Assembly (NCBI GenBank): GCA_020072645.1 | Contig: JAIQGK010000009.1 | Span: 186,001 to 250,000 of the forward strand | DNA: 64,000 nucleotides | Direction: 5' to 3' | Source of the DNA: Terriglobia bacterium | Lineage (GTDB): Bacteria; Acidobacteriota; Terriglobia; Terriglobales; Acidobacteriaceae | Shown here: positions 1 to 64,000 of the stretch, in pieces | Numbering within the stretch: position 1 is the stretch's first letter | How the letters are laid out: each line of letters starts with the position of its first letter | The notes under the pieces: model-generated | Seen by the model: only the letters and a program-made list of their open reading frames with translations | Databases searched by the model: none | What the model was told of the DNA's origin: nothing | Made by a program: the position numbers and the translations under genes

Positions 1-1
1 A

Positions 2-145
2 CAGCAGATGCAGGAGGAGCGCCACGTCGGCAAGAAACAGCTGCCTACATCCGTGGGAGGATTGCTTGTCCATGTCGCCGACCACACACAGAGGCACGTA
101 GGACAGGCGATCATCACGGCAAAGATCGTTGTCGCACAAAGATAA
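2..145 (+). CDS. DinB-like protein, C-terminal fragment (cut by window edge)
   Basis: Only the last 47 codons are inside the window, in the frame starting at base 2 and ending at TAA 143-145. The visible stretch GGLLVHVADHTQRH followed by VGQAI matches the final helix of DinB/DUF664-type four-helix-bundle proteins, in which conserved histidines bind a divalent metal. The family includes thiol-dependent transferases and stress proteins, so no exact reaction can be given. The next gene begins 22 bp downstream on the same strand, so the two may be cotranscribed. Confidence 0.6.
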   Translation, partial: QQMQEERHVGKKQLPTSVGGLLVHVADHTQRHVGQAIITAKIVVAQR

Positions 146-166
146 AGAAAGATAGATAAGCTACAC

Positions 167-739
167 ATGACAATAGACAAGACAAATTCCGAATGCAGCG
201 ACTCAGTCCGGCGCATCATGGCCGCGGCCCGCTTTGCCGCGGAGAAACATGCCCAGCAAAGGCGCAAGGGCGAGAACGCAGAGCCTTACTTCAATCATCT
301 GCTAGAGGTTGCTGAGTTAATCGCCGCCAGCAGCCATGAGCTGGATGTGAAACTGATGATGGCAGCTTTTCTACATGACACAGTGGAGGATACAGGCGTC
401 ACATTGCAGGAATTGGAAGAGCGGTTTGGCAAAGATGTTGCCGATCTGGTGGCGGAGGTCACCGACGACAAATCGCTGCCGAAAGAAACCAGAAAACAGT
501 TACAGGTGGAGCATACTCCCCATAAATCTCCGCGCGCGCAAACACTCAAACTGGCCGATAAGGTTTCAAACCTCCGCGCCATCATCTCAAGCCCGCCCGT
601 GGGCTGGAGCCGGGAAAGAAAGCAGCAGTACTTTGAATGGGCTAGACAGGTAGTTTCCGGAATCGCTTCCCCGAACGAATATTTGAAATCAGAATTTGAT
701 AAAGCGTATTGCTCGATTTCTCAACTCAAAGAATTGTAG
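167..739 (+). CDS. small HD-domain hydrolase, SpoT/MESH1-like
   Basis: This 190-residue protein carries the HD metal-binding set of RelA/SpoT hydrolase domains: His44 in YFNHLLEVA, the His70-Asp71 pair in AFLHDTVEDTG, and Asp131 in LKLADKVSNL. It has no synthetase, TGS or ACT domain, so it has the size of a stand-alone (p)ppGpp or nucleotide pyrophosphohydrolase. In the family the reaction is removal of the 3-prime pyrophosphate of (p)ppGpp, in the cytoplasm; the substrate here is inferred. The ATG at 167 is the first start in frame and no strong ribosome binding site is visible. Not obviously linked to the EPS genes. Confidence 0.75.
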   Translation: MTIDKTNSECSDSVRRIMAAARFAAEKHAQQRRKGENAEPYFNHLLEVAELIAASSHELDVKLMMAAFLHDTVEDTGVTLQELEERFGKDVADLVAEVTDDKSLPKETRKQLQVEHTPHKSPRAQTLKLADKVSNLRAIISSPPVGWSRERKQQYFEWARQVVSGIASPNEYLKSEFDKAYCSISQLKEL

Positions 740-852
740 CCATCCTCCGTACGCTTGTTTGCATCGGCTAAAAATCAACGTATTCAAGAAATCCAGCTCT
801 GGATTGCAAAAAGGTCGCATCGAAGTAGAGGTACCGCTAAGCCGGCACGTCT

Positions 853-1413
853 ATGCGTCGACCAACCACATCAGCGGCGTTTTTGATTTTGTTTGTCTCG
901 CTCATTTTCTGCGGGACGCCCAAACTAGCAAATGCACAAGAAGAAACCAGGCCCTCATTAACCAAATTTTCCGCAAGCATTGATAACCCTGATCTTCCAC
1001 AGAAACGGCCCGACGCAAAGAGCCTCCTTTTATTAATTGGCCAGCAGATTCATGAAACTGAGCTTGATTGCTCGCACTTTGTGCAGTACCTATATGAGCA
1101 AGCTGGTCTGGATTACGGGTATGCGCCTTCCCGGACGCTTTACGACGGGATGGAAGGTTTCAAGCGCGTAGCTCATCCCAGGCCCGGTGACCTGATTGTC
1201 TGGCGAGGGCATGTTGGAATTGTTGTCGACCCGGATGAAACAACATTTCTGAGCGCGTTGCGTTCGGGAGTAAAAATCTCATCCTATCAGTCACATTACT
1301 GGCAAAGGCGCGGCAAGCCGCGCTTTATGCGCTACGTTGGCGCGGATGAGACTGACCCGTCGGAATGGGCGACACGAAAAATCGCGTCGCGCGGCGGCGC
1401 TACTGGCGAATAG
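853..1413 (+). CDS. secreted NlpC/P60-family peptidase
   Basis: A 186-residue protein with an N-terminal signal peptide (hydrophobic core about residues 8-20, cleavage probably near ANA at 26-28). The catalytic cysteine is Cys73 in ELDCSHFVQYLYEQAG and the catalytic histidine is His120 in GDLIVWRGHVGIVVDP, the usual order for NlpC/P60 cysteine peptidases that cut peptidoglycan stem peptides. It has no SH3 or LysM cell-wall-binding domain, so it is a minimal catalytic unit acting outside the cytoplasmic membrane. It converges with the sugar epimerase gene at 1439; no hairpin terminator is obvious between them. Confidence 0.75.
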   Translation: MRRPTTSAAFLILFVSLIFCGTPKLANAQEETRPSLTKFSASIDNPDLPQKRPDAKSLLLLIGQQIHETELDCSHFVQYLYEQAGLDYGYAPSRTLYDGMEGFKRVAHPRPGDLIVWRGHVGIVVDPDETTFLSALRSGVKISSYQSHYWQRRGKPRFMRYVGADETDPSEWATRKIASRGGATGE

Positions 1414-1438
1414 CCAATTTAAAGGATATGTGATCTAG

Positions 1439-2419
1439 TTAGCGTTGCCCAGCCAGAACACCCGGGTTGGTTGTGATCGCACGCTGTTCTTCATACCACT
1501 CTACTGTGCGTTTCAAGCCCTCTTCAAAACCCACGTCGGGTGAATAGCCCAGATGCTTTTGCGCCAGCGTGATATCGGCTAGGGAATGTCTCACGTCCCC
1601 GGTGCGTGGCTCCGCATATTTGGCAGGTCCGTTGAAGCCAATGATCCTGCCCAGCATTTCGAAAATTTGATTCAATGAAAATCTTGTGCCCGTAGCGATG
1701 TTGAAAACGCGGCCTGACACTTCATTGGCCAGCGCGAGGCAGGCTTTCAAATTGGCTTGCACTGCATTGGCGACAAAAGTGAAATCGCGGCTCTGCTCGC
1801 CATCGCCAAAGATTGTCGGCGATTCTCCGAGCTGCATCTGGGTAATGAACTTGGCCAGCACGCCAGAATACTGTGAGTTCGCATCCTGCCGCGGACCAAA
1901 GATATTGAAGTAACGCAGGCTCACGGTCTCAAGCCCATAAACTTTTGAGAATGTCTGCAGATAGTATTCGCCGGTAAGTTTCTGTACCGCGTAAGGCGAG
2001 ATAGGGCGCGGAAGCATGTCTTCCCTTTTGGGCAAAACTTCGCTTTCTCCGTAGGCTGAAGAAGAAGCCGCATATACAACGCGCTTTACGGCGGCGTCAC
2101 GCGCAGCAAGTAGAAGATTCAGCGTGCCGTTTACGTTAACCGCGTGCGTCAGCTCAGGCTCAACCACCGATTTTGGCACGGAAGGCAGGGCCGCCTGGTG
2201 GATTACATAGTCAATTCCTTCACAGGCTGAAGCCAATCCTGCCTTGTCCAGCAGGCTAACCTCCCGGAAATCGATGTCATTCTCAATATCAGCGATGTTC
2301 TGCCGCTTGCCCGTGGAAAAATCGTCCAGACCTCTAACCGTCTCTCCACGACGGACCAGTTCATGCCCGATCGAAGACCCAATAAACCCCGCAATGCCCG
2401 TAACAAGATACTTCGCCAT
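1439..2419 (-). CDS. NAD-dependent sugar epimerase/dehydratase (UDP-hexose 4-epimerase type)
   Basis: 326 residues with the extended short-chain dehydrogenase layout: an NAD-binding glycine motif TGIAGFIGS at residues 7-15, and the catalytic tyrosine-lysine pair in SPYAVQKLTGEYY. Sequence and length fit UDP-glucose or UDP-GlcNAc 4-epimerases (GalE/WbpP group), which supply nucleotide sugars for polysaccharides. It lies 58 bp downstream of the sigma-54 response regulator on the same strand, so kinase, regulator and epimerase probably form one transcript. The exact sugar cannot be told from sequence. Confidence 0.8.
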   Translation of the reverse strand: MAKYLVTGIAGFIGSSIGHELVRRGETVRGLDDFSTGKRQNIADIENDIDFREVSLLDKAGLASACEGIDYVIHQAALPSVPKSVVEPELTHAVNVNGTLNLLLAARDAAVKRVVYAASSSAYGESEVLPKREDMLPRPISPYAVQKLTGEYYLQTFSKVYGLETVSLRYFNIFGPRQDANSQYSGVLAKFITQMQLGESPTIFGDGEQSRDFTFVANAVQANLKACLALANEVSGRVFNIATGTRFSLNQIFEMLGRIIGFNGPAKYAEPRTGDVRHSLADITLAQKHLGYSPDVGFEEGLKRTVEWYEEQRAITTNPGVLAGQR

Positions 2420-2477
2420 CGATATATGGACCTCGCGTCAGCAGCAGCCGTAAGCTGTGTTGACCAGAAATTTGTCT

Positions 2478-3905
2478 TTAGTTGGCTCTAGCACGCAGGC
2501 CGTGCTCGCGGCTCCCCGCCGGCGACAAGCCATGCTGTTTAATCTTATATAACAACGCCTTGTAGCTGATATTCAAATCCGCCGCGGCCACTTTGCGGTT
2601 CCAGTTGGAATCATCCAGCGCGCGCTGGATCTCCTTGGCTTCCGCATCGTCTTTCAAGCTGCGTACCAGGGCTTTCAATCCGCCGTGCCCGGATGATGAG
2701 GCGCCATCTTCCACGCTTCCATCCCTGCTCTTGGTCTGCAACTCATCCAGTACCTGATTTTCGTCTTCCAGCACCAGATAGCGCTTTACCAGGTTTCCCA
2801 GCTCGCGCAGATTGCCGGGCCACGCGTAGCGCATGCATTCCTGCACCAGTTTGTCAGAAATAGGCAAAGCGTTTTTCCCAAACTGGCGCGCAAAGTTATT
2901 CATGTAATAACGCAGCAGGATTGGAATTTCTTCGCGCCGCTCACGCAATGGCGGCACCGTAACGGTAAAAGCATTCAGGCGGTAGTAAAGATCTTCACGG
3001 AGCCTGCGCTCGGCAATGGCTTTCTTCACGTCAATGTTTGTCGCTGCCAGAACGCGCGCATCAACCGTAACATTGGCGCGGCCGCCCAGACGCGAGAATG
3101 TGCCATCCTGGAGAACGTGCAGCAGCTTGGCTTGCAATGGCGCGCTCATTTCCCCGATTTCGTCCAGCAGGATGGTGCCTTTGTGCGCCATCTCAAACTT
3201 ACCCGGCTTTGATTTGTTGGCGCCGGTAAAAGCTCCCGCTTCATAACCAAACAATTCGCTTTCCAGCAGGTCCGCCGGCAACGCAGCGCAATTCACTTTT
3301 GCCATGGGGCGATGCGCCCGGATCGACATTTTGTGGATTAGTCGCGCCAGAATTTCCTTGCCAACGCCGCTCTCACCCAGAAGAAGGACGGGCACGTTCA
3401 CCTTGGCGATCAGTGCAGCCTGGGCTCGAATCTGCTTCATGGCAGGGCTTGCGGCCAGAAAAAAGAAATCATCGTCCAGATCGTCAACCAGCTCTGAGCC
3501 TTTTACCGGAGCAGCAGGCTGCATATTATTCAAAACAGCCGGATTCAGTGCCTTGCGAATCGCGCCTTGAAACTGCTGCGACAAAAATGGCTTTGTAACG
3601 TAGTCGGACGCTCCGAGCTTAATCGCCTGCACCACCCGGTTTGTGTCATTCACGCAGGAAATCATCACGACTTTTTGCTCGGGATGGAGTTTCTTGCAGT
3701 TTTCCAGTGTTTGCAGGCCGTCCATTCCCGGCATCACCATGTCCAGAACGATCAAATTGGGCGCAGGTCCCCGGGTCATGCGCTGCAATGCCTCTTCACC
3801 GCTGCCTGCGGTTTCCACATTGTAATTTTCAATTTCGAGCAAAGTCTTGGTGTAACGAAGAACACTTGGTTCATCGTCGACGAGTAGTATATTTGGCGCG
3901 CTCAA
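2478..3905 (-). CDS. sigma-54-dependent response regulator (NtrC type, PrsR-like)
   Basis: 475 residues in three parts. A receiver domain covers about residues 5-120 with phosphoacceptor Asp55 in LIVLDMVMPG. A sigma-54 AAA+ domain has Walker A GESGVGKE and the sigma-54-contacting loop GAFTGA. A Fis-type helix-turn-helix lies at the C-terminus (AAADLNISYKALLYKI). It activates sigma-54 RNA polymerase from upstream enhancer sites. Its start overlaps the kinase stop by 4 bp, so the two form a coupled two-component pair. Its recognition helix is nearly the same as that of the second activator at 34900-36018. In XrtA/PEP-CTERM systems the comparable pair is called PrsK/PrsR, which is the basis for the proposed role in controlling the EPS genes here. 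Confidence 0.9.
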   Translation of the reverse strand: MSAPNILLVDDEPSVLRYTKTLLEIENYNVETAGSGEEALQRMTRGPAPNLIVLDMVMPGMDGLQTLENCKKLHPEQKVVMISCVNDTNRVVQAIKLGASDYVTKPFLSQQFQGAIRKALNPAVLNNMQPAAPVKGSELVDDLDDDFFFLAASPAMKQIRAQAALIAKVNVPVLLLGESGVGKEILARLIHKMSIRAHRPMAKVNCAALPADLLESELFGYEAGAFTGANKSKPGKFEMAHKGTILLDEIGEMSAPLQAKLLHVLQDGTFSRLGGRANVTVDARVLAATNIDVKKAIAERRLREDLYYRLNAFTVTVPPLRERREEIPILLRYYMNNFARQFGKNALPISDKLVQECMRYAWPGNLRELGNLVKRYLVLEDENQVLDELQTKSRDGSVEDGASSSGHGGLKALVRSLKDDAEAKEIQRALDDSNWNRKVAAADLNISYKALLYKIKQHGLSPAGSREHGLRARAN

Positions 3906-4825
3906 TTGGCCTCCTGTTTGGCCTGGGACAACAACAATGAAAACTTGCTTCCTCTACCGACTTCGCTTTCAACCCAGATGACGCCGCCGTGCGCTTCCAC
4001 CAGACGCCGGGCGATGGCCAGACCTAACCCGGTGCCGCGAGCGGAGCCGCCCGGCAACTGTACGAAGTCTCCAAAAATCTCGTCGTGATGCTCGGGCGCG
4101 ATGCCGCGTCCGGTATCACTTACGTCTATGCGAACAGCATTTTCTACCTTGCGGGTTTCTTTCCGCTCCATGTTGAACAAAAATTCGCTCTGCGCCTTTC
4201 GCCGTTCCCAGAAGCAAGGTGTCACGCTGACCGTCACTAATCCTTGCGCAGGTGTATGCTTCAGCGCATTTTCGATCAGATTGGAAATAATATGCTGGAG
4301 TTTGAGCGGCTCAACCCGGACTCTTTCATTGCCTTCAGATGGATTAAATTGGTACCTGATGCGCTTCTGCGTGGCCGTAGGCGCCCAGTAATTAAAAATC
4401 TCGCTGACACTTTCATCCACGCTTGTCGATTCCTGGTTCTGTGCAACGATGCGACCCGCTTTAAGTTCCTGAAGCAGTAAAAGGTCCTGAATCAGTTTTT
4501 GCAGACGCTGCGCGCCTTCCTGAATTTCTCCCAGTACCTGCTTCTGTCTCTGGTTGATCCCGCCCAGATGCCCGTTGAGCAAAAGATCTGTATATCCGAG
4601 CATGACTACCAGGGGAGTTTTAAATTCGTGCGCCGCGGAAACCAGAGGAAAAGCCGATGGCTCAACTTCTTCATGTCCGCAACGCAACTGCCGTTTCCGC
4701 CGCTCAGGAGGAATCACCTCCACGATGTCCTCACCGGAGCAATGAGATGAATGCAATGCGGAAGCGCTCAGGCTGTGACATACCGGACATTCGACATCGG
4801 TATTAACTTGTTCTTTTTCCATCAT
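3902..4825 (-). CDS. soluble histidine kinase with N-terminal cysteine cluster
   Basis: 307 residues with a complete kinase core: phosphoacceptor His66 in HEFKTPLVVMLGYTD, N box NLIENALKHTP, G1 box DTGRGIAPEHHDEIF and G2 box GTGLGLAIARRLVEAHGG. No membrane segment and no PAS or GAF domain is visible, so it should be cytoplasmic. In place of a sensor domain the first 50 residues hold four cysteines (13, 16, 29, 49) with neighbouring histidines, which could bind metal or sense redox state; this is inference. It overlaps the response regulator by 4 bp (ATGA). An ATG one codon later (4822) is an equally good start. A CRP-like palindrome lies about 100 bp upstream. Confidence 0.88.
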   Translation of the reverse strand: MMEKEQVNTDVECPVCHSLSASALHSSHCSGEDIVEVIPPERRKRQLRCGHEEVEPSAFPLVSAAHEFKTPLVVMLGYTDLLLNGHLGGINQRQKQVLGEIQEGAQRLQKLIQDLLLLQELKAGRIVAQNQESTSVDESVSEIFNYWAPTATQKRIRYQFNPSEGNERVRVEPLKLQHIISNLIENALKHTPAQGLVTVSVTPCFWERRKAQSEFLFNMERKETRKVENAVRIDVSDTGRGIAPEHHDEIFGDFVQLPGGSARGTGLGLAIARRLVEAHGGVIWVESEVGRGSKFSLLLSQAKQEAN

Positions 4826-5377
4826 TCCTTATCCCATTACCTGAAGCGCGAAACGGTCCCCACCGAAGGCCGAGGGAATCACCATTGGATAAAAATGATC
4901 CTATTACGTTTTCATCCAATAACCGTGTGATCGCGATCACTATGTGCAGTGAGTTGCAACCAATTAATTGCGCTTTATGCTTTCAATTGCCGTTTCGAGC
5001 AAATGCTCGTACGCACCCGTGCACAAAATGAGAAACGATTGAAGTGGATCGGAAGAGAGGCAATCGCAAGAACCACCTGCGGCATGACACGCCGCGTAGT
5101 TCAGGAAATGCCCGACTGGAAGATCTCTGTTTTACCAATACCGCACTAGCGGCAAAGCCAATGCAAGACCAGCCAACTGAGATATTTTGATTCTGCACGA
5201 TTCTGTAACCCCTTCCAGGTGTCCGGTTCCGTCGAAATGCCGTTGATCTTCAGCGCGATGGGTAGCTTTTCCAGAATTGTCAGAAAAGCGATCCGTGGGG
5301 GCCTACTGAAAACCAAATGGCAATCGTCCACTTGGCCAATAAACTTACTGTACTTAAGTACAATGTACTATAAGGAG
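4826..5377. other. intergenic region upstream of the kinase, no convincing gene
   Basis: No open frame here looks like a protein family. It holds inverted arms ATTGGAT (4884-4890) and ATCCAAT (4914-4920), the CRP-like palindrome at 4926-4941, and the 12-bp palindrome GTACTTAAGTAC at 5350-5361. The right part is AT-rich compared with the flanking genes. Confidence 0.5.
4926..4941. promoter_or_regulatory. CRP/FNR-family-like binding site
   Basis: TGTGA-N6-TCACT; the inner 14 bp GTGATCGCGATCAC is a perfect palindrome. It fits the TGTGA-N6-TCACA consensus of CRP-family regulators with one mismatch. It is about 100 bp upstream of the histidine kinase start, so it could control the kinase-regulator-epimerase operon. 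Confidence 0.4.
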
Positions 5378-5395
5378 TGTGCAAACTATTTGCAA
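5378..5395. promoter_or_regulatory. EPS dyad site 1 (GCAA-N5-TTGC)
   Basis: TGTGCAA followed by five bases and TTGCAA. It is one of seven related dyads found next to sigma-54 promoters in the EPS locus; this copy has a 5-bp rather than 4-bp spacer. It lies about 160 bp upstream of the sigma-54 promoter at 5544. A further half site, TTTTGCACA, is at 5421-5429. Confidence 0.5.
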
Positions 5396-5543
5396 GGGAA
5401 AAGATTGGAAATTCTAAAACTTTTGCACATCCGGATTCGCCATAAATATGCAAATAGTTTCATATTGCTGCCTAGAGATTATTGGGATTTCTACATTAAT
5501 CCCTTTATTTTCTTAATATTATTGTCGATGATATCAGCATGTG

Positions 5544-5560
5544 TTGGCAGTCCACTTGCA
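5544..5560 (+). promoter_or_regulatory. sigma-54 promoter of the FemAB-like gene
   Basis: TTGGCAGTCCACTTGCA has GG at 5546-5547 and GC at 5558-5559 with exactly ten bases between, plus good matches at the flanking TTGGCA and TTGCA. Transcription would begin near 5571, only a few bases before ATG 5578, which rules out the longer ATG at 5539 as a start. Confidence 0.7.
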
Positions 5561-5577
5561 TTTCTCTATGCAAATCC

Positions 5578-6825
5578 ATGCTTGCTGGACTGACAGAAAC
5601 GGCGCTCCCGCTCGAATCCTGCCCTAGAGCAGAAGAATGCACGGTCCACATATGCCGTAGCTGGGAAGAATTGGAACAGTTTCGTGAGCGCTGGAGCAGT
5701 TTGTTGCAGGCAAATCCAGCATCTTCCATCTTCCAGACGCCAGAATGGCTGGCTTCCTGGTGGCAGGCTTACGACCAGAACAGGAATTTTTTTGCTCTGG
5801 TGTTTGCTGACTCTATTGGCGCTGTCGTCGGAATCGCTCCTTTGTATGTCGACCGGACACGTTTTCTGGGCTTATCTTTAACAACCCTCCGTATGGTTGG
5901 CGCGGGATCAGGAGACTCTGACGGTCTGGATTTCATCACCGCTCCGGAACATGCCGGCGATTGCGCGAAAGCATTTATCGCTTGGCTTGCCGCCCAGAAA
6001 GAATGGCACGTATGTGCGCTGGAGACACTGCCGCAACATTCACCGGTGGCGGAACGCCTTTGCCGCGAAGCGCAAGAGTCCGGCATAAGGATCGATTCCA
6101 CGCTGACACCCAACTTCATTATTGATTTGCCTTCGACATGGCCGCAGTACGTGAGTTCTCTGGACTCTTCTTTCCGCCCACTGCTTACGCGTTATCCCAG
6201 GCGCCTTCAATCACGGTTCACCGTTAAATTCTCGCGCTGCAAAGATGTGGCGGATCTCAAAACCCGCTTGCAAACCCTGTTTGATCTGCACCAGATGCGC
6301 TGGACCGGGCGCGGTGAAACTGGCGCATTCGCCGGCAATGAACGGCGGGATTTCTACTATCGAATGGCAACGGCCTTCCTGCAGCGCGGCTGGCTGGAAT
6401 TCTGGCAGCTGGAATTGAATGGCGAAACCGTTGGGGCCCAATTCTGTTTTCGCTATCACGATACAGTCTCACTTTTGCAGGAAGGCTTTCATCCCAAATA
6501 CGCGGCAGAAAAGATTGGCTATGCATTGAAAGCATATTTTCTGGAGGAGATGATCCGCACCGGAGCCAGGCGCTATGACTTTCTGGGAGGCGACGATCCG
6601 TATAAATCGAAGTTCGGAGCGCACCAGGAAAACTATCTCAATTTGTTCCTTGCCGGACCTTCAAAGCTGGGTCGGCTTTATCTTCAAGTACAAAAGCAAA
6701 AACGCAGATTCAAAACATGGCTAAAGCGCAAGCTTCCAGCGGGCATGGTGACTGCGCTGCGTGGCCAAGCAACATCCCGCGCACGTGAATCTTCGCGACA
6801 AACTTCTCAACCGGAGCAAAAGTAA
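5578..6825 (+). CDS. FemAB/CelD-like GNAT acyltransferase of the EPS locus
   Basis: About 415 residues from ATG 5578. An in-frame ATG at 5539 lies upstream of the sigma-54 promoter core and is rejected. The C-terminal half is a BioF2-like acetyltransferase domain ending in YDFLGGDDPYKSKFG, a signature of FemAB-related proteins found in PEP-CTERM EPS loci and of CelD-type cellulose-locus proteins. Such enzymes move an acyl or aminoacyl group onto an amino group; the substrate here is probably a sugar or lipid-linked repeat unit, by inference. The stop overlaps the next start by one base (TAATG), so it is translationally coupled to the methyltransferase. Expected to act in the cytoplasm. Confidence 0.75.
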   Translation: MLAGLTETALPLESCPRAEECTVHICRSWEELEQFRERWSSLLQANPASSIFQTPEWLASWWQAYDQNRNFFALVFADSIGAVVGIAPLYVDRTRFLGLSLTTLRMVGAGSGDSDGLDFITAPEHAGDCAKAFIAWLAAQKEWHVCALETLPQHSPVAERLCREAQESGIRIDSTLTPNFIIDLPSTWPQYVSSLDSSFRPLLTRYPRRLQSRFTVKFSRCKDVADLKTRLQTLFDLHQMRWTGRGETGAFAGNERRDFYYRMATAFLQRGWLEFWQLELNGETVGAQFCFRYHDTVSLLQEGFHPKYAAEKIGYALKAYFLEEMIRTGARRYDFLGGDDPYKSKFGAHQENYLNLFLAGPSKLGRLYLQVQKQKRRFKTWLKRKLPAGMVTALRGQATSRARESSRQTSQPEQK

Positions 6826-7598
6826 TGTCAACCATCTATCAGAGCGTTCCAACCGAACCCATGACCGTTTCTCCTGCTGAGCGTCTCAGAAAACTAGGCC
6901 AGGAAATGGGGTTATGGAACCATGGCTTTGATTTCGCGCGTTTCGCCACACAGCTTTTCCGCGACATAGATTTCCGCGGTAAGACTATGCTTGAGATCGG
7001 CTGCGGCAAGGGGATGCTTTGCCTGTGGGCTGCTCTTCATGGTGCGCAGACGGTAGGCCTGGAACCGATGGCTGAAGGTTGTTACGATTCCAGCGAATGC
7101 CACAATGCTTTTAAGCTGATGGCAAAAAAACTTGATTTGCCGCAGGCAACGATTCTTCCGCTTACCGTTCAAGCTTTTCAGGGTCCCAAGAACCATTTCG
7201 ACGTCGTGTTGTCCGTGGCTTCCATCAATCATCTGGATGAAAAAAGCTGTATTGCGCTGCTCGACTCGCCAGATGCAGTCCGCGAGTACCAGGATATTTT
7301 TCGGAACATTGCCGCCATGATGAAGCCGGGAGGCAAACTCATTATCATGGATGCCGCGCGACACAACGTCTTCGGCGATCTGGGAATGCGGAGTCCATTA
7401 ACACCTAATATCGAATGGTTCAAGCATCAGCAGCCGGAGTTCTGGGCAAAGCTACTGAGCGGCTGCGGCTTTGGCAATCCAGATATCACCTGGGCCAGCG
7501 GTAAGCTCCTGAGGTATGCCCGATTTACCTCGATTCCCAAGACCCTCTCTTATTTCGGGCAAAGCGTGTTTCGCATGGAAATGACCCGCATTGTGTAG
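6825..7598 (+). CDS. class I SAM-dependent methyltransferase
   Basis: 257 residues. The SAM-binding motif I is MLEIGCGKGMLCLWAA, followed by an acidic residue at the end of the next strand (VGLEPM), and a later hydrophobic strand LIIMDAARH. This is the Rossmann-like fold of class I methyltransferases. It is coupled to the FemAB-like gene, so it probably methylates a sugar or precursor of the exopolysaccharide; the acceptor cannot be deduced. A perfect 13-bp-arm dyad begins 7 bp after the stop codon. Confidence 0.75.
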   Translation: MSTIYQSVPTEPMTVSPAERLRKLGQEMGLWNHGFDFARFATQLFRDIDFRGKTMLEIGCGKGMLCLWAALHGAQTVGLEPMAEGCYDSSECHNAFKLMAKKLDLPQATILPLTVQAFQGPKNHFDVVLSVASINHLDEKSCIALLDSPDAVREYQDIFRNIAAMMKPGGKLIIMDAARHNVFGDLGMRSPLTPNIEWFKHQQPEFWAKLLSGCGFGNPDITWASGKLLRYARFTSIPKTLSYFGQSVFRMEMTRIV

Positions 7599-7604
7599 CT
7601 TTTG

Positions 7605-7634
7605 GCGTAGTGTGCAACTCTTTGCACACTACGC
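7605..7634. promoter_or_regulatory. EPS dyad site 2, perfect 13-bp arms
   Basis: Left arm GCGTAGTGTGCAA, 4-base spacer CTCT, right arm TTGCACACTACGC; the arms are exact reverse complements. This is the best copy of the TGTGCAA-N4-TTGCACA motif. It could also fold as a hairpin, but no T-run follows, so a protein-binding site is more likely than a terminator. It is about 164 bp upstream of the sigma-54 promoter at 7782. Confidence 0.6.
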
Positions 7635-7781
7635 AACTGCTTGTGTCAGCTAAACTACCGATCTCGAAATTACATCTTGTTCACATCGCCGCTGGAACAA
7701 TTTACACTTTTGATTCCTCTCCCCTTCTCGTCTCTTTCTTAAACACCCGCCAAATTCCAGTGTTTCTGCGCTTCTGAATCT

Positions 7782-7798
7782 GTGGCCACATTCTTGCA
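7782..7798 (+). promoter_or_regulatory. sigma-54 promoter upstream of the lipoprotein gene
   Basis: GTGGCCACATTCTTGCA has GG at 7784-7785, ten bases, then GC at 7796-7797, and a perfect TTGCA. Transcription would start near 7809, giving an unusually long 5-prime leader of about 265 nt before GTG 8075. Confidence 0.6.
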
Positions 7799-8074
7799 AT
7801 TCGTTTTGCAACGACTTAGCAGTACCCTCGTAGTTTTTTCCTTTCGGGAACTTTGGTTTTTTTGGCTAAGCACATAAGCAAGAGATGAGAGCAGGCGCGC
7901 GCACGCGCGGTCACTGGAAGACAGTGGACTGCACATGGCGGGGTGCATGGTCGAACGATTCGACTGCAGACACTTATCTCTTGAGACGCAAACCATTGAA
8001 GTGATGAAGTGATGAAGGAGTTTCAGAAGCGCTGGCAGAGCGCCTGAAAGTTTTCTTCAGATTTAGGAGTTACG
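7799..8074 (+). other. long leader region upstream of the lipoprotein gene
   Basis: No convincing gene. It contains a GC-alternating run (GCGCGCGCACGCGCGG near 7895-7912), a short direct repeat (GTGATGAA, twice near 8006-8023) and a good ribosome binding site (TTAGGAG at 8063-8069) before the GTG start. If the promoter at 7782 is right, all of it is 5-prime untranslated RNA. Confidence 0.45.
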
Positions 8075-8788
8075 GTGCGAAACAAAACGAATCATACAGG
8101 TCATGCCGGAGCTTTTCTGGTGTTACTCATCTCAATGATGAGCGCGATCGGGTGCGGAGGAGGCGGCTCACAGTCCGCCGGTGGACCACCCGCTCCTTCG
8201 CCCACTCCCACGCCGGCGCCTTCTTCAGCAAGCCTTTCCGCGACCCCCAGCAGCCTTGGATTTGGCTCACAGGTGCTGAACACCCCGACAACGCAGACGA
8301 CAAAAATTACCAACACAGGCAGTGTTGCGATCGCAATCACGCAGGACAGCATCGCTGGCTCTGGATTTTCCGTAGGCATCACGACGCCGATCAATCTGAA
8401 TCCGGCGCAAAGCGTGAATGTTCCGGTTGTGTTTAATCCGGCCGCGGCAGGAACGGTGAACGGCAGCCTGGTCCTGATGAGTAACGGAACAACCGTGCTC
8501 TCCATTCCTCTTGCGGGCACTGGCCTTGCTCCGCTCGCTCATTCAGTCGATATCGCGTGGGACGCAAGCACATCCGCGACGCTGCAGGGATACAACGTTT
8601 ACCGAAGCACGGTGAGCGGAGGCCCTTATAGCAAGATTTCTCCGACGGTTGCGGCGTCGACACTGCTTTTTACCGATTCCACCCCCGTTTCGGGCAAGCA
8701 GTACTTTTACGTGGTCACCGCTGTGGATACCAGCGGTGTAGAGAGCGCGGCTTCCACACAGGTCGCCGTGACCATTCCAGTGCCCTAA
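8075..8788 (+). CDS. lipoprotein with choice-of-anchor-D (ASH-like) and fibronectin type III domains
   Basis: 237 residues from a GTG with a TTAGGAG ribosome binding site. The signal peptide ends in a lipobox (AIGC, Cys27), so the protein should be anchored in a membrane by lipid. A Pro/Ser/Thr-rich linker follows. Residues about 50-150 resemble an ASH/choice-of-anchor-D beta-sandwich (SATPSSLGFGSQ, later FNPAAAGTVNGSL). Residues about 155-235 form a fibronectin type III domain (GYNVYRSTVSGGPYSKI). Such domains bind surface or matrix partners. A beta-helix gene follows 52 bp later, probably in the same transcript, so both may work on or in the exopolysaccharide. Confidence 0.75.
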   Translation: MRNKTNHTGHAGAFLVLLISMMSAIGCGGGGSQSAGGPPAPSPTPTPAPSSASLSATPSSLGFGSQVLNTPTTQTTKITNTGSVAIAITQDSIAGSGFSVGITTPINLNPAQSVNVPVVFNPAAAGTVNGSLVLMSNGTTVLSIPLAGTGLAPLAHSVDIAWDASTSATLQGYNVYRSTVSGGPYSKISPTVAASTLLFTDSTPVSGKQYFYVVTAVDTSGVESAASTQVAVTIPVP

Positions 8789-8840
8789 GCGGGTCACAGA
8801 CATTTCTGATCGTTACCAAGTTTATGAAGTTGGAGTTGCA

Positions 8841-10571
8841 ATGCTTAAATTTGTAAAAGTCGTTTCAGTGCTGTCCTTGCTGTTGTCTGCTGCGTTCATG
8901 AGCGGGCAAACCGCGCCACCGCGCATTTTTTTCTCTGATCTGGAAAGCGGCCCGAATACGGGCGGCCAGAACAACAACGGCGTATGGGTCACAATCTGGG
9001 GTAAGGGCTTTGGGGCCACACAAGGAACGTCAACGGTGACTGTCGGCGGAGGCGCGGTTGCGAGCTATCCTCTCTGGTCCGATGGCAAGATCATTTTCCA
9101 GTTGGGGGCCGCAGCAAAAACGGGAAGCATTATCGTGAATGTGCCGGGAATTGGCGCCAGCAATAGTTTGCCATTCACGGTGCGGGCAGGCAACATACTT
9201 TTTGTCGCCACCACGGGGAACGACGCCAATACAGGAAGCTTCACGTCGCCCTGGAAGACGATTGTAAAAGCCAAGAACGCCATTGCCGCAGGCGATACGG
9301 CCTACATCGAGGATGCGGTTTCGCAAACATCGCAGGACAACTTCACCGCGTACCTGAGTATGGACAACAATGGCGCGAGTAACTCCGGGACGGCAGCTGC
9401 GCCCAAAGCCCTGATCGCTTATCCTAATGCGACCGTGACGGTGGGTGTGGCAGGCGGCCTGCACTATGGAATCCGCACACCGAATATCGGGACCAATGAA
9501 GATTTCTGGGTGATCTCGCAATTGCACATTGTGGGCGGCACACAGGCCATGGACATTGGCGGCACGGGATGGCGGATTATCGGCAATGAAATGCAGTGCC
9601 CCGGCGCTGACGATCAGGTGGGTTGCTTTGAAATGAGCGGGGGCAACCAGGCAAAGTTTTACGGCAATGACGTGCACAATGCCGGCATCAATCCCACGTC
9701 CTCAAAGTTTTATCACGCCGTTTATTTCAGTACGGATTCAAACCATATTGACGTAGGCTGGAACCATATTCACGATAACTTTACCTGCCGAGCACTGCAG
9801 TTCCATTCTTCACCTCTCTGTACTCCGGCCTGCGGCGCCACAGACACTACCGGCTTTGATCAATTCGATTTGCATGTGCATGACAACCTGATTCACGGAG
9901 ACAACTGCAACGGCATCAACTTCGCCACGGTGGATCCGTCAAAGGGGCCGGTGGAGGCCTATAACAACGTGATCTATAACGTTGGCCGCATGGATCCCCT
10001 GCAACTGGGCGCGGCGTTTTCCTGCATCTATGTTGCCGGCATCACAAATAATGGCGTGGCCGGAACTGGCTCTGTGGAAGTGTTTAACAACACGCTTTCT
10101 GACTGCGCCGCTAATAACTCAGCGAACGCCAGCGGCTCGCGCGGGGCATTTGGCGTGGGCGGCGGCCCGGCAACACTGATCATGCATCTCCGCAACAATA
10201 TCGCTTACCAGCTTGCGGGTGAAATCTATATTGACGGCAGCCTGGCCCAAATCACCGGAGACAAAAATCTCTGGTTCGGAGTTGGCTCAGGCCCCGCGCA
10301 AACGACTAACAACATCAATGCGGATCCCTTATTGGCGAATCGCACCATTGGCGATTACCACATTCTCACTGGCAGCCCGGCCATCAACACGGGCCTGACA
10401 ATTGTGCCCAATAATCCTTTCGAACCGAATCCTGGTCCAACTATCGATACGGACAAGGATGGAGTGCTGCGCGCGCAGGGAGCAGGATACGACCTTGGCG
10501 CTTATGAATTTTTCTCCGGTACCGCGACAAGACCGAATCCGCCTACGAACGTGCGGGCCGCAGTCCACTAA
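8841..10571 (+). CDS. secreted right-handed beta-helix protein with IPT/TIG domain
   Basis: 576 residues with a signal peptide (residues 1-22). An IPT/TIG immunoglobulin-like domain covers about 28-115 (WVTIWGKGFGATQGTSTVTV), followed by a parallel beta-helix region rich in His-Asn turns (VGWNHIHDN, HVHDNLIHGDNCNGINF) up to about residue 540. Beta-helix proteins of this type are often polysaccharide lyases, hydrolases or epimerases, but no catalytic site can be assigned. The ribosome binding site GGAG lies 5 bases before ATG. A close paralogue is encoded at 41907-43580, on the other side of the EPS locus. Confidence 0.78.
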   Translation: MLKFVKVVSVLSLLLSAAFMSGQTAPPRIFFSDLESGPNTGGQNNNGVWVTIWGKGFGATQGTSTVTVGGGAVASYPLWSDGKIIFQLGAAAKTGSIIVNVPGIGASNSLPFTVRAGNILFVATTGNDANTGSFTSPWKTIVKAKNAIAAGDTAYIEDAVSQTSQDNFTAYLSMDNNGASNSGTAAAPKALIAYPNATVTVGVAGGLHYGIRTPNIGTNEDFWVISQLHIVGGTQAMDIGGTGWRIIGNEMQCPGADDQVGCFEMSGGNQAKFYGNDVHNAGINPTSSKFYHAVYFSTDSNHIDVGWNHIHDNFTCRALQFHSSPLCTPACGATDTTGFDQFDLHVHDNLIHGDNCNGINFATVDPSKGPVEAYNNVIYNVGRMDPLQLGAAFSCIYVAGITNNGVAGTGSVEVFNNTLSDCAANNSANASGSRGAFGVGGGPATLIMHLRNNIAYQLAGEIYIDGSLAQITGDKNLWFGVGSGPAQTTNNINADPLLANRTIGDYHILTGSPAINTGLTIVPNNPFEPNPGPTIDTDKDGVLRAQGAGYDLGAYEFFSGTATRPNPPTNVRAAVH

Positions 10572-10581
10572 ACGACACCGA

Positions 10582-11601
10582 TTAGATAAAGTTCTTGATG
10601 CTTAAGAGCGCTTTGGCGCGGGCAATTCCGTAGGTCAGATAGAGCGCGAACAGAGGGAAAAAATCAGAGTATCTCTGGCTGCTCAGTACATGCCTGACGG
10701 CCAGCACAGTTGGTGGCAGGCACAATGCCGCAAACCCTGCCGCGGGCAATAGCCAGGGTCCGTGCCACGCAAGCATCCATATGATGCCGGTCGCCACAGC
10801 CAGCAGGCTGAGCAAAGTGTATGCGGCAAAGAACACAGCTTTGCGATTATGCGACTTCAGTGGATTGCGGAGAAACACCTTGATAACGTGTGTCCCGTGC
10901 CATGCCTGTTTGCGGAAGAAGATGCGCAGGCTCTGGGCCGTCCCCAGATGAATCACGCCGATCTGGGGAAAAGCACGGACCTGCATCCCAGCTTTTCTGG
11001 CACGCTCACAAAGCTCATAGTCTTCATTCGTCTGAATCGTTTCGTCGAAGCCGCCCAGCTTTAGAAAGTCTTCACGGCGCATAATCAGGTCGCCGGCTGG
11101 GACATGTGACACTTCACCGGACTTGGGTGCTTCCTGATAGCGATGCCATGTTCTTCCTACCCATGATGAATTTTCCGGCAACAAGTAATGGGCGCCGAGA
11201 ACCCCTGCGCCATTGGCAGGCGCTAAAGCAAAAACACGATCGAGCCAGTCTGAGGGGACGAGGCAATCTGCATCTAGAAACGCCAGGATATCCCCCGATG
11301 CGGTGCGCGCTCCCAGATTGCGCAACGCGGAAATGCGAACACCCGCCTGTTGCAGGACCTTCAGGTTGAGGCGATCTTTGAAAGATTCCGCGATGGCCAG
11401 GGTTTTATCGCGCGATCCGTTATCTACAATCAACACTTCAAATCGATCACAAGCGAAGGTCAGCCTTGTAAGCGACTCCAGACAACGGCCGATCATTCTT
11501 TCCTCATTCAGCGCTGGGATGATGATGGAAATGTTCACAACGGGGCTCGACACGGTTTGTGTGATGCTCGTCAATGGCACGGCCTGTTCGAGTGAACTCA
11601 T
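10582..11601 (-). CDS. family 2 glycosyltransferase, membrane-associated
   Basis: 339 residues. The N-terminal GT-A domain has ISIIIPALNEERMIGRCL, VLIVDNGSRDKT and the metal-binding DAD in LAFLDADCLVP. After the catalytic domain (about residues 20-250) come two or three hydrophobic segments (AVFFAAYTLLSLLAVATG and others), so it sits on the cytoplasmic membrane. It adds a sugar to a lipid-linked EPS precursor; donor and linkage are unknown. It is the last of four genes read from 14519 and overlaps the preceding gene by 4 bp. Confidence 0.85.
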   Translation of the reverse strand: MSSLEQAVPLTSITQTVSSPVVNISIIIPALNEERMIGRCLESLTRLTFACDRFEVLIVDNGSRDKTLAIAESFKDRLNLKVLQQAGVRISALRNLGARTASGDILAFLDADCLVPSDWLDRVFALAPANGAGVLGAHYLLPENSSWVGRTWHRYQEAPKSGEVSHVPAGDLIMRREDFLKLGGFDETIQTNEDYELCERARKAGMQVRAFPQIGVIHLGTAQSLRIFFRKQAWHGTHVIKVFLRNPLKSHNRKAVFFAAYTLLSLLAVATGIIWMLAWHGPWLLPAAGFAALCLPPTVLAVRHVLSSQRYSDFFPLFALYLTYGIARAKALLSIKNFI

Positions 11602-12770
11602 GCCTGCCTCGCATCAGCATTCCTGCTGTCCAGCGCTCGTGTGGGGACAGTAGCAATCGCTGAAGTGCCCAGAACGTCGTCATACATCTGGCGATACTTC
11701 AGCGCCATGGCTTCAGAGGTGTAATTGCGGCTCACCCAATCGTGGCCGGCCGCGCCAAGGCGGCGGCACAGATCAGAATCGGTAAGCAAGCGCGCGAGCG
11801 CATCTCGCAATCCATCAACATCTGCGGGATCAACGAGCAACCCCGTTTCTCCATCTTTGATCACGCTGGGGATCGCGCCGACCCTGGTTGCGATCACGGG
11901 CTTGGACGCTGCCATGGCTTCAAGAATGGTCATGGGTAATCCTTCATTGAGCGATGGCAGGACAAAGATATCCATCGCCGCGTAAACACCCGGCATATCA
12001 GAGTGCTGACCAGCAAGGATCACGCTGGATTGCAATCCGAATCGCTGGATCATGTTCTCAATCGCCTGGCGATCAGGACCTTCACCTACGATAACAATTT
12101 TCAATCCTGAAAAAGTTCCGCAAAGTTCACGGGCGGCCAGCAGCAGATACTCAAAACCTTTCTGAAGATCAAGCCGGGCAACCATGCCGACGACTTTGTT
12201 GCCATCAAAGTCGAACACCGGCAAAGGACGTGCACGCTCAAACGGTTCCACATCGATACCGTTTGCTATCGTCCTGATTTTCTTGGCGGCGACGCCGGAG
12301 TCGAGCAGGCGCCGCGCTACCGAATCCGATACGGCTGCAAGACCGTGAAATCTCTTGAGCGCCATACGGTCCAGATGGTTGTAGATTCCCAGAGCAGCGG
12401 TGCCTCCCACCCAGTTATGGCAGGTTGCGACGATAGGTTTGTCGGAGCGCCGCGCGGCGACGTAACCATAGAGATCGGCTTTGTATCCATGCGTGTGGAG
12501 TAGTTCAATGCCGTCTTCCTGAATGCACTCCTCAATCTGGCGGACGGCGCGCCAGTCTGCGCGGCCCTGGCAGTGCACCATGCGCACGCTCAAGCCGCGA
12601 CGCCGCGCACGTTCATAAAACTCAACGTTGGGCGCATGCACGTTGTAAAAAAGCATCAGGCTTTGCTGGCAACCGGCTTTCTGCTGGCTCGCGCAGAGGT
12701 TCAGCAGCATGTTTTCCGCCCCGTAATAGCCGCCGCTGCTGATGAGTTGTAATACCTTCACGCGATTCAT
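11598..12770 (-). CDS. family 4 glycosyltransferase
   Basis: About 390 residues from ATG 12770, which lies 10 bp past the upstream stop; a longer frame reaching 12815 would overlap that gene without a better start. GT-B fold: N-terminal glycine-rich SSGGYYGAENML, C-terminal GMVARLDLQKGFEYLL and the donor-binding acidic motif SLNEGLPMTILEAMA of GT4 retaining enzymes. It builds the EPS repeat unit in the cytoplasm. It is part of the 14519-10582 operon with two deacetylases and a GT2. Confidence 0.85.
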   Translation of the reverse strand: MNRVKVLQLISSGGYYGAENMLLNLCASQQKAGCQQSLMLFYNVHAPNVEFYERARRRGLSVRMVHCQGRADWRAVRQIEECIQEDGIELLHTHGYKADLYGYVAARRSDKPIVATCHNWVGGTAALGIYNHLDRMALKRFHGLAAVSDSVARRLLDSGVAAKKIRTIANGIDVEPFERARPLPVFDFDGNKVVGMVARLDLQKGFEYLLLAARELCGTFSGLKIVIVGEGPDRQAIENMIQRFGLQSSVILAGQHSDMPGVYAAMDIFVLPSLNEGLPMTILEAMAASKPVIATRVGAIPSVIKDGETGLLVDPADVDGLRDALARLLTDSDLCRRLGAAGHDWVSRNYTSEAMALKYRQMYDDVLGTSAIATVPTRALDSRNADARQA

Positions 12771-12780
12771 TTCTTGTCTC

Positions 12781-13551
12781 TCAAATATGCATATCCTGCT
12801 GACGGGCCGCTTCAAATTCGTTGTATCCAGTCAAGCGGCACCAGAGCCGATGGTATAAGCTGTCGCCTAACACTCCGACCAGCCCTTCTCTGAGCTGCGA
12901 GCGCAGGCGCAATTTACGCAGTGCGCTGCGATCTTTGGCGACTATTTTCTCGAGCTCAAGAATCGTGGTGGTACGGCGCACCATGAACCGGCCAATTACC
13001 TCGACTCCGTCAATTTCTGTTTCGACCCAGGGATGGGAAACGTAAACGCGCCGGTACCCGGCAGCAGCGCACGCATGGAGCACCCGCCGGTTCCATCGTC
13101 CGCCTGGAACCGATATTTCTTCGACGGCGCTACCGAGATTATCTTCCAGTGATTGTTTTGACGCGCGCAGCTCGTGAGCCAGTTCCGCTTCAGAACAAAA
13201 CGTAAGAAACTTGTGCGACCAGCCATGCGACTGAACTGAATGCCCCGCTGCCTGTAATGCCCTGAAATCATCCCAGCCCAGAAATTTTGCCGCTGTGCCA
13301 ATCAGGCCGGGCGTGACAAAATATGTGGCCTTAACTCCGTGCTCAGCCAGCAACGGCGCCGCGTTGTGAAATTGCGATTGCTCGCCATCATCGAAAGTAA
13401 TCTGGGCACCGAGTGACTTTGTCTTTTTCATCGAATCAAGCAAGCGCAGTTGCTCGACAAATGAAGCTGTCGTCACGCAGTAAGCGTAATTCGATTCTGG
13501 CATCACCTCGTGATAGGCAAGAACCATGTTGCGATCGGCAGGCTGCGTCAT
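12781..13551 (-). CDS. polysaccharide deacetylase (NodB family)
   Basis: 256 residues. The NodB metal-binding start motif is ITFDDGEQSQFHNAAPLL and the second histidine motif is SHGWSHKFL. These enzymes remove N- or O-acetyl groups from sugars using a divalent metal. No signal peptide is evident, so it may act on cytoplasmic precursors. Its start overlaps the stop of the DUF3473 deacetylase by 4 bp. It is one of four NodB-type genes in this EPS locus. Confidence 0.82.
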   Translation of the reverse strand: MTQPADRNMVLAYHEVMPESNYAYCVTTASFVEQLRLLDSMKKTKSLGAQITFDDGEQSQFHNAAPLLAEHGVKATYFVTPGLIGTAAKFLGWDDFRALQAAGHSVQSHGWSHKFLTFCSEAELAHELRASKQSLEDNLGSAVEEISVPGGRWNRRVLHACAAAGYRRVYVSHPWVETEIDGVEVIGRFMVRRTTTILELEKIVAKDRSALRKLRLRSQLREGLVGVLGDSLYHRLWCRLTGYNEFEAARQQDMHI

Positions 13552-14519
13552 CTTTTACCTTTTGCGATGTGCGCCACCGCGTGAAGCGGTTCATGCAAGT
13601 GTTTATCGACCACTAAGCCGGGGGAATGGCGCGCGATCTGCTGCGCGTCAGCTTCAGCGGCTTCCTGGGCCAGTACGTCTTTGAAAGGCTGAAATTTGCG
13701 CCGGCTCAAGACTGTATTCAGCTTGGCATGCATATGTTTGAGGTTTGTATAGTGGCGCACACGCGACTTCATCGGCCCACTGATGCGCGGCTGCTCCGGA
13801 TCAAGCTCCCAAGGATGCAGATAAACCACTACCCGTTCGCCGTACTTCTTTTCAAATGTGCGAAACGCAAACTCGGTAAAAGCCGCTGGGAAGATTCGCA
13901 GATATCCTCCGCCGGCTGCGGGAAGATTTGTGCCAAAAAAGCGAAGCGTCGCCGGGGGAAACTGCCGAAGTTTCAGTCCGTTCGCGCAATCATGCGTGTA
14001 CGGAAACCGTTGCGCACCTGGCACTCCGTAAAGATCATGACGAATGGGATAGATGCTGGAGTCGTATGTAAATCCCTCTTCGGCCAGAATGTCGAGCGCC
14101 CAGAGGCAGGATTTGGTAATCGACCAACTCGGTGCGCGATAACCGGCTATTGACATCCCCGTTGCGTCTTCAATCGCTTGTTTAGCCTGCCGCGTGTCTT
14201 TGCGGAACTCATCCGGCGTTAGGCTGTAGACCGTACGATGCCAGTAACTATGGCAGGCAAGCTCATGCCCACGGGACTGGACTTCACGCACCAGGTGCGG
14301 AAATCGTTCGGCCACCCAACCGACAAAGAAAAATGTTCCCTTGGCATTGTGCTGGTCGAAGAGATCCAGCACACGCTGAGTATTCGCGACCACGCGGGAA
14401 GGCCACCGATGCCAGCCTTTTCGGTCAACTGATCCGGCAAACGCTTCTACCTGGAAATAGTCCTCCACGTCCACGCTTAGAACATGGGTTTGCTTCGGCT
14501 TTGGGTCCTGCTTACTCAA
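13548..14519 (-). CDS. XrtA-type polysaccharide deacetylase with DUF3473 tail
   Basis: 323 residues. The N-terminal NodB motif is LSVDVEDYFQVEAFAG, with HSYWHRTVY and YRAPSWSI further on; the C-terminal part (about 220-290, VVYLHPWELDPEQPRI) is the DUF3473 extension. This architecture is typical of the deacetylase encoded in exosortase A (XrtA/EpsH) EPS clusters. It heads the minus-strand operon that runs to 10582. A sigma-54 promoter at 14579-14595 reads into it, leaving a leader of about 50 nt. Confidence 0.88.
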   Translation of the reverse strand: MSKQDPKPKQTHVLSVDVEDYFQVEAFAGSVDRKGWHRWPSRVVANTQRVLDLFDQHNAKGTFFFVGWVAERFPHLVREVQSRGHELACHSYWHRTVYSLTPDEFRKDTRQAKQAIEDATGMSIAGYRAPSWSITKSCLWALDILAEEGFTYDSSIYPIRHDLYGVPGAQRFPYTHDCANGLKLRQFPPATLRFFGTNLPAAGGGYLRIFPAAFTEFAFRTFEKKYGERVVVYLHPWELDPEQPRISGPMKSRVRHYTNLKHMHAKLNTVLSRRKFQPFKDVLAQEAAEADAQQIARHSPGLVVDKHLHEPLHAVAHIAKGKR

Positions 14520-14578
14520 CCGTCTTTATTCTCCTGGGGCGTTTTTCAGGCGTGGCTTGCCCCGTTTGCTTTGAATAG

Positions 14579-14595
14579 TGCAACGCAGCTGCCGT
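14579..14595 (-). promoter_or_regulatory. sigma-54 promoter of the deacetylase-glycosyltransferase operon
   Basis: On the minus strand ACGGCAGCTGCGTTGCA has GG, ten bases and GC with a perfect TTGCA. It points at the DUF3473 deacetylase start at 14519, about 49 nt from the expected start of transcription. Confidence 0.6.
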
Positions 14596-14663
14596 TGAAG
14601 TCGAATGGAAGTCGCTGTGAAAGCAACAGGTTACGTCGGGATTTTCAGAACTAATTCAGCAGA

Positions 14664-14681
14664 TGTGAAAAATGTTGCACA
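14664..14681. promoter_or_regulatory. EPS dyad site 3
   Basis: TGTGAAA-AATG-TTGCACA: one mismatch from the perfect TGTGCAA-N4-TTGCACA dyad. It is centred about 80 bp upstream of the sigma-54 promoter at 14579-14595. It also sits upstream of the plus-strand gene at 14900, for which no sigma-54 promoter was found. Confidence 0.5.
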
Positions 14682-14899
14682 CGATGAGCAATCGGATTGT
14701 CTTTTCCGCAAGTTGACTTTGCGGTCGGAAAACAGCAAATGGCTGCTAACTTAGTGGAAACACGCGCACAACAACGCCCATTGTCGTGACGGTTTGAACC
14801 CATCCAAACGAGACCAAACGGCAACCTAACTGCTCTCACCTCTGGTTCACCCTATCGATCATGAGCCTTGGGTGAAAGTGCCAAGTTGGAGCAAACTTT
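14682..14899. other. intergenic region before the plus-strand deacetylase
   Basis: No gene visible. A GGAG ribosome binding site at 14887-14890 precedes the TTG start at 14900. A weak GG-N10-GC match at 14723-14736 lacks the other sigma-54 bases and was not called. Confidence 0.4.
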
Positions 14900-15838
14900 T
14901 TGTCCGTTACAACTGAATTGAAATCCTTAGGGCACGCCATCTCGTTCCGTAGCGGCCTCTCGTCGGTCATTGCGCGGCACCAGGGCTGCGGACGCATCCT
15001 TATGTACCACGGCGTTGCGCCGCAAGGCGCCGGAGAGTTGGCAGCTCAGTTACGTTATCTGGCCAGGCATTTCAAAGTAGTGTCGCTGGAAACGATGCTG
15101 GATCGGATAATGAACGGTTCCCATCCGTTGGCACATGAAATCGTTTTGACCTTCGATGATGGTTTGCGCAATAACCTGACGGTGGTTTATCCCATCTTGC
15201 GCGAGTTGCAACTGCCCGCGACGATGTTTGTCTGTCCTGCATTAGTTGAATCCGGCGAGTGGCTTTGGAATCACGAAATGCGCTGCCGTCTGCAAACGCT
15301 TGCGGCGGCAGACCTGGCTGAGCTGCGCATGAAACTCCTGGCGCCCGGCATATCAGTTGACGCAATCGTTGAATGGATGAAAACTCTGCCGCTGGAACAA
15401 CGCCGCAAAGCCGAGGAAACCGTAAGACAAGCCACTGCTGGTTTCCTGCCGAGCGCCGCCCAGCGGGAAGCTTTCGACATCATGAATTGGAATGACCTGC
15501 GTTCGCTCGATCGCGAGCTCATCACCGTGGGATCGCATACATTGAGCCATCCTATCCTGACTAAGTTGAGCGGTCAGGAAATCGAAGAGGAAATACTGGA
15601 GAGCCGCCGGTGTCTGGAACAGCGGCTGGAACGCAAGATAGAGTTCTTCTGCTATCCCAATGGCGCTTATGACAGGCGAGCTTATCAGCTGGTCCAGAAA
15701 ACGTATTGCGCGGCAGTGACTACTGAAGGCGGCGTAATAGAAGATGGCAAGGCGCTTGACGTTCACCGGTTGCCCCGCATCCCCAGCGCGGAAAGTGCCG
15801 CGCTGACAGCATGGCGGCTGCACAGGCCGGAAGCATGA
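14900..15838 (+). CDS. polysaccharide deacetylase (NodB family)
   Basis: 312 residues from a TTG start at 14900 with GGAG nine bases upstream. NodB motifs are LTFDDGLRNNLTVVYPIL and, later, GSHTLSHPILTKLS and FFCYPNGAYD. The inserted middle region (about 120-200) is helical and typical of this subgroup. It probably deacetylates an amino sugar of the exopolysaccharide or its precursor. Its stop overlaps the start of the ATP-grasp/phosphatase fusion by 4 bp (ATGA at 15835), so the two are coupled. Confidence 0.82.
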   Translation: MSVTTELKSLGHAISFRSGLSSVIARHQGCGRILMYHGVAPQGAGELAAQLRYLARHFKVVSLETMLDRIMNGSHPLAHEIVLTFDDGLRNNLTVVYPILRELQLPATMFVCPALVESGEWLWNHEMRCRLQTLAAADLAELRMKLLAPGISVDAIVEWMKTLPLEQRRKAEETVRQATAGFLPSAAQREAFDIMNWNDLRSLDRELITVGSHTLSHPILTKLSGQEIEEEILESRRCLEQRLERKIEFFCYPNGAYDRRAYQLVQKTYCAAVTTEGGVIEDGKALDVHRLPRIPSAESAALTAWRLHRPEA

Positions 15839-17592
15839 GCGAAATGACTGTACTGATTCTTGACGGACATAGCCGCGCGGCCCTGGAAACCCTGCAGAGC
15901 CTGGGCCGAGCTGGAGTGCTGGTAGACCTTGCGTCCCAAATCCCGGACTGCCTGGCTATGCACTCGCGCTACGTAGCGCGCAAGCTACAGCAACCGTCTC
16001 TGGAGAGCGCGGCGGACTTCCAGACGTGGTTGCGGGAGCAGGATAACCTTCGCAATTACACCTTGATTGTGCCCGCCACTGAAGCGTCGCTTCTGGGGCT
16101 ACGGCAACTGGATGAAAACGATCCTCTTCGCCGCAAGGCCGTCGTTGCGGGTGATGAAGCACTTGATATGGCGCTGGATAAAGAAAAGACATGGCAACTG
16201 GCGCATCAACTGGGAATACTAACCCCGAGCGGAGTCTTGCTTTCAACGCTATCGGAAATCGGCCCGCTACAACAGTTCCCCGTGGTGCTGAAGCCAACGC
16301 ACAGCAAGGTGATAGTCGATGGTGGGTTGCGGACGCTCGCCGTGGCTGTGGTGAAAAATGAATCGGAACGGCAGGAGCAGTTGCGGCGCTGGCTTCCATT
16401 TACCCCGGTCCAGCAGCAGGAATATATTCACGGTCGCGGCGTTGGGGTTGAATTTCTGTTCAACCGCGGCAGAAAAATCTGGCACTTCGCGCATGAACGC
16501 GTGCATGAGTATCCGCTCACTGGCGGAGCAAGCTCTTACCGCCGTTCCATTGATCCACCGGTGGCAATGCTTCAAGACGCTGAAAAGCTTTTAACTGCAC
16601 TCAATTGGCACGGCGTGGCCATGGTTGAATTCAAGATAGATGCCAAAGGGCAACACTGGCTAATGGAGATTAATCCTCGTCTCTGGGGATCGCTGGCACT
16701 TTCCATCGATGCCGGCGTGGATTTTCCCCTGGGCTTGCTGCAGGTTGCAAAACGCGAGCAACCGGCTCCGCAACCAAAGTACAAAGTCCCTTATTACACG
16801 CGCGACCTGCGTACGGACGTGGACTGGCTCAAATGCAATATCCGCGCGGACCGGCACGATCCCTTGTTACATACGCGCTCGCGCGCGTTTTCTTTTCTGG
16901 AGCTTCTACTTCCCTTGACCGGCCGTGAAAGCTGGGACCATTTTGACTGGCGTGATCTGGGGATTTCCCGCAGAGTGTTGACTGTGGCAGTAACCGACCA
17001 GTTGCGTCCAGCCTACCGCAAGTTCAAAGACTGGCAAATTAAACGGAGCTTACTGCACCACCACCATGCCTTGTTGCGCCGGCTGAAAGCCGCAGGTGCA
17101 CCAGGCAAGATTCTCTTTCTGTGTTACGGCAACATCTGTCGGAGCCCGCTGGCAGCCGCGCTCGCAGAAAAACGGCTGAGCGGCGTGACAATTGATTCTG
17201 CAGGATTCCACGATCAGACCGGTCGAGGCTGTCCGCAAAAGATCCTTAGAATCGGAAAGTCATTTGGGATCGATCTGTCATTCCATCGCTCTGCGCGCGT
17301 TTTGCGTGATCAATTGGTAAACGCTGACCTGGTGATTGCCATGGATCTGGAAAACCTCAATCGCTTGCGGCAGGAATTTTCGGGAATGGCGAACCGCACA
17401 ACTTTGCTCGGACTCTTTGGAACGCCGGAAACACTCGATATTGCCGATCCTTATCTTGCTGATGAAACTGCCACAAACAATATTTGCGAGCAGGTCCGCC
17501 AGGGCGTGGAAAACCTGGCGTCCTGGGTAGGGGAAATGAAGCGCGCTGCCTCCGCGTCTGCCATCCCGACGACAGCACCCGGTGGTCGCTAA
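15835..17592 (+). CDS. ATP-grasp enzyme fused to a low-molecular-weight tyrosine phosphatase
   Basis: 585 residues from ATG 15835 (ATGA overlap with the upstream stop). Residues about 1-370 form an ATP-grasp domain of the carbamoyl-phosphate-synthase-like type: VVLKPTHSKVI (ATP-binding lysine strand), VAMVEFKIDAKG, and the metal-binding LMEINPRLWGSLAL. Residues about 424-570 form a complete low-molecular-weight protein-tyrosine phosphatase: C(X)5R loop CYGNICRS with Cys430 and Arg436, and the acid motif IADPYLADE near 539. ATP-grasp enzymes join a carboxylate to an amine or thiol; the phosphatase would oppose the tyrosine kinase encoded at 18734. Both domains keep their key residues. The fusion is within one uninterrupted frame. 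Confidence 0.85.
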   Translation: MSEMTVLILDGHSRAALETLQSLGRAGVLVDLASQIPDCLAMHSRYVARKLQQPSLESAADFQTWLREQDNLRNYTLIVPATEASLLGLRQLDENDPLRRKAVVAGDEALDMALDKEKTWQLAHQLGILTPSGVLLSTLSEIGPLQQFPVVLKPTHSKVIVDGGLRTLAVAVVKNESERQEQLRRWLPFTPVQQQEYIHGRGVGVEFLFNRGRKIWHFAHERVHEYPLTGGASSYRRSIDPPVAMLQDAEKLLTALNWHGVAMVEFKIDAKGQHWLMEINPRLWGSLALSIDAGVDFPLGLLQVAKREQPAPQPKYKVPYYTRDLRTDVDWLKCNIRADRHDPLLHTRSRAFSFLELLLPLTGRESWDHFDWRDLGISRRVLTVAVTDQLRPAYRKFKDWQIKRSLLHHHHALLRRLKAAGAPGKILFLCYGNICRSPLAAALAEKRLSGVTIDSAGFHDQTGRGCPQKILRIGKSFGIDLSFHRSARVLRDQLVNADLVIAMDLENLNRLRQEFSGMANRTTLLGLFGTPETLDIADPYLADETATNNICEQVRQGVENLASWVGEMKRAASASAIPTTAPGGR

Positions 17593-17631
17593 AGCGCCTT
17601 TGACCAGCCTGAAGGAAATTCTGCTGCAAAA

Positions 17632-17649
17632 TGTGCAATTTCCTGCATA
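17632..17649. promoter_or_regulatory. EPS dyad site 4
   Basis: TGTGCAA-TTTC-CTGCATA, a good left half and a 5 of 7 right half. It is centred about 90 bp upstream of the sigma-54 promoter at 17729. Confidence 0.45.
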
Positions 17650-17728
17650 TAAGCATGAAAGAAACTTCGCCGGGATGTCACAAATTGCTTGTAAATCATT
17701 GAAAATAAAAGGTATTTGCTGAGATGCT

Positions 17729-17745
17729 TTGGCAGCACACTTGCC
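17729..17745 (+). promoter_or_regulatory. sigma-54 promoter of the ATPase-kinase operon
   Basis: TTGGCAGCACACTTGCC has GG at 17731-17732 and GC at 17743-17744 with ten bases between. It is nearly the same as the promoter at 5544. The expected transcript begins near 17756, 48 nt before ATG 17804. Confidence 0.7.
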
Positions 17746-17803
17746 AATAGTTAGGTAGTTGACCTTCCAGCTAATCACGCGGAAGTTCACATTAGGGTAG
17801 GCA

Positions 17804-18676
17804 ATGTATTCAAATTTTTACGGCTTAAAACAAGATCCTTTTCGGCTCACACCGGACCCTCGCTTCCTTCATCTTGCGGAGCCGCATCGCAACACCCTTC
17901 GCGCCATGGTGGAAGGAGTGGTCGGACGCAAGGGCCTGCAAGTCGCTATTGGGCCCATCGGCACCGGCAAGACCACGCTGCTTTACTGCCTGCAGCACAT
18001 CCTTTCGCATGAGGCTACGCGCGAACGGCCGCTGCGCTCAGCTTTTGTGGTGAATCCAACGCTGACCCCGGACGAACTGTTCGAGGCCTTGTTTGATGAG
18101 TTGGAAATTCACGCCTCTGCGCCAACCAAACCAGCCCGCCTGCGCGCGCTCCACGAGCTGCTGCTGGCGTCACACAAGAGCAACACTGCCGTGGTAGTCA
18201 TCATCGATGAAGCGCACCTGATGCCGCCGGAGCTTATAGAAGAGGTGCGCCTGCTGATGAACCTGGATAATTATCCCGTCAATGTCCTGCAGGTCATTCT
18301 GTGCGGCCAGCCGGAACTTCTTCCGCTATTGACCAAGCCCGAATTAGCGGCATTGAAGCAGCGGATCTCTGTAGTGACTAAACTTCGCGCGCTGACTTTG
18401 ACCGAAAGCAGAGCATACATTGCGGAACGGCTGTATGTTGCCGGATTGCGCGGCGAAAACCCGTTTAACACATCGGCGCTGGAAGAAGTTTTTCGTCTTA
18501 CGAATGGCGTTCCGCGGCTGATCAACTCGATTTGCGACCACACTCTTGGCGTCGGTTTCCGGCGCCAGCTAAAAAAAGTTGGCGCGGATGCAGTGCTTGA
18601 AGCAGCCGAGGAAATGGGCTGGGAACAGCCCGCGCCTGTAGCATCGCCGGAAAGTTTGGCAAAGACAGGTTCTTAG
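17804..18676 (+). CDS. ExeA-like AAA ATPase of XrtA/PEP-CTERM EPS systems
   Basis: 290 residues. It opens with YSNFYGLKQDPFRLTPDP, the typical N-terminus of the ExeA/XrtA-associated ATPase family. Walker A is GPIGTGKTT at residues 50-58 and Walker B is VVVIIDEAH at about 132-140, followed by sensor and lid regions. Proteins of this family sit beside the chain-length kinase in exosortase-type EPS clusters; their exact job in export is not settled. There is no membrane segment. It is read from a sigma-54 promoter and is followed 57 bp later by the tyrosine kinase. Confidence 0.87.
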   Translation: MYSNFYGLKQDPFRLTPDPRFLHLAEPHRNTLRAMVEGVVGRKGLQVAIGPIGTGKTTLLYCLQHILSHEATRERPLRSAFVVNPTLTPDELFEALFDELEIHASAPTKPARLRALHELLLASHKSNTAVVVIIDEAHLMPPELIEEVRLLMNLDNYPVNVLQVILCGQPELLPLLTKPELAALKQRISVVTKLRALTLTESRAYIAERLYVAGLRGENPFNTSALEEVFRLTNGVPRLINSICDHTLGVGFRRQLKKVGADAVLEAAEEMGWEQPAPVASPESLAKTGS

Positions 18677-18733
18677 CTATCAAAAAAAAAGTAATAACAA
18701 TTTGAAATAAATTCAGACAGGAACAAAGACGGC

Positions 18734-19663
18734 ATGAGCAAATTCTTTAACGAAACTCGCACCGTAAGAAAAACAGATCCAGTTCCAGCAACGGCGAATG
18801 TCAATATTCAGGACCTTGTCAGTTCGCTAAAGGAGCACATGGAAAGCAACGGGGCGGCGGCTTCGCATTCCAGCCAGATTGATCTTCAGCACTTGCTGCA
18901 ACCCCTGGAAGAGTCGAATGAAGTTGCTTCTCAGGTTGCGGCCGTCCGGCTGGAAAATTGCCGAAGCGTTAAGCTGCCGCGCACAGAAGAGCGGTCCTTT
19001 CTGGTATCGCAATACAATCCCGCGATGCAGGCCGCAGTGGAAGCCTACCGCACGCTCCGGACCCGCCTGGTAAAACAGCAGACCCGGACCGGCGCGCGAT
19101 CACTGGTCATAACCAGCTCCGCGCAGGGTGAAGGCAAAACCTTGACGATCTTCAATCTGGCCATCTGCTATGCCAAGATCGAAAACTGGCCGGTGCTGGT
19201 GGTGGACGCCGACCTGCGCACGCGAGGACTATCGATTTTGGCGGGCGACCCGGAATCACCCGGTCTGGCTGAGATCCTGGAAAAGGACTGCTCTTATCAA
19301 TCTGCTATACTCCGGACTGATATTCCCGGACTCCACATTCTGCCGGCCGGCGAAACCAGCGCCTCGCCTTCTGAGCTGTTTTCCGGACAACGCTGGAAAG
19401 AGTTCATGGGCTGGGCAACCGAATCTTTCCGCCTAGTCCTGGTGGACTCGCCTCCGGCGTTAAACCTTGCCGACTTTGAATTGATCGCCGCTTCTTGCGA
19501 GAGCGTGATGGTGGTGGCGCGTGCCCGCAAGACACCCCGCGAGTCATTGGCGAAAGTACTGGCTCAGGTTGACCCACGCAAGATCACCGGGGTGGTTTTC
19601 AATGCTGCCGAAGAAACACCGGAGAATGGATACTACAGGTACACGGCAAAAGCAGGCGCTTAG
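18734..19663 (+). CDS. CpsD/BY-type tyrosine kinase (EPS chain-length control)
   Basis: 309 residues. After a flexible N-terminal 95 residues comes the BY-kinase domain: Walker A SSAQGEGKT (about 127-135), Walker A-prime VLVVDADLR, and Walker B VLVDSPPALN. The C-terminus ends in a small tyrosine cluster (NGYYRYTAK), the usual autophosphorylation site. There is no membrane part; the Wzz-like partner is a separate protein encoded at 29744-31285. The kinase and the phosphatase domain of the 15835 fusion make a likely phosphorylation cycle controlling polymer length or export. A strong terminator follows the gene. Confidence 0.88.
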   Translation: MSKFFNETRTVRKTDPVPATANVNIQDLVSSLKEHMESNGAAASHSSQIDLQHLLQPLEESNEVASQVAAVRLENCRSVKLPRTEERSFLVSQYNPAMQAAVEAYRTLRTRLVKQQTRTGARSLVITSSAQGEGKTLTIFNLAICYAKIENWPVLVVDADLRTRGLSILAGDPESPGLAEILEKDCSYQSAILRTDIPGLHILPAGETSASPSELFSGQRWKEFMGWATESFRLVLVDSPPALNLADFELIAASCESVMVVARARKTPRESLAKVLAQVDPRKITGVVFNAAEETPENGYYRYTAKAGA

Positions 19664-19680
19664 CTAAAATGAGATAACAA

Positions 19681-19709
19681 AAGCCCTCCTCACGGAGGGC
19701 TTCGTTTTT
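19681..19709 (+). terminator. rho-independent terminator after the tyrosine kinase gene
   Basis: Perfect 9-bp stem AAGCCCTCC / GGAGGGCTT around a TCAC loop, followed by CG and a run of five T. It ends the plus-strand ATPase-kinase transcript and also isolates the convergent minus-strand small gene. Confidence 0.85.
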
Positions 19710-19752
19710 CTAAAGGACCAGCGGGAACCAATTTCGCTGTTCCTTGAGATAT

Positions 19753-19971
19753 CTACCGAGTGCGAGCGGCAGCGCGCCGGCGGCGCAAGAAGGTTGCTCC
19801 TGAAATCAGGAGTGATCCCAGAACAATCAGCCATGCGGACTCAGGAAATGATTCAAAATGTTGCACACCATCAGCAATCACATTGTGGAATTCAAGGGCC
19901 CCCAAAAACAAACTTCCTGAGAGCAGAAATAACAAAATTCCGATAATAGAGTAGGTAAACTTTTTCACCAT
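19753..19971 (-). CDS. small PEP-CTERM-like surface protein
   Basis: 72 residues in three parts. An N-terminal hydrophobic signal segment covers residues 5-26. A short exposed linker holds LEFHNVIADGVQHFES. The C-terminus has the order of a PEP-CTERM sorting signal: FPES, a hydrophobic helix (AWLIVLGSLLISGATFL), then basic RRRRAAARTR. In PEP-CTERM proteins an exosortase cuts next to the Pro-Glu and attaches the protein to the EPS or cell surface. Here the signature is PES rather than PEP, so the assignment is an inference from layout and context. A sigma-54 promoter with a -24/-12 match lies about 110 bp upstream and is shared across a dyad with the divergent glycosyltransferase. Confidence 0.65.
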   Translation of the reverse strand: MVKKFTYSIIGILLFLLSGSLFLGALEFHNVIADGVQHFESFPESAWLIVLGSLLISGATFLRRRRAAARTR

Positions 19972-20081
19972 GGTTCGATCCGCCCAAATCTGTTAATTCG
20001 TCATTACAAAAGCGACAGTGCGCGCCCGGAAGGGCTACATCATCGCGCACTGTTTGGCTTTCATGATCTGCTATGGATATA

Positions 20082-20098
20082 TGCACGGGCAGTGCCAA
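20082..20098 (-). promoter_or_regulatory. sigma-54 promoter of the PEP-CTERM-like gene
   Basis: On the minus strand TTGGCACTGCCCGTGCA has GG, ten bases and GC with a full TTGGCAC. The transcript would start near 20070, giving a leader of about 100 nt before the start at 19971. Confidence 0.65.
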
Positions 20099-20145
20099 AG
20101 CCATCTACACAAAATCAAGGAGATATGCGGCAAACTTTGAGTTAA

Positions 20146-20163
20146 TGTGCAAAAGCTTGCAGC
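20146..20163. promoter_or_regulatory. EPS dyad site 5, between two divergent sigma-54 promoters
   Basis: TGTGCAA-AAGC-TTGCAGC. It is centred about 59 bp from the minus-strand promoter at 20082-20098 and about 143 bp from the plus-strand promoter at 20295-20311, so one bound activator could serve both. Confidence 0.5.
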
Positions 20164-20294
20164 AAAATGTCACAATTGATGGGATAGCAAATCCGGAGAG
20201 ACCGCAAGAATTGGTCTCGCGGTCTCAAGTCATTGAAAAAGCAAGAGAATTTTAATCTGGGGAACGAAAACGGAGTTTGCCATATCTAAGCTTT

Positions 20295-20311
20295 ATGGCT
20301 GACAAATTGCA
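20295..20311 (+). promoter_or_regulatory. sigma-54 promoter of the GT4 gene
   Basis: ATGGCTGACAAATTGCA has GG at 20297-20298 and GC at 20309-20310 with ten bases between and a perfect TTGCA. The expected transcript starts about 48 nt before ATG 20370. Confidence 0.65.
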
Positions 20312-20369
20312 GTCTTAGGGTCTTAAGTTTTGTGCCCTGATATTTTCGTCCGCTGGTTCCACGGAAGGT

Positions 20370-21599
20370 ATGCAACAATTTTCAACTCACGTGCTGGACT
20401 CCTCACAAGCCCAGGGCTCATCTAGCGCCCCAGATGCGTTTGACGAGTTGGCCATTGGCGACGCCAATGCGCGGCCGCACGTGCTCTTCCTTATCGACCA
20501 TTTAATGGCCCTGGGCGGCGGAGAAACCAACCTGCTGAAGGTAGCCCAGTTGATGCCGCCAGAGCTAGTTCGCTGCTCAATTGCTACCTTTCGTATTAAA
20601 CCTGAGATTCTCCAGAGTATCTCGGTCCCGGTTTATGTCTTTCCCTGGAAGCGCTTTTTTCATCTGGATGCCTGGAAAGCAGTCATCGCGCTGCGCAAAC
20701 TGATCCGGACAGAAAAAGTAGATATCGTTCAAACATATTTTGAAACTTCCAATTTGTGGGGCGGCCTTGTGGCCAAGCTGAGCGGGGCGTTGCTGCTGTC
20801 TTCCCGCCGTGACATGGGAATACTGCGGAAAGCCAGGTATGCTCTGGCTTATCGTCTGGTGAACCGGCTCTCCGACCGCGTGCTTGCCGTATCAGAAGAA
20901 GTAAAGAAATTCTGTGTTGACGCTGACCGCATAGATCCGGAAAAAGTTTCAGTTATTTATAACGGAGTTGATCTTAAGCAAATTGCCGCTGAGAATTCAG
21001 ACGATAATCCCTTTGCAGACGCCGATTGGGCCGGCGCCTCGCATATCATCGCTTGCCTGGCCAATATCCGCAGGGTGAAAGGCATAGACACACTGATACA
21101 GACGGCACAACGTGTCTGCCAAGCGTTCCCGGATGCCGTCTTCATAATTGCAGGCAGCCTTTACGAGCGCGACTACGCAGAAAAAATGCAGTCAATGGTC
21201 CGCCAGCTAGGCCTGGAGAAAAATGTGAGGCTGCTGGGCTTTGTGGGCGATCCTGTTCCGCTGCTCAAGATGAGTGACGCGTTCTGTCTGCTTTCCCGCA
21301 GTGAAGGTTTCTGCAACGCGCTGCTGGAAGCGATGGCATGCGGCGTTCCTTCCGTAGTCACGCGCGTGGGCGGTAATCCTGAAGCAATCACCGATGGCGA
21401 GAACGGCTTTTTGGTTCCGGTTGAGGACGATGCCGCCGCGGCCGAAAGACTGCTCACATTGCTCGAGCATCCTGAACGGGCAGCGCAAATCGGACAGAAC
21501 GGGCGCACCTCCGTAGAAACGCGATTCAGCGCCGACGTGATGATACAGAAATTGATTGGTGTTTATCGCGATCTATTGACTGAGAGAGATAGAAAATAG
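20370..21599 (+). CDS. family 4 glycosyltransferase
   Basis: 409 residues. GT-B fold with the N-terminal motif FLIDHLMALGGGETNLLKVA, an interdomain CLANIRRVKGIDTLI, and the donor-binding SRSEGFCNALLEAMACG typical of GT4. About 35 residues before the first domain are low complexity. It converges with the deacetylase gene at 21620, leaving 20 bp between stops. It likely adds a sugar to the EPS repeat unit in the cytoplasm; the sugar is unknown. Confidence 0.85.
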   Translation: MQQFSTHVLDSSQAQGSSSAPDAFDELAIGDANARPHVLFLIDHLMALGGGETNLLKVAQLMPPELVRCSIATFRIKPEILQSISVPVYVFPWKRFFHLDAWKAVIALRKLIRTEKVDIVQTYFETSNLWGGLVAKLSGALLLSSRRDMGILRKARYALAYRLVNRLSDRVLAVSEEVKKFCVDADRIDPEKVSVIYNGVDLKQIAAENSDDNPFADADWAGASHIIACLANIRRVKGIDTLIQTAQRVCQAFPDAVFIIAGSLYERDYAEKMQSMVRQLGLEKNVRLLGFVGDPVPLLKMSDAFCLLSRSEGFCNALLEAMACGVPSVVTRVGGNPEAITDGENGFLVPVEDDAAAAERLLTLLEHPERAAQIGQNGRTSVETRFSADVMIQKLIGVYRDLLTERDRK

Positions 21600-21619
21600 A
21601 CCAGCCTGCAGAACATTCC

Positions 21620-22729
21620 TCAGGACGATTTTCCCAGGGATTTCTTTTCGTTTGGCTTCCATGTCTTGCCTGAGGCTTGACTGCCTCTCTGAAACTTCTT
21701 CAAACGGTTTGACAACATATGCGATAGCAAACCTCTTGCCGCGCTCCAGACAACCGCGTAATTGAAGATCGTCGGAGAAAAATTACCTTTAGAGTCAACC
21801 AGGTGATACTCACATACGTTGACTCGCGGAATCAGGAAGGGATCGCAATCGCGCGTCCAGACGCCAGGTTCTTGATTCAAGAACGCAAACTTATATCCCG
21901 CTTGCGCCACTAAATCGCGCACTTGATCAGAGTAATCTCCGTTGGGATAGGAAAACAGTTCGCAGGAACTACTCAGTTTTTGTTGAATCGCTTCGCGAGA
22001 TGAGACGATTTCCTGCTCCGCCTGCGGCGCGGGAATTTTGGTAAGAATCTCATGCGTGCTGGTGTGTGAACCAAATGTCACGCCTTGGGCGTGAAGTTGA
22101 GTGATCTGCTCCCATGTCATTGTTTTATCCACAGTGGCGGAAGACTTAAGAAGTCCGCCAGAGTCCAGCATCTGGCTGATGCGGCTTTCCCGTTCCGTAG
22201 CTGACAGCGATTTGAGCGCTTCAATGGCCCTTCCAATGGAGGCAGCGCGTTGAGAGCCATTGACTGAGGGACTCCGATCAAGAGCCGCAGCGGTACGTTC
22301 CGGCCAGAAAGGAAGCGCCGTACCAGTTTTTTCCGGCACAATGAAAATCACAAAGGGAACGTAATATCGGGCGGCAATCGGGTAAACCGATTCTGCGTTG
22401 TCCGCCCATCCATCGTCGAAGGTCACAGCGAGCTTGAGTTTGCCGGAGGGCTTCCAATCTGGTTCCTGATCCGGATTGGCAAATTCACAATGTCTGGAAG
22501 CGTAATTCAAGAAATCGGCAAACGTCCGATCGCGGACAATCATTCCGCTTAGCGATGCGGTCTGTTGCAGTTCAGAATCTGTCAAAACGCGATGGAATGT
22601 GAGAACAATGGCGCCGCGCTTTTGGACCCACTTGCGGGCCAGTGACAACATGCCAGAAGCGCGCAGCAAGCCTGCCCAGAATACTTTTCCGTGGGCCCTT
22701 AACGCCGATCTGCTAAATGGGCTTGCCAT
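21620..22729 (-). CDS. polysaccharide deacetylase (NodB family)
   Basis: 369 residues, longer than the other NodB proteins here. Motifs are AIVLTFHRVLTDSELQ, VTFDDGWADNAESVYPIA and GSHTSTHEILTKIP, then LFSYPNGDYSDQVRDL. About 45 residues precede the catalytic domain without a clear signal peptide, and the basic, Lys-rich C-terminus (SGKTWKPNEKKS) is unusual. It is the last gene of the eleven-gene minus-strand EPS operon, 15 bp after the formyltransferase. Confidence 0.82.
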   Translation of the reverse strand: MASPFSRSALRAHGKVFWAGLLRASGMLSLARKWVQKRGAIVLTFHRVLTDSELQQTASLSGMIVRDRTFADFLNYASRHCEFANPDQEPDWKPSGKLKLAVTFDDGWADNAESVYPIAARYYVPFVIFIVPEKTGTALPFWPERTAAALDRSPSVNGSQRAASIGRAIEALKSLSATERESRISQMLDSGGLLKSSATVDKTMTWEQITQLHAQGVTFGSHTSTHEILTKIPAPQAEQEIVSSREAIQQKLSSSCELFSYPNGDYSDQVRDLVAQAGYKFAFLNQEPGVWTRDCDPFLIPRVNVCEYHLVDSKGNFSPTIFNYAVVWSAARGLLSHMLSNRLKKFQRGSQASGKTWKPNEKKSLGKSS

Positions 22730-22744
22730 GTGTCGTCCTTGCGT

Positions 22745-23530
22745 TTAAATCGCGCGCAACCCTCGCCGCCGAAACTCGCGCGCTTCTTCGCGACGGGGAA
22801 AAGTAAAGTAGCTTCCCTGCGCGTGGTCCATCTGCGTTGCTACTGCTGAATTTGTCTGCAGGCTGCGTATAACCTTGGCCATGCAGTGAGCGCCATGGCG
22901 TTTGCTGCGCCGTATAAGCGTATGCAGCGACTCGCCGGGAGTCACTGGCAAAGATTCCTGCAAGAGTGCATCGCCTTCATCCACCTTCGCGGCCATGTAG
23001 TGAATTGTCACGCCCAGTTGCTGCTCGCCATGATAGAGCTGCCAAAACGTAGGCATCATACCTTTATATCGGGGCAAAGGAGCATGATGAATGTTGATGC
23101 AACCGCGCGGCGGAATTCCCAGAAGCTTTTCCTTCAATATGTAAGGGCAGGCCACGGAGATCAACAGATCGGGTGACCGCTGCTGCAATGCATCGGTAAA
23201 TTCCGTCTTATTCGGATTATCGACATGCTCATAAGGAATTCCATAGGCGTGAGCAAGCTGTGCGATCGAATAAAAGCTCTGCGATGAACGACTGCGTGGC
23301 AACAAGGAGAACACTTTTGCCTTGGCTGCTTGCAGCAGAAGTTTGCCCAATCCGGTCACTCCGTAAAGCCACTTGAGTTCTTGTAAGAGTTGCACCCTGG
23401 AGCGTTTGCCCATGGCCCGGCAGCAGGAGATACGAGTGATCTCAAACTCTGCGGCATAGTGCCGCAGAAATTCCTCAAAGAATGGCAGGACATACAGCGA
23501 ATCTTCCTGGGTTAGAAATTCAATTTTCAT
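22745..23530 (-). CDS. formyltransferase-family enzyme (sugar N-formyltransferase-like)
   Basis: 261 residues. The core has the folate-dependent formyltransferase signature: NIHHAPLPRYKGMMPTFWQL, then LGVTIHYMAAKVDEGDALL, including the Asn-His and Asp expected for 10-formyl-tetrahydrofolate chemistry. It lacks the C-terminal OB-fold of methionyl-tRNA formyltransferase. Its place in the EPS operon suggests it formylates an amino sugar. It overlaps the GT2 stop by 4 bp. Confidence 0.75.
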   Translation of the reverse strand: MKIEFLTQEDSLYVLPFFEEFLRHYAAEFEITRISCCRAMGKRSRVQLLQELKWLYGVTGLGKLLLQAAKAKVFSLLPRSRSSQSFYSIAQLAHAYGIPYEHVDNPNKTEFTDALQQRSPDLLISVACPYILKEKLLGIPPRGCINIHHAPLPRYKGMMPTFWQLYHGEQQLGVTIHYMAAKVDEGDALLQESLPVTPGESLHTLIRRSKRHGAHCMAKVIRSLQTNSAVATQMDHAQGSYFTFPRREEAREFRRRGLRAI

Positions 23531-24717
23531 CTACGGGCCCTCACAGTCTGCCAGGTTACATATTTGCGGCCACGGCAGATCTCCAGCATGCTGACCAGCG
23601 CCGCGGCGTTGAGCGTACAGAAAAAAAGCGGAATGCCCAGAGGTTTCCATTGGCGGTGCAGCGGCAGAAGCATGTTCAGCAGCGCCGCAGCATAAAAGAA
23701 CAATTGCACAGCCAGCGTGAATCGATAAAAAGAAGAGTCAAGCAGCAAGCTGTTCGCAACGAGCAAGGCAATCAGGAACAGCGGAACCATCCAGCGCATG
23801 ATTTTGTGCGACCAGAGCTGGAAGGCCGGCCAGGCAAACTTCCATGGCTTGAGCAGGTCAGAGACGCTCAGCAGTCCGCGCATGGCCCTGGTTACTACGC
23901 GAACGCGCATGGAAAACTCTTCGCCGGTGGATTGTGTTGTCTCTTCATAGGCGAGAGCGCGATCTTCAAACACCACCCGATAGCCTTTCCTGATGGCCTG
24001 CAATGGCTGAACGAGATCGCTGATGATATCTGCCGGCAATTCCGTGTACGCTTCTTTACGGACGGAATAAATACAGCCGCAGCAGCCGGTGATGGTGCGA
24101 ATGCCCGACTGCAATTTCTTGATCAGGTTTTCATAGTTCCAGAAAGCCACGCTGCCTAGGCCCGTCGGAGATTGCTCTCCGGGATCGAAATATTGATACC
24201 TGCCACTGACGGCGCCGACCGACGCATCCTCATAATTGCACGCCAGATATAGCAATGCTTTTGCGTGATAGATTGCCGTGGCGTCGGAAAAGATGATGAC
24301 TTCGCCTGCAGCTTCCTTCACGCCGACATTCTGCGCAAAAGTTTTTCCGTGACGCTCCGGCATTCTGACCAGACGTACGCGGCTATCCGGAAACGTTTTT
24401 ACGATCTCGTCCGTGCGGTCCGTGGAGCAGTCTGACAGGACCAGCACTTCAATCTTGTCGGCAGGATATTCCAGCGCCAGCGTTTGCTGGATTTTGCGTT
24501 CGATGGCCTCCTCTTCGTTATAGGCCGCGATAAGGACCGAGATCCGCGGAGTAAAACCAGCATCGGGACGAGGGCGGCGCACAGCCAGGCCAATCAGAGC
24601 CAGAAGAAGCGGGTAGCCCGCGTAGACATAAAACAACAAGAACGCCGCAAGCCAGAAAAACACGCTGGCTCCACTTGCTACGCCCGCTCCGAATTGGCTT
24701 ATCACAAACGCTACCAT
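23527..24717 (-). CDS. family 2 glycosyltransferase with membrane segments
   Basis: About 396 residues from ATG 24717, which is 8 bp past the AsnB stop; a longer frame to 24771 would overlap that gene. It begins with a transmembrane helix (VFFWLAAFLLFYVYAGYPL), then a GT-A domain (ISVLIAAYNEEEAIERKI, VLSDCSTDRTDE, IIFSDATAIYH) and the QRRRW-region equivalent, and ends in about three more helices. This layout matches processive or lipid-linked EPS glycosyltransferases in the membrane. Confidence 0.83.
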   Translation of the reverse strand: MVAFVISQFGAGVASGASVFFWLAAFLLFYVYAGYPLLLALIGLAVRRPRPDAGFTPRISVLIAAYNEEEAIERKIQQTLALEYPADKIEVLVLSDCSTDRTDEIVKTFPDSRVRLVRMPERHGKTFAQNVGVKEAAGEVIIFSDATAIYHAKALLYLACNYEDASVGAVSGRYQYFDPGEQSPTGLGSVAFWNYENLIKKLQSGIRTITGCCGCIYSVRKEAYTELPADIISDLVQPLQAIRKGYRVVFEDRALAYEETTQSTGEEFSMRVRVVTRAMRGLLSVSDLLKPWKFAWPAFQLWSHKIMRWMVPLFLIALLVANSLLLDSSFYRFTLAVQLFFYAAALLNMLLPLHRQWKPLGIPLFFCTLNAAALVSMLEICRGRKYVTWQTVRARR

Positions 24718-24724
24718 TACTCTC

Positions 24725-26740
24725 CTATCGAATGCAGACCACGTCAGCCTTCCTGCTCTGTGCGTCTCCAACTTGAATCATCGTCTTCATCTTTGTCCCG
24801 CCCATAGCGGAATGCAGCACAGACTCTGCCGGCTGTTTATCGAAATACATGCGCTGCCAGACTTCAATCATCAGGAGCGCCCAGATCTTCAGCGCGTTGT
24901 CACGGCGATTCTCAGCGTGGTCATGCAAGAGCTTCTGCACTGCGTCAGGACGGAACAGCCCGCGACGCTCGATTGCCGCAGGCGAAAGAAATTCCTTGAT
25001 CACCGGCTTGAGTTCGCCATTGATCCACTGCGGCAGCGGCGGGTTGAAGCCCATCTTTTTCTTGGTGAGCACCTCGCGCGGCAGGATGCCGCGCATCGCC
25101 TGGCGGGTGATCCACTTAGTGGTCATGTTACGGACCTTCATTCGCTGCGGCACCTGCATGGCAAACTCAAGAAGCCGATAGTCAGTAAATGGCGCCCGCA
25201 CTTCGAGTGAATTGGCCATGGACATGCGATCGGCATATTCCAGGCAGTTGCAGCAGAGAAATGACGCCGCATCCACATAGCCGAGACGGCTCATGGGATC
25301 CAGCTTGGCTCCGCGACGGAAGAACTGGCGCAGGAAATCTCCTGAGTTGCGTCCGCCCACGGACGCTGAGAAGGCCGGCGTATACAGTTCCTGTTTCTCA
25401 TTTTCAGAGAAATATCCAACCCAGTCGATATACATATCCTCTTCAGCTTGCCATGCCGATTGGGCGAATTCGCGTACGCGGCGGAAGCCATGGCGTCCGT
25501 CGGTTGCATCATTCATGAATCCGGACAAACGTGAGACTAATCCCTTGGTGACGAACTGAGGCAGTTGACGGTAACGCCGGGCCATCGCAGCGCCCGCATA
25601 GCGCACGTAGCCGCCAAAGAGTTCATCGCCGCCATCACCAGAAATGGCTACTGTAACGTGCTTCCGCATCTGTTTGGTAATGATGTATTCCAGAATGGCC
25701 GTAGGATTGCCAAAAGGTTCGTCGAAGTGCCGCACTACGTCAGTCATGTAGGCAGCGCAGGCTTCGTCGGCCTGTAAAATGTGGTGCTCCGTGTTGAATC
25801 TTTCGGCGACGAGTTTCGCAATCGGCTGCTCGTCATAAAACTTGCTGTTCTTAAATCCGATGGTGAAGGTTTTGACCTGATCGGAGCTGTTCTTTGCCGC
25901 GAAAGCAGTAATCGCGCTGGAATCAAGACCGCCGCTCAGGAACAGTCCCAGCGGTACATCACTGATCATGCGCAGCTTCACGGATTCTTCCATCAATTCG
26001 CGCGCGCGATCAATCATCTCCTTTTCCGACATCTGCAAAGGTGTGCCGGCGGTTTCAGCGGCGTCCCAATATTTCCATTCGCGGCGTTGCACGCCGCCTT
26101 CTGAGTCGACCACGATCTCCATGGCCGAACCGGGCGCCATCTTGCGCACATGCTTGAACGCCGTGGAGGGATACGGAAAATACAAATAGGTGAGATAGTC
26201 GTGCATGGCCACAGGGTCGAGTTCCGCAGGCACGCCTGCCTGAAGAATGGCCTTGATCTCTGACGCGAAAACGAATTTGCGGCCCTCATGTGAATAGAAG
26301 AGAGGCTTCTTGCCCAGATGATCCGTGGCCAGCAGCATGCGGCGATGGCGATTGTCCCAGATGGCGAAGGCAAACATGCCCCGCAGCTTCTTCGCCACTT
26401 CAGCGCCCCACTCCTCATAGCCATGAATGATGACTTCAGTATCGGTATGGGAGCGGAAGGTGTGTCCGGCAGCAACCAACTGCGTGCGCAATTCCTGGAA
26501 GTTATAAATTTCGCCGTTGAAGGTGATCCATATGGACTCATCTTCATTGCACATGGGCTGATGTCCAGCGGATGAGAGGTCGATGATGGACAGCCTGCGG
26601 TGCTGCAAGCTTACCCAGACGGAGCCGTTGGACAACGTAAAATATTTAAGCCCAGCGTCGTCCGGGCCGCGATGATGGAGTTCCAGCCCGCATTTTTCGT
26701 CCGCTGGTGAGCCGCCGATTTGTCCAAAGATTCCACACAT
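24725..26740 (-). CDS. asparagine synthase-like amidotransferase of the EPS locus
   Basis: 671 residues. The N-terminus MCGIFGQIGG exposes Cys2 of a class II glutamine amidotransferase domain (about 1-200). The synthetase domain has the ATP PP-loop FLSGGLDSSAITAFAA and ISGDGGDELFGGY. AsnB-like enzymes in XrtA EPS clusters probably amidate a carboxyl group, for example of a uronic acid, rather than make asparagine; that role is inferred from context. The uronic acid could come from the dehydrogenase at 39930. The last 30 residues extend beyond the usual end. Confidence 0.85.
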   Translation of the reverse strand: MCGIFGQIGGSPADEKCGLELHHRGPDDAGLKYFTLSNGSVWVSLQHRRLSIIDLSSAGHQPMCNEDESIWITFNGEIYNFQELRTQLVAAGHTFRSHTDTEVIIHGYEEWGAEVAKKLRGMFAFAIWDNRHRRMLLATDHLGKKPLFYSHEGRKFVFASEIKAILQAGVPAELDPVAMHDYLTYLYFPYPSTAFKHVRKMAPGSAMEIVVDSEGGVQRREWKYWDAAETAGTPLQMSEKEMIDRARELMEESVKLRMISDVPLGLFLSGGLDSSAITAFAAKNSSDQVKTFTIGFKNSKFYDEQPIAKLVAERFNTEHHILQADEACAAYMTDVVRHFDEPFGNPTAILEYIITKQMRKHVTVAISGDGGDELFGGYVRYAGAAMARRYRQLPQFVTKGLVSRLSGFMNDATDGRHGFRRVREFAQSAWQAEEDMYIDWVGYFSENEKQELYTPAFSASVGGRNSGDFLRQFFRRGAKLDPMSRLGYVDAASFLCCNCLEYADRMSMANSLEVRAPFTDYRLLEFAMQVPQRMKVRNMTTKWITRQAMRGILPREVLTKKKMGFNPPLPQWINGELKPVIKEFLSPAAIERRGLFRPDAVQKLLHDHAENRRDNALKIWALLMIEVWQRMYFDKQPAESVLHSAMGGTKMKTMIQVGDAQSRKADVVCIR

Positions 26741-26755
26741 AGTATTTGATGTCCC

Positions 26756-28117
26756 TTACACCAACGCCGGCTCTTCTTCACGCTCCCACGGCAAGGGTTC
26801 CGGCGGAACTTCCGCAGCGACCGCAACAGGTTCTTTCTTGCGTTCACTTTCAATCATCTGCCCGCGCACAACGCATGCCAGCATCACCCAGAGAAAGCCG
26901 TTTACCTCCACATACAGCCAGCGATCGCCAAAGAAATTCACGACGAAGACGCAGGCCATCAAGAGAGAGAAACCCAATCCGATGGATTGAAGAAATGGGT
27001 CCTGAGCGGTACGGTAAAGCTTGACTCCCAGGCGGGTCATTTTGGCCAGCAGAAAAAGGAAGAACATCAGTCCCAGGACACCTGTCTCCACCAGAACTTT
27101 CAGGAAGTAGTTATGTGTATCCGTGTAAATGCCGACTCGATGCTGCCATTGATAAGTATCAAAACCAGCGCCGAGCGCGGGGTTTTGATGAAAGAGATTC
27201 ATGGCGTCATCCCACAGGACGACGCGGTCCTGCGCTGAGGTATCAAGCTGTTGCTCATTCTTGTCATAAGTCATGAGCACGCGTTCCTGTACAGAGGTCG
27301 GCACAAAACTTTGCCAGCTGAGCAGGAAAACTGCAAGTGCAAGGAGAACCCAGCGCTGCCGTACGAGTCCCAGAAAGAGCAAACCAACGAGAACGCCTAC
27401 GTATGCCTCACGGGAATAAGAAAACAGCAGGCAATAGGCACTGAAAGCAAACAATCCCCAGAGGGCGAACTTGAGCGACTTGCGCTTCTGCAAGGCGGCC
27501 AGCCCCAACACAAACAACATGAACTCAGCTTCGAATGTGGCAACACCATTCACACCGGCATAGCCCAGAGCGCCGCCATCGCGCACTTCATAAGAGAAGT
27601 GCGAAGTATCGCGATCACTCATAGTCCCGTAATAGCCTTTGTTCACAGCCAGCACGGAAAGGCACATGAGCAAGACGATAATTTTGATCTGCTTTACGTC
27701 CTTGATCACGCTCACCGTTACCGCAAAGATGATGAACATGACCATGTAATTCTTCCAGTTGGAGAAACGCGGATCACTGATGGAAAGCGGCATTTCTGAG
27801 TTGAGGAAGAATGCACCGCGCCAGAGTTGGATATAGCAGAACACGCCGAAGATGATGAGTATTTTGTTTAATGGCGTTTTGGCGAAGCGGAACCCGCCTT
27901 TGAAGACCGCGCCCAGGACGACGCCCAGCAACAGCATGTCAATGAGCTTGTTGCCGAGAGGAAAATCAAAAATGCGATAGCGGAGCGTCTGGAGCGGCAG
28001 CAGGGGAATCAAGAAATACAGACCCGCCTGCGGTTTCCAGAAGAGCGATAGCAAAAAGGCCGCGACGGCGCCGATGTAGAGAGCCAAGGGGACGTATTGT
28101 TCCAGTCCAAAATGCAT
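26756..28117 (-). CDS. O-antigen ligase/polymerase-like membrane protein
   Basis: 453 residues with ten to twelve hydrophobic segments and a large periplasmic loop (about 300-350) holding GAGFDTYQWQHRVGIYTDTHN, with the histidines and the downstream YFLKVLVETGVLG typical of Wzy/WaaL proteins. It should polymerise EPS repeat units or ligate them to a carrier in the membrane. No exosortase motifs (conserved Cys, Arg and His in the EpsH core) were found in it. It lies 4 bp from the flippase stop. Confidence 0.82.
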   Translation of the reverse strand: MHFGLEQYVPLALYIGAVAAFLLSLFWKPQAGLYFLIPLLPLQTLRYRIFDFPLGNKLIDMLLLGVVLGAVFKGGFRFAKTPLNKILIIFGVFCYIQLWRGAFFLNSEMPLSISDPRFSNWKNYMVMFIIFAVTVSVIKDVKQIKIIVLLMCLSVLAVNKGYYGTMSDRDTSHFSYEVRDGGALGYAGVNGVATFEAEFMLFVLGLAALQKRKSLKFALWGLFAFSAYCLLFSYSREAYVGVLVGLLFLGLVRQRWVLLALAVFLLSWQSFVPTSVQERVLMTYDKNEQQLDTSAQDRVVLWDDAMNLFHQNPALGAGFDTYQWQHRVGIYTDTHNYFLKVLVETGVLGLMFFLFLLAKMTRLGVKLYRTAQDPFLQSIGLGFSLLMACVFVVNFFGDRWLYVEVNGFLWVMLACVVRGQMIESERKKEPVAVAAEVPPEPLPWEREEEPALV

Positions 28118-28120
28118 GGC

Positions 28121-29650
28121 TCAGGTCCTCTCCGTGATGGCGGGCATCGGTTCCAGAGTGGGCTTGCTGGAAGAATGCAGCCAGCCGCTGAGTGCGTTCC
28201 AGATACTGGTGAGCAGTTCGCGCACGCGTAGATCGATGGCAAAGAGGATTCCGGCATACAGCACCAGGATCAAGCTTCCCTTCACCACCGCGCTGAGCAA
28301 AGGTGTTTCTACCGGTATCTGTATCACAAGCCATGAGACGGCAGCGCCGGTTACGGCGTATCGGACAAAGGAAATGAGCTCAAGCTCGTATGGCAGCACG
28401 CGCAACGACTGATAGGCAAGAAATATCACGATACCGGCGTAGCTCACGGTGGTGGCAATAGCGGCGCCGAGAAGGCCAATCCGCGGAAGCAGTATTACGT
28501 TCAGCACTACGTTAAGGAAGCCGGCATAAAACGTCGCAGCAGCGATCTTGGTGGCGCGCTTGTGGATCATGAGGCCGGGGCGGAAATATATTGTCACGGC
28601 GGAGAGCACCAGCCCGACGACCAGAAAAGGCAGCAGTGTATGCGCTTGCTGAAATTTGCGGGAGGCGAGCAGGACGATGACATCGCGCGAGGTTACGATG
28701 GCCACGCACACGACTGCAACCGCAACGAAAATGAACTGGTCCAGGCTGCGGGAAAGAAAATCCTGCAGCGCTTTTTTGCCTTCAGTGTTCCAGACGCGCA
28801 TGCAGATAGGAAAGAGCGCCATTTGCAAGGGCGCCATCATCACGTCCTGAAGATAGATGGCGATGCCATAGGCGGCGGCGTAAAAGCCGAGCGCCTGCGC
28901 GCCAAGGTAATGCTGGATAAAGAAGCGATCGCCGGAATCGAGCACGAACCAGGAGATTTCCGCGGCCATCAACGGCAGCGAGAAAGCCGCAGCGGTGCGG
29001 AGAAAACTTACGTCGAACATGCTGGGGGAAAGCAACTGGCGGCGCCCCAGAACGGGCACGTATTGCAGAAGGATGATGCCCTCAACGATCACGAGTCCAA
29101 GGAAGAAGGCGAAGATTGTCTTCTGCCAGAAGAACAATAATGCGCAAATCACGCCGATGGTCAGCGCTTTTTGCAGGATGTCCATGCCGTTGAAGAGCCG
29201 CGTCTTGTTCTCCATCTGCATCAGGTTCATCTGCATGGAGCGGAGCGAGCGGATCATGACCAGGCTGCACGCCAGCAGAAGCGTGCCGCCTGCGGTGATT
29301 CCCATGAAGCGTCCGACGCCAAGGAGCAATGCCACGATAAACAACAGAGTCAACGTCAATGCCAGAAGTGCCGTGCTGTAGAACAAGGTCGAGTAGTAGC
29401 GGCGGAGCGTGTCAGGGCTGGCGGCAGACTCGCCTTCAGGGTAATAACGCTGAACGGAATGCTGAAATCCGAATTTGGACAATACCGTCAAAAGCAGGAC
29501 AGTGTTGGTGATCAGGTTGATAACGCCGTATTCGGCGACGGAAAAAACGCGCGTGAAGACCGGGAAGGAAATGAATCCCAGGAGCATGACAACCAATCGC
29601 CCACCGAGGTAGTGGGACGAGTGGCGATAAAGTGTCTTGAGTGCGCTCAT
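28121..29650 (-). CDS. oligosaccharide flippase (MATE/Wzx family)
   Basis: About 509 residues from ATG 29650; an upstream ATG at 29665 is less likely. Twelve to fourteen membrane segments are visible (LVVMLLGFISFPVFTRVFS first), with the arginine-bearing first helices of polysaccharide-export flippases. It moves lipid-linked repeat units across the cytoplasmic membrane. It is 78 bp from the Wzz-like gene, the largest gap in this operon; no internal promoter was recognised there. Confidence 0.83.
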   Translation of the reverse strand: MSALKTLYRHSSHYLGGRLVVMLLGFISFPVFTRVFSVAEYGVINLITNTVLLLTVLSKFGFQHSVQRYYPEGESAASPDTLRRYYSTLFYSTALLALTLTLLFIVALLLGVGRFMGITAGGTLLLACSLVMIRSLRSMQMNLMQMENKTRLFNGMDILQKALTIGVICALLFFWQKTIFAFFLGLVIVEGIILLQYVPVLGRRQLLSPSMFDVSFLRTAAAFSLPLMAAEISWFVLDSGDRFFIQHYLGAQALGFYAAAYGIAIYLQDVMMAPLQMALFPICMRVWNTEGKKALQDFLSRSLDQFIFVAVAVVCVAIVTSRDVIVLLASRKFQQAHTLLPFLVVGLVLSAVTIYFRPGLMIHKRATKIAAATFYAGFLNVVLNVILLPRIGLLGAAIATTVSYAGIVIFLAYQSLRVLPYELELISFVRYAVTGAAVSWLVIQIPVETPLLSAVVKGSLILVLYAGILFAIDLRVRELLTSIWNALSGWLHSSSKPTLEPMPAITERT

Positions 29651-29743
29651 AGGAGTTCCGGTCACGAAGCTTCCTTGCCGTTCTGGACGAATCGTTTTTT
29701 CCCGCCATAGGACTGCCGCATTGTCGTTCTATTTGACGCCTAT

Positions 29744-31285
29744 TTACAAAATCGAGTGCAGCTTTAGATACAATCCTGCTTCAAGCGCGCAACCGATTAG
29801 CGAAATCACCACAGCGATGACGGCAAACCGGATCGAACTGCGCCGGTCAGCCGCAGATTGAAGTTGAGGCACAACGGCCAGCAGCGCGACATTTGCGGGT
29901 AACATGCCCTTCAGTTCGCGCTCAAACTTGACTGTGCTGTTCATCATGTCTCCGAGATAAGCCAGGCCGACTGACATTGCCAGAGCACCGAGGAAAGCTC
30001 CCAGCAACATGAGACCGCGCTTGGGTTTGAATGGCTTTTCCGGCACCTGGGCCAGATCAAGAATAGTGAAGTGCTCAGCTTGCTGCTTTTTTTCCAGATC
30101 CGCAGCCATTCCGGCAGAAAAAGTTTTATCGAGTAAAGACTGGTAGTGGTCCTTGGAGACGCTGTAATTGCGATTCAATTCAGCCATCTCCTGCTCACGG
30201 ACCGGAACCGCGTCAACCTTGGCGCGATAGGAAGCCATCTGGCCGGTAATGCGCTGCTGTTCCTGGGTGAGACGTTTTGATTCGCGATCAAGCAGTTGTA
30301 GCCGCACAGTCACGGCAGTATTGTCTTGCGCTTCCGCCACCACAGGAGGATCCGGCGGAAGAGTCTTTAACCTGTCTTCAACGCGCTTCAATTGTGAAGC
30401 CGTGTCAATGACCTCAGGGTGAGCGCTGGTATAACGGTTTTGCAGATCTTGTAGCTGAGTGCGAAGGCGACGCCGCTCGCTTTCCAGTTTCGCCCGTTCT
30501 GTGACTACCGGAACGGTCTTGACTTCGCCGGTATTCGGACTTTCCAGTCCGCGCGATAGCAGCGTGCGCTCAACTTCAAGGCGGTTGAGCGAATCAGCGT
30601 TGGCCTGGAATTGCGCCTGCAATTGCGTGAGAGCCTGCATGTTTGCCGCCTGCTGCTCAGGCATTTCACCCAAGTGACGCATTTTGAATGCGCTCAGGCG
30701 GGCTTCCTGCTGTTCAAGATTCTGCTTTGCTTCTTTCAGCTGGGCATCCAGGAATTCCGTGGTGTCCTGTGCCTGCTGTTCACGGCTCTTGACGTTCCAT
30801 TCAATAAAGCTGGCGGCAAGCTGGTTGGCCACCTGCGCCACCTGCTCACGCTGATGGCCTTCATATTCAATGGTGAACGCGCTCAATCCGGAAGACGATC
30901 CCTGCTTCACGGTAATCGAAATGTCCTTGCGCATCAGCTCGATGAGCTCTTCGCGGGAGATCTTCCCCTGCAGCTCAGGATAGAGGTGCATGTCATCGAT
31001 AATCTGCTGCAAGCGCGTGGTGCTTAGAACCTGTTGCGTAATGGTCGTCAGGCGCTGGCCAGGATCGGAGTTTACCGTGGGGCTCACGTATTTCTCTGAA
31101 ACTTTCTGCGGGTCGACAAGAATCGTGGTGGTGGCCTTGTAACGGTCCGGCATGAGAAGCACGATGGTGCAGCCCACAAGCGAGAACATTACGGTGCCGA
31201 GAAAAATCCATCCGCGATAGTGCCGAATGGTGTGCCAAAAAGCCATCAGCTGATTTGTGGCCTCATGATTTGTTGCCTGGTTCAT
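29744..31285 (-). CDS. Wzz/GumC-like polysaccharide chain-length protein
   Basis: About 514 residues from ATG 31285, which has GAGAGG just upstream; the frame opens at 31309 but without a better start. Two membrane helices flank a large periplasmic part: WIFLGTVMFSLVGCTIVLL near the start and LMLLGAFLGALAMSVGLAYL near the end. Between them are long coiled coils (residues about 180-360) and the GNVR-like region LNRNYSVSKDHYQSLLDKT. It carries no kinase domain; the kinase is the separate CpsD-like protein at 18734. Confidence 0.85.
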   Translation of the reverse strand: MNQATNHEATNQLMAFWHTIRHYRGWIFLGTVMFSLVGCTIVLLMPDRYKATTTILVDPQKVSEKYVSPTVNSDPGQRLTTITQQVLSTTRLQQIIDDMHLYPELQGKISREELIELMRKDISITVKQGSSSGLSAFTIEYEGHQREQVAQVANQLAASFIEWNVKSREQQAQDTTEFLDAQLKEAKQNLEQQEARLSAFKMRHLGEMPEQQAANMQALTQLQAQFQANADSLNRLEVERTLLSRGLESPNTGEVKTVPVVTERAKLESERRRLRTQLQDLQNRYTSAHPEVIDTASQLKRVEDRLKTLPPDPPVVAEAQDNTAVTVRLQLLDRESKRLTQEQQRITGQMASYRAKVDAVPVREQEMAELNRNYSVSKDHYQSLLDKTFSAGMAADLEKKQQAEHFTILDLAQVPEKPFKPKRGLMLLGAFLGALAMSVGLAYLGDMMNSTVKFERELKGMLPANVALLAVVPQLQSAADRRSSIRFAVIAVVISLIGCALEAGLYLKLHSIL

Positions 31286-31324
31286 TGATCCTCTCCCTGA
31301 GTCGTTCATCGATGACAGATGGCC

Positions 31325-32806
31325 TTACCGGAAATGCAGCGGCGCCGGGTACCACTCAATGCCGGCGACTGCGTAGCTCAAATTTCCACTGCCCACGGTC
31401 CCACCGGTGCCGTGGTACGAACGATAACCCCCGGTGAAGCCCAGGCTGTTGGTGATCTTGTAACGCACGCGAGGCGCTACGAAGTAACCGTGGTACGCGG
31501 GCACAACGGTGGTGATGGAGTCGCCGCGAAGATAACCAGCATCCGTGATGAAAGTCAGACGGCGAAGGTCTTTGGCAAAGCCGACGGTGGCGTTATCTTC
31601 CCAGCGGCTATTCAGGTTGGCCACGGTGGTAAACGTGCGGTTCGCACTAGCGTAAACCCTGCCCTTGGTGCCCAGGTTTTTGACCAGGCTGGCGCTGAAA
31701 TTGGCTGCCTGCGGAGAGCCGCAAGTGGCTGTGGAGAATTGCGGGCCACCCTGCACCTCAAATGAAAGCGTGTGGGTTACGCGCATGGCAATGCCAAGCC
31801 CGCCGCCAACGGTATTACAGATGGGGCCGTTCAATACGGTTTCGCCCTCGCCATAGCTGCGGAGGTCAATGCGAGGAGTGAGAGTGCGCACATACTCCAG
31901 TCTTCCTCCAACAGCATTGGCATGGGAGCCCACAGACTGCGGCGTGTTGGGGTCACCCTGAATGCCGGTGTAAGTGTGAAAGGCGGTAATGCTGATCTTG
32001 TCACGACGGCTTTTCAGCCAGCCCAGGCCGATGCTGCTTTCAGTAAAAGCAACGTTGGTGGCTTGCAGCAATACTGCAGTGGACGAGGTATCCACAACCG
32101 GCGTGCTTTGCACCACCAGGAAATTCAACGGTCCCTGCAACCGCGCGGACTGCGAACCATAGCTGCCGCTGCTAGCAAAATTCCAATACAAGCGCTCAGT
32201 GATGGAACCCATGCCACTGAAAGTAAGAGTGTGGTAAGCCTGCGGCCCGCCACTCTGCGTGTCATTGGGATTAACGACCGTGGAATACTGCGCGATGTAA
32301 CGGCCAGTCCGGGTCGGAAGAAAAAGCGCGACGTAAGGGCTGACGGATGTAGAGATCAGATCGGTACCCGTGGGTCCCAGACCGCCGACGCTGTTGGTAT
32401 AGACGCTGTAGGCGGAAAGGCCGTACAACATCTGATATTTGTAATCTTTGCTCTTGAGCGCGACAGATTGCTGACCCTCAACATACTCACCGTTGGGAAT
32501 CGTCTGATCGTTGCGCTGCGGCGGATACAGGCTAATCAACTGCCCAGTGCCCAGCGAGACGGTGTACGCTCCCGGACTGTTGGGATACCACGGCAACTCA
32601 GTTGACGAGTCCGTTGTGACGTCCGCCTTCTGGTCGGCTGCGTCAGGTGATTTGTCTTGCGCGGGCGTCTGCGCGGCAGTTGGCTGGGCCGTCTGCTCGG
32701 CAGTTTGAGTGGCCTTTTGCGCGGTCTGAGCGAAGGCAGATGCAATCATCACCAACGCAACGCAGAAAGAAACCAATACCCGGTTTATAGTTTGGAAAGT
32801 TTTCAT
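31325..32806 (-). CDS. outer-membrane beta-barrel protein of the EPS operon
   Basis: 493 residues. A signal peptide (MKTFQTINRVLVSFCVAL, cleavage at AFA) is followed by an Ala/Gln/Thr-rich linker (about 25-65). The rest has alternating hydrophobic and polar residues typical of beta strands, closing with AVAGIEWYPAPLHFR. It has no recognised enzymatic motif. It may be the outer-membrane pore partner of the Wza-like protein. Its start overlaps the previous gene by 4 bp. Confidence 0.7.
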   Translation of the reverse strand: MKTFQTINRVLVSFCVALVMIASAFAQTAQKATQTAEQTAQPTAAQTPAQDKSPDAADQKADVTTDSSTELPWYPNSPGAYTVSLGTGQLISLYPPQRNDQTIPNGEYVEGQQSVALKSKDYKYQMLYGLSAYSVYTNSVGGLGPTGTDLISTSVSPYVALFLPTRTGRYIAQYSTVVNPNDTQSGGPQAYHTLTFSGMGSITERLYWNFASSGSYGSQSARLQGPLNFLVVQSTPVVDTSSTAVLLQATNVAFTESSIGLGWLKSRRDKISITAFHTYTGIQGDPNTPQSVGSHANAVGGRLEYVRTLTPRIDLRSYGEGETVLNGPICNTVGGGLGIAMRVTHTLSFEVQGGPQFSTATCGSPQAANFSASLVKNLGTKGRVYASANRTFTTVANLNSRWEDNATVGFAKDLRRLTFITDAGYLRGDSITTVVPAYHGYFVAPRVRYKITNSLGFTGGYRSYHGTGGTVGSGNLSYAVAGIEWYPAPLHFR

Positions 32807-33453
32807 GGGACCACCACCGTATCTCCTGGATGAAGAGCAATATTTTGATCAGTCTTTTTTCCCTGGATAACTTCGTTGTACTTGAACTTGAGCCGCGACT
32901 GGCGGCCATCTTCCGTGCGCAGGACGACGATGCCGTCTCTCTTGGCAAAGGGCGTGAAGCCGCCGGCCTGCGCTATCAACTGCAGGACCGTGGTTTGCGC
33001 GTTGAGCGAATAAGTCCCCGGCCGGGCCACCTCACCGGTAATGAAGGCGCGCTTGCTGCGAATCTCAACCACGGTAACGGTAACCTGCGGATTATTGAGA
33101 AAGCCTTTCAGCTTTTCGGCCACCATGTCCTGAATCTGCAGCGGGGTCATGCCGCTTACTTTCACTTCATTAATCAATGGCAGTGAAATATTCCCGTCAG
33201 TCCGGACAACAACGGTCTGAGAAACTTCCGGTTCTTTCCACACATTCACGCGGATGATGTCGGAGTCGCCGACGATATAGCCGGCGGGAACTACCTCAGC
33301 GGGCTTGGAAGTGTCGGCAGGCTTGGTGACATCCGCAGAGGAAGCGTCAGGGGATTTAAGGTTGGCGGTCTGCGTCTGGGACACGAGGCTGCCCGCGCCG
33401 GCGATCCAGGAAATCGCTGCGGCAAGTACGATTTGTTTCTTAAACGAAAACAT
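32803..33453 (-). CDS. Wza-like polysaccharide export protein
   Basis: About 216 residues from ATG 33453, chosen for the GGGAG ribosome binding site 8 bases upstream and because the signal peptide (FKKQIVLAAAISWIAGAGSL) then starts at the N-terminus; the frame extends to 33516. The export domain (VGDSDIIRVNVWKEPEVSQ) is followed by an SLBB domain (AFITGEVARPGTYSLN). It is shorter than E. coli Wza and lacks its C-terminal outer-membrane helix, so the beta-barrel protein encoded next may provide the pore. Confidence 0.85.
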   Translation of the reverse strand: MFSFKKQIVLAAAISWIAGAGSLVSQTQTANLKSPDASSADVTKPADTSKPAEVVPAGYIVGDSDIIRVNVWKEPEVSQTVVVRTDGNISLPLINEVKVSGMTPLQIQDMVAEKLKGFLNNPQVTVTVVEIRSKRAFITGEVARPGTYSLNAQTTVLQLIAQAGGFTPFAKRDGIVVLRTEDGRQSRLKFKYNEVIQGKKTDQNIALHPGDTVVVP

Positions 33454-33515
33454 ATATGGTCTCCCACTCTCCATCGAAGTCCGCTTTTGCAGTCGACGGT
33501 AAAAATTGCAGTTCA

Positions 33516-34907
33516 CTACTTGGCGCCTTTGCCCAAAAAGATGACCTTCACTGTTTCCAAAACAATGACCATGTCCAGCGAAATGGAAAGGTGCTTGATG
33601 TAAAAGAGATCGAGCTCGAGCTTTCTCTTGGCGTCTTCCACGGTTGAACCGTACTGGTACTTGATCTGGGCCCAGCCGGTAATCCCGGGGCGCACGGTGT
33701 GGCGCTGGGAAAAGAAATCCAGACTGGTTTCCAGCATCTCGCAGAAGTACGGCTGCTCAGGGCGCGGCCCCACCAGGCTCATGGTGCCGTGCAGAATGTT
33801 GAAAAATTGCGGCAATTCGTCGAGACGATACTTGCGAATAAATGCGCCGACGCGAGTGATGCGATTGTCGCCATCGGCGGCCCAGCTCGGGCCACCTTTT
33901 TCCGCGTCCTGCCGCATGGAGCGGAACTTGAAAATTTCAAACTGCTCGCCATTCAACCCCACGCGTTTTTGCCGGAAGAGAACCGGAGCGCCGCTTTCAA
34001 TAAGGATGGCGGCTGCCACCAAGGCCATGATGGGCAGAGTAAGCGTAATGGCAACCAGCGCAGCGGCGATATCCATGGCGCGTTTGGCCGCCCGCAAAAA
34101 CCGGCTCTTGCGGAAGCCATCATTAAAGATGAGCCAGCTGGGAGAAAGCTTTTCCAGGGCGATGCGACCGCTGATGTTTTCAAAAACCGTATGCGCGTCT
34201 TCAACCGTGACGCCGGCAAACTTAAGCCGCAACAGCTCGCGATACGGCATGTGCCCACGCTGCTCCTTGAGCGAAAGCACTACACGATCAATATTCTTTT
34301 CCCGAACCATCATTTCCAGCTCGCTCAGGCCGCCGATGATCCCGGGATTGACCAGCGACATGCCGATGTTTTCTCCCTTTTCATCCAGAAAGCCAAGAAC
34401 CTTGAGGTTGAGGTCGGGACGCGAACATATTTCGCGTGTGAGAGCAATGCCGGTGGATCCGGTGCCTACGATCAGGACCCGCTCCGGCCGGCGGAGAAAA
34501 AAGAAACCTTTGGAATCAAGCAGCACACGCCATCCGAAGATCAACGTCATGATGGTGGGAATGGCAAATGCCGCAATGCCACGGCCAAGGCTAACGCCGG
34601 GAGCGATGTAGTAAACCATCGCCAAACCGATGCATGCCACCCCAAGGGCCTGCAAAAGACCGATCAACAAACGCGAGCGCGACTTCATGACTTCAACGTC
34701 ATAGAGGTCGTTGTAATACAGGGCAAATTCGCACATGAGAACGACGATAAGGAACCGAACAACTGGATTGCCGCCGGCGTATTCCCATCGTGAAGAGGCA
34801 AAACGCATGGCTGTGGCCAGCGCAAGCCCTAAAATAATCAGAAGGCTTTCGCTCGTCAGCAGCACCAGCGTCTTGGTGGGAATCTTTTGGCCGCCAATCT
34901 TAAGCAT
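33516..34907 (-). CDS. priming sugar transferase (exosortase-system EpsB-like)
   Basis: 463 residues. Four or five N-terminal membrane segments (about 10-130) are followed by a nucleotide-binding CoA-like fold (RVLIVGTGSTGIALTREI). The C-terminal phosphosugar transferase domain has VLFRQKRVGLNGEQFEIFKF, YRLDELPQFFNILHGTMSLV and GPRPEQPYF. This architecture matches the sugar transferase of exosortase-associated EPS clusters, which transfers the first sugar phosphate to undecaprenyl phosphate at the membrane. It overlaps the activator gene by 8 bp. Confidence 0.88.
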   Translation of the reverse strand: MLKIGGQKIPTKTLVLLTSESLLIILGLALATAMRFASSRWEYAGGNPVVRFLIVVLMCEFALYYNDLYDVEVMKSRSRLLIGLLQALGVACIGLAMVYYIAPGVSLGRGIAAFAIPTIMTLIFGWRVLLDSKGFFFLRRPERVLIVGTGSTGIALTREICSRPDLNLKVLGFLDEKGENIGMSLVNPGIIGGLSELEMMVREKNIDRVVLSLKEQRGHMPYRELLRLKFAGVTVEDAHTVFENISGRIALEKLSPSWLIFNDGFRKSRFLRAAKRAMDIAAALVAITLTLPIMALVAAAILIESGAPVLFRQKRVGLNGEQFEIFKFRSMRQDAEKGGPSWAADGDNRITRVGAFIRKYRLDELPQFFNILHGTMSLVGPRPEQPYFCEMLETSLDFFSQRHTVRPGITGWAQIKYQYGSTVEDAKRKLELDLFYIKHLSISLDMVIVLETVKVIFLGKGAK

Positions 34908-36018
34908 TGCTCACCTTGGCAATCGGCAGGATGTTCTCCAGATTTTTTGCGGCAGCTTCAGGCTCCAGATCGCCGTGAGGGACGGGAACGCCGTTTTCCG
35001 AGGGCATGTTCTTTACGTTGGCCGTGCGATTGGGTGACAGACCGGCATCGCGAATCTTATAAAGGAGTGCGCGATAGCTGATCTTGAGCGATTCAGCTGC
35101 GCGACGGCGGTTCCAGTGGTGGGCCTGCAGCACCTTGAGAATGATCTCTTTTTCAAGACGGTGCACGGCCTGGCTGGTGATCTTCTTGAGAGGCACCGGT
35201 CCTTCCATGGGAATTTCAAAATCGAAGTTGCTGGGCGCGGGCTCAGCCAGATCACTGGTGATGCAAGCTTCCGTGCCAAGAATCACATAGCGCTTGATCA
35301 GGTTTTCCAGTTGGCGGATGTTTCCCGGCCAGTGATAGGCCTGCAACAGGCGCATGAGCGAAGCCGATAGCGGAACCGCGCGGCGGTTATACATCATGTT
35401 GAAATGAGCGAGGAAATAGTCGACCAGCTCAGGAATGTCCGCGCTACGTTCACGCAGCGAAGGCAGCGTGATATTCACGACGTTGACACGGTAAAAAAGA
35501 TCTTCACGGAAAGTGCCGGCGGCAATTTCGCGTTTCAGGTCACGATTGGTAGCGCAGATTACCCGCGCTTCAGACCGGGTGTCTTCTTCCGCGCCGATGC
35601 GGCTGAATTTGCCGTCCTGCAAAACCTGCAAGAGCTTGGATTGAAGACCCAGGCTAAGTTCGCCGATCTCATCGAGGAAGAGCGTGCCGCCATCGGCCAG
35701 CGCGATCAAGCCAGGTTTGGCGGTAACCGCTCCGGTAAACGCGCCTTTTTCATAGCCAAAAAGCTCGCTTTCCAACAGAGCATCCGGAATGGCGGGGCAG
35801 TTTACCTTTACATACGGCCCCTTAGCCACGGGTGAGCCCATGTGAATTAGTTTGGCGATGATCTCTTTACCACTGCCACTGGGCCCTTGAATAAGCACGG
35901 GTACATCCGCCGACGCGACCATGGCGAGGTCGCGTTGGACTTTTTTCATAGCGTCCGATGTGCCGAAGATAACGGACTGGGGAGGGACGTCAAAATTGTG
36001 CTCTACCGTATGTTTCAT
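34900..36018 (-). CDS. sigma-54 activator without receiver domain
   Basis: 372 residues: only an AAA+ sigma-54 domain (Walker A GPSGSGKE, loop GAFTGA, then RLLQAYHWPGNIRQLENL) and a Fis-type helix-turn-helix (RRRAAESLKISYRALLYKI), with a Pro/Glu-rich tail of about 40 residues. There is no receiver or GAF domain, so activity is not set by phosphorylation in the usual way; a partner protein or expression level may control it. Its recognition helix, ISYRALLYKI, differs at one residue from that of the response regulator at 2478-3905. It heads the eleven-gene EPS operon from a sigma-54 promoter at 36074-36090. Confidence 0.9.
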   Translation of the reverse strand: MKHTVEHNFDVPPQSVIFGTSDAMKKVQRDLAMVASADVPVLIQGPSGSGKEIIAKLIHMGSPVAKGPYVKVNCPAIPDALLESELFGYEKGAFTGAVTAKPGLIALADGGTLFLDEIGELSLGLQSKLLQVLQDGKFSRIGAEEDTRSEARVICATNRDLKREIAAGTFREDLFYRVNVVNITLPSLRERSADIPELVDYFLAHFNMMYNRRAVPLSASLMRLLQAYHWPGNIRQLENLIKRYVILGTEACITSDLAEPAPSNFDFEIPMEGPVPLKKITSQAVHRLEKEIILKVLQAHHWNRRRAAESLKISYRALLYKIRDAGLSPNRTANVKNMPSENGVPVPHGDLEPEAAAKNLENILPIAKVSNA

Positions 36019-36073
36019 TCTTGCTCCGTCCTGCCAAACGTGCGCTTTTGATTCTTAATCTGGATCTAATATG

Positions 36074-36090
36074 TGCATGTTCAGAGCCAA
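36074..36090 (-). promoter_or_regulatory. sigma-54 promoter of the eleven-gene EPS operon
   Basis: On the minus strand TTGGCTCTGAACATGCA has GG, ten bases and GC. It lies about 45 nt of leader upstream of the sigma-54 activator start at 36018, so the activator may control its own operon. Confidence 0.6.
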
Positions 36091-36168
36091 AGGTGCCACA
36101 CGGCCATGACCGAGGGGGCAAGGGCTGGGAGGCTGGCGGTTTGAGCTATGTGATTGAAAAAAATTTGG

Positions 36169-36186
36169 TTAGCAAAGAATTGCTTG
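36169..36186. promoter_or_regulatory. EPS dyad site 6
   Basis: TTAGCAA-AGAA-TTGCTTG keeps the core GCAA-N4-TTGC but the outer bases differ from the consensus. It is centred about 90 bp upstream of the sigma-54 promoter at 36074-36090. Confidence 0.4.
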
Positions 36187-36655
36187 GGAAGCTGCTGTCG
36201 TCAAGGGCTGTCCATCGAGGCAGAGGGGAGCGCAAAAATAGGAAAATGTTTTCACACAGGGAACATGGGTTTCCCACTGGGATGGGGGCTGGCAGGATAG
36301 GCAATTCTGAAGCTCTCTTTGGGAGGAGGCGACTCGCCAGGCTTGCGGTATGGTGCGATCCGGCAGCATGGTTTGCCTATCCCGTAATGTAAAGGGCTGG
36401 GCACATAGTCGGATCATTGTTGCCCCGCCAAGTTCATCGGAGTCGCTTCCGAATGACTGTAAGCAGGAATGCAATGCTAAAAGCGGCGCAATCTAATACG
36501 ACCTGAAAGCCAACTTCCTAATACCGAACCAACTTTCCCGATGCCCATTTATGGCCAACTTCCGGGTGGCCGACAAAGGCATTAAGCTGATTTGTCAACG
36601 CTTGGGCGTTTCTCAGGCCCCATGTGGTTTTCTTCGAAACAACAAACCCGTATTT
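36187..36655. other. intergenic region between EPS operon promoter and S9 peptidase
   Basis: No convincing gene. Short repeats of GCCAACTTCC occur at about 36512 and 36552. No clear terminator for the peptidase gene was found; the region is otherwise featureless to me. Confidence 0.4.
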
Positions 36656-38782
36656 CTACTCTGTCTCAGTCCAAAGGAATCCCATCTCATCCGCATAGTC
36701 CTCGACCAGTTGCGTCCGACTCACTCCTGAGCTATGGCCGCCCTTCAGCGAGTAATGCAGCAGCACGGGACGTCCACTCGCGCTTGCGCGCTGCATGAGC
36801 GGGGTCATCTTGCGAGCGTTCATTGGATCTACCCGCGTATCCGCGTCCCCGGTAAAGAACATGATTGCCGGATACTTCCTTCCTGCTACAACGTGCTGAT
36901 AGGGCGAATATTTGTAGATATAGGCAAAATCCGAAGCATTCTCCGCCGACCCATACTCCGTCGTCCAGGTGCGCCCTACCAGAAACTTCTGATAGCGCAA
37001 CATATCCAGCAACGGATATCCGCACCAGATCGCCGCAAACAGATCCGGCCGTTGTGTCATGGACGCACCCATCAGGAGGCCGCCGTTCGACCGCCCGCGG
37101 ATGGCAAAGTGCTCTGCGGACGTGTATTTCTCCTTAATCAGATACTCGGCCGCAGCATACCAATCGTCGAAAACGTTTTGCTTCTTCTCAAACATCCCAG
37201 CTTTGTGCCACGTCTCACCATACTCATTGCCGCCCCGCAGGTTCGGCATCGCAAACCATCCACCCTGCTCCATCCACCACGCATATTCCGGATTCCAAGC
37301 CGGCCTCATGCTCACGGCAAATCCACCATACCCTGTCATCAGCAGCCGCTCGGTGCCGTCCCGTTTCATTCCCTTCTTACCTGCGATAAACATTGGCACC
37401 CGCGTGCCGTCCTTGGATGAATAGAAAACCTGTTTCAATTCATAGCGGCTGGCGTCAAATGGTTCCTTCAACTGGTAGAAAATTTTACTCTTTCCTGAAC
37501 CAATATCGTAGTGAAAGATCGTCGGCGGCTGAATGAACGACTCGAAGGTATAGAACCCATCCTTGTCCTCCGGCCTGCCACTGAGACCTGACCCGTCGCC
37601 AATCCCTGGAAAGTCGATCTTCCCAGTCTGCTTGCCTTCCAGCGTAAAGATGGTCAATTCACTGTTCACATCCTTCAAGCGCAGCACAAAAAACTTGTTG
37701 CCGACGATGGTCACCTGTTGAAGCACGTCTTTGCCCTCAGGAATTATCGTCTTCCAAGCCTCTGGCTTTGTCCCCATCTCGGCTTTCAAAATGCGGTGGT
37801 TCGGAGCGTCCATATCCGTGTCGACGTAGAATGTGTCGCCCACCACGAGCGCACGAAATCGGCTGTCGTAGCCATAAACCAAGGGAACGATCGGCGAGTC
37901 TTTCACTCGAAGGTCCTTCAAAAGCAAATCCACGCGCTTTGCGGGGACGCCGCGGCTGACGGTCATCAGCAGATAGTGTCCGTTCTCCGTCACTTGCACA
38001 TTGATGTAGTCGATCTCGCCCAGTTTCTCACCACGATAGCTCTTGCCCAGAAGCATGGGGTCGTTATCGCCCCCGCCGAAAACGTGAGAGAAAACGCGCG
38101 AGCCCTCATGCGGGTAGTACCGGGAATAATAGACAACCTTGTTATCAGGGCTCATCCGTACACCGGAATACCGCGCCGTGGGCAGCACATCCGCCCTGTC
38201 CTTGCGCGACGACACATCGAAAAAATGGATCACCGCCTCATCCGCTCCGCCCACGCGCACGCCATAAATCAAAACCGAGCCATCCTCGCTGGCGCCCAAA
38301 AGATTCACCGACGTATTTCCATCCGCCGACATCTTTGTCCCATCGATCAGCCGTTCGTCCTTGCCATGGATGCCCACACGCATATAGATCGAACTCTGAT
38401 TCTCCTCCGCCAGACGCCGCGTGAAAAACAGCCGGTCGCCACGCCGCATGGGTACCGACATCTGATCCACCTTCAAGAGTGCCGCCATCTCCGTCCGCAC
38501 CTGCGGCAGAAGCTTCACCTGATCCAGATACTGCTGCGTGTATGCATTCTCAGCCGCAATATAGGCACGCGTCTCTGGACTTTGCGCATTCTCCAGCCAT
38601 CGGTAGTCGTCTGTCACCTTCATATCCGTCCCGCTGGTTTGGCTATACACATCGACTACAGGCTGCTTCGCCACCACCGGGGGAGCAGGGAGCGTAATCC
38701 CCTGCTTGCCGTGTACCTGCGCCCAGGCGCCCAAACTCAGCATCCACATTGACACAGCTACCGGCAGGAGAATTTTTCGCAT
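36656..38782 (-). CDS. secreted prolyl oligopeptidase (S9 family)
   Basis: About 708 residues from ATG 38782, chosen because GAGGG precedes it and a signal peptide (RKILLPVAVSMWMLSLGAWA) then begins the protein; the open frame runs on to 38914. A seven-bladed propeller domain (about 60-430) precedes the alpha/beta-hydrolase domain with nucleophile Ser in GRSNGGLLMG near residue 560, Asp in TGDADTRVDP and His in KGGHSSG. It cuts short peptides after proline in the periplasm or outside. Not part of the EPS machinery by function; single gene between two operons. Confidence 0.9.
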   Translation of the reverse strand: MRKILLPVAVSMWMLSLGAWAQVHGKQGITLPAPPVVAKQPVVDVYSQTSGTDMKVTDDYRWLENAQSPETRAYIAAENAYTQQYLDQVKLLPQVRTEMAALLKVDQMSVPMRRGDRLFFTRRLAEENQSSIYMRVGIHGKDERLIDGTKMSADGNTSVNLLGASEDGSVLIYGVRVGGADEAVIHFFDVSSRKDRADVLPTARYSGVRMSPDNKVVYYSRYYPHEGSRVFSHVFGGGDNDPMLLGKSYRGEKLGEIDYINVQVTENGHYLLMTVSRGVPAKRVDLLLKDLRVKDSPIVPLVYGYDSRFRALVVGDTFYVDTDMDAPNHRILKAEMGTKPEAWKTIIPEGKDVLQQVTIVGNKFFVLRLKDVNSELTIFTLEGKQTGKIDFPGIGDGSGLSGRPEDKDGFYTFESFIQPPTIFHYDIGSGKSKIFYQLKEPFDASRYELKQVFYSSKDGTRVPMFIAGKKGMKRDGTERLLMTGYGGFAVSMRPAWNPEYAWWMEQGGWFAMPNLRGGNEYGETWHKAGMFEKKQNVFDDWYAAAEYLIKEKYTSAEHFAIRGRSNGGLLMGASMTQRPDLFAAIWCGYPLLDMLRYQKFLVGRTWTTEYGSAENASDFAYIYKYSPYQHVVAGRKYPAIMFFTGDADTRVDPMNARKMTPLMQRASASGRPVLLHYSLKGGHSSGVSRTQLVEDYADEMGFLWTETE

Positions 38783-38886
38783 CACTGAACCCTCACTAGA
38801 GATTAATTTTGGATCATCGTACCATGTTGGCCGGTGCGGCTTGTCAGGCAGCAAACTCTCGCCGATCGCCTCACTGCCAACGGTCT

Positions 38887-39543
38887 TTATCTCCAGCGAT
38901 CGATGCAATTCCACCAGATGACTTTAAGCCATTCATTGAACGCGATTTTGGCCCATTCACGGCGGTTCCACCACCTTGGGCCGAAAAGCCGAGGGTCTTT
39001 GGCAGCGGCAACCGACCAATGATATTGAGGCAGGCGATGACGGAAGATGGAGAGTGCGCGCATGGTATGCCAGTCACTGGTGACCAGCAAGACGGCGGCA
39101 GGATGGAACGGCTCAAGGCATTTGCCTACATAACCGGTTTCAGTGAGAGTGGAATCCAGTTCAAACGCGCAGACGCTGACCTGTGATGACATGTCTTTGT
39201 TTTTGGCGTCCTGCCGGAGGAAGGCTTCGGCGTATTCGGCGGGGGTGTGGCCGAAATAGCGGGAATCAGAAGAAGCGTCGAGCAGCAAATGGCGGGCATA
39301 GCCGGCGCGCAACAGCTCCATGCCGCGACGGTACCGCTCGTCCTGGCTGTCACCGGCCAGGACCACGATCACGTCAGACTTTTCCGGATGGTCACGCACC
39401 AGCATGCTGCCGGCGAATCGAGCAAACAATAAGAAAGCCAGGAGCAGAAGCAGGAAGAAGTTGCGTATCCTAGCCCGACGATGGGAGTGGGAAATCAGGT
39501 TTGGCGGCGCGGACTGGGCGGGTTGGCTGGGCACTGAGCTCAT
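38887..39543 (-). CDS. YdcF/SanA-type DUF218 membrane protein
   Basis: 218 residues. One N-terminal membrane helix (FFLLLLLAFLLFARFAGSM) and then the DUF218 core: SDVIVVLAGDSQDERYRRG, LLLDASSDSRYFGHTP and LLVTSDWHTMRALSIF. Family members are linked to cell-envelope or polysaccharide metabolism but have no settled reaction. It lies upstream and opposite to the UDP-sugar dehydrogenase gene; with that it may belong to the EPS locus. Confidence 0.75.
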   Translation of the reverse strand: MSSVPSQPAQSAPPNLISHSHRRARIRNFFLLLLLAFLLFARFAGSMLVRDHPEKSDVIVVLAGDSQDERYRRGMELLRAGYARHLLLDASSDSRYFGHTPAEYAEAFLRQDAKNKDMSSQVSVCAFELDSTLTETGYVGKCLEPFHPAAVLLVTSDWHTMRALSIFRHRLPQYHWSVAAAKDPRLFGPRWWNRREWAKIAFNEWLKVIWWNCIDRWR

Positions 39544-39776
39544 GATCGGCTACCAACAGATTAATAAGGAAGGGCGGCTTTGCACAACAAACCAAACCCT
39601 TACCGCTGATAACACTGATAACAATGATTTACACAGATTAAAAAGAGTTCAAAAGGGCCATTTGAATTTGTAAAAATGCGCGTCATCCGTGATCCTTATC
39701 TGGGCGAGATTTGCTTTTTGGGCAAAGTAGAACCACTGGGGCTTTCAACGGAGAATGCAATAGTTTTCGGTAAAAC
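39544..39776. other. intergenic region between divergent YdcF-like and UDP-sugar dehydrogenase genes
   Basis: No gene visible. A minus-strand GG-N9-GC near 39715-39735 is off by one base for sigma-54 and was not called. Confidence 0.4.
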
Positions 39777-39794
39777 TGTGCAAAGTTTTGCGTT
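39777..39794. promoter_or_regulatory. EPS dyad site 7
   Basis: TGTGCAA-AGTT-TTGCGTT: perfect left half and the GCAA-N4-TTGC core. It is centred about 115 bp upstream of the sigma-54 promoter at 39898. Confidence 0.45.
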
Positions 39795-39897
39795 GCTGGA
39801 CGGGATGCGATCAGGGGGGCGGACTTGGATGTCCATCTATCGGCAAGAAAGTAAAGGATGTTGGAGCAAAAACGCGGCGCGCGGGCAGGATTGAAAG

Positions 39898-39914
39898 TTG
39901 GCAGCTGAAATGCC
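39898..39914 (+). promoter_or_regulatory. sigma-54 promoter of the UDP-sugar dehydrogenase gene
   Basis: TTGGCAGCTGAAATGCC has GG at 39900-39901 and GC at 39912-39913 with ten bases between. Transcription would start about 5 nt before ATG 39930, so the leader is very short or the true start is a later codon such as TTG 14. Confidence 0.6.
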
Positions 39915-39929
39915 CTAATCGAAAGCATT

Positions 39930-41285
39930 ATGAGCACTTTGGAATATATAGCTACGCCCTCTGATTCATTGACCACCAAGCTGGAAAACCGCACGGCAAA
40001 AATTGGCGTGATTGGCCTGGGTTACGTTGGCCTTCCGCTGGTGCTGCTTTTCAGCGAACAAGATTTCCGGGTAACCGGCTTTGACGTTGACGCAAAGAAA
40101 GTTGACATCATTAAGCGCGGCGGATCGTACATTGTGCGGATCCCCGAAACCGAAATTCAGGCGGCCAAAAGCAAAGGCTTTACGGCGACCGCCGATTACT
40201 CACAGATTTCAAACATGGACGCGATCATCATCTGCGTGCCGACTCCGCTGGATGATCACCATGAGCCTGACCTGAGCTTTATTGAAGCGACAGCGGAAGC
40301 GATTGTTCCCCACCTGCGGGCCGGACAACTGGTAGTGCTGGAAAGCACGACGTATCCGGGCACGACGGAAGAGTTGCTGATACCGATCCTGGAGAAGAAT
40401 CCGCTGGGGCTGAAGGCGGCGCGCGGCGATGAAGAAGCCGCAAACACTTTCTATGTGGCGTTTTCTCCGGAGCGCGAAGATCCGGGCAATGACACGGTGG
40501 CGCGCTGCGACATACCAAAAGTTGTGGGCGGGCTGAACAAGAAGGCGACTGAGTTTGGTCGCCAGATGTATGGCACCATCTTTCACAAGACCGTTCCGGT
40601 CTCAACGCCGGCGGCGGCGGAGATGACGAAGCTGCTGGAAAATATCTATCGGTGCGTGAACATTGCACTGGTGAATGAACTTAAGTTGCTGAGCCTGCGC
40701 ATGGGAATCGATATTTGGGAAGTGATTGCAGCGGCTTCAACCAAGCCGTTTGGGTTCCAGCCGTTTTATCCGGGGCCGGGACTGGGCGGACACTGCATTC
40801 CGATTGATCCTTTTTATCTCTCATGGAAAGCCAAGGAGTATGACTTCCATACGCGGTTCATTGAGCTGGCCGGAGAGATCAACCTGAACATGCCGTATCA
40901 CTGCGTGGCTTCGACCGCGGCGGCGCTGAACACGCAGCGCAAGAGCCTGAACGGAGCAAACGTCCTGGTGCTGGGCGTGGCTTATAAGAAGGACATTGAC
41001 GATCTGCGCGAGTCGCCGTCACTGACGATTATTGAGCTGCTGCAGAAAGAAGGCGCAAAGGTCAGCTATAACGATCCGTTCTTTGAATACGTGGGACGCG
41101 GCCGCAAATACAATCTGGAAATGAAAAACACGCCACTGGAAAATCTTGGCCAATATGACGCCGTAGTCATCGTGACAGACCATTCGTCGTACGATTACGC
41201 GCAGATTGTGGCTGAAGCGAACCTTGTGGTGGACACGCGCAACGCGACGAAAGGCATTCAGAGCGCTAAGATCGTGCGCTGCTAA
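39930..41285 (+). CDS. nucleotide-sugar (UDP-HexNAc/UDP-glucose) 6-dehydrogenase
   Basis: 451 residues. NAD-binding motif GVIGLGYVGLP at residues 26-36, the central dehydrogenase helix, and the catalytic Cys near 289 in GPGLGGHCIPIDPFYL. This fits the WbpA/TviB group that oxidises UDP-N-acetyl-hexosamines to uronic acids in two NAD-dependent steps. The uronate would be a substrate for the AsnB-like amidotransferase. A strong terminator follows, so it is a single-gene transcript read from a sigma-54 promoter. Confidence 0.88.
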   Translation: MSTLEYIATPSDSLTTKLENRTAKIGVIGLGYVGLPLVLLFSEQDFRVTGFDVDAKKVDIIKRGGSYIVRIPETEIQAAKSKGFTATADYSQISNMDAIIICVPTPLDDHHEPDLSFIEATAEAIVPHLRAGQLVVLESTTYPGTTEELLIPILEKNPLGLKAARGDEEAANTFYVAFSPEREDPGNDTVARCDIPKVVGGLNKKATEFGRQMYGTIFHKTVPVSTPAAAEMTKLLENIYRCVNIALVNELKLLSLRMGIDIWEVIAAASTKPFGFQPFYPGPGLGGHCIPIDPFYLSWKAKEYDFHTRFIELAGEINLNMPYHCVASTAAALNTQRKSLNGANVLVLGVAYKKDIDDLRESPSLTIIELLQKEGAKVSYNDPFFEYVGRGRKYNLEMKNTPLENLGQYDAVVIVTDHSSYDYAQIVAEANLVVDTRNATKGIQSAKIVRC

Positions 41286-41320
41286 AGTTTTGGGCCCTTG
41301 TAGCTTCCTCTCTTTCGATG

Positions 41321-41349
41321 GGCTGGCCGTGATTGGCCAGCCATTTTTT
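41321..41349 (+). terminator. rho-independent terminator after the UDP-sugar dehydrogenase
   Basis: Stem GGCTGGCC / GGCCAGCC around GTGATT, followed by A and six T. It ends the plus-strand transcript from 39930. Confidence 0.85.
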
Positions 41350-41487
41350 GCGCCATGAGCCAGCCTTGAGCAGAGCGGGGTTGGTTCGGCGGCTAAGGTG
41401 TAACCCCGTATTTCCTGTGGAAATAGTAGTTAAGCTTGATACCTCGGTAACCTTCTACTCTGGAATTTCTACGGATATCATCCGTGT

Positions 41488-41883
41488 ATGGCAACGCAAG
41501 CGCGCTTACGTTCGGTCCCGGGTGGCAAGGTGTCTCCAGAAAGAGCGGTTTTCAGACGCTGGCAGCGGTACCGGCTCAATCTTCCTATTCGACTTATTCA
41601 TACCAAGGACGGCACAACAAAAATAATGGCCGGCCGTGGAAATGACATGTCGGAGGGAGGCGTTCTGGTGTTTGCCGGCATGGAGCTCAAGACGGGCGAC
41701 GAAGTGCTGATTGAGTTTACGCCGCCGTTTGCCGCTGGACCTGTTCGCGCGCGGGGCCTGGTGCGCCATCGCCGCGGCTACAATTACGGGATTGAGTTCG
41801 CGCACGATACCAAAGAAGACCAGGAGCAGACAGAAAAGTTTCGTGGACTGCTTCGCCTGGCCGCCGGCAACGCGACAGAGTAG
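41488..41883 (+). CDS. PilZ-domain protein (c-di-GMP binding)
   Basis: 131 residues, almost all one PilZ domain: the RxxxR motif in RRWQRYRLNLP near residues 23-27 and the second motif in NDMSEGGVLVF, which together bind cyclic di-GMP in the family. It has no other domain, so it probably acts by binding a partner. Its position right after the EPS locus suggests c-di-GMP control of polysaccharide, but this is inference. The last codons overlap nothing; a convergent gene ends at 41907. Confidence 0.8.
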   Translation: MATQARLRSVPGGKVSPERAVFRRWQRYRLNLPIRLIHTKDGTTKIMAGRGNDMSEGGVLVFAGMELKTGDEVLIEFTPPFAAGPVRARGLVRHRRGYNYGIEFAHDTKEDQEQTEKFRGLLRLAAGNATE

Positions 41884-41906
41884 CGTCGCCAAACACAAAA
41901 TACTTT

Positions 41907-43580
41907 TTACTCCGGCGCTTCATACGCGCCCAGGTCAAATGCCTTTCCTTGCGGACGCTCCACACCATCTTTATCCGTCGCGCCGCCCTTGCTCAGATCA
42001 AATGGATTATTCGGCAGCACGGTTGCGCCCGCATCGCGTGCCGGGCTGGCGCCGCGCAAATGGAAATCAAATTTTCCCAGATCGATGAATTGCGGATCGG
42101 CGTTTATGTTTGCAGCGGTCTGCCCCGGCGCGTTCCCTGCTCCGAACCACAGATTTTTCTCGCCGGTAATCTGCGCTTTGTTGCCGTCAAGATAAACTTC
42201 TCCGGGCAGCTGATACACAATGTTATTGCGCAGACGGAGCGTCAATCCCGCCGGCGCGGCCCCCACGCTAAACGCGCCGCGTGAACCGTCAGAGTTTCGC
42301 GAGCGATTGGCTGCGCAGTCGTACAAAGTATTGTTGAATACTTCCACGGCGCCTGTGCCCACAGGGCCGGTGTTCGTGATGCCCGCAACATAGATACAGG
42401 AAAAAGCGCCGCCGCCATCTTTAGGATCGGCCACGCCAACGTGATAGATCACGTTGTTATACGCCTCCACCGGGCCTTTGCTGGGATCGACGGTGGCAAA
42501 GTTTATTCCGTTGCAGCTATCGCCATGGATAAGGTTGTCATGCACGTGAAGATCAAACTGGTCATGGCCTGTCTGGTCGCGCGCGCCGCAATCCGGGCGG
42601 CACAGCGGCGACGAATGGAACTGCACGGCGCGGCACGTCATGTTGTCATGAATATGGTTCCAGCCAACGTCAATGTGGTTGGAGTCCGTGCTGAAATACA
42701 CCGCGTGATAAAACTTTGACGCCACCGGTCCCGCGCCGGCATTGTGCACTTCATTCCCATAAAACTTTATGCCGCTGGCGCCGCTCGCTTGCACGCATCC
42801 CACCTGGCCATCGCCGCCGGGACATTCAATGTCATTGCCAACAATCTTCCAGCCCGCGCCACCCATATCAATCGCCTGCTTGCCGCCGATGATATGCAGT
42901 TGCGAGATCACCCAGTAATCCTCGCGCGCCTGAATGTTCGGCGTGCGAATGCCATAGTCCAGGCCGTACGCTTTGCCAATCGTCGCGCGCGCTCCCGGAT
43001 ACGCCACCAGCGCCTTGGGCGCGCCCGCTTTGCCGGAGTTGTTGCCGCCATCGCGGTCCATGCTCATGTACGCGGTAAAGTGGTCTTCAGAAGTTTGCGC
43101 CACGCCGTCTTTTATATAAGTCACGTCGCCCGCGGACATGCGGTCCTTGGCATGGACAATCGTTTTCCACGGCGATTGAACGCTTCCATTGCGCCGGTCA
43201 CTGCCATTCACCGCGACGAAATAAATCTTTCCCGCGCGGACAGTGAAAGGCAGACCGTTGCTTGCGCCGTCGCCACTCTTCCCTTTCACGTTCACGACGA
43301 TCGGGCCCGTCTTCGCCGCAGGCCCCAGTTGAAAGGTGATCTTCGTATCAGACCATATAGGATAGTCCGCCGCCGCGCCGCCGCCGATTGTTATTGTTGA
43401 AGCGCCGCGCTCCGCGCCAAAGCCCTTGCCCCAGATCGTCACCCAGACGCCCAGATTTTTCTGTCCGCCAACGTTGGGGCCGCTTTCAAGGTCAGAGAAA
43501 AAGATGCGGGGCGGAGATTGTGCGGCAAGAGACAGCGGCAACACGAGCAACAGCGCGAGGGCGAGCAAGAATTTCATCAA
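41907..43580 (-). CDS. secreted beta-helix protein with IPT/TIG domain, paralogue of 8841
   Basis: 557 residues with a signal peptide (MMKFLLALALLLVLPLSLAA). Domain order is the same as the protein at 8841-10571, and whole segments are near identical (VGWNHIHDN, HVHDNLIHGDSCNGINF, VDPSKGPVEAYNN). It has an IPT/TIG domain at about 25-115 and then a right-handed parallel beta-helix. The two genes lie on opposite strands about 31 kb apart, bracketing the EPS locus. Function unknown; possibly an exported polysaccharide-binding or -modifying protein. Confidence 0.78.
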   Translation of the reverse strand: MMKFLLALALLLVLPLSLAAQSPPRIFFSDLESGPNVGGQKNLGVWVTIWGKGFGAERGASTITIGGGAAADYPIWSDTKITFQLGPAAKTGPIVVNVKGKSGDGASNGLPFTVRAGKIYFVAVNGSDRRNGSVQSPWKTIVHAKDRMSAGDVTYIKDGVAQTSEDHFTAYMSMDRDGGNNSGKAGAPKALVAYPGARATIGKAYGLDYGIRTPNIQAREDYWVISQLHIIGGKQAIDMGGAGWKIVGNDIECPGGDGQVGCVQASGASGIKFYGNEVHNAGAGPVASKFYHAVYFSTDSNHIDVGWNHIHDNMTCRAVQFHSSPLCRPDCGARDQTGHDQFDLHVHDNLIHGDSCNGINFATVDPSKGPVEAYNNVIYHVGVADPKDGGGAFSCIYVAGITNTGPVGTGAVEVFNNTLYDCAANRSRNSDGSRGAFSVGAAPAGLTLRLRNNIVYQLPGEVYLDGNKAQITGEKNLWFGAGNAPGQTAANINADPQFIDLGKFDFHLRGASPARDAGATVLPNNPFDLSKGGATDKDGVERPQGKAFDLGAYEAPE

Positions 43581-43770
43581 GGAGTATTAGAACACGGTGC
43601 GGGGAGAAAAGATTCTCACCTCGCACCGCAGGTCCTGCTGATCGTGTCATCCGTTACAAGAGTTCCTCCGCTTCCTCCGTTCCTCTGTGTTTCAAGGATT
43701 TTGGCGTTATCCACGCTCATCCGCGTTAATCTGCGGACAAACCTTTTTGCTTTTCATTTTGGCAATCTCC

Positions 43771-44622
43771 CTAGTGTCCCATCAGCGATCTCAGCTCAAT
43801 CACCTCAATGGGACACTCCGGCCAGTTATGCTCCCAGCACACAATCAGGTCGCATCCATTCGGATCGTGCAGATGTTGCAGAAAATTGCGGCTTTGATAT
43901 TCAAATTCAATCCATATCGGCTGCCATTTTCCGCCCTCCACGCGGCGCATCGCTTCGCAATCCGGAAACGCCGCTTGCAGACCTGTCACCATAAAACCCA
44001 GTTCCACCGCCAGGGAACCAAATAGAAACAGCACCCCCGCCTCATTCGTCGGACAATACGCCAGCGCGCAAGGCTTCATCGGGGCTCCATATAATGGCCT
44101 GTCAATTAGCGCCTTCCACCGCTTCAAGGATTGTTCCCCCTGCTCTTGCATCATGGATCCCTCGGCTTTTTTGTCATTCGCCGTAATCAGTTCCAGGATG
44201 TCCTTCCATTCCTCTGCCAGTCCGTGCTTCTCTGCATATTGTTTCAATCCGTATGGGACGTGTTTCCAACTTCCAAAACGCATTCTCAGTGGCGTTTCAC
44301 TGTAGTTGCCAAGGTGGGTGTATTCCAACACGCTGGGGATCTTCTTTAGCTGTCTTGCTACGGTAGCCCAGTCTCGAAACAAATCCGGCATGTCCGCCTT
44401 CCGGCTGTCTCCTTCGGTCCTAAGCTTGCAGTCTCGGAGGGCCCAGCTGTACTTGCCAAAGTGCTTTCTAATGGCCGATTCACTCACCTTGCTCGTCCTT
44501 TGCAGATCTGTAAGGCTCGGCACGCGTCCCAGCTTTTCTGCGCACCTGGTAATGGCGGACATAATCTCTTCTTTCGTCTTGCCCGGTTTGCGTATCTTCC
44601 TGTTTGCTTTTTGATTGGTCAT
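43771..44622 (-). CDS. protein with homing-endonuclease-associated (HNH-type) repeats
   Basis: 283 residues. The N-terminal 130 residues hold two or three repeats with the pattern G-x2-P-x-L-x-D/E...FGKYSWAL or FGSWKHVPYG, as in homing-endonuclease-associated repeats that bind DNA as small helical modules. The C-terminal domain (about 185-283) has IEFEYQSRNFLQ and DLIVCWEHNW, which resembles a PD-(D/E)xK-like nuclease core but lacks a clear catalytic Lys. It could be a DNA-binding nuclease, but I cannot confirm that. A single gene, flanked by spacers. Confidence 0.5.
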   Translation of the reverse strand: MTNQKANRKIRKPGKTKEEIMSAITRCAEKLGRVPSLTDLQRTSKVSESAIRKHFGKYSWALRDCKLRTEGDSRKADMPDLFRDWATVARQLKKIPSVLEYTHLGNYSETPLRMRFGSWKHVPYGLKQYAEKHGLAEEWKDILELITANDKKAEGSMMQEQGEQSLKRWKALIDRPLYGAPMKPCALAYCPTNEAGVLFLFGSLAVELGFMVTGLQAAFPDCEAMRRVEGGKWQPIWIEFEYQSRNFLQHLHDPNGCDLIVCWEHNWPECPIEVIELRSLMGH

Positions 44623-44640
44623 CTTCTTCTCCCAATAAAA

Positions 44641-44666
44641 AAGCCACCCAGGTTTTTGGGTGGCTT
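44641..44666. terminator. hairpin upstream of the 43771 gene, possible bidirectional terminator
   Basis: Stem AAGCCACCC / GGGTGGCTT around AGGTTTTT, with A-runs on the left and TTTAGATTTTT on the right. It lies just before the start of the minus-strand gene, so it most likely ends some transcript coming from the left or acts as an attenuator. Confidence 0.5.
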
Positions 44667-45164
44667 TAGATTTTTCAAAACTGTGGTCTTATTTGCTGGT
44701 TGCTGAATGCTGCTTGGGTGACTTCAGGTTTTTAAAATTTGCAATTTGCTATTGCTGGACGAGCGGACGTGATTTCGTTAAACGGGCTATATGGAGCGCA
44801 GCCGCCCTCGGTGCGTGCTGTACTACGGCACAGGCACTCTTGCCTGTTGTGTGCATTTGGGTTTGTTCGGACAACGTAGAGCGCAAGCTAGGGTCCTATC
44901 AATGCCCGATTTTGCTTAATGGGATTGAGAAGCCCTCGCCTGCTTGGATTATGAATTTACACGGAGCTCACTCACGTGTGCGCGGACAGATATTCACAAG
45001 GACTCGTGCCTGTCCGTTACCAAATACCAATTACTAAATACCAAATAGAAGGGATGAATGAATCTGAAACACAAAAGCTAATTGCCAGTTGCTAATTGCT
45101 TAGCTGCTAGCTGCTTTTTCGCACACCACGGCCCCCTACCAAAGGAGCTTTTTCATTCCGAAAT
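44667..45164. other. long spacer without a gene
   Basis: No protein family recognised. There is a palindrome ACAGGCA-CTCT-TGCCTGT near 44828-44845 and low-complexity repeats (CAATTTGCTATTGC, GCTAATTGC) around 44740-45110. It looks like non-coding sequence. Confidence 0.4.
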
Positions 45165-45332
45165 GAAGCCTCAGCCGGCTCACACTTCAGGTCCTAAGGG
45201 GCCGCGGTAACTGGGACCCAAACGGTAGGCCACAGACCACAGAGTTGCAGGCCGTTTCGGGTTTCCCCGGCCAGCAAGCCTTTGTCGCTTGCTGCTCCTC
45301 CCGCCGACGCCGCTCCCGGCTGAAGTACCCTC
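45165..45332 (-). ncRNA. candidate structured non-coding RNA (possibly 6S-like)
   Basis: The minus strand folds into a closed element. A closing helix pairs CTTCAGCCGG (45316-45325) with CCGGCTGAGG (45169-45178). Inside are a hairpin AGCAAGC / GCTTGCT (45273-45293) and a second stem GGCCG / CGGCC (45250-45272). A promoter fits in front: -35 TTGCTT (45359-45364) and -10 TATATT (45335-45340), spacer 18. Size of about 160 nt and a long closing helix with a central unpaired part resemble 6S RNA, but I could not match a known consensus. No open frame here looks like a protein. Confidence 0.45.
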
Positions 45333-45677
45333 ACAATATAGCAAATATAGGGCGAACAAAGCAATAGAAAAGTGATGGATTTTGAGAAAAAATAGCGCGA
45401 TTCGGTTCCCCCCACACTACGAGGTCAATCCTGCCAATAGCCGTTAAAAAGCGATCAACATTCTATGGGATCAGCAATTTCAGCACACGAAATCGCCAGA
45501 ACCAGCGACGATTCAGCCCGGAGTCGCGAAACAGTCTAGCTGTGAAGCGTAAGCCTGGGTCGATTTTTAGAGCAGAAGAGGAGCCCCGTAGGCGGCCACA
45601 CCAAACGCGCGGTCTTCTTCCTGTTGGGTTATGCGGCGACACCCAAATGCGTCCTGATCACAATGCGTCTCCACCGC

Positions 45678-45711
45678 GACACAAGTGTCAGGGCCCGACT
45701 TCAGTCGGGCC
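45678..45711. repeat. REP-like compound palindrome
   Basis: Palindrome GACAC-AA-GTGTC at 45678-45689 is followed directly by GGCCCGAC-TTCA-GTCGGGCC at 45692-45711. This paired-hairpin layout is typical of intergenic REP elements. The open frame over it (minus strand 45567-45806) is not a credible protein. Confidence 0.55.
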
Positions 45712-45829
45712 GAAAATCTGAAAAACAAGTCCTTTCCACTCTGCCGACGGCCCGCGCGCAGCGAAGCGGAGCGCGCAAAACTTGAGGGGATTTGATCTTC
45801 CATCATCGGATTCGGTAAGGTGCGAACGA

Positions 45830-47128
45830 TTACTTAGCAGTCTTTTGGATCCTCGGCGCCGGAATCTCACAACTCCTGCGTCTAACCGGCATTGGCCCTC
45901 CGCCGCTTGCATCAACAATTGCCTGTAATGCGGCGTTGATGCCGGGAAGTCGCAAGGCCATACCGGCTAATGCATAACCAAGATTCACATGCTCCATGGC
46001 CCGCGCCAGCGCAGCCAGCCCATCGTCTTCAACTGCGTCTGATTCGTAGGTCATCCTCTCCAGATTGCGCCGTGGATGGTCTTCAGCCGCAACAACCTCC
46101 AGCCCAATAGGCGTCAAGCTTTTCAGGAAGGCCGCCATCTGGGAACACTTGAAGCAATCTTCTGCAAGATAAATGCGCGCCGGCTGGTTAATTGCAGGAC
46201 GCCACCGCGGCAGCCAGTTTCGTACCTGCCTGCGATAGTCAAGAAAGCTTTGACCATAGCGCTGTCGCAAATCACTGTCTTCGTCCCAGTGTGCCAGGCC
46301 GGCGCTGTACACAATGGAAACCAGAGATCCCAGCAGCAGCCATGGGAGCCTTAGCCCAATAGCCATCACAATCAGCAACAGCGCTGTGGAACTCTGCATG
46401 GGATTGGCAATGTAACGGTAAATACCGCTGCGCACCAGTTGCTGTGGTGGATCAAAAGGCAGTGGCGTTCCCTGCCCGACTTTAGCAAACTCCTGCACCG
46501 CACTGACACCGGGCAGCGCGGCCAGAAAGATTGCTATCGCCAGCAAATGTAGATGGAGTGACGTGATGTGCGCCAACCGCTCAAGTCTTTCTGAGGCGTT
46601 GGCCACCGCCACGGTTGAAAGAAGGAACAAACCGCTGAAGCACACTGTCTGCAGGAGTGCCCGTCGCTTCACGCTGCGGCAATCGCGTGTCCAGCGGGCC
46701 AGCAAAAGGCCAGGGGCCACACATACGGACAAAGCAATGCATTCACCGATCAACCATCTCTTTCCCAGCATCACCACAGGAGCGCACATCGGCATCAGGA
46801 CCAGGTCGGCGATTCCCAGTACTATGGCCACGATCCATAGAGGTGTATAGCGAAACAGCAACCCGGCCGCAGTCCCCCAGAAAGCTGACCATCCGATCCA
46901 GAGGTCCACGGGCATTCCGAACAAGGTGCCGCCGTTCACGCTGAAACTCCACCAGCCGAAATGCATTGCCATCAGGTTCACCCCGAGCAGCGCAGGCAGG
47001 TTCCACGCGGTTGCCAGCAGAGCGCCTGTGGCCTCTCGCTGCGCCGGCTTGCGCCAGTTCCAAAGCGCCAGCGCAGACACAAGCGGAACATACAGCGAGA
47101 TTGCCCGAATGATGAATGTGCGATTCAA
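45830..47128 (-). CDS. membrane methyltransferase-like protein fused to a thioredoxin-like/DCC tail
   Basis: 432 residues. Eight or nine membrane segments precede an isoprenylcysteine/phospholipid-methyltransferase-like region (about 220-300) with GIYRYIANPMQSSTALLLI, similar to the SAM-binding end of that family. A C-terminal domain (about 310-430) begins YLAEDCFKCSQM, a CxxC near residue 323 as in thioredoxin-like or DCC-family proteins, followed by SGGGPMPVRRRSC. Combination of the two is unusual. It ends the two-gene operon started by 47132-48004. Confidence 0.65.
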   Translation of the reverse strand: MNRTFIIRAISLYVPLVSALALWNWRKPAQREATGALLATAWNLPALLGVNLMAMHFGWWSFSVNGGTLFGMPVDLWIGWSAFWGTAAGLLFRYTPLWIVAIVLGIADLVLMPMCAPVVMLGKRWLIGECIALSVCVAPGLLLARWTRDCRSVKRRALLQTVCFSGLFLLSTVAVANASERLERLAHITSLHLHLLAIAIFLAALPGVSAVQEFAKVGQGTPLPFDPPQQLVRSGIYRYIANPMQSSTALLLIVMAIGLRLPWLLLGSLVSIVYSAGLAHWDEDSDLRQRYGQSFLDYRRQVRNWLPRWRPAINQPARIYLAEDCFKCSQMAAFLKSLTPIGLEVVAAEDHPRRNLERMTYESDAVEDDGLAALARAMEHVNLGYALAGMALRLPGINAALQAIVDASGGGPMPVRRRSCEIPAPRIQKTAK

Positions 47129-47131
47129 TGT

Positions 47132-48004
47132 TCACCTCGGCGTAGCTGCATCTTGAATCAGCTGGTCCGCCGCCAGGCGCGTTGCGTAGCGTTCCCACGG
47201 GCCAAAGTACCAGGCCGGATCCAGAAGGCGCCGATAGTGCAATGTCCATCGCACGCGTGTGTGGGAAGCATCCACGGCTGCCCACTCAACAGTGGACTCT
47301 TTCCACTTCAGCCAATGCGCCACATGGCTGGTGTCTGAAATGGAACGCCAACGCAACCGCCTGTCCGTGTGCTCAGCAACTTCCAGCACCAGATCGCCCG
47401 GCTTGCCTTCCCCTCCGGCAAAGTGAATGGTTTCGCGCGCGCCTACCGCAGTTCCCTGAATGTTTGCGCTCACAGGTCTGGGGAAGCCCATCCGCAGATA
47501 CAGTGGAAGAGTGCTGTTGGTCTTTGGCGGAGCGGCAAGCGCTGCATTCACCTGTTCTGGCGTTGCAACAAGCATGCGCTCCGCGGTTACCGTTTCCTCG
47601 CGGCTGAAAGATAAGCCCGGACGAGTGCCTTCACTGCTGATTGGAACCATCGTCAGAATAAGCACGCAGGAAACGATGGTGGACTGTTTATCGGCCCGGT
47701 CACGCGCAATGCCAATGATGATGGCGACCAAATAAAAGAGCGGTGATGCCATCAGGATGCAAATGAGCCCTTCGCCAAGAAACACGCCGGAAATGCCGAT
47801 GAAAAGCGTCACAGATTTCAATGCCGTTCCCGTAGCGCTGGCCGGCTTCGGCGTCAGCACGCAAAGAGCAGCGATCAGTGCGGGAATCCCGATAAAAAGC
47901 GCCGAGGTCTGTTCCAGCCGTTCAAACACCGTCACCCGGTACCACACGCTTGCCACCACTGCGCCTGCGATTGCAATAAGCCAGCCCAATTTCCGCTTAT
48001 CCAT
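47132..48004 (-). CDS. membrane protein with SRPBCC-like (polyketide cyclase) C-terminal domain
   Basis: 290 residues. The N-terminal 110 residues contain about four membrane segments. After a signal-like break comes an SRPBCC/START-like domain (about 130-285; pattern RERIHFAGGEGKPGDLVLEV and later RVRWTLHYRRLLDP). Such domains bind hydrophobic ligands. It is paired with the methyltransferase-like protein (3 bp gap). A promoter flanked by TGAAC operators lies upstream. Function unknown. Confidence 0.55.
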   Translation of the reverse strand: MDKRKLGWLIAIAGAVVASVWYRVTVFERLEQTSALFIGIPALIAALCVLTPKPASATGTALKSVTLFIGISGVFLGEGLICILMASPLFYLVAIIIGIARDRADKQSTIVSCVLILTMVPISSEGTRPGLSFSREETVTAERMLVATPEQVNAALAAPPKTNSTLPLYLRMGFPRPVSANIQGTAVGARETIHFAGGEGKPGDLVLEVAEHTDRRLRWRSISDTSHVAHWLKWKESTVEWAAVDASHTRVRWTLHYRRLLDPAWYFGPWERYATRLAADQLIQDAATPR

Positions 48005-48081
48005 GGTTCATTCCTTCCGCTGATGATTTGCAACTTCGCTGTGCCATCTGGGGGTTTTTGGCCATCAACGCTGCCCGAATT

Positions 48082-48143
48082 TGAACATGTTCATAATATG
48101 CCGCACGTAAATTTGGAAGTCAATGAAAATATGAACGTGTTCA
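48082..48143. promoter_or_regulatory. tandem TGAAC palindromes around a promoter
   Basis: Two 12-bp palindromes, TGAACATGTTCA at 48082-48093 and TGAACGTGTTCA at 48132-48143, are centred 50 bp apart. Between them a minus-strand promoter fits: -35 TTGACT (48118-48123) and -10 CATATT (48095-48100) with a 17-bp spacer. The layout suits a dimeric repressor, such as a TetR-family one, covering both promoter edges. The divergent plus-strand gene at 48260 may share it. No repressor gene lies nearby in the window. Confidence 0.6.
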
Positions 48144-48259
48144 AATAAAACGCGCAACCTCATGGATCTGCAAGGCTTAGCCGCACAGGCACATCCCGGA
48201 ACGCCAGGAGGTTTGATTGACGTTGTCTCTGATCACTACCATGATCATGAGTCCCTCGA

Positions 48260-49513
48260 ATGACCGACCCCATCCACACTCGTTGCTGCATTGCCGGAGG
48301 AGGACCAGCCGGCATGATGCTGGGCTTTCTTCTGGCCAGAGCGGGCGTGGATGTATGTGTGCTGGAAAAGCATGCGGATTTTCTGCGTGATTTCCGCGGT
48401 GACACCATTCATCCTTCAACGCTGGAACTGATGTATGAGCTGGGGATTCTGGAAGATTTTCTCAAGCGTCCGCATCAGGAAATACTTGAACTGGGCGGAC
48501 AGGTGGGCAAGGAGATGGTGACCATCGCCGATTTCCGCCACCTGCCAACCCATTGCAAGTTCCTGGCGCTCATGCCGCAGTGGGACTTCCTGAACTTTAT
48601 TGTCGAACATGCGCGGCAGTATCCGGCTTTCCGCCTCATGATGCAGACTGAGGTGGTTGATCTGCTAGAAGACAACGGCGCAATCGCGGGCGTGGTTGCG
48701 AAGACGCCCACAGGCGTGATGGAGATTCGCGCGGATCTTACAGTCGGCGCAGACGGCCGCCATTCTGTGGTGCGTGAACGCGCCAGGTTGCAGGTCATCG
48801 ACCTGGGCGCGCCCATGGATGTCTTCTGGATGCGCTTGAGCCGGCGCTCTACCGATCCGGCGCAGACTTTTGGCCACGTGGAACCCGGCAAGATCTTTGT
48901 AATGCTGGACCGTGAAGATTACTGGCAGTGCGCGTACGTGATTCCCAAGGGCCGGGGTGAAGAGATCAAGAGCAAGGGGCTAACCGCTTTCCGCGAAGAG
49001 ATTGCCGCACTGTCTCCGTTTCTCCGCGACCGCGTGGAGGAATTGCGAGACTGGAAAGATATAAGCCTGCTTACTGTGGCGGTGGACCGGCTGGCGCGCT
49101 GGTTTCGTCCGGGGTTGTTGTGCATTGGCGATGCGGCGCATGCCATGTCGCCGATTGGAGGTGTTGGAATCAACCTGGCCATTCAGGACGCAGTGGCTGC
49201 CGCGAATATCCTAAGCAGCAAGCTGCGGCAAGGAACTCCTTCTGTCGAAGATCTTCAGGCAGTGCAGCGCCGACGGATGTTTCCAACACGGGCCACGCAA
49301 CGCATGCAACTGGTGATACAGAACAACGTGATCAGGCGCGTACTGGGCGCGACAAAACCCATATCGCTTCCCTGGTTTCTAAAATTGTTCCGTCGATTTC
49401 CCTACCTTCGCCGCTTCCCCGCGCGCGTGGTTGGCATTGGATTCCGGCCGGAGCACATCAGGACGGGTGCGCAGGAAAAGATGGGCTCTCGATCAATGAT
49501 CGATGATCACTGA
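48260..49513 (+). CDS. FAD-dependent monooxygenase (PHBH/UbiH type)
   Basis: 417 residues. FAD-binding GxGxxG in CCIAGGGPAGMMLGFLLA near residues 8-24, DG motif VGADGRHSVVRE, and the second FAD motif GDAAHAMSPIGGVGINLAI near 290. These are the flavoprotein hydroxylase motifs. Substrate unknown, probably an aromatic compound or lipid quinone. It is preceded by the tandem TGAAC operators and is divergent from the membrane proteins, so both units may answer to one regulator. Confidence 0.85.
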   Translation: MTDPIHTRCCIAGGGPAGMMLGFLLARAGVDVCVLEKHADFLRDFRGDTIHPSTLELMYELGILEDFLKRPHQEILELGGQVGKEMVTIADFRHLPTHCKFLALMPQWDFLNFIVEHARQYPAFRLMMQTEVVDLLEDNGAIAGVVAKTPTGVMEIRADLTVGADGRHSVVRERARLQVIDLGAPMDVFWMRLSRRSTDPAQTFGHVEPGKIFVMLDREDYWQCAYVIPKGRGEEIKSKGLTAFREEIAALSPFLRDRVEELRDWKDISLLTVAVDRLARWFRPGLLCIGDAAHAMSPIGGVGINLAIQDAVAAANILSSKLRQGTPSVEDLQAVQRRRMFPTRATQRMQLVIQNNVIRRVLGATKPISLPWFLKLFRRFPYLRRFPARVVGIGFRPEHIRTGAQEKMGSRSMIDDH

Positions 49514-49519
49514 TCACGA

Positions 49520-49762
49520 TCAATAATGTCTTCCTGGCTCCGCTATGGGCTGCCGATGTGTCGGCTTTGACGTGCGCTGAACGATCCGAAGTTCATCCCA
49601 GTCAAAGGCAAACTGTTTGCCGCACTTCAGGCAGGTAACATACGTTCCCGTTTGCCATGCGGCAGCAGGTCTGGGTTCGCCGGGCCTGGGTGAAAAGGGA
49701 AAGCTGAGTCGCCTGTGCCAGCAGCCGAACAGAATGTCAGTAAGTTTGAGTTCTACATGCAC
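49520..49762 (-). CDS. small zinc-ribbon-like protein
   Basis: 80 residues. An N-terminal CWHRRLSFPFSPRP is followed by TYVTCLKCGKQFAFDWDELRIV. The Cys-His and Cys-x2-Cys pair could bind zinc. I do not assign a function. It lies on the minus strand converging with the monooxygenase. A CRP-like site lies upstream at 49812-49827. Confidence 0.5.
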   Translation of the reverse strand: MHVELKLTDILFGCWHRRLSFPFSPRPGEPRPAAAWQTGTYVTCLKCGKQFAFDWDELRIVQRTSKPTHRQPIAEPGRHY

Positions 49763-49811
49763 GGGCTCTTATTCCTTGAGCCCAATGTAAATGGAGGTGA
49801 TGATCGCAGAC

Positions 49812-49827
49812 AGTGACACAGATCACA
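49812..49827. promoter_or_regulatory. CRP-like binding site
   Basis: AGTGA-N6-TCACA, one mismatch from TGTGA-N6-TCACA. It lies about 50 bp upstream of the small zinc-ribbon gene start (49762). Confidence 0.35.
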
Positions 49828-49893
49828 AGCAACGCCGTAGTACTCGCGGGATCGCCGCGAATGCTACAGAAATCCGAAATTAGCTCTCTCGTG

Positions 49894-50877
49894 TCAGACT
49901 CTGCCCGTCGTCAGCACCACTTTGCCTGTCGACTTGCGTTGCCGCAGCAGTTCCATGGCCGAGGCGGCATCCTTGAGGTCCAAGTGTTGCGAGACGTGTG
50001 GCTTGAGTTTGCCTTCTTCAAACCAGCGCAGCAGTTTGCTGTAGGAGTCGCGCAGAAGCTCCGGCTTGCGCGGCTGATGCGATCCCCAGTAAAAGCCGAT
50101 TACGTCAATGTTCTTGACCAGCACGATATTGGCGGGAATCTGGGGAATGCGTCCGGAAGTGAAACCGATAATAATGATGCGTCCGCACCATGCGATCGAG
50201 CGCAGGCCGGCGTCAAACGCGTCGCCGCCCACCGGATCATAGATCACATCGGCATTATGGCCGCCCGTAATGGCCTTCACCCGCTCGCGGATGTCTTCCC
50301 GCGAATAGTCAATCAGGTGGTCCGCGCCGTGCTCTTTGGCGATAGCAAGTTTTTCCGGGCCATTGGCGCACGCAATCACATGCGCGCCCATGGCTTTGCC
50401 AATTTCGACTGCTGTGAGCCCAACGCCACCAGCGGCGCCAAAGACCAGCAGCCATTCGCCGGACTGGAGATGCGCGCGCCAGTCAAACGCGCCGTGCGAC
50501 GTGCCATACGTCACGGGAAATCCCGCGGCGGAAATGAAATCCATGGAGTCAGGAATTTTGTATACGCGGCCCGCGTCAACCACAACCTCTTCCGCAAACG
50601 CGCCTGTACCGGTCAGCGCCATTACCCGATCGCCAACGCGCAAGCTGCTCACGCCCGCGCCCACTTCAGTGACCGTGCCGGAACATTCCATGCCGGGCGT
50701 AAACGGAAACGCGGGTTTCTCCTGGTATTGGCCGGAGATCAGCAGAAGGTCGGCAAAATTGATACCGGCGGCTTGCACGGCAATCCGCACCGCGCCATTT
50801 TTAATCGCTGGCGAAGGTACATCTTCAACCACCAGTTTTTCTGGACCACCCCATTCTTTGCACAGCACCGCGCGCAT
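49894..50877 (-). CDS. NADPH:quinone oxidoreductase (zinc-independent MDR family)
   Basis: 327 residues from ATG 50877, chosen for AAGGAG seven bases before it; the open frame extends to 50955. Motifs: AGINFADLLLISGQY (quinone oxidoreductase signature), GVSSLRVGDRVMALTGTGAF, and the NADPH-binding GAAGGVGLTAVEIGKAMGA. It has no structural-zinc cysteine cluster. It reduces quinones or alkenals with NADPH in the cytoplasm. Confidence 0.88.
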   Translation of the reverse strand: MRAVLCKEWGGPEKLVVEDVPSPAIKNGAVRIAVQAAGINFADLLLISGQYQEKPAFPFTPGMECSGTVTEVGAGVSSLRVGDRVMALTGTGAFAEEVVVDAGRVYKIPDSMDFISAAGFPVTYGTSHGAFDWRAHLQSGEWLLVFGAAGGVGLTAVEIGKAMGAHVIACANGPEKLAIAKEHGADHLIDYSREDIRERVKAITGGHNADVIYDPVGGDAFDAGLRSIAWCGRIIIIGFTSGRIPQIPANIVLVKNIDVIGFYWGSHQPRKPELLRDSYSKLLRWFEEGKLKPHVSQHLDLKDAASAMELLRQRKSTGKVVLTTGRV

Positions 50878-51010
50878 GGCGATCTCCTTTTTTTTCGGAA
50901 GCGATATTGTAATCGAGCCGCCGCTTTCTCCCACTACGCATCCGCACTTTTGCAAAACTGCGCATTACCTGCGCGTTATCGAGCACGCAGCCATCATCGC
51001 ATGCGCGGGA

Positions 51011-51026
51011 TGTGCAAAATTGCACA
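51011..51026. promoter_or_regulatory. TGTGCAA-N2-TTGCACA dyad upstream of DUF3300
   Basis: Same half sites as the EPS dyads but with a 2-bp spacer, in the region between the divergent quinone oxidoreductase and DUF3300 genes. No sigma-54 promoter accompanies it. It may be a chance likeness. Confidence 0.3.
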
Positions 51027-51035
51027 GCCACTAAA

Positions 51036-51051
51036 TGTGAGCCACATCACA
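51036..51051. promoter_or_regulatory. CRP-like binding site, perfect consensus
   Basis: TGTGA-GCCACA-TCACA matches the CRP/FNR consensus in both halves. It lies 98 bp before the DUF3300 start and 158 bp before the oxidoreductase start on the other strand. Confidence 0.5.
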
Positions 51052-51148
51052 GATCGTGCGCGATCCTGATGTCACACTCGTAATGTCTTGGCGTCCGTCT
51101 GTCAGGCTCGTCATGGCCAGAGTTTGCGTACCAGGGAAGGATTTGGGC

Positions 51149-52810
51149 ATGAAGAAATTTTTGGCATTCTTACTTATCTTCGCAATCACATTCGCGGTTC
51201 CTTCCGCCGGGGCGCGGCCACTTGCGAACGCGCTATCGCCCCAGGACGAAGGATATGACCAGGGATACGAAACCTATTTCTCAGCCGACCAACTGGAGAA
51301 CCTGGTTGCGCCCATTGCGCTGTATCCTGATCCGCTGCTCGCGCAGGTCTTGCTGGCAGCAACTTTTCCTGACCAGATTGATGAAGCGGCCCGCACCGTC
51401 CGCGCTTATGGCGCCGGATACGCCATTGATTCTGCGCCCTGGGATGTAAGCGTGAAAGCCGTGGCGCACTATCCCACCGTGCTTTCCATGATGGCTGACA
51501 AAATCGATTGGACCACTTCGCTCGGCCAGGCCTACGTCAACCAGTCTTCTGATCTCATGGATGCCGTGCAGCGCCTGCGCAGGCAGGCCCGCTCCCGCGG
51601 ATATCTGGTCAGCTCGCCGCAGCAGCAAATCGTTGAGACCGACGGCTATCTTTATATTTATCCGGAACAACCGGAATATATCTATGTCCCATACTATGAT
51701 CCGGCAGTCATCTTTGCCTCGTACCCGGGATACTATGTCAGCTCTGCTCTCTGGTTCGGCACGGGGTTTCTCATTGGCGCATGGCTCAATCATGATTGCG
51801 ACTGGGGTCATCATCGCGTCTTTTATCATGGCTGGGGAGGCGGCGGCCCGGTTTGGATCGCGCGTTCGCGCTCTCACATCCATATCAACAACATTTACGT
51901 CAACGATAGATATCGCAACGTGGCGCCAAACCGTCACGTCCTTGATCGGCACGTTAACTATGGCGCGCTGGACCGCTACAACAGCGTCCATCGTGGCGTG
52001 GATTACAACAATGTGCGCCGCCCGCGCACCGATGCCGGTCAGCGAACCAACGCCGGCCCCCGCCCCGCGCCGGTAAGTCCGGGCAATCAGCACCCTGACA
52101 ACAAAATAATTCGCCGCACCATCGATCCCAATGATCCTCACATTGAATCTCATCGCGGACGCACGCAAGAGCCTCAACCGCAGGTTCAGCAACCAAACAT
52201 TCCTCGACCTGAAGACCGCCGTCGTGAGACTCCGCAGGTCCAGCAACCGCAGGTTCAGCAACCAAACATTCCTCGACCTGAAGACCGCCGTCGTGAAACC
52301 CCGCAGGTTCAACAACCGCAGGTTCAACAACCAAACATTCCTCGACCTGAAGACCGCCGTCGTGAGACTCCGCAGGTCCAGCAACCACAGGTTCAGCAAC
52401 CAAACATTCCTCGACCTGAAACTCATCGGCCTGACATTCAGCAACCGCAAGTTCAGCGGCCGCAGGTCCAGCAACCACAGGTCCAGCAACCCAACATTCC
52501 TCGACCTGAAGGACGCCGCCCTGATATTCAGCAACAAGTTCCACACACGACTCTTCCCGCGCAGGTTCCCAGGACAAATCCAGCACCGCCGCAACCACGG
52601 CAGCCGGACGTGCAGCGCCAGCCGCCATCTGTCTTCAAGGGTGGTGGTGGAGGCGGTGGTTCTTTCGATCCCCGAGCGTCCAGCCAGCGCGGCCAGCAAA
52701 GCCGCCAGCAACAGAGTCATCCAGTGCAGCAGGCTCCGCAAGCTCCGCGGCAGCAGGCTCCAGCTCAACAGCACGGCCAGCAAGGCCAGCCACGCGGCAG
52801 GGGGCGGTAA
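51149..52810 (+). CDS. DUF3300 protein with a Pro/Gln-rich repeat tail
   Basis: About 553 residues from ATG 51149, where the signal peptide begins (MKKFLAFLLIFAITFAVPSA); the open frame goes back to 51056. The DUF3300 domain (about 40-245) has LVAPIALYPDPLLAQVLLA and YIYPEQPEYIYVPYYDP. A His/Arg-rich spacer and then 23-residue tandem repeats (PNIPRPEDRRRETPQVQQP, about 69 bp each, from roughly 52180 to 52420, then degenerate copies) make a long unstructured tail. The family often sits beside DUF2950, as here. Confidence 0.8.
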   Translation: MKKFLAFLLIFAITFAVPSAGARPLANALSPQDEGYDQGYETYFSADQLENLVAPIALYPDPLLAQVLLAATFPDQIDEAARTVRAYGAGYAIDSAPWDVSVKAVAHYPTVLSMMADKIDWTTSLGQAYVNQSSDLMDAVQRLRRQARSRGYLVSSPQQQIVETDGYLYIYPEQPEYIYVPYYDPAVIFASYPGYYVSSALWFGTGFLIGAWLNHDCDWGHHRVFYHGWGGGGPVWIARSRSHIHINNIYVNDRYRNVAPNRHVLDRHVNYGALDRYNSVHRGVDYNNVRRPRTDAGQRTNAGPRPAPVSPGNQHPDNKIIRRTIDPNDPHIESHRGRTQEPQPQVQQPNIPRPEDRRRETPQVQQPQVQQPNIPRPEDRRRETPQVQQPQVQQPNIPRPEDRRRETPQVQQPQVQQPNIPRPETHRPDIQQPQVQRPQVQQPQVQQPNIPRPEGRRPDIQQQVPHTTLPAQVPRTNPAPPQPRQPDVQRQPPSVFKGGGGGGGSFDPRASSQRGQQSRQQQSHPVQQAPQAPRQQAPAQQHGQQGQPRGRGR

Positions 52811-52860
52811 TGAAACAGCCAGGACACATCAACTATCAGAGATATGAAAGGGCTGCACTT

Positions 52861-53871
52861 ATGATGGAGAAACAACTAACTGTCTCACGCTCCGCAAATT
52901 TATATTCATTATTTTTTCTCGGTCTTGTTCTGCTGATGGCTACAGCTTTGCCGGCCATCGCCGCAAACTACGCGGAAAGCAAGCAGAGCCTGTTCGCCAG
53001 TCCTGAAGATGCCAAACAAGCCCTGGTGGACGCGGTCAAAGCCAAAGACCGCGCAGCGTTGGGAGAGATATTTGGGCCGGGAAATGACAAGCTGCTCTCC
53101 GGTGATCCTGTCCAGGACAATCGCGAACTGGACCAGTTCGTCGCCGCTCTTGATCAGTCTGCCAAGCTTGAGCCTGCGCCCGACGGAGACAAGGTCACGC
53201 TCACCGTTGGCGCGGATAACTGGCCGTTTCCCATTCCAATCGTCAAGCAAGGCGATAAGTGGCGCTTTGACACCGCAGCCGGTACTGAAGAAATACTAAA
53301 TCGGCGCATCGGAGAAAACGAACTCTCCGCTATCGCCACCTGCCGCGCCTACGTGCTGGCGCAGTGGGAATATTTCACTGAGCGCGATCACGATAATGAT
53401 GGCGTAGCCGAATATGCGCAGAAATTTGCCAGCTCTCCCGGACAAAAAGATGGGCTCTACTGGGAAACCGTTGAAGGCGAGAAGCCCAGCCCCATGGGCG
53501 AGCTGGTCGCGGCTGCGCGTCTTGAAGGTTACACAAACACCGGCAAGCCTAGAGCTGCCGCCACTACAGAGAAAGAGAAAGCCGCTCCCCGCCAGCGTAC
53601 TCCTTATCACGGATACTATTTCAGGATTATCAAGAGCCAGGGCCCGCACGCGCCCGGCGGAAAATATGACTACGTCATCAACGGAAACATGATTGCCGGC
53701 TACGCTTTGATTGCCTATCCCGACAAATGGGGCAGCTCGGGTGTAATGACTTTCATCGTGAATCAGCAGGGACGCGTCTACCAGAAAAATCTCGGTGCAG
53801 ACACGGCAAAGGTCGCACCCGAGATCAAGGAATACGATCCTGATGCAACTTGGAAGTTGGTAAACGAGTAG
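52861..53871 (+). CDS. DUF2950 secreted protein
   Basis: About 336 residues from ATG 52861; ATG 52810 overlaps the previous stop and is an alternative start, but the later one puts the signal peptide (LYSLFFLGLVLLMATALPA) near the N-terminus. The DUF2950 core contains LFASPEDAKQALVDAV, FDTAAGTEEILNRRIGENEL and GYYFRIIKSQGPHAPGG. It is transcribed with DUF3300, with which it forms a known conserved pair of unknown function in the cell envelope. A hairpin terminator follows at 53897-53930. Confidence 0.82.
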   Translation: MMEKQLTVSRSANLYSLFFLGLVLLMATALPAIAANYAESKQSLFASPEDAKQALVDAVKAKDRAALGEIFGPGNDKLLSGDPVQDNRELDQFVAALDQSAKLEPAPDGDKVTLTVGADNWPFPIPIVKQGDKWRFDTAAGTEEILNRRIGENELSAIATCRAYVLAQWEYFTERDHDNDGVAEYAQKFASSPGQKDGLYWETVEGEKPSPMGELVAAARLEGYTNTGKPRAAATTEKEKAAPRQRTPYHGYYFRIIKSQGPHAPGGKYDYVINGNMIAGYALIAYPDKWGSSGVMTFIVNQQGRVYQKNLGADTAKVAPEIKEYDPDATWKLVNE

Positions 53872-53896
53872 CAGCAGCGATCCGCTTTCCAGCAAA

Positions 53897-53930
53897 ACAA
53901 CAAACCCGCCTCGCGGCGGGTCGTGTTGTT
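53897..53930. terminator. bidirectional hairpin terminator
   Basis: Stem ACCCGCC / GGCGGGT around TCGC, extended by AACAA / TTGTT. On the minus strand a T-rich tail follows, suited to the gene ending at 53930; on the plus strand GTTGTTT follows the DUF2950 gene. Confidence 0.65.
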
Positions 53931-54220
53931 TAGGGGTTTGGGATTTCCTCATTCGGTGGCTGTGAGAATCGCTCGCGGTCGCGTTCTTCAATGCGGCGCA
54001 TGGCCCCAAGCAGATGGTAATTGGCGCCTGCGCGAAGCTTCTCATGCTGGCGGTTGAGGGACTGCATCATGAGCGGATCAAAAATGCCGACCTGCTCCAA
54101 CGCTTCCATGTTGCGGTGGACGCGGGCGTATGCTGCGTTAAGACGGTTAAGGAGATCGTAGACGTGCGGTTTGGATACACCGCTGGAATTAGGGACACTG
54201 CTAAAATCAGGGGCAGCCAT
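53930..54220 (-). CDS. hypothetical small protein
   Basis: 96 residues, soluble, with a helical middle (LLNRLNAAYARVHRNMEALEQ) and no recognised domain. It has an intact frame and its own terminator at the 3-prime end, which supports it as real. Product unknown. Confidence 0.5.
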   Translation of the reverse strand: MAAPDFSSVPNSSGVSKPHVYDLLNRLNAAYARVHRNMEALEQVGIFDPLMMQSLNRQHEKLRAGANYHLLGAMRRIEERDRERFSQPPNEEIPNP

Positions 54221-54489
54221 AGGTCGCCTTTCTAGTGAAGGTGATTTGTGGTCAGGGCGCGCCGGTGTTCATAGCACTGGCGTGGCCCGTCTCTAGCTTT
54301 ATAGTCGCGCAGCAAGAGCGGACGCAACAAAATAGCGAAGCGTTTTGAAGAAACGAATAAAGTGAAGTAGCGAATTTATTTTGTTAAGCGGAAATTTTTT
54401 AGGAGCCGCTCTCTCATCAGTTCTCACGCATTTTCTTTAGCTCTACTTGCGGCCGTAGGAGCATCCACGGAACGAGATCACCAGACGGT

Positions 54490-55381
54490 GCTTGGCTTTT
54501 CAGTTCTCAACAGTTCAAACCACACGATCGAGTTGTTATCCCCGTCACGATCCGGGAATATCAGTCCTATGCGCGGAAGTTTCTTGTCGAGCGATTCCAA
54601 CGAAGCCCACTGGTTCTCGAGGCGTTAAGAGCCCGAGACATTTTCGATTTTGTTCTACGGCATTGCCGGAGCCTCAGCATCAAGAGAGCACAGCTGATGA
54701 CAACGGCTTTCCGCTCTTTCTTCCGTTTCCTGCTTCAGAAAGGAGAAATCGGGACGGATTTAGCGGCTTCAGTACCATCAGTGCCGGATTGGCGACAGGC
54801 CACCGTGCCCAAGCACCTGACTCCGGAAGAAGTTCAGCGTGTGTTAGGAGCCTGCAACCGCCGAACTGCTAGTGGCCGGCGTGACTACGTCATCCTTATT
54901 ATGCTTGCCCGTCTCGGCCTTCGCGCCGGCGAGGTCGTCTCCCTTCAGCTCGATGACATTGACTGGAGGGCTGGTGAAATCCTGATCGGCGGTAAAGGGC
55001 TGCGTCACGATCGGATGCCGCTGCCGAACGATGTGGGCCAAGGCTCTGGCATCCTATCTGCGCCGGGACCGGCCAGCATGCCAATCACGACGGGTATTCG
55101 TTCGCATGAATGCCCCACACCGTGGATTCGCCGCTTGTGCGACATTGCCGACGATTGTTCGTTCCGCGATCGAGCGTGCAAACCTGCATCCTCCTTCTAA
55201 GGGTGCTCACATATTTCGTCATAGCCTTTCGACCGCGATGCTCCGTTCAGGGGCGACGATGGGAGAGATTGGCGAGGTCCTTCGCCATCGAAACCTGGGT
55301 ACAACGGAGATATATGCCAAGGTTGACTTCAATGGTTTGCGCTCACTGGCTCACCCCTGGCCGGCGGGAGGCGAACAATGA
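54490..55381 (+). pseudogene. tyrosine recombinase, first of a decayed trio (RIT-like)
   Basis: Frame from about 54490 runs EYQSYARKFLVERFQRSPL and later LTPEEVQRVLGACNRR and LARLGLRAGEVVSLQLDDID (catalytic Arg I region), then breaks near 55035 by an insertion of about one base. The second half (from 55031) has HIFRHSLSTAM, GEIGEVLRHRNLGTT and EIYAKVDF, i.e. the HxxR, His/Trp and Tyr of the active site. No start codon is clear. Its stop overlaps the next start (ATGA at 55378). Confidence 0.7.
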
Positions 55382-56260
55382 ACCGGCTGGAACGCGCATT
55401 GGAAGATTACATCGGCATCCGCCGCAGCCTCGGGTCCCAGCTCCGGCAACCCGCGAGCTTGCTGCGAAAGTTTGTCGCGTTTCTGCGAACCGAACGCGCA
55501 TCACGCATCACCACGACGCCGGCGCTTCGTTGGGCGACTCAGCCCACAGGGGTAGATCCTTTTCGCTGGGCCTCGCGTTTGGGCATGGTGCGACGCTTCG
55601 CGATCTGGTATAGCGCTATAGATCCCCGCACCGAGATTCCCTCCGCCGGCCTCCTCCCATTCCGACGCCGACGTAAGCCGCCTCATATTTATAGCGATGA
55701 AGAAATATAAGCAATCCTTCGGCAAACCCAGCAACTCCCCTCGTCCAAGGGGCTCCGAGCCCGTACGTTTACAGCTCTTTTCGGCCTGTTGGTGGCCAGC
55801 GGAATCCGGATCAACGAGGCCCTTAGTCTGGACCTGGCCCGATGTCGACCTCGATCGTGGAATCCTTCACATCCGGCGGACGAAGTTCAGAAAATCGCGT
55901 TATGTGCCGGTTCATCCGACCACCGTTGTAACCCTGAGGAAATACGCAGAAGCCCGAGATCTCCTCTTTTCCGCGACATCCACACCAGCGTTTTTCCTCT
56001 CCGAGCGCGGCAGACGCATTCCCGCTAAAACAGCGCAATACAACTTTGCCAAGGTATCGCAGCGCGTCGGCCTGCGTCTACCAGCCAAGCATCACGGCAG
56101 TGGTCCACGGCTCCATGACCTGCGACATCGATTCGCCACACGCACTTTGATCCAGTGGTATCGCGCCGGCCTCGATGTGGAACGGAAACTGCCCAAGCTG
56201 AGCACCTATCTCGGGCTCGTTCACGTGAACGATACCTACTGGTATCTCGAAGCAGTCTGA
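55378..56260 (+). pseudogene. tyrosine recombinase, second of the trio, broken
   Basis: Starts MNRLERALEDYIGIRRSLGSQ at 55378. An in-frame TAA near 55708 follows HIYSDEEI and the frame resumes AILRQTQQLPSSKGL. A further frameshift near 55830 leads to DVDLDRGILHIRRTKFRKSR and LHDLRHRFATRTLIQW, with the final catalytic Tyr in TYWYLEAV. It therefore cannot make an intact enzyme. Confidence 0.72.
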
Positions 56261-56308
56261 GCTTCTTCAGTTGGCTACCGAGCGGCTGATCCCACGGGAG
56301 GTGCCACG

Positions 56309-57298
56309 GTGATTGCCGCCGCCTTCCCCAGTCTTCTTCAATCTTTCTCTACCGATCGTCTACTTCGGCAACAGCAGGCGAGTCCACACACCATCGCGGG
56401 ATATCGCGATTGCTTCCGTCTGCTTCTCCAGTTTGCTAAAGAACGACTCGGGAAAATGCCTTCCCAACTCCGCATCGAAAATCTCGATGCCCCTTTCATT
56501 GGTCTTTTTCTTGAACATCTGGAACGTACGCGGAAAAACAGCGCTCGTACTCGGAATGTGCGGCTGGGAGCAATCCACTCCTTCTTCCGCTATGTGGCTT
56601 TAGAGGAGCCTGCGCACGCCATTGCCAGCGCATCCTGGCCATACCCAACAAACGTTACGAGCGGCGGCCAATCGAGTTTCTCAGCCGGGAAGAAGTCGAT
56701 GCCTTACTTGCCATGACGAATCCTTCTACTTGGATCGGGCGCCGGGACCGGACCCTGCTCTTAGTCGCAGCTCAGACCGGACTGCGGGTTTCCGAGTTGA
56801 CCAGATTGAACTGCCAAGATGTTGTGCTTGGCACCGGAGCCCATGTCCGCTGCCTCGGAAAAGGCCGAAAACAGCGTTGCACACGCTTCTTCCAGAAACG
56901 GCGCGGATGTTGGATGCCTGGCTGCGCGAAGGCCGAGGCCGTCCCGAGGACCCGGTCTTTGCCAGCATCCGTAGTGGCAAACTGAGTCGGGATGCGGTCG
57001 AGCGTCTCATCGCGAAGTACACGAATCTTGTGGCACAAACCTGCCCCACACTTAAACGGAAGAACGTTTCTCCGCATGTCCTCCGGCATAGTGCCGCCAT
57101 GGATCTCCTCTACCACGGCGTGGACCGCTCTGTGATCGCACTCTGGCTGGGGCACGAGTCGGTGGAACAACACAGATGTATCTCCACGCGGACATGCGTT
57201 TGAAGGAGAAGGCACTCTCGCGCATTCCGCCGCTGGGAATCAAGCTTGTGCGATACCGACCCAACGATCAACTTCTTGCATTTCTGGAAGGCCTCTGA
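56309..57298 (+). pseudogene. tyrosine recombinase, third of the trio, broken
   Basis: Starts GTG 56309 with GGGAGG upstream; text TDRLLRQQQASPHTIAGYRD, then shifts near 56617, 56880 and 57165 to reach TGLRVSELTRLNCQD, VSPHVLRHSAAMDLLYHGVD, LWLGHESVE and the end at TGA 57296-57298. Three tandem, overlapping or near-contiguous tyrosine recombinases in one direction is the layout of recombinase-in-trio (RIT) elements. All three copies are decayed. Confidence 0.72.
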
Positions 57299-57430
57299 TT
57301 ATGCCGATTCAGGATGCGAGTCGAGCCCCTCCCAATCGCAGCATCAAGAATGGCAGTCGGCATAATCCGGGAATCGGCATTCAACCGGTTATGCCGCGCG
57401 CGGCATAACCGGTTCTCCATCGGCATTCGC
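57297..57430. repeat. palindrome array at the 3-prime end of the recombinase trio
   Basis: A perfect 32-bp palindrome at 57383-57414 has left half AACCGGTTATGCCGCG and its reverse complement. An 11-bp inverted pair GATTATGCCGA (57297-57307) / TCGGCATAATC (57357-57367) and two ATCGGCATTC copies near 57373 and 57420 use the same core. RIT elements end in such repeated palindromes. No matching end was found upstream of 54490. Confidence 0.6.
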
Positions 57431-57660
57431 GACTCCCACGACAAGTCAATTCGTCTGGGACTCACTGCCGGCCTGCGTGTCTTCGTTTGCTCCAACATGG
57501 CTTTCAGCGGCGATTTCACGCCGGTGATAATGTTGCATAGTCGCGCGTGAGATCGATGCCTCCGTTTGACACGAAGATCTTCCATGTTTTGTCAGAAAAC
57601 ACAAGTGCTGCGATTATCTGCAGCAATTACAGTCGCTGCAACGTGATCACGACCGAGTCA
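57431..57660. other. spacer between the recombinase remnants
   Basis: No gene recognised; the sequence appears to be non-coding debris between two mobile elements. Confidence 0.4.
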
Positions 57661-58775
57661 TCATCCGAGCCTCTGGCATTCTTGGGTTAAGCGGAAAATG
57701 AGCTTAATGACATCTGTGTCTATTTCAATCCGTTGTACAAGTGTTCTGATGATCTCCCTTTTACGCTGCCAACCAGCGTTAAAGAGATCGTGACCAATGG
57801 CTGCTGACAAGTCATGCAGGCGTTTCATCGCCAATCGAACGCTCTCTAAATGCCCAACCTCCCCGGTATCAGCCCTGATTTTGACATCGAGGTCGGAGAT
57901 CCTGCGCCTAGTTCTATCCATCCGTAGAGCGAACTGTTCCTTGCCAATCAGACTCTCAGTGAAGCCGTCGATCAACCGCTCCATTGCATGCTGCAGTTTC
58001 AGCGTTGCGCTTTGAAATTCTCGATGCGTTCCAAGGAACCTTCCGCACTGCGGCGGCTCTCATACTCATGCTGCAACGTTCGAGGGCTTCTCAGCAATTC
58101 GCAGAGCTGTTACCACACGGCTGTTTCCAGAAACTTTCCCTGGACTTGTTTGTTAGGGCAAATCGCTTCGCCGCCAAACCTATAGCCGTCGGACCCGCTG
58201 CATCGGTAATAAATGAAGTCTTTCATCTAGCGACCTGCGCCTAGTTGGCGAATCGTCTTCCCGTAGTATGCGTATCCGCATTTGGCGCAGCAGGTAAGGC
58301 CCTGCAACAGGTAGCCGGGCCTGCGCCGCCCTTGTCGCGCACGGCTCCGATTTTCCGCTAATTGTGCGTATGCCGCGCGAAACAGCTCTGGGTCGATCAA
58401 GGGTGGAACAGGGACGTATATCCAGTCTTTTGGGTCCGTATCCACTGGCCTATTGCTTCGCCGGGGTTGCGACGGGCGCCCACGCGCTGCCCGCAGGCCG
58501 CCTCCTTTCCACGTGATGTCATGTGCGTTTTCCCGTATGCTGCCTGACCCTGATAAGCTGGGTTCTGCAGAACGTGCCACACAGCCTGCCACGACCAGGT
58601 TCGCTTCCCGGTAGCAGTCAGTTGACCAGCTTTCTCAAGCCGATGGCAAACTTCTGAGAAACTGCTGCGGTCTTGCGCGATCCAAGAAAAAATCTGTTTG
58701 ACGACCCGCGCTTGGTCGGCAACTGGCTCAAATCTTGCTTGTCCTTCACCCTCCTGCACCGTGACATAGTGTGCG
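57661..58775 (-). pseudogene. large serine recombinase, N-terminus missing and frame broken
   Basis: Minus-strand segments are AHYVTVQEGEGQARFEP and VCHRLEKAGQLTATGKRTW near 58600-58775, YLLQGLTCCAKCGYAYYGKT (zinc ribbon), and the coiled-coil tail RISDLDVKIRADTGEVGHLE to RTLVQRIEIDTDVIKLIFR. This is the recombinase domain order of large serine recombinases. The catalytic N-terminal domain with the nucleophile Ser is absent. At least one frame break is present. It joins the next fragment at about 58775. Confidence 0.72.
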
Positions 58776-59161
58776 CTCGTGAGTATTACTGGGACCACGG
58801 CATAGCTTGGCTCGATGAAAATAGGGTTCCGATAGGAGGCATCGGAGATGACGACGCGGAAATCGTCGACGGCGCCAGGATTTTCGACATAACTTCGACC
58901 GGGAGGGCTGGCCGTCGCTGGCGTTCCGATTGGCAGTGGGCCAGAGAAATCACAGCATTCGCCGCGCCGGCAGGCAAATTCTTCAGCGACGGTAAGTGGC
59001 TTTACTCGGCAGGCAAAACCGGGCTTTCCAGGTGGGAACTGGAAACCGGCTCGCGAACCGGATACTTAGAAAACTTCCAGCCGATGCATCACCACTTGGG
59101 CGCGCGAGAACTGGTCCAACTCGCCGACGGCGTTCTTGTGCGATGGAGCACGACTGAATAG
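58776..59161 (+). pseudogene. C-terminal fragment of a hypothetical WD-like protein
   Basis: The frame begins right at the recombinase end and encodes REYYWDHGIAWLDENRVP, FDITSTGRAGRRWRSDW and LYSAGKTGLSRWELETG, ending RWSTTE at TAG 59159. Repeated W-rich beta-strand-like units suggest a propeller or WD-like protein. The upstream part is missing, so the insertion or deletion of the recombinase element removed its 5-prime half. No start codon is available. Confidence 0.5.
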
Positions 59162-59248
59162 GGTGCTGGATAAAGTGCCACGAGTCGTTCCTTTCAGGAT
59201 CTTGAGAATGCGATTTTATGTCACCGATGCAAGTTTCGCGGCCGGTCT

Positions 59249-59638
59249 CTATAACATTTCAAAGCCTCCGGAGGTCCTGCTGAAATCACAGAATGTGACA
59301 AGCCATTCGTAGCTCGCCGAATAGACATCAATCGCGTCAATCTGATCGATCTTCGTGTCTGGGGTGATAATCAGCGTCTTTTTCGGTCTATCTGTGACCG
59401 TCAAATCCGCCAGGACACCCTGTTCCGGTTTCATCGCAAGCGCTCGAGTTCCAATGTAATCCCCAATTCGACTGGCCGTGTCAGCATCCACTTCGGCCTT
59501 GCAACCATACGTTCCCATGCGCTCGAAGAGGTCATTGTCTATGATCTCGGCATCGCGCAGAAGCTCAAGCGCGGGACGCCAGTTCCAAGCGTTGATCTTG
59601 ATCTCTTCGCCGTTTTTCGCAATTAGGATGAACGACAT
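59249..59638 (-). CDS. hypothetical protein
   Basis: 129 residues, intact frame, no signal peptide or membrane segment. It starts SFILIAKNGEEIKINAWNWR and ends SRTSGGFEML. I recognise no family. It lies alone between the remnant at 59161 and the VWA gene; small size and location next to a mobile-element junction would fit an accessory gene. Confidence 0.5.
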   Translation of the reverse strand: MSFILIAKNGEEIKINAWNWRPALELLRDAEIIDNDLFERMGTYGCKAEVDADTASRIGDYIGTRALAMKPEQGVLADLTVTDRPKKTLIITPDTKIDQIDAIDVYSASYEWLVTFCDFSRTSGGFEML

Positions 59639-59891
59639 GTCCCTTACTCGGAAATCACGTAAACACGAACAATTGCAACAGTCATGTGTGAAATAGCAAT
59701 TTTACGTCAGCTAGTCGATTGGAGTGGCCGGGCCAACATTTCCTGCGCATTCTCGTCCTTCAATCCAGGCGTTGAGCGCAAAGCGGTAATTCGTCCTGGT
59801 TGCGCACGATTTTCTTACCCTCCTCGACCGTAGCTGGTCGCCATTCATCCATTGGCCGCAAATTCTCCTGCGCATCAACGAACATTAGGGC

Positions 59892-61049
59892 TCAAGACCC
59901 ACGGATAAGAGCAATGTCTGCTTCAGCTGCCCAACTCTGTAAATCCTTTCTAGTGAGCGCGGCCGCCATCATCGAGGAAAACTGATCTGGAGTGCAGGCG
60001 AACACCGGACACCCAAGGGTCGCGACTGCTTCGGCGTGTTTTGCTTCGTAGCTGGGATGGCCTGAATCGGAAAGCGCGAGCAGTACGATGAGGTTTACAC
60101 CGCTCTGCTTGATAGCGGCCACACGGGCAAGCATCGAGTTGGCATCGCCTCCTTCATATAGGTCTGTTATGAGGACAAGATGAGTCTTCGATGGGACCTC
60201 AACCTGCTTTTCACAATACGCGAGCGCTGAGTTGATATCGGTACCACCGCCGAGTTGGACTCCAAAGAGCACCTCAACGGGGTCCGCGAGCTGATCGGTT
60301 AGGTCCACGATGGATGTATCGAAGCAGACGAGCTTCGTGGGAAGTCCAGGGATCGAGGCCATGACGGCAGCGAAAATGGACGAATATACAACCGAGGTCG
60401 CCATCGATCCAGACTGGTCGACGCACAAAATAACGTGGTTGAGTTCAGCGCGGGTTTTCGTGTGCCGCGAGTGTCCAACGAGCGTCTCTGGAACGATCGT
60501 ACGATGTTCCGGTTGGTAATGACGCAGGTTTGCCTTGATGGTCCGCGGCCAATCGATGTCGGCGTGACGAGGTCTACGAGTACGCTGAGAGCGGTTGAGT
60601 GCGCCTCTCAGTGTCTCGCGGGTGTTGTGCTCGAGCCGGCGCATAAGGTCGTCCACAACTTTGCGCACTACCTGTCGGGCGGTTTCAAGAGTCTTGCCTG
60701 GAATCGCAGCGCGTAATGCGATGAGGTCGGCGACAAGATGGACGTCGGCCTCCAGGGTCGAAAGGAATTCCGGTTCGAGCATCAGAGCCTTCAAGTTCAA
60801 TCGCTCGAATGCATCCTTTTGGACAATTTGCACGACCGGAGTTGGGAAGAACTCGCGGATATCTCCAAGCCATTTCGCTACACGCGGAGAAGACGCGCCT
60901 AGTCCACCTCTGCGCTTCTCGTTGCCGCTGTCGTACAGTGCCGAGAGAGCGGCATTGAGACGCCTGTCACGGTCTGATAGCTCGTTCTGCTCCTGATCAA
61001 TACCAAGCGCGAGTTGCCAGCGACGCCACCGTTCTTTCTGAGAGATCAT
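59892..61049 (-). CDS. VWA-domain protein (MoxR partner, CoxE-like)
   Basis: 385 residues. A helical N-terminal part (about 1-210) precedes the von Willebrand A domain with MIDAS motif CVDQSGSMATSV, the loop GGGTDINSAL and LVLITDLYEGGDA. It binds Mg2+ and probably a protein partner, as the VWA partner of MoxR ATPases. Its start overlaps the DUF5682 stop by 4 bp (ATGA), so the two are coupled. Confidence 0.83.
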   Translation of the reverse strand: MISQKERWRRWQLALGIDQEQNELSDRDRRLNAALSALYDSGNEKRRGGLGASSPRVAKWLGDIREFFPTPVVQIVQKDAFERLNLKALMLEPEFLSTLEADVHLVADLIALRAAIPGKTLETARQVVRKVVDDLMRRLEHNTRETLRGALNRSQRTRRPRHADIDWPRTIKANLRHYQPEHRTIVPETLVGHSRHTKTRAELNHVILCVDQSGSMATSVVYSSIFAAVMASIPGLPTKLVCFDTSIVDLTDQLADPVEVLFGVQLGGGTDINSALAYCEKQVEVPSKTHLVLITDLYEGGDANSMLARVAAIKQSGVNLIVLLALSDSGHPSYEAKHAEAVATLGCPVFACTPDQFSSMMAAALTRKDLQSWAAEADIALIRGS

Positions 61050-63318
61050 GCGGGCTCTCCAAGGCCGAGGATCTTATAGAGCAGTGGTAGGGCCGCTTCA
61101 AAAGCGGGGCTCGATTCAGTTTCGATGTGCGACACTGCGGATGGGTGTTGTTGACGTCCGCGCTGAACTTTCTCAAGCACTCGGCGACGCGCCACTGCAT
61201 CAAAGCCCGACATACTTCGGCGCAGGAGTGGAAGAGAATCAGTGAAGTCCGTTTCACTGAGCTCGCAGAGCCATGCGTCAAGGAGCTGCAATAGCAGCTC
61301 GTCTTGCAGGAGCACCTCCGATCCGCCTCGTAAGAAGCCTTCAAGAAAAGCCCCCGACTCCTTTGGTTCACGAGGGCCCGTGTGGCGCGCAAACTCGGTT
61401 GCGACTGTTTCCATCTCCCAGGCACGCACGTCGTGCAGACGACGAAGACTGAGGCCAGCAATCGACGACGTGACCTGGTCATCACCCACGATCCTGCCTA
61501 ACTCGGTTCGCCACAAAGAGGTCAGCGCGTCATCGCCCAATAGGCGTAATGCCTCATCGTAGGCTTCCATGGCAGCCATGCGTGCGGCCGTGGTCTCTTC
61601 ATCCAACCCGCGCGATCCCATTCGAACGCCGGCATTGATCTCCACGCTGATCGACAGGATCAACGAGCGAAGCGCATCCTCAGGGAGCCGGCGCGCAGTG
61701 CCGTAGCGGAGCACCCGCACCAGAGGAGAGACCGCGTTCATCAGGTCGGTGATATCGCTGGAGTTAACGGCCACGGCCTGAAGTTGCTCAATGCACGAAG
61801 TCGCCGTTTCTGGGAGGTCCGCGACAAGAGCGCTCTGGATGAGAACAGCAAGCTCTGTGATCGAAGTTGTTTCCCGTGCTTTCTTCAGCGTTGCATTGGC
61901 TGCGGCCTGTTCAATGGTGACTCCATAAACCAGCGCCTCCGCCAAAGATACTGAATATGACGGGTTCCATTCGATGACCCATACCTCGCGGAACGTGCCT
62001 CGACCCGCTTGAGCATCAGTGAGTTTGCCCCACGGAACATTGATCAAGTTCAGGCGGTGCAGGAGTGTTGACTTCAGCAGGCCTGCCTCGAAACGCAGAT
62101 CAAGTTTGATTTCCAACTCCAGATCTTGCGGCTTCAGGCGCGTCTTTCGTTGCCAATCAGCGAGGTCGCGTGCAAGGGGATTTTGTGGGCGCGCTCGCCG
62201 ATCTCGCCCACGCGTTCTCCGATGTACAGCTTGCGCTCCAACATCGCCAGCGGAACCGGATTGCCGTCGCACATTGCAGCCAGCGATGCTTCACGCATTT
62301 CAGCAAGGCCCGGCATCGGGAGATCCCGAATTGCTGCTAGTCCGAGGGCCAGGCGAGCCGCCTCAATGGCGGAAGCCGTAGGCGCCGTGTAACCTTCTTC
62401 GCGAAGCTTGAACGCAGTACGCGACTGCCATACCGAAGCAAACTCCTCTGCGCTGGGCGGCTTCTTCCGCGTGTAGAGCGCCCAGAGATGGCGATACCAT
62501 CCCGGGGAAATCACTCCTGCTCGGTACCCGGAGAATGCGCTGAGCCGGCTGTCCGTCCACGGTACCCATGTGGCTTCGACCTTTATGCGGGGCAAGTCTG
62601 TAATGAGTGCGCGGTCATCTGCCGCGTTCCCTTGTCGAAGTCCGCTGATGTGCCAGGCGCCGGTCACAACCGCCAACTTTCCATCACACTCTTTGAGCGC
62701 TGCACGTATGTTCGTGCGCATAAAGGCCTCGCGCTGATTGTTGCGCGATACCTCATCCGGCGCTTGTGGGTTCAAGCCTTCCTCCGCACGAGCCTCTGTC
62801 ATTGCGGTCTCGATGGCCGTGAATACCGAGATGGCTTCTCGCCCGCTGGTCCCATGTTGTTCGATCAGGCCATTCCAAAAGGTCTCGCCGCCTTCGTACC
62901 CGGCTGCACTGGCCAGCAAATCGAGCGCGTCTGCTCGTGGCTGAGGCGGCTCGTTTTCCTGGTTTTCTCGCGCGGCTTTCTGTAACGCGAGTGAGATGGC
63001 GGCAGGGCAATCAATGAACCGCACCGGGCGTTCGTGTTTCAGAGCCCATTGAATCGCCTGCCATTCAGGGGAGAACTCAGCAAACGGCATGAACGAGGCA
63101 AGGCTCGCTTCGTCCGCGGCATGCATCAACATGGCAACCGGCGGCTTTAAGTCGGGGTCGGCGATGTACTGAATCAGTTCATCTCCTTCCGGAGGTCCTT
63201 CCACCAGGACACATGCTGGGTCGAGCACATCCAGCGCTTTCCGCAACAAGGCAGCAGATCCGGGACCGTGATGACGTATCCCGAGAATGTGCACGCGTTC
63301 TTCGGCTTGAGCAGGCAT
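61046..63318 (-). pseudogene. DUF5682-family protein, split by a frameshift near 62170
   Basis: Two frames together give about 760 residues, the usual size of the family. The first (63318 down to about 62170, start ATG 63318; a GTG at 63339 overlaps the MoxR stop) begins VHILGIRHHGPGSAALLRK and CVLVEGPPEGDE, the metal-binding signature of the EreA/ChaN/TraB-like fold. It reads LYIGERVGEIGERAHKIPL, and then needs one extra base. The second frame continues ARDLADWQRKTRLKPQDLEL to the end at 61046. The break is a one-base shift; it may be real decay, a sequencing error or programmed frameshifting. Confidence 0.72.
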
Positions 63319-63325
63319 CGGTTGA

Positions 63326-64000
63326 CTAGAGAACCTCACGAATTGCCGAGTAAAGATCCGACCAACCGTCGCGCGTCCGCACGACGCTTTCGAGATACTC
63401 CTGTAAGGCGACGGTGTCTTGCACAGGATCTTTCACCACCGCACCGACCACGTTTGGAGCAAGACTTTCCGCCGTGATAACTCCATCTCCGAAGTGTGCT
63501 GCGGATGCCCATGCGCTTATACCTACAGAAATCGCCTCGGCTGTTGAGAGCGACCCGCTGGGAGATTTGAGCTTCGTCTTTCCGTTCAAAGTCTTGCCAT
63601 CACGTAACTCGCGGAACAGGGTCACGACTCTGACTAACTCTTCATCAGCGGGACGGATGGGTGGTAGCTCAAGACTCGACCCGATTTCAAGAACGCGCTT
63701 AACGACGATACCGGTTTCCTCTTCCAACGTAGCGGGAGATGGGAGCACAACAACGTTGAACCGGCGTTTGAGTGCAGACGACAGATCATTCACGCCTTTG
63801 TCACGATTGTTAGCTGTCGCGATTACGTTGAACCCGCGTTTTGCTTCGATCGCATCGTTGAGTTCAGGGATAGGCATGATCTTTTCGGAAAGGATCGTGA
63901 TCAGAGTGTCTTGTACATCCGAACCCATGCGCGTGAGTTCTTCGAGGCGAACGATACTTCCTTCCTCCATCGCCTGCGCCAACGGAGTTTTGACGAGAGC
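63326..64000 (-). CDS. MoxR-type AAA ATPase, C-terminal part (cut by window edge)
   Basis: The visible 225 residues start in the middle of the ATPase. They include IVRLEELTRMGSDVQDTLIT (Walker B side with the glutamate in LEE), VIATANNRDKGVNDLSSALK with the arginine-finger KRRFNVV, and a helical lid. The frame stays open past 63982 to the window end, so the true start is outside. MoxR ATPases work as chaperones with a VWA partner; the DUF5682 and VWA genes follow in one operon. Confidence 0.85.
   Translation of the reverse strand, partial: ALVKTPLAQAMEEGSIVRLEELTRMGSDVQDTLITILSEKIMPIPELNDAIEAKRGFNVIATANNRDKGVNDLSSALKRRFNVVVLPSPATLEEETGIVVKRVLEIGSSLELPPIRPADEELVRVVTLFRELRDGKTLNGKTKLKSPSGSLSTAEAISVGISAWASAAHFGDGVITAESLAPNVVGAVVKDPVQDTVALQEYLESVVRTRDGWSDLYSAIREVL

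Follow-up and report, generated by a model that had tools for sequence, protein, structure and literature searches.

An ATP-grasp ligase fused to a low-molecular-weight phosphatase in an acidobacterial exopolysaccharide locus: the phosphatase tracks the ligase rather than the kinase

Introduction

An exopolysaccharide (EPS) locus of a Terriglobia bacterium (Acidobacteriaceae) contains a single reading frame that joins an ATP-grasp ligase to a low-molecular-weight tyrosine phosphatase (LMW-PTP), with a BY-type tyrosine kinase encoded close by. Does the phosphatase counter the kinase, or does it work with the ligase to which it is joined? The locus lies in a 64,000-nucleotide stretch of contig JAIQGK010000009.1 (positions 186,001 to 250,000), referred to here as the window. 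The host of the fusion is a soil bacterium. A preliminary description had proposed that the fusion couples precursor chemistry to phosphorylation state, the phosphatase opposing EPS kinase signalling.

Results

One open frame encodes both enzymes

The frame from 15835 to 17592 on the forward strand is open throughout. The locus is organised as follows, with residues in the numbering of the 593-aa form:

14900..15838, + strand: polysaccharide deacetylase-family gene directly upstream (Pfam Polysacc_deac_1, E 8e-24)
15835..17592, + strand: ATP-grasp/LMW-PTP fusion gene (585 aa from 15835; 593 aa from the first ATG at 15811)
15835..16785, + strand: ATP-grasp domain (residues 9-325)
16786..17106, + strand: ATP-grasp C-terminal part and junction (residues 326-432)
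17107..17535, + strand: LMW-PTP domain (residues 433-575; Pfam LMWPc)
17122..17142, + strand: catalytic loop C438-(X)5-R444 (CYGNICR)
17446..17454, + strand: acid motif D546-P547-Y548
17729..17744, + strand: sigma-54-like -24/-12 site TTGGCAGCACACTTGC in the gap separating the fused gene from the AAA/kinase genes (exact pattern match)
17804..18676, + strand: AAA ATPase resembling the XrtA/PEP-CTERM-associated type (Pfam AAA_22; NCBIfam TIGR03015 193.7 bits, below the cut-off of 324.5)
18734..19663, + strand: BY-type tyrosine autokinase with a Tyr-rich tail (GYYRY; TIGR01007 117.7 bits, above the cut-off of 108.05; TIGR03018 128.8 bits, below 230.65)

Position 15835 is the likelier translation start than the first ATG at 15811, because it forms an ATGA overlap with the stop of the deacetylase gene and has GGAAG just 5' of it. 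The start/stop overlap is present in three of the four loci compared (the window and its genus relatives), the fourth, L059, having CTGA. Pfam matches both halves of the protein: LMWPc (PF01451) with E 7e-23 and 81.8 bits against a cut-off of 23.2 (residues 434-569, profile positions 1-143 of 144), and ATPgrasp_Ter (PF15632) with E 7e-9 and 35.9 bits against a cut-off of 29.1, spanning residues 204-322 only; ATP-grasp_3 stays below its cut-off. Residues K124, K161, E273, E286, N288 and R290, which we take to be the nucleotide and Mg residues of the ATP-grasp fold, are invariant in all eight fused proteins aligned, as are C438, R444, S445, D546, P547 and Y548 of the LMW-PTP loop (CYGNICRSP) and DPY motif, confirming that the catalytic residues are intact in both domains. 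Four unfused ligase homologues can be aligned up to residues 363-386 and then continue for another 33-45 aa, and most of residues 326-432 is therefore ligase-derived. Comparison with three relatives gives a dN well below dS for each domain, dS being near saturation for two of these relatives.

The fused protein falls below the cut-off of every NCBIfam model, including the Wzb model NF007520 (48.6 bits versus 243), and literature searches found nothing on an ATP-grasp/LMW-PTP fusion, in keeping with the initial impression that this is not a well described family. We also considered the ligase as a Ter-operon enzyme, which does not fit the EPS context; in a scan of ten genes between 8841 and 21599, neither the Pfam nor the NCBIfam matches include a ter gene. 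The GNIC loop and the aromatic residue after DP are presumably tyrosine-phosphatase-type residues. Since Ile or Thr in this loop separates tyrosine-type from arginine phosphatases of the YwlE type, and the loop reads GNIC and not GNTC, an arginine-phosphatase identity was rejected.

The BY kinase begins 1.14 kb 3' of the fused gene (previously given as 1.1 kb), and the AAA ATPase gene lies in between. The sigma-54-like site at 17729 suggests that the AAA/kinase genes have a promoter of their own, and a similar site is present in two of three orthologous gaps. The pattern has 17 matches with at most one mismatch in the window versus 9.0 expected, a count as high being reached in 1 of 100 shuffles, although this spacing was chosen after the 17729 site had been seen and an earlier spacing gave 12 versus 8.3 expected, which is no enrichment.

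The fusion recurs in separate assemblies

Both domains share one open frame in 9 of 200 genomes of the same family (six of the nine re-read), and the same order is found in the marine gammaproteobacterium HTCC2143, in three Vibrio alfacsensis plasmid records and, as an ATP-grasp/LMW-PTP architecture, in other Acidobacteriota. Of 114 plasmid records matched by the window protein, three cover 80% of the query, all from V. alfacsensis; with the Vibrio protein as query, 33 records returned the same three fusions. Among 11 phage records matched, none covers 80% of the query. The recurrence of the frame in many separate assemblies confirms that the fusion is real and dismisses a false fusion or frameshift artefact, though sister loci do carry separate neighbouring ligase and PTP genes.

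Identical domain sequences were collapsed before LMW-PTP and ligase counts and trees; the ligase trees omit ATP-grasp matches shorter than 230 residues, and one PTP tree omits the fragments L128 and L129. A single clade for the eight fused ATP-grasps is rejected (p-AU 0.0007), and the fusion apparently arose in at least two events. On the larger ligase tree alone, a single origin with later losses may also account for the distribution, because all fused rows share one weak grouping (31/65).

The phosphatase co-occurs with the ligase

Searches of the 200 sampled family genomes detected a window-like LMW-PTP in 19, ATP-grasp in 29 and BY kinases in 184; they pick up proteins related to the query within the E-value limit applied, and more distant LMW-PTPs or PHP proteins could be missed. 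All 19 LMW-PTP genomes contain the ATP-grasp (hypergeometric 1e-19) and, at the genus level, all 12 PTP genera fall within the 19 ATP-grasp genera of 79 (1e-9), p-values that overstate independence since the genomes are related. Ligase and phosphatase are fused in nine of the 19, within 3 kb in seven, 5.5 kb apart in one and on other contigs in two, such that 17 have them fused or less than 6 kb apart. Among genomes that encode an XrtA-type deacetylase, 12 of the 16 with ATP-grasp have the PTP, compared with 0 of the 27 without ATP-grasp. The link between ligase and phosphatase is thus strongly supported by co-occurrence, which supports the preliminary description in part.

The kinase is distributed differently. 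It is present in all 29 ATP-grasp genomes, yet 165 of the 184 kinase genomes are without a window-like LMW-PTP, and 13 of the 19 genomes with the PTP also have CpsB, the PHP-type phosphatase that usually opposes BY kinases. The phosphatase therefore tracks the ligase and not the kinase, and its opposition to the EPS kinase stays a proposal.

The strict co-occurrence, which holds even where ligase and PTP are unfused, also bears on a neutral fusion of neighbours with unrelated roles. Fusion of adjacent genes is common, and the separate neighbouring genes of sister loci would suit such an origin; low dN/dS in both domains and the occurrence of fusions in separate clades likewise argue against it, and we consider this already disfavoured explanation highly improbable.

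Opposition to the kinase remains a serious rival in the window genome

Because CpsB was not found in the window genome (G000), opposition to the kinase is a serious rival there: the LMW-PTP half would be the Wzb of the locus, dephosphorylating the BY-kinase tail, and its fusion to the ligase would couple kinase cycling to the supply of decorated precursors. CpsB was not found in G004 and G006 either, and the sole other LMW-PTP match in G000 has a loop that we take to be of arsenate-reductase type. The kinase occupies the equivalent position in all three fused genus relatives (L057-L059), and the phosphotyrosine-type loop and DPY are kept in all eight fused proteins. Elsewhere in the phylum, BY-kinase and PTP domains lie some 1.6 kb apart in 12 of 20 LMW-PTP loci; these 20 loci (among them L143, a GT4 fusion) were chosen from matches showing no adjoining ATP-grasp, and the absence of ATP-grasp there is therefore partly by choice. 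On the V. alfacsensis plasmid, the fusion and a BY-kinase match are some 25 kb apart. In Vibrio cholerae, the LMW-PTP VpsU dephosphorylates the kinase VpsO (PMC7485978).

Several loci do not follow this pattern. Two genomes of the same genus, G001 and G007, contain the kinase, yet neither CpsB nor an LMW-PTP was found in them. Outside the genus a BY kinase is mostly not seen in the stretch read around the gene: of 13 further LMW-PTP loci, several of them short contigs, one shows it, and none was seen in the 20-22 kb read around L060, L061 and L062. In G024 the fused gene sits amid unrelated genes for DNA ligase, RF-1 and cation efflux, yet is still next to a deacetylase gene. In the PTP tree, the window-type clade (seven rows, 99/95) lies outside a group of 13 kinase-adjacent PTPs, so that kinase-adjacent and ATP-grasp-linked phosphatases group apart, with support for the former of only 93/38; L194 and L200 are labelled as linked in this tree though their full-length ATP-grasps sit on other contigs, and four GT4-fused rows (R, H, R and R after Cys) belong to neither group in the loop count. 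The window PTP resembles Wzb, VpsU and Etp in fold, in its C(X)5R and DP motifs, in its EPS locus and in the nearby kinase; it differs in being fused to a ligase, in belonging to a clade apart and in co-occurring with ATP-grasp rather than with the kinase. On balance, we judge it unlikely, if well worth weighing, that the phosphatase half serves as the locus's Wzb.

Related PTP domains are also joined to GT4 glycosyltransferases (L054/L143, L064, L066 and L067) and to a flippase (L194), and the 20 kb read around L143 showed no ATP-grasp; the ligase is therefore not the only partner of the PTP family. These fusions would fit a domain with a general part in EPS assembly, regulatory or docking, that acts on the phosphotyrosines of any kinase-modified enzyme. 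Such a domain leaves unexplained both the restriction of the PTP to ATP-grasp genomes in the family and its exchange for a PHP protein that gives no match to CpsB and occurs only with ATP-grasp, and we regard it as improbable.

A PHP-fold protein replaces the phosphatase

Ten ATP-grasp genomes have no window-like LMW-PTP, and seven of them instead encode an unrelated PHP-fold protein fused to the ligase or less than 1.5 kb from it. This ATP-grasp-linked PHP (L070 type) is present in eight genomes, all eight with ATP-grasp (8e-8); it is fused to the ligase in G035 and lies less than 1.5 kb away in the remaining seven. Taken together, an LMW-PTP or a PHP accompanies the ligase in 26 of 29 ATP-grasp genomes, and neither was found in the other three. 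In the ligase tree, PTP and PHP partners alternate among close relatives (the PHP-linked L206 groups with four PTP rows, 100/100).

The PHP tyrosine phosphatases of the CpsB_CapC family (PF19567) are comparable in that a PHP-fold enzyme takes the place of an LMW-PTP, whereas the ATP-grasp-linked PHPs look like another family. They score 27.2, 24.4 and 32.1 bits with PF02811 (cut-off 26.4), the L070, L071 and L082 proteins have PF02811 or PHP_C matches and no PF19567 match at E 0.001, and the CehA/McbA model is below its cut-off for L070 and above it for L082. Furthermore, CpsB is present in 172 genomes versus eight for the L070-type PHP. L082 is a haloarchaeal PHP neighbour, which was left out of the counts.

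Structural neighbours of the two halves

In the predicted structure of the window protein (mean pLDDT 68), the LMW-PTP half is modelled with a fold close to that of Escherichia coli Wzb (2wmy; Z 19.9, rmsd 1.8, 144 aligned). The best Foldseek matches of the model are the L-amino-acid ligases 3vot from Bacillus licheniformis (E 5e-15) and RizA, 4wd3 (E 7e-14), which share 16% and 12% identity with the window ligase, such that their substrates are not transferable. GAR synthetase, biotin carboxylase, PylC and amino-acid ligases appear as neighbours close in Z to the modelled ligase half, and the structure comparison therefore does not fix its substrate; many ATP-grasp families are absent from the VIA-align list, their absence being no evidence against them. 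PRK12767 or carbamoyl-phosphate-synthase-like ATP-grasp proteins and 2pn1 are similar in fold and sequence (NF009405 47.1 bits; 2pn1 E 9e-9), and differ in that the window protein is below every NCBIfam cut-off and carries a phosphatase.

Discussion

In the sampled family genomes, the phosphatase or its substitute is found only where the ligase is present, which suggests that the two serve one sugar-decorating step and do not merely counter a nearby kinase. Our best explanation, to which we give close to an even chance, is that the fused protein is a two-step biosynthetic enzyme decorating an exopolysaccharide or a related glycoconjugate. The ATP-grasp half would join an ATP-activated carboxylate to an amine, forming an amide bond as the polymer's building block or repeat unit is decorated. 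The phosphatase half would act within this short pathway by removing a phosphate, in the simplest case that of the ligated building block. That both halves act on the same small molecule is inferred, as are the step order and the nature of the amine and the carboxylate. Two fused relatives, L062 and L190, lie beside a one-module NRPS (C-A-T-TE) gene and sulfotransferase genes. Against a two-step enzyme stand the retained tyrosine-phosphatase-type residues and the presence of Wzb among the close folds. The mycothiol-like pathway, with its glycosyltransferase, phosphatase, deacetylase, ligase and acetyltransferase, would be an attractive, if speculative, parallel.

A precedent is offered by the Campylobacter jejuni capsule, where the ATP-grasp enzyme Cj1438 uses serinol-P or ethanolamine-P to amidate glucuronic acid, and Cj1435 then takes off the phosphate (PMC11800379). 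By analogy, an ATP-grasp would form an amide in polysaccharide assembly with a phosphatase acting next, and the Cj1438 ligase is likewise a domain, the C-terminal one, of a multidomain protein. There a TupA-like ATP-grasp is fused to a GT2 and the phosphatase is separate, whereas the window protein fuses a PF15632-matching ATP-grasp to an LMW-PTP.

More speculatively, the two-step enzyme may belong to a wider family. In it, the ATP-grasp would couple an amine or amino acid bearing a phosphate cap to a unit of the polysaccharide or glycoconjugate, and the phosphatase joined to it would take the cap off. For this second step the LMW-PTP fold would have been recruited on two or more occasions and the PHP fold on one or more. 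We think such a family possible, if doubtful; were it real, these LMW-PTPs would act on small molecules while going unnoticed among the protein tyrosine phosphatases.

An LMW-PTP gene in an EPS locus is usually annotated as a switch against the BY kinase, and if a subset of these phosphatases instead serves an ATP-grasp ligase, as the co-occurrence suggests, those annotations are wrong. The fusion provides a clean test case, being one protein with two active sites and two competing substrate classes. If such a subset does serve the ligase, the fusion would also flag gene clusters for amide-decorated, transiently phosphorylated polysaccharides.

A fused ATP-grasp ligase and tyrosine phosphatase in an EPS locus

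The gene at window 15835-17592 (+) is open throughout, confirming that an ATP-grasp ligase and a low-molecular-weight tyrosine phosphatase (LMW-PTP) share a single frame. Its earliest in-frame ATG lies at 15811; the likelier start, at 15835, follows GGAAG and shares bases with the stop codon of the deacetylase gene upstream (ATGA). In the 593-aa form, used here for residue numbers, the Pfam domains ATPgrasp_Ter (residues 204-322, E 7e-9) and LMWPc (residues 434-569, E 7e-23, profile 1-143 of 144) both score above cut-off. With a profile of eight fused proteins, one half matched the solved LMW-PTPs YwlE (4pic, E 3e-25), AmsI and Wzb, and the other the carbamoyl-phosphate-synthase-like ATP-grasp 2pn1 (E 9e-9). 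The preliminary description had called the nucleotide and metal residues of the ATP-grasp intact and the phosphatase complete; the catalytic residues align and stay invariant in all eight fused proteins (K124, K161, E273, E286, N288 and R290 in the ATP-grasp; C438, G440, N441, I442, R444, S445, P446, D546, P547 and Y548 in the phosphatase). Comparison with three relatives from the window's genus (loci L057, L058 and L059) puts dN far under dS for each domain (dN/dS 0.086/0.49 and 0.053/0.21 against L057), with dS near saturation against L058 and L059.

An AlphaFold2 model, built on only five sequences (mean pLDDT 68, pTM 0.46) and not to be used for the relative placement of the halves, superposes its phosphatase half on E. 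coli K30 Wzb (2wmy; Z 19.9, rmsd 1.8, 144 aligned). The ligase half gives similar Z scores to many ATP-grasps, including GAR synthetase 2yrx (21.2), 2pn1 (20.2), amino-acid ligase 3vot (19.9) and PylC (19.3).

The surrounding locus is an XrtA/PEP-CTERM-type EPS cluster, whose deacetylase at 13548-14519 exceeds the NCBIfam TIGR03006 cut-off. The order deacetylase, fused gene, AAA ATPase, BY kinase (a tyrosine autokinase), glycosyltransferase is kept in L057, L058 and L059. Two sigma-54-like sites match exactly:

17729-17744: sigma-54-like site downstream of the fused gene and upstream of the AAA/kinase pair
5544-5559: second sigma-54-like site, near the start of a GNAT gene

Because the first site sits between them, the AAA/kinase genes may form a transcription unit separate from the fused gene; L057 and L059 have a similar site and L058 has none. 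Matches with at most one mismatch number 17 in the window vs 9 expected. Judged by eye from translations, NtrC-type regulator genes apparently lie at 2478-3905 and 34900-36018.

Elsewhere in the window, IPT/TIG-domain proteins, alike by eye, flank the EPS cluster at 8841-10571 (+) and 41907-43580 (-). A DUF5682 protein is apparently split over overlapping frames at 61046-62272 and 62134-63339 (-) (profile 1-355 and 336-727), which appears to be a frameshift, real or from sequencing; VWA_CoxE and AAA_5 genes adjoin it. Three consecutive partial phage-integrase family matches (54697-57203, +) are perhaps remains of a mobile element.

Spread and origin of the fusion

Full-length fused relatives with the same domain order exist beyond the window, at 85% (L057), 73% (L058), 67% (L059) and 43% identity (G024/L061), and more distantly in the marine gammaproteobacterium HTCC2143 (L060, 41%), in G022/L062 (29%) and on a Vibrio alfacsensis plasmid (L081, 26%). 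The EPS locus around the plasmid fusion is likewise of the XrtA/PEP-CTERM type and has annotated prsT, prsK and prsR; a BY-kinase match lies roughly 25 kb from the fusion. A full-text literature search that covered a minority of subscription papers and no bioRxiv preprints returned no paper with an ATP-grasp/LMW-PTP fusion described in its listing, in keeping with the initial impression that this is not a well described family.

The fused arrangement appears, from these phylogenies, to have arisen at least twice. The PTP halves fall into two separate supported clades: a window-type clade (7 rows, support 99/95) and a second (12 rows, 100/95) in which four ATP-grasp-fused PTPs are mixed with eight not so fused. 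The ligase tree places the window type in a single clade (100/100); the other fused set groups with unfused ligases in another (100/100). The Vibrio sequence sits on a long branch whose position is uncertain. The hypothesis that the first eight fused ligases form a single clade was rejected (p-AU 0.0007).

The phosphatase travels with the ligase

In a sample of 200 genomes from the same family as the window, the window PTP domain (E <= 1e-7) was matched in 19, the window ATP-grasp (E <= 1e-20) in 29 and the BY kinase (TIGR01007, E <= 1e-20) in 184. All 19 PTP genomes, covering 12 genera, have the ATP-grasp, where 2.8 were expected (hypergeometric 1e-19, genus level 1e-9, both too strong given the kinship of the sampled genomes). 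The two are in one open frame in nine genomes, less than 3 kb apart in seven, 5.5 kb apart in one and on different contigs in two. When the count is limited to the 43 genomes that match an XrtA-type deacetylase, the PTP occurs in 12/16 with the ATP-grasp and 0/27 without.

Some ligases without an LMW-PTP have an unrelated, PHP-fold protein close by: in G035 (L071/L215) the two are fused, and in G345 (L070) and haloarchaeal L082 they are adjacent. Searching the 200 genomes with the L070 protein (E <= 1e-20) matched eight, all with the ATP-grasp (fused in G035, no more than 1.5 kb away in each of the remaining seven). This protein gave no CpsB_CapC match; its family suggests that it is a phosphatase. 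Of the 29 ATP-grasp genomes, 26 have at least one of these partners; G479 has both, whereas neither was found in G319, G352 or G398 (the last with its ligase on a 4.3-kb contig). The partners alternate among close relatives in the ligase tree. A thymidylate-kinase-like P-loop kinase gene (L203 10230-10922, -) adjoins one of the three ATP-grasps found without a phosphatase; its product might phosphorylate a small molecule in the same pathway.

The BY kinase as a possible target

It had been proposed that the fused phosphatase opposes the EPS kinase. Co-occurrence strongly supports the tie to the ligase (19/19); opposition to the kinase is less likely as a general role. Of the 184 BY-kinase genomes, 165 have no window-type PTP. 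CpsB, the usual PHP-type phosphatase of BY kinases, was matched in 172/200 genomes, among them 13 of the 19 with an LMW-PTP, so those 13 do not need the LMW-PTP to make up for a missing phosphatase. Within the window's genus the fused PTP could serve the kinase in G000 (the window's genome), G004 and G006, where CpsB was not found; the only other LMW-PTP match in G000 has an arsenate-reductase-type loop. However, G001 and G007 of the same genus have a BY kinase and gave neither a CpsB nor an LMW-PTP match. We rate kinase opposition as less likely than the two-step reading proposed below, but as a serious rival to it in the window's genome.

Among 20 LMW-PTP loci elsewhere in the phylum, chosen as not linked to an ATP-grasp, 12 encode a BY-kinase domain at a distance of about 1.6 kb from that of the PTP. 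These kinase-adjacent PTPs and E. coli Wzb form their own group (13 rows, 93/38). The position right after the catalytic Cys holds a ring residue (Y, F, W or H) in 22/24 ATP-grasp-fused or -linked PTPs vs 0/13 kinase-adjacent ones, and also in 3/8 other PTPs (L072, L147, L149) and 1/4 GT4-fused ones.

Neighbouring genes and a possible two-step chemistry

In 28 loci selected by similarity to the window protein rather than at random, a polysaccharide deacetylase match lies less than 3 kb from the ligase domain in 15. One adjoins the G024 fused gene too, yet its other neighbours have no evident EPS role. In L062 and L190, from two genera, the fused gene lies near one-module NRPS (C-A-T-TE) and sulfotransferase genes in a mix of NRPS and polysaccharide genes; between NRPS and fusion stand a flippase (L062) and, at the same place, a 520-aa frame (L190).

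The same PTP family is also fused to other partners:

L064 8571-10472: GT4-LMW-PTP fusion
L066 7289-10435: GT4-LMW-PTP fusion
L067 8630-10540: GT4-LMW-PTP fusion
L143 (L054/L143) PTP 10331-10763: GT4-LMW-PTP fusion
L194 9628-11883 (-): fusion of a Wzx-like flippase (Polysacc_synt) with an LMW-PTP belonging to the same clade

The GT4 fusion directly adjoins an ATP-grasp gene in L064, L066 and L067, and nucleotide-sugar dehydrogenase genes adjoin it in L064 and L066. The GT half of L064 resembles TIGR03087, a PEP-CTERM/XrtA glycosyltransferase (215.9 bits, below the cut-off of 316.65). In L194, ATP-grasp fragments in two frames lie about 3 kb from the flippase-PTP gene. These GT4 and flippase fusions count against a simple ligase-phosphatase story.

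ATP-grasp ligases convert a carboxylate to an acyl phosphate, which is then joined to an amine. In Campylobacter jejuni, Cj1438 uses its ATP-grasp domain to couple serinol phosphate or ethanolamine phosphate to glucuronic acid as an amide, and Cj1435 then takes off the phosphate (PMC11800379). Because this pair is the best-fitting published case of a ligase and phosphatase in polysaccharide assembly, we tentatively propose by analogy, at just short of an even chance, that the two halves of the fused protein would carry out consecutive ligase and phosphatase steps on one intermediate.
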